Source: Antedon mediterranea (taxonomy: Eukaryota > Echinodermata > Crinoidea > Comatulida > Antedonidae). Taken from it: a stretch of DNA of 64,000 nucleotides. The notes below the pieces were generated by a model. The model saw only the letters and a program-made list of their open reading frames with translations. It ran no database searches and was not told the DNA's origin. The stretch covers positions 23,282,101 through 23,346,100 of the forward strand of contig NC_092677.1 of assembly GCF_964355755.1 (NCBI RefSeq), given 5' to 3'. Shown here piece by piece: positions 1 through 64,000 of this stretch; the stretch's first letter is position 1; the number at the start of each line of letters is the position of its first letter. The position numbers were made by a program, and so were the translations under genes.

Positions 1-3000
1 TAAACCTCCAGGCTCAAGAAACAGATCTGTATGACTGCTAGCAACGCTCTCAATTAGAGAAATGGCTGAGAATGTAGTACTGTATGCTATATGAGAATGA
101 CATCCACGATAGTATTATGTAACAAGCTATATTTGCTATCAACCAACCAATTCAAAAAACACTTATTTCTTCTCTTCTTCTTTTTATTTTCCTTTCATAA
201 AACTGACAATGTTCAAATAGACTATTTATTTGCAAAACTGGGTTGATTATTACAAACATCCTGTCTTGGAAAAAAAAACTGGCAGAGCGGAAAATAATTA
301 TATAACACATAAATTATGTGACACGTTATCTTAGGAAATAATAAATGGAAAACAAGTTACATATATATAATAATGTGCTAGGCTAGCATTTGTAAAGAAA
401 TAAACATTTAATTTCAACAATTTAAATGCATAAAAACAACAGAATATTTAATAATTATGTATACAGTGCTTGAATGAATTCTTAAAAAATAACTAAAAAT
501 AAATAAAAATAGTACAGTCATTGTACAATATCATATTAATAATGCAAGGATTAGCCATAATACTGTAAATGGCAAAAAGAGTAATGTTAACAAATTTTAA
601 AACCACTATTTCTATTTCCATAATGAATACCATGTTTCTTTCAAATAAGATAAAAACTTACTACTACAGTATACTGTTGCATATACAGTATTAAATAATT
701 GAACATATAGTAAATCAGTAGTAGCTCTATTTAATAACAGAATACAGTATGGCATGTAATTACAAGTTGATTCATTCAAAGGATGAATGATGCGCTAATT
801 AGCTTAACAAGACCCACATAAACAAAGTACAAACAGTAAACTATTACCTTAAAAAAAATAATCACAGGTCTACGCAACTGCTTAGTACAAACTGTATGGA
901 GGAATGCAAGTCCACTGTGTTCACTGGGTAATTCCTCATTAAACAATGAACCAATAGAATGCATCTACAGTACAAGCAATCAGTGATCACTGGCTCACTG
1001 GCTAAGTTTATGTTGTTTGCTTTTTGTTGGAATTCCACTGCTTGCTCCAATGATTTCCAGCGTGTACGATAAATGGAATCTCCCAACAGACAGCCTGTCT
1101 ACACTCAAGCAGACCAACTTGCTTAGGCCACTTGCACGTTCCCTAGTGATTTTCCCTGTTGGCAATACTAAAGCAAGAGCTTGGGTCCCAATTCTCTTCT
1201 GTTCATGTAGATCATGAAACAATTTATTACCAGCTTAAATTTAATATATTCTTGGAATGCCCGTAACCAGATGATAACTCAAAAAATGCTGGTTTTAATT
1301 GGTCAATTATATAACATCAATCACCAGGATTTTTTCCCTTTTATCTATCTTGTTTTACCACAATATTTTGACAGCTTGTTTAAAAATACAATTAGCAGTG
1401 TTTTGTGGTCATTATCAGTAATTCCACATTTCCTTTCCTAAAAACACAATTAATACTGATAGAGGAGAAGGTGACACTGTCACTAGTAGGATGTCAATTT
1501 ATTTACAGACAATTGTATCCATAGTGTACATGTCTGTGCCATATTGGCATCATGTAAACAAAACTATGCCTTTTTTCAATTTTACATGCCTTTTTTCTCT
1601 ATCGTATAGTTAAGTGCAGTTTGTTGAATTTGTTGTTTTGCGTTCAAACACAAAAAATACACCAGATATTAACACTTTATACAGTATATTGGAAGCAATT
1701 GTCTAATTTTGAATACATAAACATACTGTACATTGGATTTATCTCTGACACCTATCAGAGTTAGTGGTATATTAGATTTATATTGATGTTAACAACACAC
1801 AGAACAGAAAAAAACACACATACATAAAAATTCAGTTATCTTTAAAGTCCGCAGAAAAATTTGAGAAACCGAGCATGATGTTGTGCCGGTAGATGAATCT
1901 AAAATACAGGAGTTTCCCGGACAAACATGACTGTTGGCTTGTATGCAGTTAAGTGTGCATAAAAGAGAGTTTACTCCGTGCCTGTAGCTAGTAGAATACT
2001 GTACTTTTAAAAGAATACATGGAATGTACTAGACAGACATCAAGCAGGCATTTTCAGATGATGGGTAAACTTGTAGCAGAAACAAATAACACATGTCATG
2101 TTTGGTTGCTGTATATCTGACATTCAATTTTAAAAGAATAGGAAGGGATTAATGAGACAATATAAAATATACCATTAATATTGTATCATAATCATAACAG
2201 ATGAGTCATAAATATCATAAAATTGTCCTCCAGTGCAACATAAATATCTGAATATGAAATACTCCAACCATAAAATGAAAAATCAAGTAACAATTTCCAC
2301 CATTAATCAATGTCTCGAAATACAATTTGTTATAAAAATGTAAATTATTTCAAATAAAGAAATTCATGGAAAGGTTCCTGATGGTGAAATTTCTTTCAAT
2401 GTCATAGCGATGTGTCTTGGAAATCAGTGAAGCGTGAAACTGCTTCCAAAGTTTCTGATTGGCGAGACATGGTGTCTAAATAAATAAGCTTGCATCAACA
2501 ATGGTCCTGTAGAATAGCCCACAATCTTATTAGCTCAGTTTACTATAATAACATTGCACAAAGAATTTAATTATAGATATGAATTAAATTTAACAGCTGC
2601 AGGCTACTACACCAATCTTTAGAAATTACATTAATATTAATATAAGAAATCTAGTCTTAGAGAAAAATGTTTTAGTTTATAAAATCTGCTTAATGGTTGG
2701 TAAAACATTTCCAATAATTTACAGGTTAAATATTTTCAAATGCCAAATATGTTCATAGCTATGTTTATAAATGTGGTGACACAAGCTTTTCCGTGTAAAA
2801 TGAAGTATTTATTATTATTATTAAACAAATAATGGTCCATTTATACACAGACCTCAGATAAGGCAGTTTTCCAATATTTGAGTACATTTCTGTCTCCCTC
2901 TAATAATCTAATTTATCACCAATTGTTTCTGATATACTAAACAAACATTTTGATATTTAGTGTGACTATAAATTTACCAATTAGCTCTACTTGGCCTAAC

Positions 3001-3770
3001 ATCATTCTACAGTAAACAATGCACACTGGCAAAATAAAAATAGCTGACCCTAGATTTGTTTAAATGTTTGGGTCAGTACTTGGGCATCATAACCATTTGT
3101 TTTACAATGCACTATTCTGGAATTCAGTTGTTTGTCACAGGGACACATCATCGGCATGCAAACAGAAGGATTGAATTTAAAATAAGTCCTAGAGGAACAA
3201 TTGCATTACACCTAGAGGGTTGAGATCTTCAGCACAGGTCAATTGGTGTAAGGATCCTGTCTACATCTCAACACATGTAAATCAAAATCCTAGTTACTCA
3301 TATGTGATTGGATCATCAAAATGTGTTGACAAGCTTGTCCTAATAGATAAATCAATGTGACAGGGGAATACAAAAATGGTATCTTATATTTTAATGCTAT
3401 TTATTTTACTTCAAATATGAGAAGTGATTTGCTTTTATCATAATTAATCCGTTAGTGTTTTATTAAAAATTAGGAACTTGTTTTATCCTTTATTAAAGGT
3501 CAGTTCACACAGGATTCGTTCCATTGTAAAACAGCAATTGAAAACTTATAAAAATGATAAAAATTAATATGAATGATTGCAAAGAATAATTATGTATTCA
3601 GCATGCTTTTAAAATACTGTCTGTACATTTTCTGACAGTAGGTTAACAGGTAATTGGAAGCAGATGTGCCACTCTAAGCCTGGTTAACTTGTCAAGTTAT
3701 TTGTCAAAATTCATTTCAAATAATAATTAATATTATCAGGTCAGTCTGTAGTGGCCTAAAGTAGTACTAG
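1..3770. other. A+T-rich non-coding stretch
   Basis: I find no exon, RNA gene or clear transposon here on either strand. Open frames are short and have no recognisable protein. TACAGTA/TACTGTA words are frequent. It may be intronic or intergenic. Confidence 0.5.
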
Positions 3771-3835
3771 ATCCTGTTTCTGCTGCGAAAAATTACCAAT
3801 TAAATAATTCCAACTTGGCAGCAAAAACGGAACAA
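3771..3835. mobile_element. Relic of a GTTTCTGCTGC-ended inverted-repeat element
   Basis: A CCTGTTTCTGCTGCG end is followed by ATTACCAATTA-type sequence and then an opposing GGCAGCAAAAACGG. These are the ends seen in the better preserved elements at 5.6, 16.3 and 24.0 kb. Only about 65 bases remain. Confidence 0.4.
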
Positions 3836-4124
3836 ATTTTCAATGAACTGGTTATTAAATGGCAGCATGAAAATGGTAAAACATCCGAACAATTGGGGGT
3901 TAGAAAACTAACGGTTATTTAGATTGTTATCCACAAAATTTAATTATTTGGGAGCACAAATTCAGCAGAAATGCAGACACTCTAAAAATGTTATTTTTAA
4001 AAAATTCTATATAAAAGTTCATAAAATGTTATCATCCGTACAATTCCCCAAAGGGCTCTAGAGTGAATTCGAAATAGAACATAAAAAAATCGGTATAACT
4101 ATAACAAATACAGAAGTACAAATT

Positions 4125-4500
4125 ACTGAAAAAATGAAATTTTGTGGGTATCAATGGAGATGCAAAACAGAATCAGCAAAAATCTAAATCAAAACAATAA
4201 ATCTAGAAATATGTGCAGAGATATTGTTCATTCAATGCAGCTTGTTTTTAATTGGTGTATCTCATTATAACTTTGTTTTGTTTTGTTTTTTACTTAATTT
4301 GTGCTACTTAGTTTAGTTTTGTTATTTTTGTATTTTATAAGTAATGATGGAGTAAGCGCAGTTTTCTGTTTGGGCTCATGCCTATTACTTGCTCCTGGCA
4401 AGATGAATTGTGAAATGTACTTTAATGAACTTTTGCCGAATAAATATTATTATTAGAGCTTTCAATTCAAGTTTCAGGCAACACTAGCCCTTCATCTGTG
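4125..4500 (-). repeat. Decayed dispersed repeat with a nested retroelement-like tail
   Basis: The outer parts (about 4125-4200 and 4455-4500) match the repeats at 10.14 kb and 61.13 kb, including the ...GGCAACACTAGCCCTTCATC segment. Inserted between them, about 4220-4456, is a different sequence ending in AATAAATATTATTATTAG, which looks like the 3' tail of a non-LTR retroelement or SINE. The hammerhead-like core seen in the other two copies is disrupted here by an insertion and by CATCTG in place of CATCAG. Confidence 0.45.
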
Positions 4501-5586
4501 TATACAGTATATACCGGTATATATTCACATACTTCATTGTCATTAGACATGCGCGCTCTAATATTTTGTGCCATTTTCAAACAGAGACCATCAGCGAAAG
4601 TGCTATAGTAATTAGGCATAAATCATGGCCATTTTTTCCAATCCTTTACCTATAGCCAGCAGACAACATAGGCCTAAATTTATTTTTTGTTCAGTTGCTT
4701 ACTCTTGCCCATTATTAAGGAAAGGAGAACTCCCTGTAAAAACACTGGCTACTACAGGCTTTTATTCCTGTCATGGGCTAGTTGTGTCCTTATAGTAAGG
4801 GTAAAAACCGGAATTTACCATTAAGGCCTATTAATGGGTTTAAATAGTAGTTAAATTATACACTAGATAGAATAAATAATTGTTAACATTTGCATTATTT
4901 CTTAATTATTTTGTAATTCTTTAATTAATAAACAATTGTGATTAAAACTAACCTTAATTCCAAGTTTAACAAAACAAAAGCATTCTAAATCGTGAGAAAG
5001 CCTAGGTCTACATTAAATCCATCAGGTGCAGATATCCCTCACAGAAGGCTTACATTCCCAGCTGAGGAACAGGAGTCTAATGTTGAAATGAGCCCTGCAA
5101 CTCCTATACACTGAATACCTTAACTCAAATTACCTCGTACAAAGGACATTGAACTATAAAAGTCACCGCACCAGTGACATTTCAATTTAAAAGCAATAAG
5201 ACGTCAGGACAAGTTTACAGCCAATTGGCTTCCTTCAGTTTTCTTTATATTTTTTATTAATATAAACAAGAACTATTCAAACAAGAAATACTTCTTTAAA
5301 AAAAATTGGATTGGAATTATATTTCAAGCAGTTAATTAAGACAGGTGTTAAAATAAATATTTAATCATCACAGACATTCTGTAGAGTGTAAATTAATAAT
5401 GAGATAATGAGTTAGGTGTCTATATGTAAATCCCAACAGGTTTCTTAAATCTTAATTTACAGATTGCAGTTGAAGTTGATATGTATTATGACCTTACATC
5501 ATTTTCCTTCTAAGGTTGTGTTTACAAAATTTCAAAGCCTTCGGAACATGTTGAAAACCAGTGTACATATCCTGCAACTTTTCTTG
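4501..5586. other. Non-coding stretch
   Basis: A short TATACAGTATATACCGGTATAT palindromic patch lies at the start. Otherwise I see no gene or identifiable repeat. Confidence 0.45.
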
Positions 5587-6467
5587 GGCCCCGTTTCTGC
5601 TGCCCAAAATATACCGTATATATACGGTATATTTTATATACGGTATATTTTTTGGCAGCAGAAATGGGTCTCATAAAAAATATACCGTATATATATGCGG
5701 TATATATACCGCATAAATATCCCCATCGTTTGTGGATATTATACGGTATATTCCAAAATATACCGTATATTTCGTACCCCGTTTCTGCTGCACTCAAAAT
5801 ATACCGTATATGTGACCCGGCCCATGACACGAGGTCAAAAACTAACAGAGCGTGATGCGTTTGTTTGGTTTTTCTGCTGCATTGACACACACGTGTATAA
5901 TAAGCAAGCAACAAATCAAAATATCACTGTGGACTGAAGAAATAACTATTTTTGCAATTCAATTGTGGGGAGAAGCGAAGGTTGGGGTGGGGGGGGGGGG
6001 AGACTGCATGGCAACAGAAGAGATACCGAGATTTACAAAAGTATCTCAAACAAAATAAAAGCAGAATTTGTGGTAGACTTAATAACGCCAAAGTTATCGG
6101 CAAACGCCGTCGTCTTCTTTGCATAAATCTAGTCAATGCCCATTCTACATTTCTAGATTGTTTGTGTGATGTAAATTCGTTGCCACTTCTGATCATTAGA
6201 TTTAAAATAGAAAACAATGCTAAGACGTTTTGAGAAACCATCATTGTTTTGTTTTTGTCATGTAACCTCACTACACTAGACTCTAGGTCAATCCATACTT
6301 CCGTCTCACAAAATGCATTTTGGGTAATGAAAGCCAACTTTTTTACAGCCCACCCACGAAGTATGTGCAGCGGAAACGGTGCACGAATTTCATATACGGT
6401 ATATATACGGTATATTTATACGGTATATTTATACGGTATATTTGGGATTGGCAGCAGAAACAGGGCC
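5587..6467. mobile_element. PIF/Harbinger-like MITE with iterated TACCGTA palindromes
   Basis: The left end GGCCCCGTTTCTGCTGCC and the right end GGCAGCAGAAACAGGGCC are inverted repeats flanked by TTG and TTA, close to the TWA target site of PIF/Harbinger transposons. The first 230 bases contain the terminal motif three times in alternating orientation, separated by many TACCGTA/TACGGTA palindromes; the right end carries four more. The interior (about 5950-6060) aligns by eye with the Myb/SANT-like ORF of the 16.3 kb element but is shifted out of frame and interrupted by a poly-G run at 5989-6000. All open frames inside are by-products of the palindromes. Superfamily assignment is inferred from termini and flanks; no transposase is present. 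Confidence 0.7.
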
Positions 6468-6606
6468 TTAGTCAACTCCGGCCTCCAAAGCCCAAACAAA
6501 CGTTTTGATTGATTAATTAATTACCGAGTTATCTCTCAGGACATCTATGGAACTTTCCCTTTCGCAAACGTAGCCTATGAAAGACATGTTCAAAAAAACA
6601 GTCTAT

Positions 6607-6680
6607 GAGCCTGTTTCTGCTGTGAACAAATAACCGATAAATAATCGTGTGAATAATTGAAATAACCAATAAATGGCTTT
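6607..6680. mobile_element. Fragment of a CCTGTTTCTGCTG-ended element, CCGATAA type
   Basis: A CCTGTTTCTGCTG end is followed by AATAACCGATAAATAATCG, which resembles the AACCGATTA-type element at 24.0 kb rather than the TACCGTA type. No opposite end was found. Confidence 0.35.
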
Positions 6681-8759
6681 TCACTACTTGTCTTTACATA
6701 CAGTGGAAAAAATAATATTCTATGCTACTGACAAATTCCCAAAGATAATGTATCAACATTTCAGTTCAGTTTCGGTACTATAATATTGAAAGAAATTATA
6801 TGTACCATTCCACTGATAATCATTCATTATTTGTATACTATTTGCCAAAAGATAATATCACAACTTGACAACTATTAGTTTGCCACCTATCTCTTGTAGG
6901 CCTACACAAACCAAAACTTGAGCACTGCCATATCTAGCCTCCTTCAACATTGGACAATGGAATGTCCACCTTGGTTAGAAAACTACTCACAGTTATAAAA
7001 GTTGTATTAATAATAAATAATACAAACAGTATTAATATAGTTATTGATGAACAATAATACAAAAGATGATGTCAGTGGTACAATCTTTAACAATTTATTT
7101 TTTTGATATATTTGTCATTCTTCTGAGTCTGAAGACGCTCTCTGATCAGGACAGCAAAATTCTCAAGGTATAATTTTTATTAATTTGGAGGGTTTTGAAA
7201 GGAATTGTCAATCTAATGAAAAACGGAACAGAAATGGTTGAAAATGCTCATTTTACATCAAACTTATTATTTAATTTACCTTATTAGTGACTTATGCTAC
7301 CATTGATTGCACACAAAAATTCATCAATAATACAGGTACTGTAGCTAAACTGTTTACTCTGTAACTGCTTAAATAAGATTGTCCAGTACAGTATTATATT
7401 TACAGTATTTATAACTTTTTAAAGTGGTAGGGGGTCAAGCACCTCATTACAGGATACCTATTATCTGGTAACATACCAGCAGTAGGCCTTACCTACCTGA
7501 TCACAGAGGGATAGTGATTATTGAAATCCTCAACATGATTGTTAAAACATAATTAAAGCTGTTTCCATCCTTGTTAAATTAGGTGTCATGTAGGGTGTTA
7601 ATCTGGCCTTGTAATTAGGAATTAAGGTATCATTGTACAAGTGTTAATGGTTTTAATTATGGTGGCTATTATTGCTAGAAGTAAACCTATTCAAATAAAC
7701 ATCACTTTTTTCTATTTCAATATTTAAAATGGTAGTTTCATAAGCTTCTTTTTTTATGCAATTTGACTTTGCACTATTTGAAAATAAATACTCATTGTAA
7801 CAACATACATTTCAAGCTCAGAAAGTGGGTGAGTACTCACTCAGCCCAGCTCGGAGGCTTTAGTCATAAATTTCAGGAGGAAAAAAAATATAACATTCTC
7901 ATTTTGACTTTTTGCTTCTTGTAAAAAGTATTAAACCTTTCTGGAGTGTTACAGTTTTGGGGAGGGTGAAAATGTAAAGCAAATTCAGCTCTGTTTCCCC
8001 TTTATAACGCACACGATATCAAGTCACTGAGTTCTGTCAGTCTACCATAGGATTTTACATAAATACAGTATCGTAATTGCGATTAATAATTCTACAATTA
8101 TAATTTAGGATGTTTCTTTTCTGTCATATAAAAATTGTTTTTTTAAACATTTCTTATTTAGCCCCTTTCAAGTTTCATGTTTCCATGTTGGAAAACATGT
8201 TAGATGTAGTAAAATATTGAAATGGTAAACGTTCCAGCCTATACTCATTAGTATGTACTTTTGGATTGATTCATATCATGTGTACTTTTAACATAAAATT
8301 AGAGATTATCCATCACTAGTAAAATTGTTTCTTTAAGTGAAGGATTACCGGCTATTTGAGTTGCTTCTAGAAACAAGGCAAGTGTTAAGAACTTAATCCT
8401 TCTCACTTGAACAGTTTCAACAAACACTTGAAACAATACAAGTAGGAATTCTAGGTCATATATGTACCAGTTAAACTATAGAATTAGTAATATGAGTTTA
8501 CGTACAACTCCAAAAGCTGAAAGCGCAGGACTATCAGATATCCAGTCAGCACATTCTAAGCATACAACACAATCCGCAATGCATTGTACGATACTTGATC
8601 TATTTACCAGTGACAAATAGTATATACAGTAGTAAAAAACACTAGATCTACAGGCAGTACAGTACAACAATAATGAAAAGCGAAAACAGAATGTTAATTT
8701 GTATATATAAATATTTGTTGATGGATTCAAACATGTACTACAAATGGAGAGAGGCATTA
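6681..8759. other. Non-coding stretch
   Basis: No coding exon or recognisable element is visible. A+T-rich with scattered TACAGTA words. Confidence 0.45.
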
Positions 8760-8890
8760 TATACCAATAGATAAAAGTTTTGGTCCTCTCTCCTTCATCT
8801 TTTTTTTGTGTGTGTAATGTATTATACTACTGTATATGGACAATTGTCTGAAATAAAAGTTGAATTGAATTGAATTGAATTGAATATCTA
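8760..8890 (+). repeat. Non-LTR retroelement-like 3' tail with (TTGAA)n
   Basis: The sequence GGACAATTGTCTGAAATAAA runs into about five tandem TTGAA units (about 8860-8883). A unique body followed by a short tandem pentamer is typical of 3' ends of some LINE and SINE families. Only the tail is present, and no reverse transcriptase is visible. Confidence 0.4.
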
Positions 8891-9214
8891 AATTCAATGT
8901 TGAATGATCAAACTGTTTTTTCATACTACTACTGTACATGTTGTTATTTTGAAAAACAACAAACCTAGGATGTGATTATTAACCATGTTTTGGTCATCAT
9001 GTTAGGTACTCAATATAATCTATTCTTAGCAATTGTGTATACTATTATTATCACAAGACGTTTTTCCTTTTTTTATGAATATATTTTTTTTATCCGAGAG
9101 AAGATTGCTTATTTCTGGATGTCGGGAGTAAAAATCAATGAATAATTATCTTCTATAAAAGAATTAACAGAAGGCCAAGCTATTTGCTATAAAAAACTAA
9201 ACCAAACCTCTAAT

Positions 9215-9300
9215 AATCTTTCTCAAGGAAAGAGGATCGAGGATGACTTTTAGATCCACAACCTGGAGTCTATACCATTGAACCACACAGTGGTTTCATA
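9215..9300 (-). repeat. Possible tRNA-like SINE head
   Basis: On the minus strand GTGTGGTTCAATGGTATAGA resembles a pol III A box, and a CTCGATCC segment follows about 40 bases later in the B-box position. It does not fold as a convincing tRNA, so I treat it as a degraded tRNA-derived SINE. Confidence 0.25.
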
Positions 9301-10134
9301 AGACAGTGGAACCAACATATATTTTGAATGTTTATATTATCAACTAGACTATAGAATAGTGGAAGTGGAATCATCAGATCAAAATTGTCTACATAGAACT
9401 TTCTTTCTCCAAGCTATCTTGCTCCAAATAGATAAAAAGATTGATGGCACATAAGTTATTAATATGACTTTGATGACTATTAAAAGCATAAGGAATGTAA
9501 CACATTAGTATGGTTTTATTAAATAGTATTTTGGGAGTACTTTGATTGGCGTTTTCAACCCCCAACCCCCCATAAATTATCAGTATGTGACTATTGGTAG
9601 AATAATAACATAAATGCAATATGAGTGACAACTGTTCAAGGCCAAGTCTAACAGTTATGATGGATTTTGTAGCTGAAGGCGTTGTTGTCATATCACAGAA
9701 GTATGAAAACCCTATGGATTTAACACTAATTGCTGGAAATTTACAATTGCATGCCAATGGCTATTTTATACTTAACTACTATTGCCTGAACAAAAGAATG
9801 AGGACAATAAAATGACACCATTAACTTTGAACATGCAGGTATTTTAAACTACATGATAAACGGCAAACTTTAAAATCATTTATCAACATGATTATGATGA
9901 TGAGGTTAATGACAACACAGGTGTTAATGCTAATTACAATGAAAATTCTGGAATCAGTGTGGGGGATGGACGGAAGCATGTAAATAAGAAGTTGGAGAAG
10001 ATTCAGTAGGATTTCCAAAACTACTTCTACTACTACTACTAATTGTCCCATTGTGGTCTAAAAAAAATGGTCTGAAAAATTGTCACACTAGAACAAATGT
10101 TTATATATTAATTATTATATATAAATCCAAGGGC

Positions 10135-10350
10135 ATTACTGAAAAAATGACAATGCTGTGGGTATCAGTGGCTGGATCTCAATGGATACAAAAAAAAAGC
10201 GAAAACCTAAATTAAAACGATAAAGTAAAACAGCCAGAAAAGTTAGCAGAGCTTTCGGGCAACACTAGCCCTTCATCAGTACAATTATTATATATATATA
10301 TACATTATTATTAAACCGGGCAATTAATGTTCTTTGCCTGTTGTGTTTAT
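10135..10350 (-). repeat. Dispersed repeat with hammerhead-like core
   Basis: This segment is nearly identical over its first 140 bases to 61,125-61,265 and shares a downstream GCCTGTTGTGTTTATAT with it. On the minus strand 10,246-10,279 reads CTGATGA, then AGGGC, a loop, GCCC, then GAAA. That is the layout of the hammerhead ribozyme core (CUGANGA, stem II, GAAA). One extra A next to stem II departs from the consensus, so activity is doubtful. Hammerhead-like motifs are known from Penelope-like and other retroelements. Confidence 0.5.
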
Positions 10351-10716
10351 ATACATTATTATATATTAATTACTATATTATATGACTTTTATTGTATTTA
10401 TGCAAGTGTATCTATTAACAAACTAGTTTATCATTATGCTATTGTATATTATAAGTTGTTATAAAATGAGGAAATAATTGAGATAGAAATTGAATAATCA
10501 ATCAATCATAAGCTGCTAATCATAGTTTTAATATCACCTACATATTATTATTATATTTTCTTCCATAACACAATTTCATTATATTATTTAAAAATCAACC
10601 AATAGTTTTAAATTGTAATATGCAACATATAATGAATGATTAATTAAATAGAAAATACATATAAAATTAAAGTGATTTAAATCAATATGTTATACTAAAT
10701 TAATATTGTATACATA
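10351..10716. other. Non-coding stretch
   Basis: Very A+T-rich; I see nothing identifiable. Confidence 0.4.
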
Positions 10717-11280
10717 CCAGCAATTGAATATTATCCAATTTTCTAACATTAACAATATGCTTTGTTGATGGGCAACTCACATTTCATGTCTGTACACAGA
10801 GAGTGCCGAAATAATAATAAGAACGTGCACTGCTAATCTGAAAATATTATCTGCTTCTTGTTGCGGAATCTACCCTTTATCAAAGAAAATAACACCTTTC
10901 CGCATTCAAATTAGAAGTGGGCTGGACAAGGCCACACTCTCCGACTGCCTTTTGGCACATTCAAAACAACTCATATGATCAAATGCAAGTACGTAAACAA
11001 GCGTAGTGCTAGTTAAGTTATATGCATAGTAGAACATACTGAATATCCACATTTAAAGACTGGAAACTCATTTAATGGATCAATAAATCCCTTGCCTTAG
11101 AGCTTGCCGCAGATTTGGAACCAGCTTAGAAAGAAATCTTTGCTTGAGGTTACTCATGGATTTAATGCACACACACAACGACAACAATTTTCACAAATGC
11201 AACAATAACAGCAGCGGGCTTCAAAGACGCCGACTGCTAAAGCCAGTTTAGCGCAACCTTAAACTGGCGACTTGACGTCA
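10717..11280 (-). promoter_or_regulatory. Candidate minus-strand promoter and 5' untranslated exon
   Basis: This segment is richer in CpG than its surroundings. It contains a perfect CRE palindrome TGACGTCA (11,273-11,280) and an inverted repeat GCCAGTTTA / TAAACTGGC (11,242-11,250 and 11,260-11,268). Read on the minus strand it could be a first exon ending at the splice-donor-like CTG|GTATGT at 10,717. It contains only short upstream-type ORFs, one of 25 codons beginning near 11,160. If real, the coding exons lie left of the window. No transcript evidence is available, so this is a weak inference. Confidence 0.25.
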
Positions 11281-14200
11281 ATACGAGCGAGTGCACAATT
11301 TTAACCCAAGGCAGATATTAGGCTGGTTTCACATTTCTTAAAAAATAATATTATAATCAAATGAATAGCCTTTACTTAGATACAAGTATACAAGGCCAAA
11401 GCTCCAGAAGAAACAACTTGAAAAATGATACTATTTTTATGATATGAAAACAGGTCGGCATATGTATGATTAGGACCTCGACCTTCACACTGAGGTATAA
11501 CATAATTGTTCTGTTTGTAAGACAAGCAAATCAAGTAGACTTACAGTCGGGACTTCAAACGGCAATCTTAACGCCCAAATCAACACAGATGTTACAGTCT
11601 CAGATAAGCTCTAGTGTTTGATGTAAATTATGCGTGATGCATTTTATTGAAGAAAATCTTATAATAAAATGTATAGCTTCTGAAAAAACATTGATCATCA
11701 TCAAGGGAGATTTTTAATCATTGAATTTATAAAGACTTTATGTTTACATCAAAGGATATAAGATTGATTACATGCAACTTTAAATTACTGTTACAAATTG
11801 ATCATTATTTTGTACATAATATTAAGCAGGTGCTACATGTTTCTTGACTCTAGACAATAACAATTTATTCTACAGTGATGTCTTGATACCAAACAGTTTC
11901 CAAACAGTTTTCAACTCTACCCTCTAAGTGGACAAAGCTCATAGTAACCTCATAATTATGTATTACCATGGAGTAATTACATGTACCATGCTTAATTAAG
12001 TTTTGATTTTTTTTATATAATGGTGAAATGTTTCTTGTGAACTTTATTCAATCATATCGCGAATTCATAATCATAATAATAATAATAACGTGTAGTGCAC
12101 TGATTTTTACAAAAAATATTAATTATAAAATATATAAATAAATTAAAAAATATTGACTATTAATTGAATTATACTGACAATTATTGAAATACAGAAGTTG
12201 AATAAAAAAATACTGAATAAATACACAGTTTCATTAGAGGTCTACAATCAATGGAAAAGATCAATACATTTACTATTTTAAGTATTAAAAATAGCAGATA
12301 GTGTTTAAAAAAATTATATTGGCGCCTACAAATGAAGTAAAAGTTATATATTGATTGATTGAATCACTAAAAGCAAGGCTTTAAAATGTGATGTCCTATG
12401 TGACAATTAAAATCTATTCTTCTATTCTACTATCTATATAAATTATGCTTACATTTTAATATAACAGGCTTATAGAAATGCATGGCACGAGGGGCGGGGG
12501 GGGGGGGGGGGGTTGGAAAGAGTGGGGCTGGAATGAAATGTACTTTTATCTTGCTCAATTCAAGCTTACGTGCCGCAGCCTGCACATATAAATACTGATC
12601 CATTTTATTTGATTCCAATAAGCCTACTGTTACTACTTTACTTTTTTAAATTAACTTATAAATATACTTTTCTATAAAAATTTATAATAAAGAAATGACA
12701 AAAGATAGTTTCGAACAACCTATTGGTTTCTGTCACTTATTAGACATCAATAAAACTAGAGGGCTCTTCTCAAATGTTTATTCTGTGTGTTTATATCCTG
12801 CTAGAGTAAATGTTCGGTCGGTTCCTTTTTTAACAAGAGTTTGAAGTGTTTTAATTGTAAATCTTTAGAATTTATTGGTACAAATAATTTCATGAGGTGA
12901 AATAGTAAACTCTTATGTTGGTTTATCCAGGTAAGCTAGGCACGATATAGACTAGTAAACTCTATTTGTACCTGAAGCGTTTGCAGGCATTTAGGTCTAG
13001 CCTACATTAAACGTATATTTCCTTGTGTAATATCTTTTTTCAGTCTGTAAAAGTCAAAACTTCCATAGAAGATGCTAAAAAACACTGAATCAAGTTCAGT
13101 ATTTTAAGCTTTCTACGTCCGCAAAAGTTGTACCTAAAGCTTTTTCTAGCATATGGACCACATATCTGATTTAAATGTTTACAATATTCCTTTAGTTACA
13201 ATTTACAGTAATTATGAATTTTCATTTTAAATTGTGATAAATAATTGTCCTCATATCTCAAATTGTCCTTGTATTGGATAATTTGTAAGTTTTGTATGTT
13301 TTAAGAGAGTTATTGAATAACATTTAAAAATATGCGTTAATTCATTACATGATTTGAAAAAGGAATTAAACAATAATAATCGTTATCTTGCCATGTGTTC
13401 ATGAATAAACTAAGCTATTCAAATGGACAAATAAATCATAATCAATTGATGGATTGATGAAATAAGTTTGTACGTTTGTAGGGACATGATAAACAATGAT
13501 AAAACAATACAGTAAGTACTGATTACTGATTCTTTTGATAGTATCAGACATATTGCCTTAGAACATATTCATATCGAGATAGAAACCAATCAATATAGAT
13601 AGATTCTAAATGTTTTTTTGTTTTCTTTCTTTTTTTCACACTTCTATTTTGCTTTAATTTCTAGATTCATCTAATTAATATCAAAATATTACAGTATCAT
13701 TCATGAATAAACAAATAAACGTTTTGGAGCATATTAATTTCTCCAAAAATATGATGATAATGGTTAGCGGGGATTGTTACATACAAGGCACAAACAGAAG
13801 ATAGGCAATACAACGGATAAGTTATATAATCTATGTTTATTCTTCAAACAGATAAGCCAAAGATAATAAAATCAATTAAAATGATTATAAGATAGAGGTT
13901 CTTATTAATAATATGAAATAATTATAAGACACACAATCGAAATACAAATAAATAAAACTAACAAATATAGCTGAGCCCAAGGCTAATATATGAAGCTTTA
14001 TAATCCAGTTGTTCAAAACAGACAAACAGACTTGTAGATACTTCAATAGACTTTTTTAACAAGTTTAGTTTAGCTATCTCAGTATTCATAGTAGGACTGA
14101 TTCATTTATTAATGTACCTGTATTTATATTCTTATACAGGATATATGGGGTGATCATTATGATCACATAAATAACTTTAAGATGATAAAATTGGTTTTAA

Positions 14201-14883
14201 GATGAAATCCAAATGACATCATCTTCTTCAGGATAAAGTTCAAATAAATGTATAGTGTATAAAGAAATATGTTATTTGTTTTATAAATTTATAATTTATG
14301 TTTTTGAAATTCAATTGTTTTTCGCAACTTTTAAACAAAGCCGGCAACAAAGAAAATCCAAAGTTAACCTTAAGTGCAAAAATGTAGGATTAAAAATTAA
14401 TTTGCATAAATATTTAATGGTTTGGTTGATTTTTTTTTATGTTTAAAAATACATGAGTTGCATTGGCTGTGTAAAACCAGTCCAATTACTGATAATGAGG
14501 CTGGTTGTTTAGTAGCATTTTAAAACAATAAAAGGTACTTTTATCGGAAATTAGCTTCGTGTGTTAAACCGTCAAGTTTACAAGCTTTATTCCCATGAGC
14601 CTCGGAATGTGTACAACATATAAATTGTAAGATTTCAAAGATTAATTGATTAATGAGATTATACTTGACGAATTTTAAAGTGTTGCTAACACACTTTGTA
14701 TGGACAAAGATCGATTATATATTGCTTAAATGCATGTTAAATAAAACCATTACAGGCTAGTGCATTAAAGCCCTAAAGATTCTGCATTTTACTCTTCTCT
14801 GGCTAGTGAAAACCATTGCAAAATAAAACATCATTTCTGGTTTGAGAATCACTGGTAGTATTCACCAATCACACGTAGGCTTA
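11281..14883. other. Non-coding stretch
   Basis: No gene is seen. It contains a poly-G tract of about 20 bases near 12,493-12,512 and a retroelement-tail-like stretch near 12,360-12,430 (GTGACAATTAAAATCTATTC followed by TCTATTCTAC). Confidence 0.45.
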
Positions 14884-15072
14884 AGCTTTGTCTACACTAT
14901 CAAACCATGGAGGTCAAACATAAATAAATAATTTTTTACCTCCATGATCAAACTTTATGTGACGAAAAAAATATGATGTGCCCATATATGGACATGATGA
15001 CATCATATCACTACCATATTTGGGCATGTCGCACTTATTTTATCAAACTAGTTTGATATTGTAGACAGAGCT
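14884..15072. mobile_element. Palindromic MITE with AGCTYTGTCTAC ends
   Basis: The left end AGCTTTGTCTACACTATCAA and the right end GTTTGATATTGTAGACAGAG are inverted repeats about 20 bases long bounding 189 bases. The interior has nested palindromes including GTGCCCATATATGGACATGA. Flanks suggest TTAA/TAAA but the target site is not certain, so I do not assign a superfamily. A partial relative lies at 24,543-24,712. Confidence 0.65.
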
Positions 15073-16332
15073 AAAAGGATCTCTCCTATCCTTAATGAAT
15101 ACTACTAAGTCAAAAAACTGTTTGTAAATTAATTATAAGGTTTAGAATGCTTTTACATAACATTCGGAATAATCTTTACACCAAAAATATAGTTCCGTCC
15201 AGTCAGTAGTGCTCAAATCTAATGCACTGCCTTATTTCATGTCATGCTTTCACCAAAAGAGTCCCTTATTAAAATAGTTTTAAAAGAATCCACAGGTTTA
15301 AATTAACTAAAAACCTAATAAGATATTGCTTTGCACAGTTTTATTTTACCAGATTTTTGGGAAAGTGATGATAGGTCAACTTCTCTAAATGCTAAGCCTT
15401 GGAGTTAGTTTTAATTAAATTATGTCATTAATTATTCATTATAAAATGATAAATCATTCACTAAAGGTTATCTTTAATCAGATTCAAGTTCATTATAAGG
15501 TAGTTAGTGTTCAGAATGCTTTATTATCTACTGAATAATTATTTAATTTAAGCACAAGGGATGTGTTGATTGTAGCACAATTGAATTGTATGATACTTTG
15601 GCATACCTAAAGTAGTGAAATGAGTACTGTATACAAAACAACTTTTCCAGAATCAGAAAAGGGTCGCTGCACATTTTACTTTTTTACAATTGACCAGTGA
15701 AGTGCTATTTCCAAGCTATATTATTCTCAAAAGTCAATATTTTCAATTTCAAGTCTCTCCACCAAATTGTAAATCCCCACAGTTATCCATTTCCAGTTTT
15801 ACTCATTGATATATTATACTAGATCGTCAACTGTAGAGACAGGAAGTGATTCCAACAGGAGAGGGGGAATCTGAAGATGGCTGCCATAGTTCAAATATTA
15901 TTTTTAGCATAGAAAAATAAAAATAGAACAACATATTTTTGTTAAAGCACAGTCAAAATAAGTAGGCTATATTGTTAATCACAGTGAATGCTTATTATAG
16001 CTAGTTTATTATGGAAAAGATATTGTAAACATTTAAAAACATTCAATGTTATCAGATAATTGGGCCACTAAATCTATATAGAAATAAATATATAAGAAAG
16101 AAATAATAAGAAAATAAAGATTTTTTACAAAAGCAATAGGTGATCTTTTTAGATCACCAAAATATGCTGTGGTTAATGGCCACTTTGAATGTCCATATAT
16201 TATACGATTGTAGTAAAGTAGAAAGATTTACCTATTCAGGCTGTTTACAAGCACTTTGATCAATGACTTGCAGTATAATAAGCTAGACAAATTACCCTAT
16301 AAATTGCCTACATCTTAACAAACGTGATCTGA
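15073..16332. other. Non-coding stretch
   Basis: No exon or repeat identified. Confidence 0.45.
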
Positions 16333-17154
16333 GGCCCTGTTTCTGCTGCCAACTAAATACCGTATATTATACGGTATTTTTTTAATACCGTATATATACG
16401 GTATATTTTTGGCAGCAGAAACTGCGCTCATAAAAAATATACCGTATTTTGTATACCGTATTTTCCCCACAAAATTTGTGGATAAAATACGGTATTTACA
16501 AATTTATACCGTATTTTTTGTACCCGTTTCTGCTGCCAATAAAAAATACCGTATTTTTTTTTACATGACAAAAGGTCACCATTCGTGTTTTTATTTTCTG
16601 TCGCTGTTAGCTGCTTTACACACATGTATAGATATATTCGGCGAAAATGTGGAGCGAATACGTCACAGTTTTACTAAATAAATGTGTGTGGGGAAGCTAA
16701 AATGTCTGACCAACTAAAAGGTAATAAAAGGGACAACCACATTTATAAAGACATTTCTAACAAAATAAAGCAGGAGTATGGAATAAACTTGTCTCCAAAG
16801 CAAGTAAACTCAAAGCTGAAGAGCCTGCGAAAGCAGTACAACATTGCAAAATACAATAACTCGGGGAGGGAACGAATTAATTGTCCCCATTACGATGTTT
16901 TCTGTGCTCTCACAACATCTCTATCACTAGGGCTAGGCTGTTGAAAGTGAGACGTAAAACTTCCTTTATTGCGACTTTTAATTATCGATCAAATAAATGA
17001 ATGGCAATTTGGGTAAAAAAGATGAAATTTAACACGACCACCCAAGAAGTATTGTTAGCAGAAACGGGGTACTAAAAAATACGGTATAAAAAATACCGTA
17101 TTTTATACCGTATTTTTATACCGTATTTTGAGCAGTTGCAGCAGAAACAGGCCC
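16333..17154 (+). mobile_element. PIF/Harbinger-like element with TACCGTA arrays and Myb/SANT ORF
   Basis: Ends GGCCCTGTTTCTGCTGCC and GCAGCAGAAACAGGCCC are inverted, flanked by TGA and TAA. The left 230 bases repeat the terminal motif three times in alternating orientation with TACCGTA/TACGGTA palindromes between, and around a GTGGATA landmark it matches the 5.6 kb element base for base in layout. The right end has four more TACCGTA units. One short ORF with Myb/SANT-like features lies inside. It has no DDE transposase and so is non-autonomous. Confidence 0.75.
16684..16944 (+). pseudogene. Myb/SANT-like DNA-binding ORF of the 16.3 kb element
   Basis: An 86-codon open frame, start either here or at the in-frame ATG at 16,702. 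It contains the pattern of transposon-borne Myb/SANT-like domains: IYKDISNKIKQEYGINLS, then PKQVNSKLKSLRKQYNIAK, an NSGRER loop and a CPHYDVF segment. In PIF/Harbinger transposons such a protein is encoded beside the transposase and helps it bind the element's ends. The domain looks open but the reading frame stops soon after it, and no downstream partner gene is present. It could be a remnant or a mobilised mini-gene. A decayed copy of the same region lies near 5,950-6,060. Confidence 0.55.
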
Positions 17155-17969
17155 TAAGAGTTAAACAAAAAAGAACAAATGAGTACATCTGAAGGTAAGT
17201 AATTAAACAAGCATTTGGATAAAGAAATTCCTTCACAATAATCAATAGAAAATGATAAACCTTATATAAAGGTAAATCTACTATTCTAAATGTTTTCTTG
17301 TCCTTTTTATCTTCTTTTAATTGCACGATTGTGTTGTATAAACAAGTCTGAGTCCAGTGTTATTGAAATTCAGAAATTTGATTTAGTCTATAAACAAGTT
17401 ACTACTGTATATATAGTCTATGATAGGTAATTTTTCAGCATAATAACTGCAAAGCATCTTTTGTGTTAAGAATTGTACTGCTAAGCACGATTTTATAGGC
17501 AGGCATTGAAGACAAAATAAAAAACAGCCACTCTGTGTGAAGAACAACCAAATAGTGGACAATTAACCCAGACAGAATAAATATCTAACATATACAAGAA
17601 ATATTATGTTACTGTTGTGGAAACTGTATGAGAGTGTCATTCCTATTTTAAAATCCTGCGTAAGATTAAAGACCATGCCTGCTATTCTTTTGCCTCTTTA
17701 AACAATTGCAATTTCAACCAGGGCTCTTGTGATGACTTGACTTATAATTAAATGTTTTTCTAATTTTGTGTATTTATTTTTTTTTTTCAAATTTAACACC
17801 TCTAAATATGCTACAAAAATGTGTTTTTTCTAAGTTTCAATGAATATTAATATGAATAAAGGAATTTGGTTGATTGATAATGTAATCATGTGTAAATGTT
17901 TTTTTTAGAGGCCTTAATAATTATACTATACTTGTTTGTTGTATGGGTTTAGTTGTGGAAACTCACATA
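17155..17969. other. Non-coding stretch
   Basis: No exon or recognised element. Confidence 0.45.
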
Positions 17970-18811
17970 CCGTAAAACCTTGAAAAGAAGCCCATGGGCT
18001 TCTTCTTTTTTTAGTGCTCTTTGGTGGGCTTCTTTTCGAGATGGGCTTCCTTTCGAGAGTACTTGTTCAAACTGTAGAGGGGGCTTCTTTTCGAAATGAA
18101 TGCTGTAAATTTTGTGAATTTCTACTACAATAATATGACTTTTGAGACATATTATGTTTAATATCCTAATTAAAAAACAATATAAAAAGCAAAAAACAGT
18201 CCTATGATTCACCGTTAAATACAATCATTTCGTTATCATCGTCGTCATCATCCATAATGGAATATTCAAGAGTGTCGTCTGTCGATGATGGCATCTCATA
18301 TCCAACCAACCCTTCGACGTTTACTTCTTTGTTTTCAATGAACCATCAAGGGCTACATTTATCCCACACTTTCTGAACAACCCAATTTGCAGCAATGGAT
18401 TTGTGTTCATCATGGACCAGGCATTGCCAAACCACTTTGTTATAAGAATTCGCCTATCCCTTGCGCAATCTTACCCATCACATAATCATCGAGGTTATCA
18501 TTGATATGTTTTTCAAACTCTTTTTTTTATCGCATTCTTAAATGGCTTGTTGAATACAACATCGAGGGGCTGTACTCTGCTGGTACAACCAGGGGGTACA
18601 TTGACCAACACATTGTGTTTGGAAGCCAAAAGCTCCTTAACTGTGTCTCTTTGCTGTGCTTTATATACATCTGTTAATCTATCTCGAAAAGAAGCCCATA
18701 CTATCTTGAAAAGAAGCCCAGGGGGGCTTCATTTCGAGATGGGCTTTTTTCGAGAGTACTTTTGCCAACTGTAGAGGGGGGCTTCTTTTCGAGATGGGCT
18801 TCCTTTCGACT
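17970..18811 (-). mobile_element. Degraded pogo/Tigger-like DNA transposon
   Basis: The left end, after a TA, reads CCGTAAAACCTTGAAAAGAA followed by GCCC. Both ends carry GGGCTTCTTTTCGAGATGGG units. A broken transposase C-terminal region lies between on the minus strand. A TA target and CENP-B/pogo-type DDE protein fit the pogo branch of Tc1/mariner. The right terminus is eroded and its boundary is approximate. Confidence 0.65.
18220..18662 (-). pseudogene. pogo/Tigger-like transposase, C-terminal DDE fragment
   Basis: Read on the minus strand, the segment contains VPPGCTSRVQPLDVVFNKPF, the hallmark of the DDE_1 transposase domain of pogo/Tigger/CENP-B relatives, where a (P)xGxTSxxQPLDVxxNKPFK block precedes the last catalytic acidic residue. 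Downstream are an EFEKHINDNLDDYVMGKI block and an acidic tail rich in Asp. A run of eight A residues near 18,525 shifts the frame, and at least one in-frame stop follows, so the gene is dead. The N-terminal helix-turn-helix half is absent. Confidence 0.65.
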
Positions 18812-20304
18812 CAATTTTTGCATTACAATACAAAATTAGGGTCAGCTCCCCCTACCTCCTTCCACCCGTCAATAAAACCCCTGATCGTCCTATTTTTAAA
18901 CTTACAACATCGATTATATTTCAAAAATATAAAATCTACATGAATCACATGCATTAGTACACCATGATATGTTTGATATTGACAGATCCAAATTACAAAA
19001 ATCATCATTATTCAAATTTAACCTGGAAAATTGTTGGCCCAGTGGTGATATGTTATCTGTGCACTACTACACTTCTGTAGCAGAACCAATTCAAAAATTG
19101 TCATTAATGAATATATTAGTACAGGTAAAATCTTCAATCATTTCAATAAGCATGGCAAACATTCATAGAATTAGGTCAGTTAATAAAGCCGCAAGGTCAA
19201 ATTAACCAACTTTACCATGAAATGTATTGCAGCAACACATAAAAGAAAAGTGTAACAATTACTGGCTAATAAATATCTCTCTTGATGAATATTCATATCG
19301 TCCAGTTTCATCTCCAAATCATGTTGCTAATATAAAATGGCAAAATGAATTCATCATTTATTCTAATACTAATTCTCTTTTTGAGTATGAATTGAAAATT
19401 TGGTAGCAAATTTGTATTAAGAACATATTTTATTAAATATATCATTTATTTTAATACAGTAGATTAAAAGTGCAGGAAATTAAATGTATATGGCTGCAAT
19501 ATATAAATAAAACAACAGGCCGCCATTGAGCTTGTTACAGTTTCTTAAACTGTTAGGCATTAATGACCATATTTTATCATCAACAATTGATTTAAATGAG
19601 TGTATACATTTAATGTTATGATCTATTTTCAAAGAAAGAGTTCATATTTGGCTTTATTTAGCAGAGACAGATCCATATGGTGTAAAAATATGTGATATAC
19701 AGTATTACAATTAATTTGCACAAAGCATTTAGTCAACCACTTTTTCAATGCAAAAGATTCTCCTATTTGATTTGTATTACATCAGGATGTTACTAACAAT
19801 AGGAAACAACTACACTGCATTTATTAAAACTTTTTATATTTACATTTTCTTTTTGCTTTAATAGAAATGCCAGTGTCTCTCTTTTGAAAAAGAACCTGAC
19901 CCAAAATATGGCTCTGATGATTAACACTTTTCAGAGAAATACATAAAAAAAGCAATTTTATCTGTATGCTAATGACTTTTCCTCCCAACCAACTAAAATC
20001 TAATCCGAATCTAATAATTTATTTATGATAGTAACAATGATTGCCAATTTCAAAGTTTAATTGTAAATGATCTTTTAACTGCCTTAGGGTATATTGTCTA
20101 GATTATATATTATTCTGTCTAGAATTTTACAAATTTATCTACCCTGTGCAAAAAAGTCATTTCCTACATATCACACATTATTTATACAGCTTTAAATATT
20201 TCAGCAAAGCATGCACATATTCTCTTCTCATTAATAAAAATAGTCCAATGTAAAATATAAGTGATGATGCAGACATGATACCATTGTTTTTGTTATTTGC
20301 CTTC
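18812..20304. other. Non-coding stretch
   Basis: No gene or repeat recognised. Confidence 0.45.
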
Positions 20305-20550
20305 ATAAGTGAGTGTGGCCTAGCTGTTAAGACAGTGGAACCGTAGTCCATAGCCATAACATCGGCAAGGGTTCAATCGCTCACTCGCTCCATGGTTCTG
20401 GTGGTAGAACAAGTCTTCATGGATAAGGACTATAAAAACCGTAGGTCCAGTGTACATCTGGCTCATGTGCACTTTAAAGAACCTAGTACATCTTTCGAGA
20501 CGAGTAGGAGGTTACCCCGGTATACTAGTTCATACATACACACTGTCGTG
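20305..20550 (+). repeat. tRNA-derived SINE, family A, plus strand
   Basis: The head has an A-box-like GTGTGGCCTAGCTGTTAAGA and a B-box AGGGTTCAATCGC (20,368-20,380). The body carries GTGCACTTTAAAGAACCTAG and CTTTCGAGACGAG. The same body occurs inverted at 57.8 kb and 63.3 kb, which defines a dispersed family. Confidence 0.7.
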
Positions 20551-22554
20551 GACAGACGTAATGACGGCGTAGTTGGCTGCCGATGACACAATGTGACCCT
20601 TAGGGGAGAAGAATGTTGTTGAAAAGATATAACATCTAAGTCCACAGCGCCTTTCATCACTAATTGTTGCTGGAATTGGCGCTTTACAAAATTCGTATAT
20701 ATACTGTATATAAACAACTCCCACCCTCTTGTTATGATATCTTTAACATAAAAGATTAATTTTACCAGTATGGTTGGTAAGGAACAGACAACCCTGTGGC
20801 CCGCACAGAGATTGTTCTCTTTCCTTGCAATCACCGCACTACTTTATTTCTCATGGCTATGGCACTGTCTTTAATAGCACCATTATGTTGATTCTTCCAC
20901 ATTTTCTAAAGTAACCCTAACCCCTAACCCATAAATGTTTTAACTTATTTGTACATACCAGGCAAAACTGATTTATGTGCTTGTATAAAGTTTGTGTCAA
21001 CTTTAATTTCTGCATCTTTTACTATCAGAGCTAGAATAAAATCCTATCTCTCTTTCAAATGAAAGACAATGGCATTCAATCCTATTGCAATATGGCTTTT
21101 CATATTCTGAAGCCTCAATACATAACTAGGTCTTGTGATTTTAAACATGAAACAGATTCATCATAATTGCCTCCTGTTTTCTTATGAAAAAAATTAATTA
21201 TGATTTTTACGATACTGATAATATAATAGATTTTCGCATTAAAAAACAATTACAGTTTCGCAAGCACGACTGGTTTTTAAGACTGTCGAAATTCACAATA
21301 AACTATAGACTAATTTAACTTTTTTTATTCCAAACCAACGGCTATCTCATTGTACAAAAATGACTTGAAAATAGTTCCGCATGATATAACTGTAAATTAT
21401 TACTTATCTCCCCAGTGATTTAAGTCCAAAAATCATCAGGATCTAAATACAATTTAATAGCCTTTGTCACCAACAAAAGTATTCTATTATTTATTATGTG
21501 ACAAACATAAGATCCATCGACTGTCATAAAAAAAAATCTTAATAATTTTTTCATGATTGGCATAGAGTTTCAATAAAGTTTAAAGTGTAACAAATGCCTT
21601 TATTTTACACAATGAGCACTTGATTTAATATCTTTCATTTTTTAATGTAATAACTGTATATCAATCAAATTAGTTTATCATATTCTATTGAATTCTACAA
21701 TTCTACAGATAGAAATGCAGTATAGATGGCTTTCAAAAAACGATCTTTATTTCCACTTTTAGACATTCAGATATGTTAGAAAAGTTGTTTTTTTTTAGCC
21801 GAAAAAAAGGGTTTTTACACCAATTTGCAACAGCCCCAAATTCTCTATATGTCATGTCACAGAGAGGTCATCATAATCAAAGAGAGTAACTAAGTCTATA
21901 ATATAGGTTCTACCACCACACCACCAGTGGTATGTGCAATTGGAAAAGTTTAGGGACCCTCCAACACTGGATAGTTGCATTAAGCTGCTCATACTCTGGG
22001 GCTCCTTAAGCTCTGGGGCACCTGGGTTCACCCAGTAAGCACCACTGTGTACCACCATGTTTGGTTGATACCACAAATTCACTACTACCGAGATGGTGCA
22101 CATACATTGAACAGGTAGTCAACATATTTGTATACCATATTTTCTTTAGTAAATTTTTTAAATAGTTGAATGAAAGTTGCTTTCCAATCTGATTTAAAAA
22201 TACCAATAGTATGTCAACTGGCAAATCTGACAATCCACAGCATCATCATCCTAGAAGTTTGTTTTGTTCATCGCACATTATTGTACAGAGCTCTCATTCA
22301 AAAGCAAAAAGAACCAAATTAAAACGTGTTGACACCAAGAGACCTTAAACAGTGCTGATGTTATGTTTTTAATGGTCTTAATAAAAGAAAATTAATTATG
22401 AACATTTGTAAGGATAGATACCCTTAATGTATTAACGACTCGTAGATCTCTAGTACATAGAGTATAACAATACCAAACAAAGTGTTAATGATGGTCCTTG
22501 TAAAGAGCACTTAAAAAAGATTGAACAACCTTGTATAATCTTACTTTAATCTAA
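20551..22554. other. Non-coding stretch
   Basis: No gene is seen. A short GTAACCCTAACCCCTAACCC patch near 20,911 resembles telomere repeats but is only about three units long. Confidence 0.45.
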
Positions 22555-23547
22555 GGGCCTGTTCAGACATACGGAGTTATGCTTTCGTACTGTACGCGGC
22601 GTACAAGTCCATAGGTCTGAACCAGGAAAAGATTAGTGGAAGCCACCTCGTACGACACTGATATTTCGTACGCTACGAAAGCTCAAGGTATGAGTTTAGT
22701 GGACGTCGCTTACAATACGAAAGTCACGCATCGATGAATATGACCTAGGTTAGATATCTAGCCAATCAAATTACAATATTCGCCACATCACATCGTGACA
22801 TGTGCTCCTCATCGTATAGCCAAGCTGATCCATTTGTTGTGATCGGTGAACGTGCGAAAAAATCATACCTTTTGTTGTTACACTATACAGTATTATTATT
22901 AATATTATTATATTAATTAATTTAAAATGTCATCGAAGCGTGCGCATTGGCGAGAAACCGAAGTAAAATACCTTATTTCATTGTGGGGAAGCCCTGAGTT
23001 CAGAGATCGGTTGTTGGAAGTGAAAAACTGGCGTAAAAGCACCGACAACAAGATGTCTGTGTTCAACGAGATGGTGGACACGTTAGCAGATGGGCCATCC
23101 TCATAAAGAAGGATTTAATATCCAAACGAAATTGAAGGGGTCGTCATATAAAGCGGCGAAAGACCGAGTAAATAAATCTGGAGCCGGTGCAAGTACGGGA
23201 TCTGAACATTTTTCTGCCATAAATGATATTTTAGGTCATAGACCAAATATAAACCCAAACCCCAAAACGATCGGCTGGTTGGTATGCCTGACAACCAATC
23301 GATAATGCCGAGCCCAAGTGTTCGGTCTAGGCCTGTAACTCCTACCCCAACCACTACTACTTTTAATAACAACGAAGGTAGGTCAAAACGTGCGTTAGAG
23401 TTTGGTTAATCGCCAGCGAGTGACATCATATCCGTTTATAACGCAACTTCGTTGCAATGAATCTGAACACTTTGCTCTTACGACGCTCATTAAAATATGA
23501 CCTTGGCTGTGATACGAAAGCATAACTCCGTAGGTCTGAACATACCC
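22555..23547 (+). mobile_element. Harbinger-like element with only a Myb/SANT-like gene
   Basis: Ends GGGCCTGTTCAGACATACGG and GTCTGAACATACCC are the outer parts of inverted repeats that continue inward through GGAGTTATGCTTTCGTA for about 35 bases. A TAA precedes the left end. GGGCCTG termini with a TAA target are typical of PIF/Harbinger. CGTAC-type palindromes are iterated inside both ends. The interior holds the Myb/SANT-like ORF but no DDE transposase. Confidence 0.75.
22928..23305 (+). pseudogene. Harbinger-associated Myb/SANT-like protein, frameshifted
   Basis: The first frame starts at ATG 22,928 with SSKRAHWRETEVKYLISLWG, the first helix of a Myb/SANT-like domain, and runs to a stop near 23,105. 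The second half continues in another frame (from about 23,090) with FNIQTKLKGSSYKAAKDRVN, then KSGAGAS and ILGHRP. The order Trp-rich helix, QxxxKLKxLxxxYKxxKD, KSGxG, then LGxRP matches proteins encoded by PIF/Harbinger transposons that bind element ends and help the transposase enter the nucleus. The break near 23,090-23,105 is a frameshift with apparent loss of part of the second helix. Confidence 0.65.
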
Positions 23548-24003
23548 ATAGTAGAAAGGATGTTATGGTTTGAATATTGGGTAATTAAAAAAATTCCATA
23601 AATGACCAATTAAAAAGCATGGATTGAAAACATATGAATACTTTTTTAATGAAATATAGACCAGTTGCCTTCTCAAGGAAAAAAGGTGACTAGGAAATAA
23701 TTTCTTTAATACTGACTAATTTTAATTAGCCTGTATTAGAGAAATTATTAAAGATTTTAATTAGCCTGGATATTATTAGAGAAATAATTATTAAAGAATC
23801 TATGTTTATTATACAAAATGCGGATCGCACAGGCGGTTGAGTGGAAACCTGTTCAGGAGATACAGATTCAATATGGGGCAATCTACGAGCTTTTCTGCTT
23901 ACCATAAATTGACCTTAAACTCAAAGTGTTTGGAATTCAGGTTTTGGTTTTAAGGTGAGAAAGATGTTGGGCTAGGGGAAGGGGCAGGGATTGAAGGTCT
24001 TAG
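23548..24003. other. Non-coding stretch with weak tRNA-like patch
   Basis: Around 23,822-23,890 a GCACAGGCGGTTGAGTGG / CAGATTCAATATGGGG arrangement loosely resembles pol III A and B boxes and may be an old SINE head. Nothing else seen. Confidence 0.3.
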
Positions 24004-24386
24004 GAAAACTGCTGAGCAGGAATAATCGGTTATTAACCGATTATTCTTTTAATTGATTATTTTTTTAATCGATTATTTTTGGGCAGCAGAAACAGCGCAA
24101 ATGAAAAAACCGATTAAAAAATAACCAATTAAAAACACTCAATCCATTGCATGTTTTAACCGATTATTTCTTGTTTTAACCAATTATTGCGTAGTAGTTT
24201 TTAGCTGCAACACAAATAACTTGAACTGCGTTGTGCGTATGGATGACGTAATTTTTTTTTTTTTAAGCGATTACCACATAACCGATTAACGTCGAAGAAA
24301 ATTTTCAGTTGCAACGCGGTCAATTCTGTGGCTTGTGGTACTTTGGAAAAATCAATTATTTTTATTTCTTCAGCAGAAACAGACCC
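24004..24386. mobile_element. MITE of the TTTCTGCTG-ended group with AACCGATTA repeats
   Basis: The right end reads GCAGCAGAAACAGACCC... as TCAGCAGAAACAGACCC before TAA; the left end is an eroded GGAAAACTGCTGAGC after TAG. The element has the internal GGCAGCAGAAACAGCGC copy at the same relative position as the TACCGTA elements, but its iterated motif is AACCGATTA/TAATCGGTTA (about nine units) in place of TACCGTA. No ORF. Confidence 0.6.
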
Positions 24387-24542
24387 TAAGGGAGGAGGTG
24401 GCATAAATAAATGCTAAACAATATTGCAGGGGATGACAGCAGTTTGACATTATTTATCTCCAGGGTCATGCAAAAAATTGTTAAACAGCAAAGAGAACAT
24501 TAAACAAAATCCTTATTCCATAAAGTAGCAAACAATAATCTA

Positions 24543-24712
24543 TGGTATGTCTCACTATCAAACTTTATGTGACAAAAAATGTGAAGTGCCCATATATGGA
24601 CATGATGATGTCATATCACTATCATATTTGAGCATATCACTACCATATTTGAGCATATCACCCCCCATATTTGGGCACATCACACTTTTTGTCAAGCTAG
24701 TTTGATATTATC
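24543..24712. mobile_element. Truncated relative of the 14.9 kb MITE
   Basis: It shares TATCAAACTTTATGTGACRA, GTGCCCATATATGGACATGA and CTAGTTTGATATT with 14,884-15,072. The outer GTCTAC ends are reduced, and an internal CATATTTGAGCATATCAC unit is repeated. Confidence 0.55.
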
Positions 24713-27700
24713 ATAATGCAACAATAAATTGTATCCACAGTTAATTTTCCATTTAATCATCCAAATAAAATACAATGGTTTTTTAAAAATTAAGAAATCA
24801 AATGAACAGCAACACTTGGGTGAGCAAAGAAGACAGAAATAAACACAATATGCTGTAATAGCACACAACAAAATCTTTGAAAGCAAAATCAGAGAGTTAA
24901 TCAAAGTTTAGAATTATGTGTCTTATCCGCTATCTAGCTGAAAGATCTTCCTTTCTCCCAGTTCTTATTAATATTGAATAATGATTGAATTTTTGGTCAC
25001 CAGGGAAAGAGAGTAGATTTATAGTGGAATGTTGATCATATCATACTACAGTACAGCTCAACATGTTTTTCATATTGGCTCTACTGTATACAACCAACAT
25101 GTTTACAATTCAGATTTCTTCCATTTAGTTCCTCATTTTAACACATGAAAACAATGTTAAGATTGTATGTTGAAAAATAAGCTTATGATACAATTTACTA
25201 CAAAAAAAACCAAAAACTATAAATATATGGATAAAATTCCTCGACAAAGTTTTTATACACTAGATGGTACGCTCGCTTCGCTCGTGTACCATCTAGGTCG
25301 TGCCCACAGATGGTTCTCGAATATATAATAATTTCAGCGTTAAAAAACTGGCGATTTCAAATGTACGTACAATAATACATGTCGTTTACACTCAGGAACG
25401 AAAATAGACACTGATTTATGTACTCAACTAAAATTAGCACCCTGAGAATTACTTCCGAAAGAGAAACTTGTCACAAAATGAGACCAATTGTTTAAGTCAA
25501 ATTTAAACAAACTTAATTTGTGTTTTGTATGTAACATTAGGGGTGAGGGGTGGGGAAGAGGATGGGTGCAAAGAGGAACAATTTTTAAATATATTAAATA
25601 TATTCTTTATCCATTTAGTAACGAAATATTAATTGTTTTCATGTTTTACAAATAATATATCACTAAACACAGTAAAACATTGCTATGTAATACTTTGTTG
25701 AAACTATCACCGTCTTAGTCGATTGAAATAGTACAGTACATGTAACGATACATCACTACGACGTGTATGTTTATATAATGTAAAACAATTTGTGAAAACC
25801 ACCTCTATTCGGGGAAAATCATAAAATCGATTTAATCGTCAATAAAAATTAAATTATCTAACTCAACTTTATTAGTAGGCCTAATGGTTTTCAATTGTTT
25901 CTTAAAGCCAATTCATACTTAAGTTGGTTCCTACCCTACCCACCAAAGTTGTTCTGCGTTTAGGGGATTTGATGCACCGTAGGCCTATCCTCTACTGGCT
26001 TTACAACGCTACTCATGCCAGTGAGGGAAGGGTGATGATGTGGGTGGTTTAAATGCAATAATAAAGATTTGTACATAATATACGGCGACTGAAAACGCTA
26101 GCTCATTATCCGTTAAAAAAAAATATATCCAACCTCTGCAGCACAGATTGAAAAAAAAAATGGATCGAATTTCTGTTATGAGTATACAGTACTTGCCTTT
26201 ACGACGCCTGAGGGAATAGACACTTGTGGAACAGAGATTGGAATGTTCCATTCATCGCAAATCAATACATTTGTATAAACGTATATTAAATCTATCAAAA
26301 TAGTATTTTTTAAAGAAAAGCGGCCTGTCTTCAACATTATGATGCTGTACTCGAGCTGTTCAACCGGTTTTCAGCCATTAAAAACAATTATCGTAGGAGG
26401 AGATAGGAAAATGCGAAGCATCCTCGTATTATTGTCTGTGGGTATTTTTCAAGACGGACATCCATTAGACAGTGTATACCACGATCGAAAAACACCCCTA
26501 TTTGGGGCAAATCATTGAACCTAAATTCGTTTTAATTGTCAATAACTAATTATCTAACTCAATTTAATTAGTAAACAGGGTTACATCAGGTGGTTAAAAT
26601 CAATACCGAGATTCTAACCAACTTTATATACCATCGAGTAAACATTCTAGAAAAAACGCGCGATTTACCGAATTTTGCCCTTACGTAAATTTATATATAG
26701 AAGCCAAAAAAAGTTGTTAACTTCACATTTCTTCCTTCATCAAATGTTGGGGCTGCACGACTTTGTTACTATTTTAGCTATTATATAAATAAAAATTGAA
26801 ATTGTTAGAAACAAATTAGGCTTTTTACAGTTTAAAAACTTCAAGTTAGGAAAGCCAAGTATCCATAAAAAAAATTCTATAGGCAAATCAACTTTCTTCC
26901 TACACAACCAAATAAATAAAATTATACCATAAAACATACAACACAATGCTTTAAGAACTGAATAAAACTACAAATAACAAACACATTCAGAACATTGACG
27001 CAAAAAGAGTGGATAACAATTTACATGCTAGTAACTTAAGACATTACCAATGACAGCGAATGACATTCTTACTAGATGAACTACACGTATTCCCAATTTA
27101 AGATATCTCACACAAATCGATAATGTCTTATTTTTACTGAAAAATTGCCGATTTGGGACATTAAACAGTTTTCTGAGTTGAGAGTAAGACCTCAAAAGTT
27201 AAAGTCTTTTAGTGATAATCATAGTTTATGTGCTTTTTGATTCAATTATCTGTCATGTACAATTTCCTTTTAATAAAAGTTGACTAAAAGTCTCCATATT
27301 TAAAATCAAACCATTAATAAATAAATTGCGGAAGCATTGGAAAATTGTTGAAGTGAAGTAGGAATAACAGCGCATTGCAACAGAAACATTTATTTTAGAT
27401 ATTTCAATTTAATGCAATAAAGTATCTATGAGATGATATAAAATGTTGTTAATTTTAAAACTGCATTTATTTTTATGAATGCACAAGATGATACTTTACT
27501 TCAAAATAACAATTTCTGAAGCTCAGCCAATTTGATTTTTAATATATTATTAATATAAATTAAAACCAATAAATGTTGATGTTTTATGAATTGTTCTTTT
27601 ATTTGTAGGCCTACAACTCGGTATTATGTGAATATGGAAAAAATGAAATAAACTTACTACATTGGACAAACGTCACATCACATACAAGGTTAATTGTTTT

Positions 27701-29483
27701 TGTTTCTTTTGTTTGTTGTAGTTTTATACATTTTTTTCTTTAAAAAAACTAAATTCTATAAAAAATCTTTCTTTGTTCTTAATCTTTTCCCTTATTTTTA
27801 TAGCATTTAGTGATCATACAAAAAGTGTTTGATTATCTTTTCAAAGTTTAATTACTATAGCTTATGATATTAAAGGATTTGGAGATGTAGGTTGAATATA
27901 TAGAAATACATACTGTATACATACGTTTGACTATGATACAACTGTTATTTAGTTAAGATTATAAATGAAAAATTATGTATACTTGTTAGTACTTATGCTT
28001 AAGATTAAATGGTTTTGATGACTTAGAAGGATACAGCTGATAAGCCCTTAGATAAGATAAATACAGATATTGATCCATGTCGGCAGCGTTGCCATGACTC
28101 AAATCTTCTTCATAATCAAACTACTTTTATATTCCAGATGGTCAATTTATTCAGAAAAAATGACCAGTATAAATATTTATACGTTGTTGAAAAACAAAAT
28201 TGAGGGTAAATCATATAATGCTTTATCATATTGATGATACTGTAGTATTTGATAAGAAAGCTAAATTTTTCGATCTCATATTTTTATTTTTATTTATTTA
28301 TTTGACCAATAAAAACAGATCAGGAATAAACAAAAGCGACCTAGGCCACTATGAATCAGTGAGTCTGTAATTATTTATATAATATAAAAATATACGAATT
28401 TGGTACAATTTCGAAAAGCACTATTTAAAATAAAATCCAATTACCGTATATTCTAAAGATTTTGACACCATACTTTCTGTGACTAGCGGTTTCCAATATG
28501 TAAATTATTAACAAAAGGCAGCCATTTTTAATTATGCAAATTAAGCAATATTTTCCAGTGTCCAAAGGAAGTTGTGTTCTAAAGTTTCAAAAGAAAAAAA
28601 CCTTTTCTTTTATTTCCCGGACTATATAATTTCAGGTTAAAAAAAAATTTAAAATCTAATCACTCATAGATCCGGAATGGAAGAATACACAAGAATATAT
28701 GGTATTCTGTTTGGCGCAGATTACATGAGAGAATTTTATTGTTAGGCTTTTACAGGGTAACTTATAGCATATATGCTTGAAGGAAAGCAAAAATACATAA
28801 CATGTGCATATATTTGTTGTAATTTCTTTATTAATGTTTATTGTTATATAAATAAAAAATTAGGTATTTTTGCAGCTGTGACTTTTCTTATAAATCATTG
28901 TTTAATTAAATGCAAAACAAAGATATATTAATATATTCAATTATGAAGCATGAAAAGCTCTTCCATTAAACAGTTTGTATTAAATATCCTATAATACAGT
29001 TATGCTCTCATATTTACAAATAACAAGCTCTTCTACTAACTGTTCACCCTCCTTCTGTAAATAATTAAATTCTTGGATTGGATTTATTTAGTAATTTGTT
29101 TAAAATGGGTACTATGGGTGATTTTTAATTAGAGGCTTTAATAAAAATTAAATCATGGTGAAAAGAAAGGCAATTATTGATATTGTCACTTTAAGTAGGT
29201 ATATACAAAATGTAATCAGAGTGGCGAGAACAATTTCACACCTTTGATGTGCATTATTATTGAATGTGAATTGATAGTAGTAATGTCTGAACGTGGTGGG
29301 AGTAAGGAAATGACAGGAATATGTGGAAAATGAGTACTAGAATTCTAATGAGATGATTCAAAGAGTAACAGATGAAACAACTCGGTCAAATCAATACAAT
29401 TGACAAAATGAAGTCCATACATCAAAAGCTGGCAACAAAAATGTACAAGAAGTTGTGGGAAAGATTCATCAGATTTCAATTTA
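24713..29483. other. Non-coding stretch with a few structured patches
   Basis: No exon found. A perfect 11-bp stem CTAGATGGTAC/GTACCATCTAG (25,260-25,270 and 25,286-25,296) closes a 15-base GCTCGCTTCGCTCGT loop. Two related segments, 25,795-25,875 and 26,490-26,576, share an ACCNCTATTYGGGG start and ATTATCTAACTCAA end, as direct repeats about 695 bases apart that may bracket an old element. A (TTTA)n start at 28,270 may be a retroelement edge. Confidence 0.4.
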
Positions 29484-29945
29484 TTGTAAATCTTCTAATA
29501 GTAGACCTAACCCCTCTTCTAATAGTAACCCCTCTTCTAATAGTAACCCCTCTTCTAATAGTAACCCCCCTTCTAATGGTAACCCACCTTATAGGTCAAT
29601 TTATAATAATAACCCACTACTCTAATAGTAACCCATGGGGTTACTATTAGAGTCACAAAAACTTATGATGCAGCCATATTTTGAAAATAAGGAGATAATG
29701 CATGTTGATCTCGGGAGTGGGGGAGGATTGAGTGTTTTTGAGTTTGTAAAATAAAGTTAGAGTTTAACCAAATTTGTTTATTCGTACTGTTTTAATATTT
29801 TGCTATGAGTTGCTGACCGGAAAAGTTGGGGTGGGTTACTATTTTCAGGTGCCTAATTAGTAATAGTTATCCCCCTTCTAATAGTAACCCACCCTAAAAA
29901 ACAATCAAACAATAATAACCAAGGGTTATATTAGAAGATTTACGG
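29484..29945. mobile_element. TA-flanked MITE with CTTCTAATAGTAACCC iterations
   Basis: The left end TTGTAAATCTTCTAATA and the right end (reverse complement) CCGTAAATCTTCTAATA are inverted and flanked by TA (29,482-29,483 and 29,946-29,947). Inside are four tandem and several isolated CTTCTAATAGTAACCC units of about 17 bases in both orientations. The CNGTAAATCT terminus resembles that of the 18 kb pogo-like element, so it is probably a pogo-related non-autonomous family. The ORF spanning the repeats is a repeat artefact. Confidence 0.6.
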
Positions 29946-30262
29946 TAGATGATAATTAATGTTGAGATAAATCCTTACTTGTAATTTTATTCTTACTAAA
30001 CCAGGAAAATATCTGTGGCTGTGTTCACCAAAAACAGGACGACAATTAGAACACAAATATCAGAACATAAAGAAAAATGGTAAACATGTTTGAGGTCTGA
30101 TCTAAATCAAGTAAAGTTTAAATAAAAAAAGTAACGCTACTGTAATAGCTATTAAAAAAAGGCCTATCATGGACAGACAAAACAAACACATCTTTTAATT
30201 TTAATAAATAAAGGCCTCCGAGACCAGAGACCACTTTTCTGTAACACTAATCAAAACAAATA

Positions 30263-30784
30263 CTGTAAAATCTCAAAAAGAAGCCCATTCTTTTAATAAT
30301 GGGTTTCTTTTAAAGAAGGGTTTCATTTTTAGATGGGCTTCTTTGCGAGATTACTTTTGCAAACTAAAGAGGGGCTTCTTTTTTAAATGAATTCCAAAAA
30401 TTTTGAGAAATTTGCTATAATAAATAGAATTTTTGAGAAATTGCCTCCAAATTGTACATATTTGTTATCAAAATACCATTTTAAACTGTAAAATAAATGT
30501 ATGATATAAACATATATTATATCTGCATCATGATCCTATTAAAAAAGTCTATCATGAAAAGAGGCCAGTGGGCTTAATTTCGAGAGTGGGCTTAATTTCG
30601 AGAGTGGGCTTAATTTCGAGAGTGGGCTTAATTTCGAGAGTGGGCTTAATTTCGAGAGTGGGCTTAATTTCGAGATTGGGTTGTTTTCGAGATTGGGTTG
30701 TTTTTTAGATTACTTTTGAGAATAAAAAAGAGGTCTTTCTTTGAGATGTACTTCTATTTGAAAGGAAGCACCCTAGATTTACGT
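30263..30784. mobile_element. TA-flanked pogo-like MITE with iterated GGGCTTAATTTCGAGAGT
   Basis: The left end CTGTAAAATCTCAAAAAGAA and the right end TAGATTTACG are imperfect inverted repeats next to TA. Both halves contain copies of the GGGCTTCTTTTCGAG unit that bounds the 18 kb transposon. At about 30,573-30,681 an 18-base GGGCTTAATTTCGAGAGT unit is repeated six times in tandem. No ORF; a deletion derivative of the pogo-like family is likely. Confidence 0.6.
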
Positions 30785-31266
30785 TACCTAAATAGCCATT
30801 AGTGATTACAACTATAAGAAATTTGAAAAAAAAAATACTAGGCCTAATAATAAAGTTAAAACACTACTAACACTTAGGCCATAAAATGGTCTGCCTCGGG
30901 GAGTTTCATAATGCCTTCCTGAACCCACCCTGATCATCCCATGGCATGGGCCCTGTTAAGAAAATGTCGCACACTCACAATCGATCACTGGATGGTGGTG
31001 TCATTCATCGGACCTGCACAAAGTCAAATTAAATTTAGCATTTTTTTCAAAAAAGCATACTCAAAAGTTCTATAAATAATAGTAAATAAAACTTACTTGA
31101 TCAGATATTTGTCTTGATAATGATATGACTATGACACAGGTAGTATCAAAGAACGGGATTAGGCCTACAATCAGTACGTCACTAGCTAAGAATTGGTATG
31201 ATAGTCTGCTGCACTGCACGCTTGCTGTACTACAAATTTATTATTGTGTACCTGGAAGATTATCCT

Positions 31267-31297
31267 CCATATATGGAAACTGCCAAACCATATATGG
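31267..31297 (+). promoter_or_regulatory. Paired CArG boxes, first promoter unit
   Basis: Two CCATATATGG boxes at 31,267-31,276 and 31,288-31,297, starts 21 bases apart. Both match CC(A/T)6GG, the site bound by SRF/MADS-box factors. Pairs at the same spacing occur at 31,968, 45,687 (degenerate) and 49,929. Function is inferred. Confidence 0.5.
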
Positions 31298-31967
31298 TTA
31301 AAGCTATAGGTGGCGCTGTATCATAACAAAAGCACGTGCGCATACAATGTTATTGTTGTATGTGTACTGTATGCAAAACAGCAAAACAATTGTAGTTCTA
31401 AGCCTATAGCTTAATTTTGCTTTGTGAAATTGTGTATTTATTATTTTTCTCCATGGTTGTAGTACAGTGTATAACAACCATGTAGCGATTTTGTAGATTA
31501 AGGCATCCGCTTCCGACATTCTTTGGCATTGTTGTCAAATCTTTGGCAAGGCCACATGGATTACACTGTACTGTAGTAGTCTATTTAGGCATACTTGCTT
31601 GGGAGTTTCATAATGCCTTCCTGAACCCACCCTGATCATCCCATGGCATGGGCCCTGTTAAGAAAATGTCGCACACTCACAATCACTGGATGGTGGTGTC
31701 ATTCATCGGACCTGCACAAAGTCAAATTAAATTTAGCATTTTTTTTCAAAAAAGCATACTCAAAAGTTCTATAAATAATAGTAAATAAAACTTACTTGAT
31801 CAGATATTTGTCTTGATAATGATATGACTATGACACAGGTAGTATCAAAGAACGGGATTAGGCCTACAATCAGTACGTCACTAGCTAAGAATTGGTATGA
31901 TAGTCTGCTGCACTGCACGCTTGCTGTACTACAAATTTATTTAATTGTGTACCTGAAAGATTATCCT

Positions 31968-31998
31968 CCATATATGGAAACTGCCAAACCATATATGG
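31968..31998 (+). promoter_or_regulatory. Paired CArG boxes, second promoter unit
   Basis: CCATATATGG at 31,968-31,977 and 31,989-31,998, 21 bases apart, in the second unit of the tandem duplication and about 400 bases before the copy 1 start codon. Confidence 0.5.
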
Positions 31999-32387
31999 TT
32001 AAAGCTATAGGTGGCGCTGTATCATAACAAAAGCACGTGCGCATACAATGTTATTGTTGTATGTGTACTGTATGCAAAACAGCAAAACAATTATAGTTCT
32101 AAGCCTACAGCTTAATTTTGCTTTGTGAAATTGTGTATTTATTATTTTTCTCCATGGTTGTAGTACAGTGTACAACAACCATGTAGCGATTTTGTAGATT
32201 AAGGCATCCGCTTCCGACATTCTTTGGCATTGTTGTCAAATCTTTGGCAAGGCCACATGGATTACACTGTACTGTAGTAGTAGCTGTTTAGGCATACTTG
32301 CCTGCCATTAAATAAAAACGACGCGATATTGCAGCAACACGTTAACGCCCATAGTCTTGAGTTGTACATCCAATTATCTGATACAAA

Positions 32388-35300
32388 ATGCATGTTTTTG
32401 TTGGTAAGTTTCAGCATAAATAAGATAGACTCTATAACTAATGCCTTGTTAAGTCTGTCTACAAACATAGGGCCCCATAGTATTGCAGACACACACATTA
32501 CTATTAAATGTCGATCAAAGTAGAAAGAAGACAAGTGCGTTGGAATTTCGTTTTTGCAGGAGTATTCATATAGGCAGCTAGAGTAAATTACGACCTAATT
32601 TTATTTGAAACAAATTAAGTATTTTAAATTCATACATTATTGAGTGTTAGGCTACACATTTTAAATACCAAAACCAGCAGACTTCACTAACATTATTTAT
32701 GGTGATTTTTTTTTTTCTTCCTACAGCTGGTGGTAGTGGATTCGTTGGATCATCAGTTTGTAAACTTTTACAAGAAAAAGGTCACACTTGGACTATTATT
32801 TCTAGGTCCACTGGTCCAAACAAAGTCTCATGGGTAGTAGAACATTTTATCAATATTCGACTCAACAATTCATGTTAAGGAAAACAAGGGAAGGAACGTA
32901 CAAATAGTGAATGAAGTATTGAAATATAACTTCTCTAAGTTAGACCAATGCCAAAAGGATCTTTCTTCTATAAACAGTGTTATATTGTTATTGTTGTTCA
33001 GTAGGGCTATTAGGCTACTATTGTTATTTTGTTATTTCTTATAATGGTTTACCATGTGTACAACTGGCTGTGGTAGGCAAAAGATATAATTTGGTTGAAG
33101 ACTTTTGAATATAAAATGTGTGACTCGCATCCAGATTGTTTAAATAATATAGTCAAATATTGGCAGAAGATTATATAAGTATTCTTTTAAGTTAAATAAG
33201 TTAAATAAGGAAAATAAGGAGTGAATGAAGTGTTTCGATTTTTTATTTTTTTCTGAAATACATAATCATTGTCAGGTTGGCTGCCATAGGGAATAATTCT
33301 TCTACATTGTTGTTTTAACTATTATTATTTTGTTTATTTCGTATATAGTTTACTTGTGTAAAACAGACTGTGGAGTAGGTGCTAGATATACAATTTGGTC
33401 ATGGAGTAAAGAATATTATTATTATATATATTATTCTTTTCTTTATGATTTGGTTGAAGACTTTTAAATATAACATTTCTGACCCACTACCAGATAGACA
33501 ATCTGAAAGATTATTTCTACTAAATATGTATATTTTTTCTCTGACAGTCTGAGTTAATGGAGAATGGTTTACCAGAATGTGATGCAGTAATTAATCTAAG
33601 TGGAGGAAATCCCTTCGATCCAATGAAAAAGTAATTGAAACCACATGATGATTGACTTTTCAACCTTTTTATATATTTATCATATCATAGCAGAAGAATG
33701 ATAACAATATAAACAGGGCCTATATGAGATAATTAACAAAGTATTAATTGCAGCCAGGCTATAAATATTATGTTTGTAAAAGCAATAATATTTCTCCCAC
33801 AAGAAGGTATGGGTTGATAGAACATAATTGTGATCATTTAATACGGTGCATCTCATTGCAATAACATAAATATGATATCTGATCTACTTTCTCAGTTAAT
33901 TTAAAAACCACACTAAATATATGTAGGGTGCTAGAGTCACAGGGTTCATTAAAAACAATGATGCAACTATGTAACATTAAACATGACATCATCACTGAAC
34001 GAGTTTACAATTGTTGGCTGTTGCCAAATATGCATTAAATTGTTGGCTGCATAGAAATTGAAATTCGTTGGCAACTGAGGTAGAAAATGTAGATGTACAG
34101 TATCTTATGCAAGTAAAAGTGAGGATTTAATAACAACTTGTATCACTTTCCCAGTAAGTATTAATTCACTAAATTTGTTGTTATTACAGATGGAATGAAG
34201 AGTTTAAGGATGAGATTATCAAGAGTAAAGTAGAACCTAACTCTAATATTGCCAAGTTGATATCGGATATGAAGCAGCCACCAAAAGTATTTGTATCTGC
34301 TTCTGCAGTTGGTAATATACTATACTACTGTAACAAACTATTACTGGAATGCAAAAATGTTAATTTTGACTAATACACAATTCACACGTACACAAAATAT
34401 AAACAAATGTAACACAAATTGTTACATAGATATCTTGCATGATAGCCTTTGGAGTTGCAATGCTTTCATGTTGTTTTGTCATGGTGTAGCAATGTGTTCC
34501 TTCGAAGTTACATCTTTACAGGAAAGATTACCAACTTTTCTAGATTTTACACCGATGTAACAAAAAAATCTTTCACACATTCGTATCAAGGTTACAATTC
34601 TTCATTTGTTTCCCTTTAAGAGACAAGGTACCCTTTGACCCTATGATAGGCCTACTGTGACAAGCAAATAATTTATCATCATTTCTACAATCTAATATTA
34701 TTATTACAACTTTTGCTACAAATCCATGAAATACATAACTATTTGTTGTTGCAAGTGTACTGTATACAATTTCATACTTTACATTATGGTTGTAAGTGTA
34801 CTCAGTATGGTGGACAAAAATACAATAAAACTGCACTAACAAATTAATTGATGTTATATTTTACTTTTTATACTTTTTAATTATTTATTAGGTTACTATC
34901 CACCTTCAAGATCTGCACAGTATACAGAAGATGACCCTGCAGGAACTGGTTACTTTTCGTGTCTGAATGCCGATAGCGAAAAAGCCGCAATGCAAGCAAA
35001 GTCTGATAAAACACGAGTTGCAGTTGTAAGAATAGGTATACTGTAGCTACATTTATTTTATAAATTTGATTTTTAGGTTGACAATATATAACACCTGAGT
35101 GTGTTCTTACCATTTTATGGCTTAATTGTGTATCATTCATGTTTTTTACTTGACAGAAAAGTGATATTGCTGGATGTACTAGTTACTACTACTACTAATG
35201 GAAATTCAGCTTCTTTTAAAACAATTTTAAATGTTCAGAATTTTCTGTCGCGGGAGGGTATAACCATTTTACTCCGCATACATAAGTCTACATATTTTTC

Positions 35301-35716
35301 CCACAGGTTCTGCACTTGGTAAAGATGGCGGTGTAATCAAAGAGATGAAATTAAAATTCCAACTCGGGTTTGGAGGTGTCATTGGCTCTGGTGAACAATT
35401 CTTCCCTTGGATCCATGTTGATGACATTGCTGGCATCTTTATTCATGTCATTGAAAATGATCACGTGGAAGGAGCGCTAAATGCCGCTGCACCGGGTGTT
35501 ACAACTAATCGTGACTTCACAAAAGCATTTGCCGCCGCTCTTTGGAGACCGTCGTTCTTCCCCCTACCAGAGTTTATTGTAAAGGCAATGTTTGGCAGTG
35601 AGCGTGCAGTTGTATTTCTCGAAGGATATAATGCACAACCTAAACGAACATTAGAAAGTGGTTATACCTTCAAATACACAAGTCTCACAGATGCAATAAA
35701 TGATATTGTTTTGTAG
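32388..35716 (+). CDS. SDR39U1: Epimerase family protein SDR39U1-like, copy 1 (complete, six exons)
   Basis: Atypical short-chain dehydrogenase/reductase of the SDR39U1/YfcH (TIGR01777) family; binds NAD(P), physiological substrate unknown. Exons: 32,388-32,403; 32,727-32,833; 33,548-33,630; 34,190-34,311; 34,892-35,035; 35,307-35,716. All introns are GT-AG and phases agree, giving 293 codons, equal to the human protein as I recall it. The start is the only ATG giving the family's short MHVFV beta strand before the split codon. Visible features: Rossmann glycine motif AGGSGFVG (residues 6-13), IISRS (29-33, likely cofactor phosphate contact), INLSGGN (56-62, where the family usually has NLxGEN), KVFVSASAVGYY (101-112), GSGEQFFPWIHVDDIAGI in exon 6, and a C-terminal DUF1731-type segment with LPEFIVKAMFGSERAV. 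The substitution of Glu by Gly in NLxGEN is odd. A duplicated promoter lies upstream and AATAAA 0.5 kb downstream. Confidence 0.93.
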
Positions 35717-36212
35717 AAAGTATTTAAATCATAAGGGAAAGTGAAAATAGCAACAAAAATTAATTTCCGTAACTAACTTTTTATTATGCGCTATTGCATT
35801 GCTCAGTTTTAGAGGGCCAGTTGACAGAAAGCTGAGCCCACTCTTGGTGAATGAATGAATGGAGCCACAGTTTACATTTGCTTGATTTATTTTAAAAAAT
35901 TCAGTTTAGTAGACAGCTTTACAAATTTGTATTGATATTTTTTTATTTTCACGCTTTAAGGTAGATAATTTAGCTGTAAACGGTGTAGTTCAATTGTAAT
36001 TGTTCTTAATTTCTAATAATGAAGTAGTATCACAAAATGTGTAGCGACTTGAGTCACGTTAGTGTCGCTTCGTAGCAACTTGCATGCACGGTATCATATA
36101 GATATTTAATTAAAATTTGTGTTGTAGTATTAATCAAGCAGGACCTTTTTATCATCTTACAAAGTAATAATAATTGTGATTATATTGTATAAGGTGTATT
36201 TTATTGGGTGTC

Positions 36213-36218
36213 AATAAA
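36213..36218 (+). terminator. Polyadenylation signal of copy 1
   Basis: AATAAA about 500 bases after the stop codon, in a segment conserved with copy 2 (AATAAA at 44,835). In copy 4 the aligned bases read CATACA. Confidence 0.55.
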
Positions 36219-36780
36219 CATAATTGGCTTACTTAAAACTGTTTTGTGTCAATGATGTATGTATATTGTATATTGTTCCCAGTCCTTTCAAATGCATATG
36301 GCTAGCCTACCTATAAACCTTCTCTGGCATTTATGTATATACAATTGTAATGCAAGGTAACTATGGACTCATAAGTTTACTTATGTCTTTGTTTGTTTGT
36401 TTGTGTTCTGCAACTCGATTTTGAATAAACTGATCACCCGGTTTGAGTAAATGTTGGCCATTTATTTTTCCCTCAAATATATTCCCAATCATATTCAATG
36501 TATAATCATAACAATTCATTAGGAAAAAGTTACCATATGGTAGATAATTGTTTACTACGGCTAAAAAAATGGGTATTGGAAACTCGGACTGAGCATGCTC
36601 AACCCCAAAGTTGGAGAAAAGTAGGCACATTGGATATGTGCAATAGATAGACTTATAGCAAAGAACTAATAACACGAAGTTCTTTGCTTATAGACTTAAT
36701 TAATCAACTTATTCCATTTTATATAATATATATATAAAAAAGAATATTTTATTTTTGTGCTTTTTTGTGTTTAGTAGTAA

Positions 36781-38130
36781 ACTGAAGGTTTGAGTTATAT
36801 TATTTGCAACATTGGTAAAATAAGTATTCAATTCCTCTGCAATTATAGCAGGTTCGTTAGTGGTAGCACCGTCAATGTCACATAATTATTTAAACAGGCC
36901 TCGAATTTGGGGATTTTATGGGCAAGGCCGTTGATTTGAGGGGCACCAAGGCCAAATGGTAGGGCACCAAGGCCAAAAAATATTTTAATAACTAGGCCAA
37001 AATAAAAAATAGCTTGTTTCTGGTTGAGCGCCCGGTTGGAATTAAAAAAAAAAATTCTACCCGCAAACTTTTTTGGGGGATTTCCCCTATTCATCCGATA
37101 GCGTACGTAGTAGTAGGAGAGAACTGTCTACATCTTACGATCCATATAATAATAATAATAAATAAGGTACGATGTTTAGCGTCTACCGTCCTGTGTTGAA
37201 TGTTTCGAACAGCAAGCTACTTAGCCTAACTATTAGCTGCTAAGTAGCAGCGGACGGAGAAAACATGATACAAAAAAATGTGCTTGTAGGCCTTAACTAC
37301 AACTATTCATACACAGAGTTTTAACCACGGTAAAAATTAAGCCAATTACATTATGTTGTAGAATATAAATTATAGTTACTTTCCGAGTTTCGATTTCTGA
37401 AGCTTTTATGTTAGTATAATCCACATTTCCTGGAGTTCGGTAAAACGCGTTCGTTAATTTAGTGTATCTGTCGGCTGGATTATTGAGGTGGGTGCGATAA
37501 CATATAAATATAATATACTTCAAACGATCTTCGGTTGAGGTGCGTGCGGGGGTACGTACTTTGGTACTAAAATTTAGTACCAAAAAGTTGACACCCCTAA
37601 TTGTACACGTATAATGGACTACACCATGCTGGAACGCACAAGGTATTTTCTTATCAGAGGATGCGTGTACGTCAAAAAGAATGTTTTTTCAACGATCCTT
37701 CGTCGTAAGTACGAGAGACGTCGTGTGAAATGTCTTATCAGAGGGTGCGTGTGCGTCAAATAGATCACACACAACGTTCGTTATTCAGCGACCGTTTATT
37801 AAGATAACTTAATAATAATTAAACTAGGCCCGGGCCTAAATGATAAACGATCCGACGTGTTGCAGACAAATAAAAATAGTCATTATTTTATTTTAAAAAG
37901 ACAGGGCTGATAATTTTTTTGTTCTAAATCCGCGCCTGTATAAGCGCACAAAAAAAACAAAGCTGAACTAATGTTTTTTTTTTCAAATGTCATTAGGCCT
38001 ACAGCAACTGTAAAAAAAGTTTACACTCTACCTTATAACAGCAAAATTAACATATTCATTAAAACTGTTACCGTTAATATTAAGAATTAAAAAGCGCACA
38101 CTATTATTCATTGAGTGATAATAGTTACGA
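36781..38130. other. Inter-copy spacer with small repeats
   Basis: No gene supported. GGGCACCAAGGCCAAA occurs twice (about 36,939 and 36,963). A TCTTATCAGAGGRTGCGTGT unit occurs twice, 84 bases apart (37,649 and 37,733). A minus-strand frame at 37,293-37,583 has no recognisable product. Confidence 0.4.
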
Positions 38131-39163
38131 TAGGTCAAGGGTGATCGATTCATACCAAAATATTTTTAAAAATTAAGTAGGTCAAGTGTTATAACGTTTG
38201 TAAAAGCCAGTTACTTATTCGCCCTAGAGGGTGTAGATGCAAAAAAGTTCGCGGAACTGGGGTGGCAAATGGTAGAGTAGGTCAAGGGTCATCGATCTAT
38301 ACCAAAATATTTTGAAAATATTAAGTAGGTCAAGTGTTATAACGTTCGTAAAAGCCAGTTACTTATTCGCCGTTGAAGGCGTAGACGCAAAAAAGTTCGC
38401 TGAACTGGGGTGGCAAATGGTAGAGTAGGTCAAGGGTCATCGATCTATACCAAAATATTTTGAAAATATTAAGTAGGTCAAGTGTTATAACGTTCGTAAA
38501 AACCAGTTACTTATTCGCCGTTGAGGGCGTAGACGCAAAAAAGTTCGCGGAACTGGGGTGGCAAATGGTAGAGTAGGTCAAGGGTGATCGATCCATACCA
38601 AAATATTTTGAAAAAATTAAGTAGGTCAAGTGTTATAACGTTCGTAAAGCCAGTTACTTATTTGCCGTAGAGGGCGTAGACGCAAAAAAAGTTCGCGGAA
38701 CTGGGGTGGCAAATGGTAGAGTAGATCAAGGGTGATCGATTCATACCAAAATATTTTGCAAAAATTAAGTAGGTCAAGTGTTATAACGTTCGTAAAGCCA
38801 GGTTACTTATTTGCCGTAGAGGGCGTAAACGCAAAAAAAATTGCGGAACTGGGGTGGCAAACGGTAGAGTAGGTCAAGGGTGATCGATTCATACCAAAAT
38901 ATTTTGAAAAAATTAAGCAGGTCAAGTGTTATAACGTTTGTAAAGCCAGTTACTTATTCGCCGTAGAGGGCGTAGATGCAAAAAATTCGCGGAACTAGGG
39001 TGCAAAATGGTAGAGTAGGTCAAGGGTCATCGATCTATACCAAAATATTTTGAAAATATTAAGTAGGTCAAGTGTTATATCGTTCGTAAAAGCTAGTTAC
39101 TTATTCGCCGTAGAGGGCGTAAATGCATAAAATGTTATTGAACTTTGACCGGAAGAAGTAGAG
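38131..39163 (+). repeat. Tandem satellite, seven units of 146-148 bp
   Basis: Unit starts (TAGGTCAAGG or TAGATCAAGG) fall at 38,131, 38,278, 38,426, 38,574, 38,722, 38,870 and 39,016. Each unit has two AGGTCAAG words, ACCAAAATATTTT, GCCAGTTACTTATT, and GGAACTGGGGTGGCAAATGG. Units differ by a few bases; the last is eroded. The period equals nucleosome-core length. In three units the first word extends to AGGTCAAGGGTCA. Confidence 0.9.
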
Positions 39164-39309
39164 GAGGTCAAGGCTAACATGTTGATGCAATAACACCTCA
39201 ATTAGACAGTTATTACGTATTAAAATCTGTTTTTAAAAATATATTTGTGACTGTCCCTTTAATTAAATTTGAATAAGGAACTTAGGAACTAGTAACCAAC
39301 TTCACAGGC

Positions 39310-39712
39310 ATTAATATGGGCAGCAGTGCTGCAGGTGGGCACCAGTCGTGCATTTTTATATCTATCTAATGTTAAAGAGTTAATATGGCCGCACCAGTGC
39401 TGCAGATGGGCACCAGCCGTGCATTTTTATATCTATCTAATGTTAAAGAGTTAATATGGCCGCACCAGTGCTGCAGATGGGCACCAGCCGTGCATTTTTA
39501 TATCTATCTGATTCTGATGTTAAATTAATATTATACCTGTGCTGCAGATGGGCACCAGCCGTGCATTTTGATATCTATCTGATTCTGATGTTAAATTAAT
39601 ATTATACCTGTGCTGCAGATGGGCACCAGCCGTGCATTTTTATATCTATCTGATTCTGATGTTAAATTAATATTATACCTGTGTTGCAGATGGGCACCAG
39701 CCGTGCATTTAA
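39310..39712 (+). repeat. Tandem repeat, six units of 71 bp
   Basis: GTGCTGCAGRTGGGCACCAG occurs at 39,326, 39,397, 39,468, 39,539, 39,610 and 39,681 (GTGTTGCAG in the last), exactly 71 bases apart. Units 1-3 and 4-6 form two subtypes in the spacer (TTAAAGAGTTAATATGG versus TTAAATTAATATTATACC). A single inverted GCACGACTGGTGCCCAT lies at 40,799-40,815. Confidence 0.9.
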
Positions 39713-39974
39713 TAATGTGTACATATATCTCATAATATAGTTTATATGGGCACCATTCTTGTACGAAGTAACATATTTATGTGTCATATATCTGCAGTTC
39801 TGAATGTGAAAACAATTGGTGGGTCATTTATATTTGTTTTACATAAATACACGCCATCGTAAATTATAGATTCAATATTTCGTAATGTCATCAATAAAAA
39901 TTACTAGTTAAAACCCTAAACCATCATTATGCTAATTATAGTTACATAATAGTTAACTATCCCATGGTCTAGAA

Positions 39975-40690
39975 TTTATTTACCTCCGCCAAGGAGGTAT
40001 ATGTAATCGGTAGCGTGTGTTTGTTACTTGGCCAAATTGAAAATTGGCCAAGTATGTTGATCTGTTTGGTTTGTGTGTTTGTTTGTTTGTTTGTCATCAC
40101 TCTAGCGCTCACAGTTTTGATTCGAATGACTCCAAATTACTACCAAACATGTCACCTGGTGCAAGGACGACACCGCCCAATTTTGGTTAAATTCCGGACC
40201 ACGGTTTCAATTCTGGACCATTTAAAAAAATTATTTTCAGACCTGCTAGTGTTAAAAGATAGGACAGAATTTTTCAAAAGCCGGCGAGCAGTCTTAAAGT
40301 AACAAGTAAACTGAAATTGCATTTTCTCGAGAACTACTTGTCCAAAAAACTTCATTTTTGAACAAGAGGCAAGAGTTATAATTTGTGATTTGTAGATTTA
40401 ATGTGCACGTTTTTTGATGCGAGTAGTTTAAATTCTTTTCAAATTCACTCGTTTGATTTTCGCGTTGCTGTTCTATTGTTAGTCAACTGAAGCTATTGTT
40501 AATTGAAAGGCTTATACATAACCATTACACCAAACTCCATACACATGCTTGTAATGAAATTAGCCTAAATCACAAACAGCATTAAGACACACACAAATAT
40601 ATATATATATTTTTTTTACCGGAGAAATCTGATGTAGGAGAATTTTACAGTAGGCGGAGGTATGCCCTCTCGGAGTGGCTTTCTAGTTAG
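39975..40690. mobile_element. Inverted-repeat element with ACCTCCGCC ends
   Basis: The left end TTACCTCCGCCAAGGAGGTA and the right end GGCGGAGGTATGCCCTCTCG... carry opposed ACCTCCGCC motifs. Inside are a (GTTT)n tract at 40,075-40,095 and no transposase. Elements of this general form are widespread in animal genomes; the superfamily is not clear to me. Confidence 0.5.
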
Positions 40691-40828
40691 TAACTGTAAG
40701 CCTACGGAATCGAGAAGCTGCAGGCTGAATCGTCTTGGTCTGCTGGGTTTTGACAAATGGATATTCAAATAGTACCTCCTCATTAATATTCATAACCTGC
40801 ACGACTGGTGCCCATATAACGCTTACCC

Positions 40829-43800
40829 ACATGGATTACACTGTACTGCAGTAGTCTGTTTAGGCATACTCACCTGTTATTAAATAAAAACGACGCGATA
40901 TTGCAGCAACACGCTAACGCCCATAGTCTTGTGTTCTACATCCAATTATCTGATACAAAATGCATGTTTTTGTTGGTAAGTTTCAACATAAATAAGATAG
41001 ACTCTATAACTAAATTGCCTTGTTAAGCCTGCCTACAAACATATATTGCAGACAAACACATTACTATTATATGTTGATCAAAGCAGAAAGAGGACAAGTG
41101 CGTTGGAATTTCGTTTTTGCAGGAGTATTAATATAGAGTACATTACGACCTAATTTCATTAGAAACAAATTAAAGTATTTTGAATTCATACATGGAAGAT
41201 ACTAAATAGAATAGTGTTTATGTTTTCATGGTGTTTAATTATTTATACATTTATTTTTATTGCACCATATTCAATTGAGTATTAGGCTACACATTCAAAT
41301 ACCAAACCAGAAGACGTCACTAACTATATTATGGTAATTAGTTTTTGCTTGCTTTCTACAGCTGGTGGTAGTGGATTCGTTGAATATGCAGTTTGTAAAC
41401 TTTTACAAGAAAGAGGTCACACTTGGACTGCTGGTCCAAACAAAGTTTCATGGGTAGTAGAACAATTTATCAATATTCAACTCAACAATTCATGTTAAGG
41501 AAAATAAGGGAAGGAACGTAAAAATAGTGAATAAAGTATTGAAATATAAGTTCTCTAAAAGTTAGATCAATGCCAAAGGGATCTTTCTTCTATAAATAGT
41601 GTTACATCGTTATTGTTGTTCAGTAGGCCTAATACTATTGTTACTTTGTTTTTTCTTATGGTTTTACCAACTGGTTGTGGTAGGCACTAGATACAATTTG
41701 GTTGAAGACTTTTGAATATAAAATGTCTGACTCGCATCCAGATTGTTTAAATAATATAGTCAAATATTGGCAGTAGATTAAATAAGTATCCTTTTAAGTT
41801 AAATAAGGAAAATAAGGAGTGTATGAAGTGTTTCGATTTGTTATTTTTTTCTGAAATATATAATCATTGTCAGGTTGGCTGCCATAGGAAATCATTCTTC
41901 TACATTGTTGTTTTAACTATTGATATTTTGTTTATATTTCGTATATAGTTTTGCCTTGTATAAAACTGCCTGTGGAGTAGGCGCTAGATATACAATTTGG
42001 TCATGGAGTAAAGAATATTATTATTATATATAATATTCTTTTCTTTATGATTTGGTGGAAGACTTTTGAATATGAAATTTCTGACCCACAACCAGATAGA
42101 CAATCTGAAAGATTATTTCTACTAAATAGGTATATTTTTTCTCTGACAGTCTGAGTTAATGGAGAATGGTTTACCAGAATGTGATGCAGTAATTAATCTA
42201 TGTGGAGGAAATCCATTCGATCCAATGAAAAAGTAATTGAAACCACATAATGATTGACTTTTCAACCTTTGTATATATTTATCATATCATAGCAGAAGAA
42301 TGATAACAATATAAACAGGGCCTATATGAGATAATTAACAAAGTATTAATTGCAGCCAGGCTATAAATATTATGTTTGTAAAAGCAATAATATTTCTCCC
42401 ACAAGAAGGTATGGGTTGATAGAACATAATTGTGGTCATTAATACGGTGCATCTCATTGCAATAACATAAATATGATATCTGATCTACTTTCTCAGTTAA
42501 TTTAAAAATCACACTAAATATAAGTAGGGTGCTAGAGTCACAGGGTTCATTAAAAACTATAATAATACAACCAATAAAGGTGGTGTTTGTTCACTATGGA
42601 ATGACGCAACTATGCAACATTAAACATGACATCATCACTGAACGAGTTTACAATTGTTGGCTGTTGCCAAATATGCATTAAATTGTTGGCTGCATAGAAA
42701 TTGAAATTCGTTGGTAACTGAGGTAGAAAATGTAGATGTACAGTATCTTTCAAGTAAAAGTCAGTATTTGATAACAACTTGCATCACTTTCCCAGTAAGT
42801 AATAATTCACTAAATTTGTTGTTTTTACAGATGGAATGAAGAGTTTAAGGATGAGATTATCAAGAGTATAGTAGAACCTAACTCTAATATTGCCAAGTTG
42901 ATATCGGATATGAAGCAGCCACCAAAAGTATTTGTATCTGCTTCTGCAGTTGGTAATAATAATATACTATACTACTGTAACAAACTATTACTGGCATGTA
43001 AAAATGTTAAATTTGACTAATACACAATTCACACGTACACAAAATATAAACAAATGTAATTGTTACATACATATCTTGCATGAGAGCCTTTGGAGTTGTA
43101 ATGCTTTCATGTTGTTTTGTCATGGTGTAGCAATGTGTTCCTTCGAAGTTACATCTTTACAGGAAAGATTACCAACTATTCTAGATTCTACACCGATGTA
43201 ACAAAAAAAATCTTTCACACATTCGTATCAAGGTTACAATTCTTCATTTGTTTCCCTTTAAGAGACAAGGTACCCTTTGACCCTATGATAGGCCTACTGT
43301 GACAAGCAAATAATTTATCATCATTACTACAATCTAATATTATTATTACAACTTTTGCTACAAATCCATGAAATACATAACTATTTGTTGTTGCAAGTGT
43401 ACTGTATACAAATTCATACTTTAAATTATGGTTGTAAGTGTACTCAGTATGGTGGACAAAAATACAATAAAACTGCACCAAAAAATTAATTGATGTTATA
43501 TTTTACTTTTTATACTTTTTAAATTCTTTATTAGCTTACTATCCACCTTCAAGATCTGCACAGTATACAGAAGATGACCCTGCAGGAACTGGTTACTTTT
43601 CGTGTCTGAATGCCGATAGCGAAAAAGCTGCAATGCAAGCAAAGTCTGATAAAACCCGAGTTGCAGTTGTAAGAATAGGTATAGCTACATTTGTTTTATA
43701 AATTTGATTTTTAGGTTGACAATATATAACACCTGAGTGTGTTCTTACCATTTTATGGCTTAATTGTGTATCATTCAGGTTTTTTACTTGACAGAAAAGT

Positions 43801-45372
43801 GATATTGCTGGATGTACTACTACTACTAATGGAAATTCAGCTTCTTTCAAAACAATTTTAAATGTTCAGAATTTTCGGTCACGGGAGGGTATAACCATTT
43901 TACTCCGCATACATAAGTCTACATTTTTTTTCTCACAGGTTCTGCACTTGGTAAAGACGGCGGTGTAATGAAAGAGATGAAATTCAAATTCCAACTCGGG
44001 TTTGGAGGTGTCATTGGCTCTGGTGAACAATTCTTCCCTTGGATCCATGTTGATGACATTGCTGGCATCTTTATACATGCCATTGAAAATGATCAAGTGG
44101 AAGGAGCGCTAAATGCCACTGCACCGGGTGTTACAACTAATCATGACTTCACAAAAGCATTTGCCGCCGCTCTTTGGAGACCGTCGTTCTTCTCCCTACC
44201 AGAGTTTATTGTAAAGGCAATGTTTGGCAGTGAGCGTGCAGTTGTATTTCTCGAAGGATATAATGTACAACCTAAACGAACATTAGAAAGTGGTTATACC
44301 TTCAAATACACAAGTCTCACAGATGCAATAAATGATATTGTTTTGTAGAAAGTATTTAAATGATAAGGGAAAGTGAAAATAGCAACTAAAATTAATTTCC
44401 GTAACTACCTTTTTATTATGCGCTATTGCATTTCTCAGTTTTAGATGGGCAGTTGACAGAAAGCTGAGTCCACTCTTGGTGAATGAATGATCACAAATAG
44501 TGCTCTGTGTGGAGCCACAGTTTACATTTGATTGATTTATAAAAAATGCAGTTTAGTAGAGAGCTTTACAATTTGTATTGATATTTTTTTATTTTGACGC
44601 TTTAAGGTAGATAATTTAGCTGTAAACGGTGTAGTTCAATTGTAATCCATCATGTATAGCGACTGGAATCACGTTATAGTGTCTCTTCATGGCGGCACTG
44701 ATAACTTGCATGCAAGGTATCATATAGATATTTAAAAATTGTGTTGTAGTGTTAATCAAGCAGGACCTTTTTGTCATCTTACAAAGTAATAATAATTGTG
44801 ATTATATTGTATAAGGTGTACTTTATTGGGTTTCAATAAACATAATTGGCTTACTTAAAACTGTTTTGTGTCAATGATGTATGTATTGTATATTGTTCCC
44901 AGTCCTTTCAAATGCATATGGCTAGCCTACCTATAAACCTTCTGACATTTATGTATATACAATTGTAATGCAAGGTAACAATGGACTCAGAAGTTGTTGT
45001 TGTTGTTGTTTTTGTTGTTGTTGTTGTTGATTTGTTCTGCAACTCAATTTTGAATAAACTGATCACCCGGTTTGAGTGTATGTTGGCCATTTATTCAATG
45101 TATAATCATAACAATTCATTAGGAAAAAGTTACCATATGGTAGATAAATGTTTACTACGGCTAAAAAAATGGGTATTGGAAACTCGGACTTAGCATGCTC
45201 AACCCCAAAGTTGGAGAAAAGTAGGCACATTGGATATGTGCAATAGATAGACTTATAGCAAAGAACTAACACGAAGTTCTTTGCTTATAGACTTAATCAA
45301 CTTATTCCATTTTATATAATATATATATAAAAAAAATTTAATTTGTTGTGATTTTTTGTGTTTAGTAGTATG
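40829..45372 (+). repeat. 4.5-kb segmental duplication of the copy 1 gene
   Basis: From ACATGGATTACACTGTACTG at 40,829 to the TTTTTTGTGTTTAGTAGTA near 45,372 this block parallels about 32,255-36,780, including introns and 3' flank. Its left breakpoint falls just inside the gene's 5' region, so the paired CArG promoter was not copied. The breakpoint abuts the inverted copy of the 71-bp repeat core. Confidence 0.85.
40960..44348 (+). CDS. SDR39U1-like, copy 2 (open frame, cofactor site damaged)
   Basis: Six exons aligned with copy 1: 40,960-40,975; 41,362-41,453; 42,150-42,232; 42,831-42,952; 43,535-43,678; 43,939-44,348. Splice sites are intact and the frame is open for 288 codons. Exon 2 has a 15-base in-frame deletion that removes the end of the second beta strand with its Ser-Arg (the IISRS segment of copy 1), and the glycine motif continues as GFVEYAV in place of GFVGSSV. 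Both changes hit the dinucleotide-binding site, so cofactor binding is probably weakened or lost. INLCGGN replaces the family's NLxGEN. The usual upstream promoter with CArG boxes is missing. AATAAA lies at 44,835. This may be a young non-functional duplicate or a gene with a changed role. Confidence 0.8.
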
Positions 45373-45649
45373 TCAAACATTAAATTACATGCAATTTTTA
45401 TTTTTTTTTAATGAATATTTGACAATAAAAGTGTTTGAATTTTAAATTCTTCTTCTATGATAAAAAATAGTTTTGGCGAATATATCCGGGATATTCTGTG
45501 TTTAGATAACTTTTGTTTGTTAGTGTACGACGAAGGTTCCGGGAAATTAAGCATTTTGTTTACAAGAATGTTGGGGTATGTAGGTCTCAATAGGACCTAA
45601 ACATCGAATATGCTAAACGAGCGTCGTTTTTTGTAAGAAATATTTCTAG

Positions 45650-45745
45650 TTATTATCAAGACGTACCTGGGAGAATATCTTCCTATCCATATAAAGAAAC
45701 TACCCAACCATAATAGATGAAGATATTGGTGGCGCTGTTATTCAC
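45650..45745 (+). promoter_or_regulatory. Conserved upstream block of copy 3 with degenerate CArG pair
   Basis: ACGTACCTGGGAGAATATCT and GGTGGCGCTGTTAT match the promoter block of copy 1. At the CArG positions the sequence reads CCATATAAAG (45,687) and CCATAATAGA (45,708): the 21-base spacing is kept but each has lost one or both final G residues. Confidence 0.45.
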
Positions 45746-45819
45746 AACAAAAAATTTCAACAATCTGTGTGCGATTTTCCAATCCCATACTAGGCTAGGC
45801 TATATGATCTGATAAAAAT

Positions 45820-48800
45820 ATGAATGTATTTGTTGGTAAGATTCAATTGATTATTGACATTACACATATAATGCTAAAAATACTCTTTTTGAGTCGACAT
45901 TGCAGGCCACACCAGGCCTTTATATTATGGGTATTGGTTGTTTACCGGCCCACACTGCTGCTGCACCGTCCCAGCTAGGACTCTGTCTGGTAAGTGTAGC
46001 TAGGCCTAGCAGCACAAAACAGCCGACCTGGCTTATGAATATGAATTCATTTAATTTCAGATTTAATGCAATTTTTGTTTATAATAAAAGTTGATTTTGT
46101 TTTTCTACAGCTGGTGGTAGTGGCTTCATTGGGTCAACAGTATGTAGACATTTAAGACAACGAGGTCACAATTGGACTATTATTTCTAGGACCACTGGTC
46201 CAAACAAAATTTCATGGGTAGGGTAACAAGATTCTCATCAAACATATTTACATTGTGTTGGTGTCACTTTAATAACCAGAGTAGCCATGTCATATCATTT
46301 TTTTAAACTAAAAATTAGGGGGTGGGGCGGATTGAAAAGCAAGCCTAGCTTCTTAGCCTATATCATATATCCCCCTGTCTGCTGTGCATAATTAAGCAGA
46401 TTAAAAATTCAATTACTAGAATTTAATTCACCACCATTCCGACAGAAAAATATACATTTACAAATAAATTTTTTCGGACATTATTTATTGGCCGGAGATG
46501 CCTTTACCTTCACTAAAAGTGAGTGTATATACTCATTACTGTTTATATTGCCTGCACTACTTTGCCAGTATGCCTGTGAGAGAAGCTGTAGGGTAGGCAC
46601 TACAACATTTATAAAAATAAAATCCATGTTTTTAAAATAATAATTATACAGTATATAATCAAACTACAGGAAGATTTTTCTACTAAATAAGTAGTCTTTC
46701 TCTAACAGTCTGAGTTAATGGAAAATGGTTTACCAGAATGTGATGCAGTTATTAATCTATGTGGAGAGAATGCATTCAATCCAATGAAAAGGTAATTTAA
46801 ACCACATATAATATACTACAACTGATTGTTAAAGAGATATTCAATTTTGTATATATTATCATATAGCAGAAGAATGATAAGATAATTAGGACATCTATGA
46901 GAGAATTAACAAAGTATTGCCGCCGGGCTATAAGTATGTTCTATATTAATTATTAATAAAAACAATATCTGCCACAAGAAAATATGGGTTTATACATAAA
47001 TGTGATCATTATTATACAGTGATTGTATTGCAATAACATGAAATATGATTTCTGTTTTGTTCATTAAAATGAATTTAGTCTTGTTTATTCAACTGTCTAA
47101 AGGATGACGCAATTACATTGACTAAAACTAGATTGTTATGAAGCAATATATGGTCGATCTATTTCTCAGTTAATTTGAAAAACCAAATAATATATCTAGG
47201 CTACCATAGTCACAGGTTAAAAAAACTACTTTAAAAATCAATGAAGATGTTATTTGTTTAACTATGGAATATTGTTATGCAACATTAAACATGACATCAT
47301 TTTCTGATCTTGCTACCTGCTTCATTTATTATCAATCAATGGTGAACAGACGATCGGGGCCAAGGACGATCAGGGCCACAGACGATCGAGGCCATTATAG
47401 AGACGATCGGGCCCATTTTTTTATGTGCCCGATCGTCTTATACGCTAGGCCTGATTGTCCATGGCCCCGAACGTCCACACAGTTGAGCCCGAACGTCCAC
47501 AAAGTTTGGCCCGAACCTCTGCATGCGTTGGTACCCGATCATCTTTAAAAAGGCCAGATTTTCTGACCCCAATCGTCCATCAATCCAATCAATTTACATT
47601 TTTATGCAGGTGGAATGAAGCCTTTAAAAGAGAAGTTATCCGAAGTAGAGTACAAACCACCGCTAATATTACCAAATTGATATCGGATATGAACCGGCCA
47701 CCCAAAGTATTTGTATCTGCTTCTGCAGTAGGTAATATATACAGAAATAATTATGAAAGAAATATGTGGATACCCAAAAATAAGTATTGACTCTTCACAA
47801 TTTTACTCCATGCAGGGAGTTGAACTCCCTGCTCCATGCATTGGGGCTTCACTTTGTAGATTGTACCTGACGTTAGTTAAGGTACCCTGTTTAGTGGTGA
47901 TAATATAATAACATACACAAGTGGAATGTATCTTTGCCAGTTAATTTGTTAAATTCATGTCACAGTGGCGTAACGGCTAAGAGCATTCACAAGCTAAACC
48001 CAAAGCTTAAGAGGCTCCAACATAAGCACCCCAATGCAACTACCCAACATTGGATGGTCTCTATTAAACCAGGGTCCTTTTCCCCTCTGCGTTACACCAC
48101 TGGCTTTTCAGTAAAAGTTCTTTTAATAGTTTTATTATATGACTGTTGCAAAAAGCAACCTGTAGTGTGCATAACTGTTGTTTAAAATAACGAATTTGAA
48201 CTAAAACATTATTATTATTATATTACATATCATTATTAAATTATGTTATTAGGTTTCTATCCGCCTTCAACATCAGCAGAGTACACAGAAGGCGGCCCTG
48301 CAGGAACTGATTTCTTTGCCCGTCTGAGTGTTGATTGGGAAAATATTGCAATGCAAGCAAGGTCTGATAAAACAAGGGTTTCACTTGTCCGAATAGGTAT
48401 GTATTTATTAATAAAATGTTACTGTAATAGTTTTGTTATATAGAATCATAAGCAAAATGGTTACTGTACTGTTTTTATTTGCGTTCAATGCGTTGTCATT
48501 ATTTAATTTAAAAAAAAAAAAAAAAAAAAGGACATGGCTGTTAAAATGTATATGGGGGAGGGGGTCAAAAGCCTGTCTATCGCCCACCTAAATCTGCACC
48601 TGCTCTTGGCCTATTTAAAGCAACATGGCCTATTTAAAGTCTGATTTTATTATTCTTCATTTTTTTTTTTTTGCCAAACAATACATCTTTAATATCTAAA
48701 TTAGTGGGTGAGATTAAATTTGGATTGCATCATTAATGGAATTTTGTTGAATTTTTGTTCTGAATTAGGGGTATGATTATAGTTGAGCAAAATTTCCCTT

Positions 48801-49313
48801 TATTTTATTTCATTTATATAATTATTTCACTTCAATATCTCAACCGGTCATTTCAATCTGTTCAAAGTTCATGGAATTTAACTTTAAGTATATTTTCTCA
48901 CAGGTGTTGCTCTTGGTAAAGATGGCGGCGTAATCAAGCAGATGAAGTTACCATTTTACCTTGGGCTTGGAGGTGTCATTGGCTCTGGTGAACAATTCTT
49001 CCCTTGGATCCATGTTGATGACATTGCTGGCATCTTTATTCATGCCATTGAAAATGATAATGTGGAAGGAGCACTAAATGCCACTGCACCGAGTGTTACA
49101 ACTAATCATGACTTCACAAAAGCATTTGCCGCCGCTCTTTGGAGACCGTCGATCTTCCCCCTTCCAGAGTTTATTGTAAAGGCAATGCTTGGCAGTGAGC
49201 GTGCAGTTGTATTATTAGAAGGACAGAATGTGCAACCTAAACGAACATTAGAAAGTGGTTATACCTTCAAGTACACAAGTATCACAGATGCTTTAAAGGA
49301 TATTGTTTCGTAA
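45820..49313 (+). CDS. SDR39U1: SDR39U1-like, copy 3 (complete, six exons)
   Basis: Exons: 45,820-45,835; 46,111-46,217; 46,709-46,791; 47,610-47,731; 48,253-48,396; 48,904-49,313; 293 codons, all splice sites canonical and phases consistent. Starts MNVFV and continues AGGSGFIGSTV, with IISRT for the second strand and the family-type NLCGEN (copies 1-2 have GGN). Exon 6 begins VALGKDGG and reads LPFYLGLGGVIGSGEQFFPW, closer to the vertebrate form than copies 1 and 2. Introns have diverged strongly from those of copies 1-2. Introns 3 and 4 carry small transposon-like insertions (47.35 and 47.96 kb). This is the best candidate for the ancestral-function copy. Confidence 0.92.
47345..47580. mobile_element. 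Iterated GACGATCGGGGCC element inside intron 3 of copy 3
   Basis: The left half has four ACGATCGRGGCC units about 16-22 bases apart; the right half has a series of inverted CCCGATCGTC / CCCGAACGTCCA units. Opposed arrays of the same motif suggest a fold-back type MITE. It ends about 25 bases before the exon 4 acceptor. Confidence 0.5.
47962..48106. mobile_element. Small MITE with CAGTGGCGTAAC ends in intron 4 of copy 3
   Basis: CACAGTGGCGTAACGG at the left and TGCGTTACACCACTGGC at the right are inverted repeats bounding about 145 bases. CAGTGGCG termini are common among hAT-like and other DNA elements; superfamily uncertain. Confidence 0.45.
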
Positions 49314-49338
49314 AATGTAGACTCACACTCATCACAGT

Positions 49339-49626
49339 GACATTTTTGAAGTGATACTAATGTAGGTGAAACAAATTGTACACTGATAAAAACCAAGATA
49401 TGGCAGCAGTGTGGTTAGCACTGTGCACAAGCTTTATGATATTGGACAGACAGCCTGGCAGATCTTGATGCTAATTAGGAGGCAGACGATTACCATAGCA
49501 AACAATTAAATTACCACTTGATTCATTTATCTCTAAAGTTATAAGTGATAATGATCATTTACAGTCTCTTGAAAGATAGTGTGAGATTTAATGTCTACAT
49601 CTGTCTGTACTTCTTCATCTTATACA
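49339..49626 (+). repeat. 288-bp duplicated segment, unit 1 (3' of copy 3)
   Basis: Nearly identical to 55,920-56,207, 6,581 bases away. It begins 26 bases after the copy 3 stop codon, so it probably forms part of that gene's 3' UTR or flank. Confidence 0.8.
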
Positions 49627-49754
49627 TATATACTTATTTATCTAAATATAGGCCATATGATCTGACTGGAGCCAATTTATTTTTTAGGGTCTCCCTGGAC
49701 CCCCATCCCATATGCGTGTCCCTGTAATGATAAATATCACAGGCATAACTCCAT

Positions 49755-50170
49755 CATAGATGTCATTAAATTTAGCATTTTATCAAAAAGATCTAGTCAG
49801 AAGTTATATAAAAAATATTAATAAAGTTACCGAATTTGCAGTTTTGATATTGTTGTATCAAAGAACATGATTACTCTCTCTATCTGTATGTTACTGTACT
49901 ATATCTTGTTAACCTGTGAGATTATCTTCCATATAAGGAAACTATAACACCATAAATGGATAAAGCTAGATGTATCACAACAGAATATTATTTACAATGC
50001 ACATATGCAAATCTGGAAAAATTCTTCCTAAATTATTATTATATTTTTAAACAATATATTCATTTTTGTTTGTTTATTTTAACAAGTACACCAACCTTGT
50101 GCTATTTGTATCCATTTCCAAGTGTCTTTGGCATTGTTGTCAAATCTTTTGCAAGGCCACATGGATTACT
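49755..50170 (+). promoter_or_regulatory. Upstream block of copy 4 with paired CArG boxes
   Basis: It parallels the copy 1 promoter unit, from TTAAATTTAGCATTTT to GGCAAGGCCACATGGATTAC-like sequence. CCATATAAGG (49,929-49,938) and CCATAAATGG (49,950-49,959) both match CC(A/T)6GG and start 21 bases apart. They differ in their centres from copy 1, so the consensus, not the exact sequence, has been kept. Confidence 0.5.
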
Positions 50171-50778
50171 GGCCACAAAAAAAAACTGGTGTAATTTTGC
50201 TTTGCAACTTCTAAATGAAAGAAACTTTTCAATTGAGAACACATCAAACATATATGTTACTAACACTGGCCTTTTAAGGCATGTTATGTTCTGTTACATG
50301 CAATAAGCAGAAATATCATGTTTTGACATTTGGTACTTCAATAGCTGGGCTGGAGCTTTGGCAATGGCTTAGACTAGGTTCTAGTTCATAATTAGTAAAG
50401 CTAAATATTTGGCACATGACATTTCATACATATAATGTAATACAATTACAAAAATAAAAAATATAAACGAAACGTTGACTGGTGGACTAACATAAAGAAA
50501 CAAAACTACACCCTTGGAGCAAGTCTAGCAATTATGGTCTAGTACAGTGCTATCTATTTAGTGTTTACAAAGTATCAATTAAGGCTATAAAAAAACTTTT
50601 AAAATTAGAGTTTGATTATTTAAAAAATTAAACCCTAATTTTAATTAGAACAAATGTGTATGAAATTGATACACGCAAGATACAAATAATTTTATGGGTG
50701 TTTTGTACTAAAAAAGGAATTGAAGACTATAAATATTTCTTTCTTTATAATTATGTAATACTAATAGTATATCCAATG

Positions 50779-51085
50779 TGAGGGCGTGTGGCGCAGGGTG
50801 TTGGACGTTGGACTACTGATCGTGAGACCGAGGTTCGAATCCAACTCTTGCCGCATTACTTGTATCCTTAGGCAAGATACTTTACTTACGTTTGCCTCTT
50901 TCCACCCAGGTGTATAAATGGGTACCCGGTTAGATCAAGACACAACTTTGCGCTGATTACTAGATGCATTATGGGAGTATTTCCATACGTGTTTGATCCA
51001 AAAAATGACTGGGGTAATAATGTTCAGCGCTTAGAGAAGCTTGCTTGTAGAGTGCTATAAAGAATGAACTATTATTATTATTATG
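50779..51085 (+). repeat. tRNA-derived SINE, family B, plus strand
   Basis: A-box-like GTGTGGCGCAGGGTGTTGG and B box GAGGTTCGAATCC (50,830-50,842) form the head. The body has AAATGGGTACCCGGTTAG and TTCAGCGCTTAGAGAAGC; the tail is (ATT)n. The same family lies inverted at 52,838-53,118. Confidence 0.85.
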
Positions 51086-52200
51086 GAATCCCATCATAAT
51101 TCATGCTACCAGACCAATAGAGACATAATCCCACTTTCTCAACGTTTAAAGTAGGCCTAATGTTTGTCATATATTTTGGTGGTCAATCACTTATTCAAAT
51201 CATGATGATACTGATAGTGATTTTGTTTTCTGTCTACAGCTGGTGGTTCATATATAGTTTTACCTTGTGTGAAACTGACTGTGGAGTAGGCGCTAGATAT
51301 ACAATTTGGTTGAAGACTTTTGAATATAATATTTCTGACCCACACCCAGATAGACAATCTGGAAGATATTGTCTACTAAATAGGTATATTTTTTCTCTGA
51401 AAGTCTGAGTTAATGGAGAATGGTTTACCAGAATGTGATGCAGTAATTAATCTATGTGGAGAGAATGCATTCAATCCAATGAAAAGGTAATTGAAACCAC
51501 ATATACTACTGATTGTTAGTAAATTTGTATATATTTATCATATCATAGCATAATAAATGATAACAAGATAATTAGGACATCATGAGATAATTAACAAAGT
51601 ATTGCCGCTGGGGTATAAGTAGGCTATGTTCTATATTATAGAGTAAACACAATAATACACTGCCACAAGAAAATATGGGTTAGCATTACAACATAAATGT
51701 GATATTAATATACAGTGATTGTCATCTCATTGCAATAACATGAAATATGATTTGTTAGTTAATTTGAAAACCAAATAATACAACTAGGTTGGCATTAAGA
51801 TATTTATTTGCTATAGAGTGTAATTGTGACATGACATCATTAACGAACGAGTTTACAATTTGTTTGCAGTTCCAAATTATGCTTTAATATAAGCATTTAA
51901 AAATGGGAGGCTGCATAAAAATTGAAATTCATTCGCTGATAACCAAGGACATGAAAAAAATGGCTTGGAATTTAAATCAACTTGCATCGCTTTCCCAGTA
52001 AATATTAACAATGATTGGTTAATATTTATTGGGAAAGCGATTTTTATTAATACAGATGGAACCTGGAGATGGAATGAAGAGTTTAAGAACGACGTTATCA
52101 AAAGTACAATAGGAACCAACGCTAATATTACCAAGTTGATATCGGATATGAACCAGCCACCCAAAGTATTTGTATCTGCTTCTGGAGCAGGTAATATTAT

Positions 52201-52290
52201 ACAGGCCTTGTCTTTTAAGGCGAGCGAGTGCGATCACCCACCTAACACACTCCTAAAATTCCAAATGACACGTGATGCCTAATTAACCAA
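52201..52290 (+). repeat. Dispersed GAGCGAGTGCGATCAC repeat, copy in intron 4 of copy 4
   Basis: CAGGCCTTGTCTTTTAAGGC and GAGCGAGTGCGATCACCCAC recur inverted at about 63,492-63,664 and in a weaker form at 54,050-54,170. The element type is unknown. Confidence 0.5.
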
Positions 52291-52837
52291 TCAAATTGCA
52301 AGAATAGTGTAGATTCCAAATGTGCATTTTTACAAATACATGTACAAAACCAATGTAAGAAAGTATTACATATGGATATTTTGTGTGATTTAATGCTTTA
52401 AATCAGTGAATATATCGAGTTCCATCCCTTTTAAATGCCATTTATTAATAGACTGAAAAGTCACAAAATACATAATTATTTTTAGTGTATACAATTGTCA
52501 TACTTTATATCCTTTTATATCTTATTACTTACTCATAAATTTTGGTTGCAAGGATAACCCTTAAGTTGTATAAAAAAATAGGACTAAAAAATAAATTGTC
52601 TTATTTTACTTTTTATACTTTAAATTATTTCTTTATTTGACATGTGATATCATTATTAAATTATGTTATTAGCTTACTATCCGCCTTCAAGATCTGCAGA
52701 GTATACAGAAGATGACCCTGCAGGAACTGGTTTCTTTTCGTGTCTGAATGCCGATAGCGAAAAAGCTGCAATGCAAGCAAAGTCTGATAAAACACAAGTT
52801 GCAGTTCTCAGAATAGGTATAGCTACATTTATTTTGT

Positions 52838-53118
52838 CAATAGAATACATAATAATAATTTCCTGGATTTATATAGCCCCTCTAAGCGCTCAACATTATT
52901 ACCCCAGTCATTTTGGATCAAACACGTATGGAAAAATACTCCCATACTGCAGCTAGTAATCAGCGCAAAGTTGTGTCTTGACCTAACCGGGTACCCATTT
53001 ATACACCTGGGTGGAGAGAGGCAAATCTTGCCTAAGGATACAAGCGAGAGTTTGATTCGAACCTTGATCTCACCATCAGTAGTCGAACGCACTGCGTCAC
53101 ATGCCCTTTTAGGTTGGC
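52838..53118 (-). repeat. tRNA-derived SINE, family B, minus strand
   Basis: This is the reverse complement of the 50.8 kb element: AATAATAATTTC tail at the left, AACCGGGTACCCATTTATAC in the body, and TTTGATTCGAACC (inverted B box) at 53,051-53,063. It lies in intron 5 of copy 4. Confidence 0.85.
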
Positions 53119-53838
53119 ACCTGAGTATATCCTTACCATTTGTTCACATCATCACCACAGTTATCCCAGTTGCATAAAGTCGTTCTTTACTCAAAATGGA
53201 AGGCATTGCAGCGGATTAACTGAACAAAATAATTATTCTTTTTTATTTGTTGAATGGTGAATTATTTTTTTCATTGAGAGATTGATTTAATTTGTTAATT
53301 AGAACTTTCAACTCATGAAATACTCTCATTATTTTTTTTTACAAAATGTTTGAGTGCAATAGTTCAATGATTAAGAATTATAATATGATAATATAAAATG
53401 ATAACACTGTATTATAAACAAATAAAACGATAATTCTCACACACACACACCGGTACTGTTCTTGGCAAAGATGGCGGTGTTATCAAAATGATGAAGTTAC
53501 CATTTTACGGGCTTGGAGGTGTCATTGGCTCTGGTGAACAATTCTTCCCTTGGATTCATGTTGATGACATTGCTGCCATCTTTATTCATGTGGAAGGAGC
53601 ACTAAATGCCACTGCACCGAGTGTTACAACTAATCGTAACTTCACAAAAGCATTTGCCGCCGCTCTTTGGAGACCGTCGATCTTTCCCGTTCCTGAATTT
53701 ATTGTAAAGGCAATGCTTGGCAGTGAGCGTGCAGTTGTATTATTAGGACAGAATGTGCAACCTAAACGAACATTAGATAGTGGTTATACCTTCAAGTACA
53801 CAAGTATCACAGATGCAATCAAGGATATTGTTTTGTAA

Positions 53839-55919
53839 AATGTTCTTCATAATGGGGAAAGCAACCATGGCTAAACTACAAAAGAAATTAATGTGATAGT
53901 CTAGTTGTTTCTATAGCACCGTTCATTATTAACTACATTTCTTAGTTGTGTTGCAAAAATATTACTGGACCTGTATTATGTAGTGTATTGACATATAAAG
54001 GGGGAAGACTCCACATGAATAAATGAAGGAAAATAGTGTGAGCCACAGTTTCAGGCCTTGACTTTTGAGGTGTGTGGGTGGTATCACTGACTATACACAC
54101 TCATAAAATGCCATTGAGGAGTGAAATTTACAGAACACACCTAAATGTGGAGCAAGTTGTAGCACATCTGCAAGTTGCAAATAACAATATTCTTAGTTTT
54201 TGTGAAAAATGATTGAAAAATAGTATGATTCTCAAGCAGGACTTTCTTTTTGGGTCAAAATTCTTATAAAAGTAATAATAACTGCGATATATTATATTAT
54301 TTTATTGGGTGTCCATACACATATGATTGGCTTACATAAAACTCTGTGATTGATTGTTTTGCGTCATTAATGACGCATAGTTCCCAGTCCATTTAAATGC
54401 ATTAACTGTACCTAAACCTTCTCTGGCATTTCACTATATACAACTCTGCAATGCATGGTAACTAATATGGACTTTGAAAACAACTATATAAAAACAAAAT
54501 ACAGAAATTAAAATATTTTCAATTAAATTTATAACCCACCCATTTCAGATTATTATTTGAATATACTTGATTCAAATTAAAAACTAAATAAAGTATCTTT
54601 AGCTTACAATTATTGGAGGGTAATTTGAAATCATTGTAGAGTAATTTTCATTTAATAAATTTTCCTTCATTGAACTACCATATTTTTTTCTAGTTGAACC
54701 GTATTCCACAGTAACTGCTAATGTATATAAAAAAATTAATAATATGGGTATAAATATTTTTTCTTTCACACAATAATAACGTCACTAAGAATAAACATAA
54801 TTTATTTTAATATATATTTCTAATTGCATTTAATGATGTAACTCCATGCATAAGGAATAAATTAACTATGATTTTATATTTATTGACTGGGATTCTATAT
54901 CCCATTAAATGGAATGTTTTACACATTGTCTTTAAGTTACAATATCACTTCTCATACAATTAGTTCTGTTATGTTTTTATCCTTTTCGGTCTATTTTCGT
55001 ATACTTAATAATACTTCAGAAACTGTCATTTTCAATATAAAAGTCACTTTCAAGTGCTTATTAATTATAATAACTAAACTTAGTATTTTTAATGACTTCG
55101 TTTCCTAATTATTATTTTCTATCACATTGGTACAGTTTTACTGGCAAGTACAATGCCACAATTCAGACATTTATATTTGTAAACATGTCATCAAATTGAC
55201 CCCAAAAATTAGAACAATTTATTCTTTTCAATTAAACTGTATAAGACAGACTATGCACAAAAAAAGTGAAAAAAAAAGCAATATTTTAATGAATACTATA
55301 AAAAATGGATTTTCAGTAAATTTTACATTATTTATCATAAATTTTTGTGCTTGGGAAAAATAACGCCAAATAAGAAATTACTATAAAACATATTACTTCC
55401 ACTTCATTCACGGACATAACCCGTGGAATTATTACAGTACATTAAGACAAGGTGAAAGTTTCTCAACATCTACAAATTAAGCCTTTGTTAGCAGATATAT
55501 AACTGCAATCAATTTTCTTCATTGCTCCCATTTTTATTTTATTTTTGGGGCATACTGATTTCAAATATGCATCATCACAAACAAGTGGTCAACTCTCCCA
55601 ATACGGGAATCTCTGGAAACTCTCTCAAAACCAGACATTTGTTAAGGTCCAAACGGTTTCAATTTATCTATATTATTTACAACACATTCTGAATACAGAC
55701 TTTGCAGAAAGCTGCACATATTAGGACAGCCCAATGGTGTCCAGGTATTGGGAAAGTTGACTCTAATAGTATACATTTTTATTGAATTACTGTAGGCATG
55801 AGTTTTTTTTTGGTAAGATCCGATTTTTTATGTGTATCAATTTTTTGTTAGATACAGTAATTCCACTCTGCAGTGGGTAAGTTTAAACAGTTTTCCACAA
55901 CAATGAGTGTATTTATTGG
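53839..55919. other. 3' flank of copy 4 and non-coding spacer
   Basis: Up to about 54,480 the sequence is a diverged version of the 3' flank of copies 1 and 2 (GAGCCACAGTTT, TTATTGGGTGTC, GTTCCCAGTCC). A weak copy of the GAGCGAG repeat lies at 54,050-54,170. Beyond that I see no feature. Confidence 0.5.
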
Positions 55920-56207
55920 GACATTTTTGAAGTGATACTAATGTAGGTGAAACAAATTGCATACTGATAAAAACCAAGATATGACAGCAGTGTGGTTAGC
56001 ACTGTGCACAAGCTTTATGATATTGGACAGACAGCCTGGCAGATCTTGATGCTAATTAGGAGGCAGACGATTACCATAGCAAACAATTAAATTACCACTT
56101 GATTCATTTATCTCTAAAGTTATAAGTGATAATGATTATTTACAGTCTCTTGAAAGATAGTGTCAGATTTAATGTCTACATCTGTCTGTACTTCTTCATC
56201 TTATACA
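55920..56207 (+). repeat. 288-bp duplicated segment, unit 2
   Basis: Near-identical to 49,339-49,626, here about 2.1 kb after the copy 4 stop. Confidence 0.8.
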
Positions 56208-56797
56208 AAAATTAGTTGACTTAACATAATCTTTGTAAATCATTGACTAAACCAGTTTTTTCAGGTATTCTTAAATAGATAACAATTAACATGAGGCTAC
56301 CGTACCATTGCAAAATGAGTTGCTTCTTAAGTCAAAAGGGAGGTGGTGGGCGGAATAGAGAATACAACCAATATATATTGAAAAAATATTTTGAGTAATG
56401 TTGAAAGGTATAGTAATATGTTATATATTTTTAATGTTTTGTTGAATAAACTGTTTACAATTTACTTGATTTTAGAATATGGCAATGCATATGTAATATT
56501 TTCTTTTTTTGAAAATACAATTAATTCAAAAATACAATTTGTTTCTAGTTAAACCTTCATATCTCTTGATATTCTTATAATATGAAGGTTATTTAAGATT
56601 ATACATTATCATTTTGCATCCCTAATCCATGCGTCTTATTTTGAGGCGTTACATCGCATTATTATGACGATTGCAACCATTTATGCCTGCTGTATCAGTA
56701 CCATCATTAAGAACTATATAACCAAATTAAATGCAATGTATATGCAGATTTTCGAGAATATATCATATAGTCAGTCCAACTAATTGGTCCTCTTCAT
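56208..56797. other. Non-coding spacer
   Basis: Lies between the array and the adaptin gene, possibly in the adaptin 3' UTR or beyond it. No feature recognised. Confidence 0.4.
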
Positions 56798-57024
56798 CGC
56801 ATCTGGATTAGCTGTCTAGTTGGAAAACCGCATTGGGATAGGCCATCTAGTTTAAAAACCGCGTCAGAATTAGCCATCTAGTTGGAGAACCGTGTCAGAA
56901 TTAGCCATCTAGTTGGAGAACCGTGTCAGAATTAGCCATCTAGTTGGAGAACCGTGTCAGAATTAGCCATTTAGTTGGAAAATCGCATCTGAACCATGTC
57001 TGGATTGCCATCTAGTTAAAAAAC
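56798..57024. repeat. Minisatellite of about 31 bp, roughly seven units
   Basis: CGTGTCAGAATTAGCCATCT followed by AGTTGGAGAAC recurs at 31-base intervals; the central three units are identical and the outer ones are diverged. It lies about 300 bases beyond the adaptin stop codon, within its likely 3' UTR or flank. Confidence 0.85.
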
Positions 57025-57325
57025 CGGCGAGAAATTTAGGTTGCTTAGTAAATACTGCATGTAGCCTGCATTTAATCGGCTTTTGGCTTGGCTACTTTGT
57101 ATGTGATACATCGATATAACACATATCAAGGTACAATATTTTCAACCAAATTACATACAGTTAGGAGCACATCGCAAACAAATTATAGGGCTATCAGCCA
57201 ATGTTAACTATAATCACTTTGGAGATTTATGAATTGCTTGGCAGTAGAGTACAATAACACTGGTGGATGCAAGTTACCCTATCATCGTTCAGTTTGCAAA
57301 ACCATGACTGGCGTCTGAATTGCTG

Positions 57326-60300
57326 TTAGGAGTAGATACTCTGGGGGAAATTGCTGACTTCACCTTGGTCATTGAAGGGCATTCCATTACTGCTGTACGA
57401 GAGTTTGTAACGCATACGTAATGGCTGTTTCTGTGGATTAGCTACTTTGATAAGCTGTGTTACTTCACCAGCATTCCCACCTGGGATTGTATCTCCAGAC
57501 GGTGACATCAGTTGAAGTTGAAAAGTCTAAAATTAGAATTATTAAAGAAATTATTAGGAACTTTTTGATCATTCACAGAGAAAAAATATTTTTTTTACAC
57601 ACAAAAAAAATCAGGAAGGCACGCCACAAATCTAAAGTAAAATCTGCAAATGCAATATGGGTGCTTAATTCCTGTTTGTGTGTCTACTGTAGCTATGGAC
57701 GGTAGCAATTTCATGGAAACCCAGATTTTCAAATACTTGGTACCCTGAGAATTTCCCTGGTAAACGGTTTGTTATTTTTTATTATTTATTTATACTGGTC
57801 GACCCCTTCAGTGAAAGACCGACTCCCAGAGGGCCCTGTTAAGATAAGTGGCTGTGATGTGACTAGTACACCGGGTAACCTCCACTCGTATCAAAAGATG
57901 TACTAGGGTCTTTAAGGTGCACAAGCTAGTAAGTCTCAAACCCTTGTTGATGGCTACATAAATACGGTTCCACTGTCGCAAAAGCTCGGCCAATCACTCA
58001 ATGTATTGCAATTGTTTGCTAAACCATTTTGGAAAAAACAACAAATAAAACATACCTTTGGAACAGCTGCTTGGAATATAAAACTGGAAACTAAGTTAGA
58101 TGTAGTGTTGGTAGCATGTAATGTTATATTCACTACTGATGGATTGCTATTGTCCTTTTCAAATTTAAATTCCACTTTGATGCCATTGCGTTCATAAGCT
58201 GTTATTGGGGGTATTGAGAGAGCTGAAAAGAAATTTAAATGAACAAATTTTTATTATTTAATTATTATTTTATTTATTTATTTTTATTTAATCAAGACCA
58301 ACAGCGATAATTACCGCCACTAACAGGTTTGAAACATAACACAATACAACAGTAAACATAAAAAACGGTTAACAATAAAATACAGATATAAATATAAATA
58401 TATATTCAGGTTGAAATTATCAGATCGTTAGGATTATTATTTTATTTATTTATTTTTATTTAATCAAGACCAACAGCGATAATTACCGCCACTAACAGGT
58501 TTGAAACATAACACAATACAACAGTAAACATAAAAAACGGTTAACAATAAAATACAGATATAAATATAAATATATATTCAGGTTGAAATTATCAGACCGT
58601 TAGGATAGAGTGCTCAATACCAAGGTAGAGCATAAATAAATAAATAAAATAACAGCAGAAAACTTGGTAACTTCATTGTTTTAATCACTACAAATTTGTT
58701 TCGTACGACCAGCATGTAGCTGGCCGCACTCTTCAGGTGAAATATAAAACATAAGTGACACAGTTGTCTCATAGTGCTTAATAGAAGTGAGTCATCAGGA
58801 AGTCGTATACAATAGCCTATTGTTTTAGATTTAGATAAACTATTTGGATCTGCAATTTAGTAAGAATTTTTTCCTATGTCTACAAGTAGAGACTAACTCG
58901 TTCTTACGGTTCAGTGAACATAGCTCTGGTTGACATATAATAATAATAAATATATATGTATAAACATAGATCAGCATGCCATAAACAATTTCAATTTAAA
59001 ATGTAAATTAATCAAACAGGTCATGCAGGCTGTTCAAGAAGTGAACACATAATCTTCCTCTTAAAATAACCAAGCCTGTCAGTAAAAATGTTAATTTATA
59101 TTATTAAATGTATATGGTAGTCTATGAAAAATTCCCCTCCTGACACTGGTCCTATCTTGTTTTCCAAGGAAATAGAGAGCATGTTATTCAATGGTAAACT
59201 TATGGTTTCTATTACTCATAAACACATTGCTATCAATATCGTGGTGCACAGTATTTTAATGGTGATTATGAACAATGGTACAAATAATTCCATAGGCGAA
59301 AATAAAACAAATTTTCATCTTTCATTGAATGACAAATATAAAACATTTAAAAATGTTTTATAACAAACCTACTTTTAACAAAGACCAATGTCTACACTCA
59401 CGGTGTAACAAAAATGAACACACAAAACGTTTGCAGTACTCGCATATAGCATATTAAGAGTTTAAAAGAACATTTATTGAATATCATGTGATCCACAATC
59501 CTCCAATCAAATGACAAGAATCTACTTAAGTGGGTTATAAAATCAGATCATATTAGTTCCTGCTTGCGAGACAATATAAGGGAGGTTTCGCAACCTTACG
59601 AATACGATAACGAAAACGGATACGTCATACATTTGTGAAACTTTTGAGCTGATCCCCATTTCATATTCGTAAAGCGTATTCGTGTTGACGAATATCACCA
59701 GTCATATTCGTAACTACAAAACGAGTATAGTTTTTGATCTATTTAGGAACGATTCATGATTATAATATAATTATAGATTTATTGAAAGTAATTTACTAAA
59801 ATGCCAAGTCAATTTTGATAAATAGCAGTTTTTAAAGTCCTCACTCGCTTTGATGTTACGCTAGGCCTAGGCAGCCAAGCACCAAGCAACACGTACCTGC
59901 GCTTCGCTCAAATTTACCGCAGTCATATTTTGGACGCGCCTCAATATTTCGTTGCCATGCGAAACAGATTTTTTTATGGCTTACGAAAACAAATACGTGT
60001 GTATCCGTTTTCGTTATCGTAAGATTGCGAAACCTCTCTAATATCGCAAATATACCTGTTCCTGGCAACTGTTAATTTTAAATATAAAAAAAAAACAAAT
60101 AAATGCTGATTCACATTAAAAAAAATATATACATTCTTACCATTATCATTCATAGTGCCTCCAAGTAAATTGACAGAAGACTGGTTATTTGTTTGTACTG
60201 GTCCACCTAGTAAGCCATCCATAAGATTGATTTCTGGCATTGCAGGCTGTACGACGGGAGCACCTAAGGCAGGTTCTTGCATATCACCACTACCAATATC

Positions 60301-63300
60301 TAGGCCAAGAAGATCCATGATACCACCAGCTGATGAGCTGTCTTGTTTATTGTTGATTGGTGTAATGACTGGTGATGAACCACCAAGACCGCCACCTAAT
60401 AAGTCTAAAATTCCATTGCTCTAAAAAAAAACCAATATAATATGTCTTATTATTTATCAAAAAGTAGTGACCAGTTCTAGAGCATAGGTATTTTACTCTA
60501 TTTATATCAAAATAATATTTAGACTAAACTAGTTATTCAGTTATAAGGGCCATGAGGAGGCCTACTGGCAAATACTAACAAAAATGATAATAGCCTTAGG
60601 TTGGACAATTTTAGAGCTGTCAACCGCATAATTTTAGACTTAATAGACTATGTATTGTATTACAAAATAATGTATTACGGCACCTAAATCTTTGAATTAA
60701 CGGGTGGGCTTATGCCCGAGTGTCTCATTTTCCATGAAAATTAGTCAAAAGTCAGGGGTGGGCTTATACCCGAGTGTCAGTACGGTAAATATCACAATAA
60801 AAGTAAATATTATGTTAGCATGTACTTCATAATATTATATATAATACACCGGGCGATATCCTGGCGGGAGAAGATCAGCATGACCTCTCCTTTGCATTGA
60901 TGTATTTGTTTACCTCTGAAGTTGGTGCAATTGATGACTGATTGTCATTTAAAAGCTGCTCCCCATTTTCCGTTTCATCTAATACCTCTCCATTTGTGTT
61001 AATTTCCATATCTTTGTTCTTGTTCTCCATTGGTGGCATCCTTTCTAGTAAACCAGATCTGATAAAAATATAAGTAGTGACTAATACTTAACATACAATG
61101 AAAATATAAATCCTAAGGCAAAATAATGAAAAAATGACAATGTTGTGGGTATCAGTATCATCTCAATGGATACAAAAAAAAAAAGCGAAAAGCTAAATCA
61201 AAACGATAAAGTAAAACAGCCAGAAAAGTTAGCAGAGCTTTCGGGCAACAATAGCCCTTCATCAGCGCAAATGTAAATGAAAAAATATATATTAGTAGAT
61301 CCCGATTAGTGAATAAAAGTACTGCTGAAAAGATGAGGGCGTATCATTTTGATCTATGTGAGTGTGCGTATAATTGAGGGACTAGTGCTGTTTCGCCGTA
61401 TCATGCTCAGAGTGTTAAAAGGAGTCGCTATCCAATCGAGTATCTACAATACTATGAAAGCCCCAGTTGTCTTAAGGACATTTGCATATCAAGCAGAAGG
61501 TTCCAGGTTCGAATCTCGGGTGGGGTGACTTTTTCTCATCATTTCAAATAAATACATTTTCAGTACAGCGAGCGGTTCACAATTTGTTCTGTGCCTGTTG
61601 TGTTTATATATCATTTTTATACATTTCAATATAACCATGAAAATAGGAATAACCAATGATGCACTAGTATTTACTTAATTTTACCACGGTTGGGTTGGTG
61701 CCTTTAGAAATAACAACAAAAACTGCCTGTCATTCATTTATATCAGCCATGTGATGACAAATTTCACCACAATATGAGGCCTGGCATCACAAAAGCAGCG
61801 CAGAGTCGCAACCCGAACTTTTGAGATATTTGGTTTTGAAGTTCAGAATGTGAAAAACGACCTAACCTACCCATTTTAAAATTTCAATAAAAAACGATAG
61901 TATAAACACTTATCTTTAACATATCAAACTCTTGTTCATAAAAAAATATCACAAGTATGTGTATTTTGCAATTATTTAAGTCGTTTCCATTGAAAATCAT
62001 TAGAAAATTGTATTTTTGTTCACTCAAAGATCAACTTTCTTTACGGCGCTTTTGTACACAAACAACTAACCCGAATCACGTCATGTTTGGTACCTATCTG
62101 TTCGAAAATATATCAGCTACCATAATTTTTAACAACCTAAGGGATTTTTTAAAATCTAGCCAATGAAAATTGGTTTTATTAAGGTGTTAGGTTGCTGAAT
62201 TTTCTAAGAAGAATTTATGAATCATTGACTGTGATTGGCTATAGAGATAAATTACGCTCTCTGAGTGGCTGACGCTTTTGTTTACGATAAGCAGCATGGC
62301 TTCTATCGTGGTTTCTCGAATGAATGTTTCAACATTTTGTGAATATTTAAGAAGTTAATCGTTATTTTTATCCATATATTTTAAAAAAATATCAAAATAT
62401 ATAATATTATGTACCACACAGTGATATATTTTCGACTAGTTTGCCGTTATATTGAGAAGAAAATAGCAAGTTTTGACAGAGAGTCTTGTCGCATTGATCG
62501 GCGGGCTAGGCTAGGCCAAGCTAATCGGCGTCGCTACTTCATTGTTGATTTTCTCAAAATGAAGATTTCCTGAGCTAGAAAGTGACTCGTATGTTTTCAT
62601 TAATAACTCTTCATATAATAAACCAATTTTAATAAACAACGGCTCATTTTAAAGCTTATTAAATATAGATTACGAATATATAAAAATCCAAAAAAATATC
62701 ATTTCCGAAACAACACTACGCCGATTTTGTGATGCCATGCCTCATATATAGGTATGACGAGAACAACTTAAACTAAATTTTTAAGCAACAATGTATAATA
62801 AAGCACAATAATTGGTACAGGTGAGGACGTGCGTCGGCATGAACTTATTGGAGACTGGCTCAACAAAAGAGCCTGGCTTTTCAAAAAAGTGATTCCAATG
62901 CGGATAGTAAAGCCATGAATACATTTTAGCATACACACAAACATCCATCATCCATATATTATTATATTATTAAATTGATGGCTGTAACTAATTAACTTGC
63001 ATCACACATAACAATGGCACTAGGAAAAAGCTTACCGATTTATCATATAACATACCTCATATGATCATAACTTCTTGATAATGCGAAGAATTCTACAGAC
63101 CTCTGTTGTAGTTCCATGTCTAGACTCATTGAAAATGGTGTTAAAATTGTTTGAATTTGCCTGAAATTGGAAACAAAATATATATTTATTGTTCATCTTC
63201 GATAATAAAAAATTTGGAAGAGATCTAAAGTAGAATTGAATTGAAATATTTTATTTATACCGAGTTATGATCAGTGGCTGTGATGTACTAGTACACTGGA

Positions 63301-63970
63301 GTAACCCCCTGCTCGTCTCGAAAGATATACTAGGTTCTTAAAAGTGCACATGAGCTAGATGTGTACACTGGACCTATATAGTCCTTATCCTAGAAGACTA
63401 CCAACAGAAACATGGAGCTAGTGAGCCTCGAACCCTTGCCAATGTTATGGCTACATAACTACGGTCCCACTATCTTCAGGTCTTGTTTTTTGACAAATTA
63501 TAGGTGTGCTTTAAATTTCACTCCTCAATACATTCAGGGGTGCTGTTTGTATTTTGGAAGTTTACCAAATTTAAGAGTGTTGTAAATCGCACTCCTCAAG
63601 GGCGGTTTAGAAATGCGTTAGGTGAGTGATCGCACTCGCTCGCCTTAAAAGACAAGGCCTGTGTCTTAATCGGTAGGTAGGTGTCACAAAACAAATAATA
63701 AATGCTTTTTATTTGTTGAATGGAGAGAAAATGTTAATTCATTGAAAGATTCACCACTGTTCCATTCAACTCATGACCATGTTCTCCCATTCAACTCATA
63801 AATATACTATTAGACACATTTTATACGTTTGTAGTGACTTACTCTTGAGAGCTGGTAAATCGTGTACTTAGCTTCAGTATAGCCTGTAGTACATACTCTT
63901 TTGTCACTTGGTTTAATGACGTTGACTGAAGCATTTTCTCCAATAGATTACACACCTCTGCTTCAGTTAC
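57326..63970 (-). CDS. AP1G1: AP-1 complex gamma-adaptin, C-terminal part (5' end beyond window)
   Basis: Large subunit of the AP-1 clathrin adaptor, which sorts cargo at the trans-Golgi network and endosomes. Six coding exons on the minus strand, in order: 63,970-63,843; 63,160-63,056; 61,058-60,914; 60,420-60,141; 58,222-58,056; 57,526-57,326 (stop TAA at 57,328-57,326). All are GT-AG with matching phases, giving 341 residues. The first two exons are the end of the alpha-solenoid trunk (KLSTRFTSSQ, DMELQQRSVEF, SYDHMR). The third holds LLERMPPMENK and the start of the hinge. The fourth is a Gly/Asn/Gln-rich hinge with ILDLLGGG and MDLLGLD, the latter fitting a clathrin box. The last two form the complete gamma-ear: SIPPITAYERNGIKVEFKFE, SSFIFQAAVPK, QLIKVANPQKQPLRMRYKLS, ending NFPQSIYS. 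AP1G2-type paralogues cannot be excluded, but gamma-1 resemblance is strong. Confidence 0.95.
57800..57995 (-). repeat. tRNA-derived SINE, family A, minus strand
   Basis: Reverse complement of the 20.3 kb family: TACACCGGGTAACCTCC, AGATGTACTAGGGTCTTTAA, then CTCAAACCCTTG (inverted B box) and CGGTTCCACTGTCGC. It is inside the last intron of the adaptin gene. Confidence 0.7.
58261..58604. repeat. 172-bp tandem duplication in an adaptin intron
   Basis: ATCAAGACCAACAGCGATAA occurs at 58,291 and 58,463, 172 bases apart, and the units match almost throughout, including the (TTTA)n lead-in and the TATATATTCAGGTTGAAATT end. Confidence 0.85.
59580..60038. mobile_element. 459-bp MITE with TAA target duplication in an adaptin intron
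   Basis: Inverted ends GGGAGGTTTCGCAACCTTAC and (reverse complement) GAGAGGTTTCGCAATCTTAC continue inward for about 45 bases through CGATAACGAAAACGGATACG. TAA lies immediately outside both ends (59,577-59,579 and 60,039-60,041). Length, TIRs and TWA target fit PIF/Harbinger MITEs. CATATTCGTAA words are repeated inside. Confidence 0.8.
60661..60786. mobile_element. Short MITE-like unit with repeated GGGTGGGCTTAT motif
   Basis: GGGTGGGCTTATGCCCGAGTGTC and GGGTGGGCTTATACCCGAGTGTC... (about 60,703 and 60,758) are direct repeats next to a CAGTACGGTA end and an ATTACGGCACC start. It may be a relic of a TA-flanked element like those at 29.5 and 30.3 kb. Confidence 0.35.
61125..61620 (-). repeat. 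Hammerhead-like dispersed repeat interrupted by a tRNA-like SINE
   Basis: 61,125-61,265 and the terminal GCCTGTTGTGTTTATAT near 61,590-61,610 match the 10.14 kb repeat. On the minus strand 61,232-61,265 has CTGATGA, AGGGC, loop, GCCC, GAAA. Between the two parts, 61,300-61,570, a tRNA-like unit on the plus strand has a good B box GGTTCGAATCTCG (61,509-61,521), so a SINE probably inserted into the older repeat. It lies in an adaptin intron. Confidence 0.55.
63262..63485 (-). repeat. tRNA-derived SINE, family A, minus strand
   Basis: It contains GCTCGTCTCGAAAGATATAC, AAAAGTGCACATGAGCTAGA, CTCGAACCCTTGCCAATG (inverted B box) and TACGGTCCCACTATCTT. It is the fullest of the three family A copies and lies in an adaptin intron. 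Confidence 0.75.
63492..63664 (-). repeat. Dispersed GAGCGAGTGCGATCAC repeat, inverted copy
   Basis: GTGAGTGATCGCACTCGCTC and GCCTTAAAAGACAAGGCCTG are the reverse complement of 52,201-52,250; CACTCCTCAA occurs twice in the body. Confidence 0.5.
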
Positions 63971-64000
63971 CTACAATAAAGCACACAAGATACTGGTTAC

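What the first reader, a model, noticed from the sequence alone, without database searches (positions are those of the whole stretch)
31267..49959. CArG box pairs at a fixed 21-base spacing upstream of the SDR39U1 copies
Seen: CC(A/T)6GG pairs start 21 bases apart at 31,267/31,288, 31,968/31,989 and 49,929/49,950; at copy 3 (45,687/45,708) the spacing is kept but both boxes are degenerate. Copy 4's boxes differ in core sequence from copy 1's yet still match the consensus. 21 bases is two helical turns. Known: SRF binds CArG boxes, often paired. Inference: a two-site SRF module, doubled at copy 1, decayed at copy 3 and absent at copy 2.
Basis: partly seen in the sequence, partly recalled or inferred. 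Interest (0 to 1): 0.62.

Follow-up and report, generated by a model that had tools for sequence, protein, structure and literature searches.

The report
Paired CArG boxes inherited through gene duplication
The 21-base-spaced CArG box pairs upstream of four tandem SDR39U1 gene copies are real, but they are one ancestral stretch carried along by gene duplication, they have diverged about as fast as neighbouring non-coding DNA, and nothing yet shows that they work as an SRF switch.

Summary
The pairs are at the stated coordinates, but they are not independent. Two of the three perfect pairs are one pair, copied in a 701-bp tandem duplication that is 99% identical. The others are paralogous. Copy 2 lacks the pair because its homology to copy 1 begins at 40,827, downstream of where the pair lies. 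Across copies 1, 3 and 4 the pair's block diverges at the same rate as other alignable non-coding DNA (Fisher p 0.29, 0.88, 1.0). The state of the pair does not follow the state of the gene: copy 4 keeps a perfect pair but is a pseudogene, while intact copy 3 has two off-consensus boxes. A transposon origin is excluded for this pair at the search sensitivity available. The concern was reasonable: a MITE explains most of 5,186 genomic places with this arrangement, against 35 for a composition control. Outside repeats, 21-bp pairs occur at about chance frequency. SRF is encoded, and actin promoters here carry CArG boxes, so binding is possible but unshown; one actin-like gene has a non-MITE pair at exactly 21 bp. 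Orthologues could not be tested. Verdict: a real but ordinary inherited upstream segment; the SRF-module reading is possible (about 0.2), not supported.

The parts
31267..31297 (+). CArG pair, copy 1 distal: CCATATATGG-AAACTGCCAAA-CCATATATGG
31968..31998 (+). CArG pair, copy 1 proximal, identical to the distal one; 420 bp before the exon-1 ATG at 32388
30899..31601 (+). First arm of the 701-bp tandem duplication holding the distal pair
   Evidence: 693/699 identical
31602..32304 (+). Second arm of the 701-bp tandem duplication holding the proximal pair
45687..45717 (+). Off-consensus pair of copy 3: CCATATAAAG-AAACTACCCAA-CCATAATAGA; box 2 aligns with a 1-base deletion
49929..49959 (+). CArG pair of copy 4: CCATATAAGG-AAACTATAACA-CCATAAATGG
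31244..31331 (+). Paralogous block around the pair, alignable to 45663-45752 (76%) and 49906-49968 (81%)
40827..45370 (+). Copy 2 duplication unit; matches copy 1 from 32253, downstream of the pair, so the pair was not copied
32388..35720 (+). SDR39U1 copy 1, six exons, intact (Epimerase PF01370 + DUF1731 PF08338)
40960..44352 (+). SDR39U1 copy 2; exon 2 has a 5-codon deletion and GGSGFVG changed to GGSGFVE
45820..49318 (+). SDR39U1 copy 3, six exons, intact reading
51236..53842 (+). SDR39U1 copy 4, pseudogene: no exon 1 found, exon 2 cut after about 12 nt, exon-6 acceptor AG changed to CG
14883..15074 (+). MITE copy (CCATATATGG 14982, CCATATTTGG 15014); unrelated to the SDR39U1 pairs
24553..24712 (+). 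Second MITE copy (CCATATATGG 24590, CCATATTTGG 24665), with degenerate 21-bp tandem units

Best explanation
The ancestral SDR39U1 upstream region held two CArG-consensus decamers 21 bp apart inside an ordinary stretch of about 90 bp. Tandem gene duplications passed that stretch to copies 1, 3 and 4. A later duplication made copy 2 from copy 1 with its left end downstream of the pair. A recent 701-bp duplication doubled the pair at copy 1. Since then the stretch has drifted at about the rate of other non-coding DNA. Copies 1 and 4 still match the consensus, copy 3 has one or more changes in each box, and copy 4 is itself a pseudogene. Shown here: the paralogy, the duplication boundaries, the absence of measurable extra constraint, and the absence of a MITE relationship at the sensitivity available. 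Inferred: the founding pair may have arisen by chance; SRF could bind it, but nothing shows that it does or that SDR39U1 depends on it.
For: The duplication arms are 99% identical. Copy 2 homology starts at 40827 and matches 32253. Block versus non-coding divergence is 18.8% vs 24.2% (1-4), 16.9% vs 18.0% (1-3) and 17.9% vs 18.1% (3-4), with p 0.29, 0.88 and 1.0. Under neutrality, at least two of three lineages keep a perfect pair with probability 0.08-0.11. Copy 4 is a pseudogene with a perfect pair, and copy 3 is intact with an imperfect pair. After repeat types are set aside, about 7 of 41 restricted 21-bp pairs remain genome-wide, against 2 (this pattern's control) to 9 (35/4) expected. 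The pair's block is found nowhere else in the genome.
Against: The constraint test has low power (20 box positions). Copies 1 and 4 differ at only 2 box positions against about 5 expected (p 0.19), both A/T to A/T changes that keep the consensus, while the spacer differs at 4 of 11. In one search the non-coding rate comes from BLAST-alignable columns only, so it may understate neutral divergence. A non-MITE actin-like promoter in this genome has four CArG boxes, two of them 21 bp apart, so a two-turn pair can occur at a plausible SRF target.
Confidence: 0.7

Rival explanations
1. A working two-site SRF module: two SRF dimers bind the same face of the helix two turns apart and drive SDR39U1 copies 1 and 3.
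For: An SRF gene with a MADS box very like the vertebrate one (from memory) is present. All perfect boxes fit the consensus. Actin genes here carry upstream CArG boxes, and one actin-like gene has a 21-bp pair. Copy 3's first box, CCATATAAAG, is identical to a box reported within an SRF-bound region of the mouse Srf promoter (PMC4524680).
Against: No constraint above non-coding background. The pair is perfect at a pseudogene, imperfect at an intact gene and missing at copy 2. SDR39U1 is not an SRF target that I know of (own knowledge; no SRF-SDR39U1 paper was seen among the 12 listed of 78). CArG matches vastly outnumber bound sites (PMC4524680: about 3.1 million matches in mouse against 1,540 selected SRF sites).
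Confidence: 0.2
2. The block is part of the core promoter and box 1 is really a TATA-like element (TATAAAG in copy 3, TATAAGG in copy 4, TATATGG in copy 1), with CArG resemblance incidental.
For: Copies 3 and 4 read TATAAAG and TATAAGG; in copy 3 the element lies about 130 bp before the ATG. The block lies upstream of exon 1 in copies 1 and 3.
Against: No transcription start data. The distance to the ATG differs (copy 1 proximal about 420 bp, copy 3 about 130 bp). TATAAA is common in this AT-rich DNA.
Confidence: 0.1
3. The pair was brought by the MITE or another dispersed repeat.
For: The MITE carries the same 21-bp CArG arrangement at thousands of places and two copies lie in this window.
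Against: The SDR39U1 spacers differ from the MITE units at 6-8 of 11 positions. No MITE homology was found at 31.2-32.0, 45.7 or 49.9 kb. Genome searches with the copy-1 and copy-4 blocks found only this locus, though those searches did not even recover the paralogous blocks, so old repeats could be missed.
Confidence: 0.03

Closest known systems
Paired CArG boxes / serum response elements bound by SRF (e.g. ACTA2, ACTG2 promoters)
   Same: Two CC(A/T)6GG decamers upstream of a gene in a genome that encodes SRF.
   Different: No occupancy, expression or constraint evidence. Spacing is 21 bp; reported ACTG2 boxes sit at -313, -254, -82 and -45 (PMC4524680).
MADS tetramer recognition of CArG pairs in plants (floral quartets)
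   Same: Two boxes separated by a whole number of helical turns.
   Different: Plant MIKC proteins; preferred spacing usually 3-7 turns (PMC10178880); not shown for animal SRF.
MITE with TIR AAGCTCTGTCTACACTATCAAACT and an internal 21-bp CArG-bearing tandem unit (this genome)
   Same: CArG consensus boxes 21 bp apart.
   Different: Different spacer, terminal inverted repeats, thousands of copies; not homologous to the SDR39U1 block.

Membership tests
SRF-bound CArG module | Boxes match CC(A/T)6GG | tested here: met
   Perfect at copies 1 and 4; each box of copy 3 off consensus
SRF-bound CArG module | Cognate factor present in the genome | tested here: met
   SRF MADS domain in two exons at C10:16.109 Mb; MEF2-type at C11
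SRF-bound CArG module | Boxes more constrained than surrounding non-coding DNA | tested here: not met
   Fisher p 0.19, 1.0 and 0.75 for boxes; 0.29, 0.88 and 1.0 for the block; low power
SRF-bound CArG module | 21-bp pairs over-represented outside repeats | tested here: not met
   About 7 non-repeat places against 2-9 expected
SRF-bound CArG module | Pair kept upstream of orthologues in other species | not testable with these tools
   No other animal genome is held
SRF-bound CArG module | SRF occupancy and regulatory effect | not testable with these tools
   Needs ChIP, EMSA or a reporter assay
MITE carrying CArG units | Terminal inverted repeats and MITE spacer around the pair | tested here: not met
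   No BLAST homology; spacer 6-8 of 11 mismatches
MITE carrying CArG units | Dispersed copies of the block | tested here: not met
   Only this locus found
SDR39U1 (atypical SDR) | Epimerase domain followed by DUF1731 | tested here: met
   PF01370 E 1.2e-16, PF08338 E 9.1e-14 on the copy 1 protein
TATA core promoter | TATA element about 30 bp before a mapped start | tested here: inconclusive
   TATA-like words are in box 1, but no start is mapped

The most novel reading that the evidence does not exclude
In this animal SRF uses a two-turn (21-bp) CArG pair as a real module at some promoters (an actin-like gene and SDR39U1), and the MITE with the same geometry has seeded thousands of potential SRF sites across the genome.
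Probability: 0.06. Interest if true: 0.65.

Novelty: new member of a known kind. Interest (0 to 1): 0.14.

Why it matters
As a regulatory claim it matters little as it stands: it shows how tandem duplication makes one motif arrangement look like several independent occurrences. If the pair did work, it would tie an SDR enzyme of unknown substrate to SRF signalling. The more useful by-product is the finding that a MITE carries a 21-bp CArG unit and accounts for most of 5,186 CArG pairs at exactly this spacing, so any motif-spacing analysis in this genome must mask it first.

Tried and rejected
MITE origin of the pair: rejected. Independent recurrence of the pair at each copy: rejected, paralogous. 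Conservation as evidence of function: tested, not significant. Mitochondrial COX1 search to identify the organism: no match. Rfam and tRNA scans: nothing. RNA folding of the 45-bp conserved piece: no stable structure. Pairs in the upstream regions of four other actin-family genes: no CArG boxes there; those cuts begin at a partial first coding match, so a far upstream promoter could be missed.

Full report
Observation. The window holds 13 perfect CArG decamers against 6.4 expected. Four of them belong to two MITE copies (14.9 and 24.6 kb) and four to one duplicated pair, so the apparent excess is not independent evidence.

The locus. The window is C8:23282101-23346100 of an unnamed animal genome of 354 Mb. 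It holds four tandem copies of an SDR39U1-type gene (Epimerase plus DUF1731), and a search with the last exon found no other copies. Copies 1 and 3 read intact. Copy 2 has a five-codon deletion in exon 2 and has changed GGSGFVG to GGSGFVE. Copy 4 lacks a detectable exon 1, is cut about 12 nt into exon 2, and has CG in place of the AG acceptor of exon 6, so I call it a pseudogene.

History of the pair. The stretches 30899-31601 and 31601-32304 are a tandem duplication (693 of 699 aligned bases identical), which explains the doubling at copy 1. Copy 2's homology with copy 1 starts at 40827 and matches 32253. That is about 255 bases downstream of the proximal pair, so the pair was never included. 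Copies 1, 3 and 4 share a block of 63-91 bp around the pair at 75-81% identity, and pieces of the rest of the upstream region also align between copies 1 and 4. Majority comparison of the three copies suggests an ancestor with two perfect boxes, about CCATATAAGG and CCATAAATGG (inference).

Is it constrained? Synonymous divergence between copies is modest (dS 0.15-0.24 among copies 1, 3 and 4), so 75-81% identity is what drift gives. Divergence in the block equals that of aligned non-coding DNA for all three pairs of copies (p 0.29, 0.88, 1.0), and the boxes alone give p 0.19, 1.0 and 0.75. Under a simple neutral model, at least two of three lineages keep a perfect pair with probability 0.08-0.11. 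The test is weak because only 20 positions are scored, and copies 1 and 4 do lean towards conservation (2 of 20 box differences, both consensus-preserving, against 4 of 11 in the spacer). The state of the pair does not follow the state of the gene: perfect at a pseudogene, imperfect at an intact copy.

Is 21 bp special? Genome-wide, CCW6GG-N11-CCW6GG occurs at 5,186 places against 35 for the reversed control; at 20-bp spacing the figures are 166 and 19. In the places listed the excess is mostly a MITE with TIR AAGCTCTGTCTACACTATCAAACT and an internal 21-bp unit (CCATATTTGGGCATATCACTA or close variants), with about 2,270 first-look candidates for one copy, plus some minisatellites. A pattern restricted to spacers that avoid the main MITE forms gave 41 places. 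Most were still MITE variants or two minisatellites, leaving about 7 others (part scored, the rest judged by eye), against 2 in that pattern's own control and about 9 if the control of 35 is scaled by four. So outside repeats there is no clear excess at 21 bp.

Transposon origin. The MITE does not match the window at the SDR39U1 pairs, and the spacers differ at 6-8 of 11 positions. Searches with the copy-1 and copy-4 blocks found nothing outside this locus. These searches are not very sensitive: they missed the paralogous blocks in the same window.

Could SRF bind? Probably it could. SRF is encoded, with a MADS domain very like the vertebrate one from memory, and three of the actin genes have perfect CArG boxes within about 1.6 kb of the ATG. 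One actin-like gene has four within 210 bp, two of them 21 bp apart with a spacer five mismatches from any MITE unit. This last case is the best hint that a two-turn pair can matter here, but it is one case. Copy 3's CCATATAAAG is identical to a box listed in an SRF-bound region of mouse Srf (PMC4524680), so 'decayed' may overstate its loss. The same paper shows how weak a consensus match is: about 3.1 million CArG matches in mouse and 1,540 selected SRF sites.

Verdict. The sequence is real, its recurrence is explained by duplication, and no evidence singles it out as functional. The decisive test, orthologues, could not be run because no other animal genome is held.

Noticed in passing
14883-15074 and 24553-24712; L001-L004, L019-L048: A MITE (TIR AAGCTCTGTCTACACTATCAAACT...) carries an internal 21-bp unit with the CArG consensus CCATATTTGG; it accounts for most of the 5,186 CArG pairs at 21-bp spacing in the genome (35 in a control), and some copies have expanded the unit into longer arrays.
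   Followed up: partly
31520-31564, 32221-32265 and 50125-50169: A 45-bp non-coding piece between the pair and exon 1 is 44/45 identical between copies 1 and 4 although non-coding DNA there differs by about 24%; it occurs only at this locus and is far more conserved than the CArG block. Constraint or gene conversion.
   Followed up: partly
50780-51060 and 52849-53007: Two repeat copies in opposite orientation; the first has tRNA-like box A/B words and looks like a tRNA-derived SINE, although ARAGORN calls no tRNA.
   Followed up: no
30567-30697: 18-bp minisatellite, 7.3 copies, 96% matches, just left of the 701-bp duplication.
   Followed up: no
L077 (C4:4531000-4537040), about 660-863 bp before the first coding match: Actin-like gene with four perfect CArG boxes in about 210 bp, two of them exactly 21 bp apart and not from the MITE.
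   Followed up: partly
G000 C2:1222006-1222285 and C9:5139782-5140190: Two minisatellites with a 21-bp period whose unit contains CCATATAAGG / CCTTATATGG.
   Followed up: no
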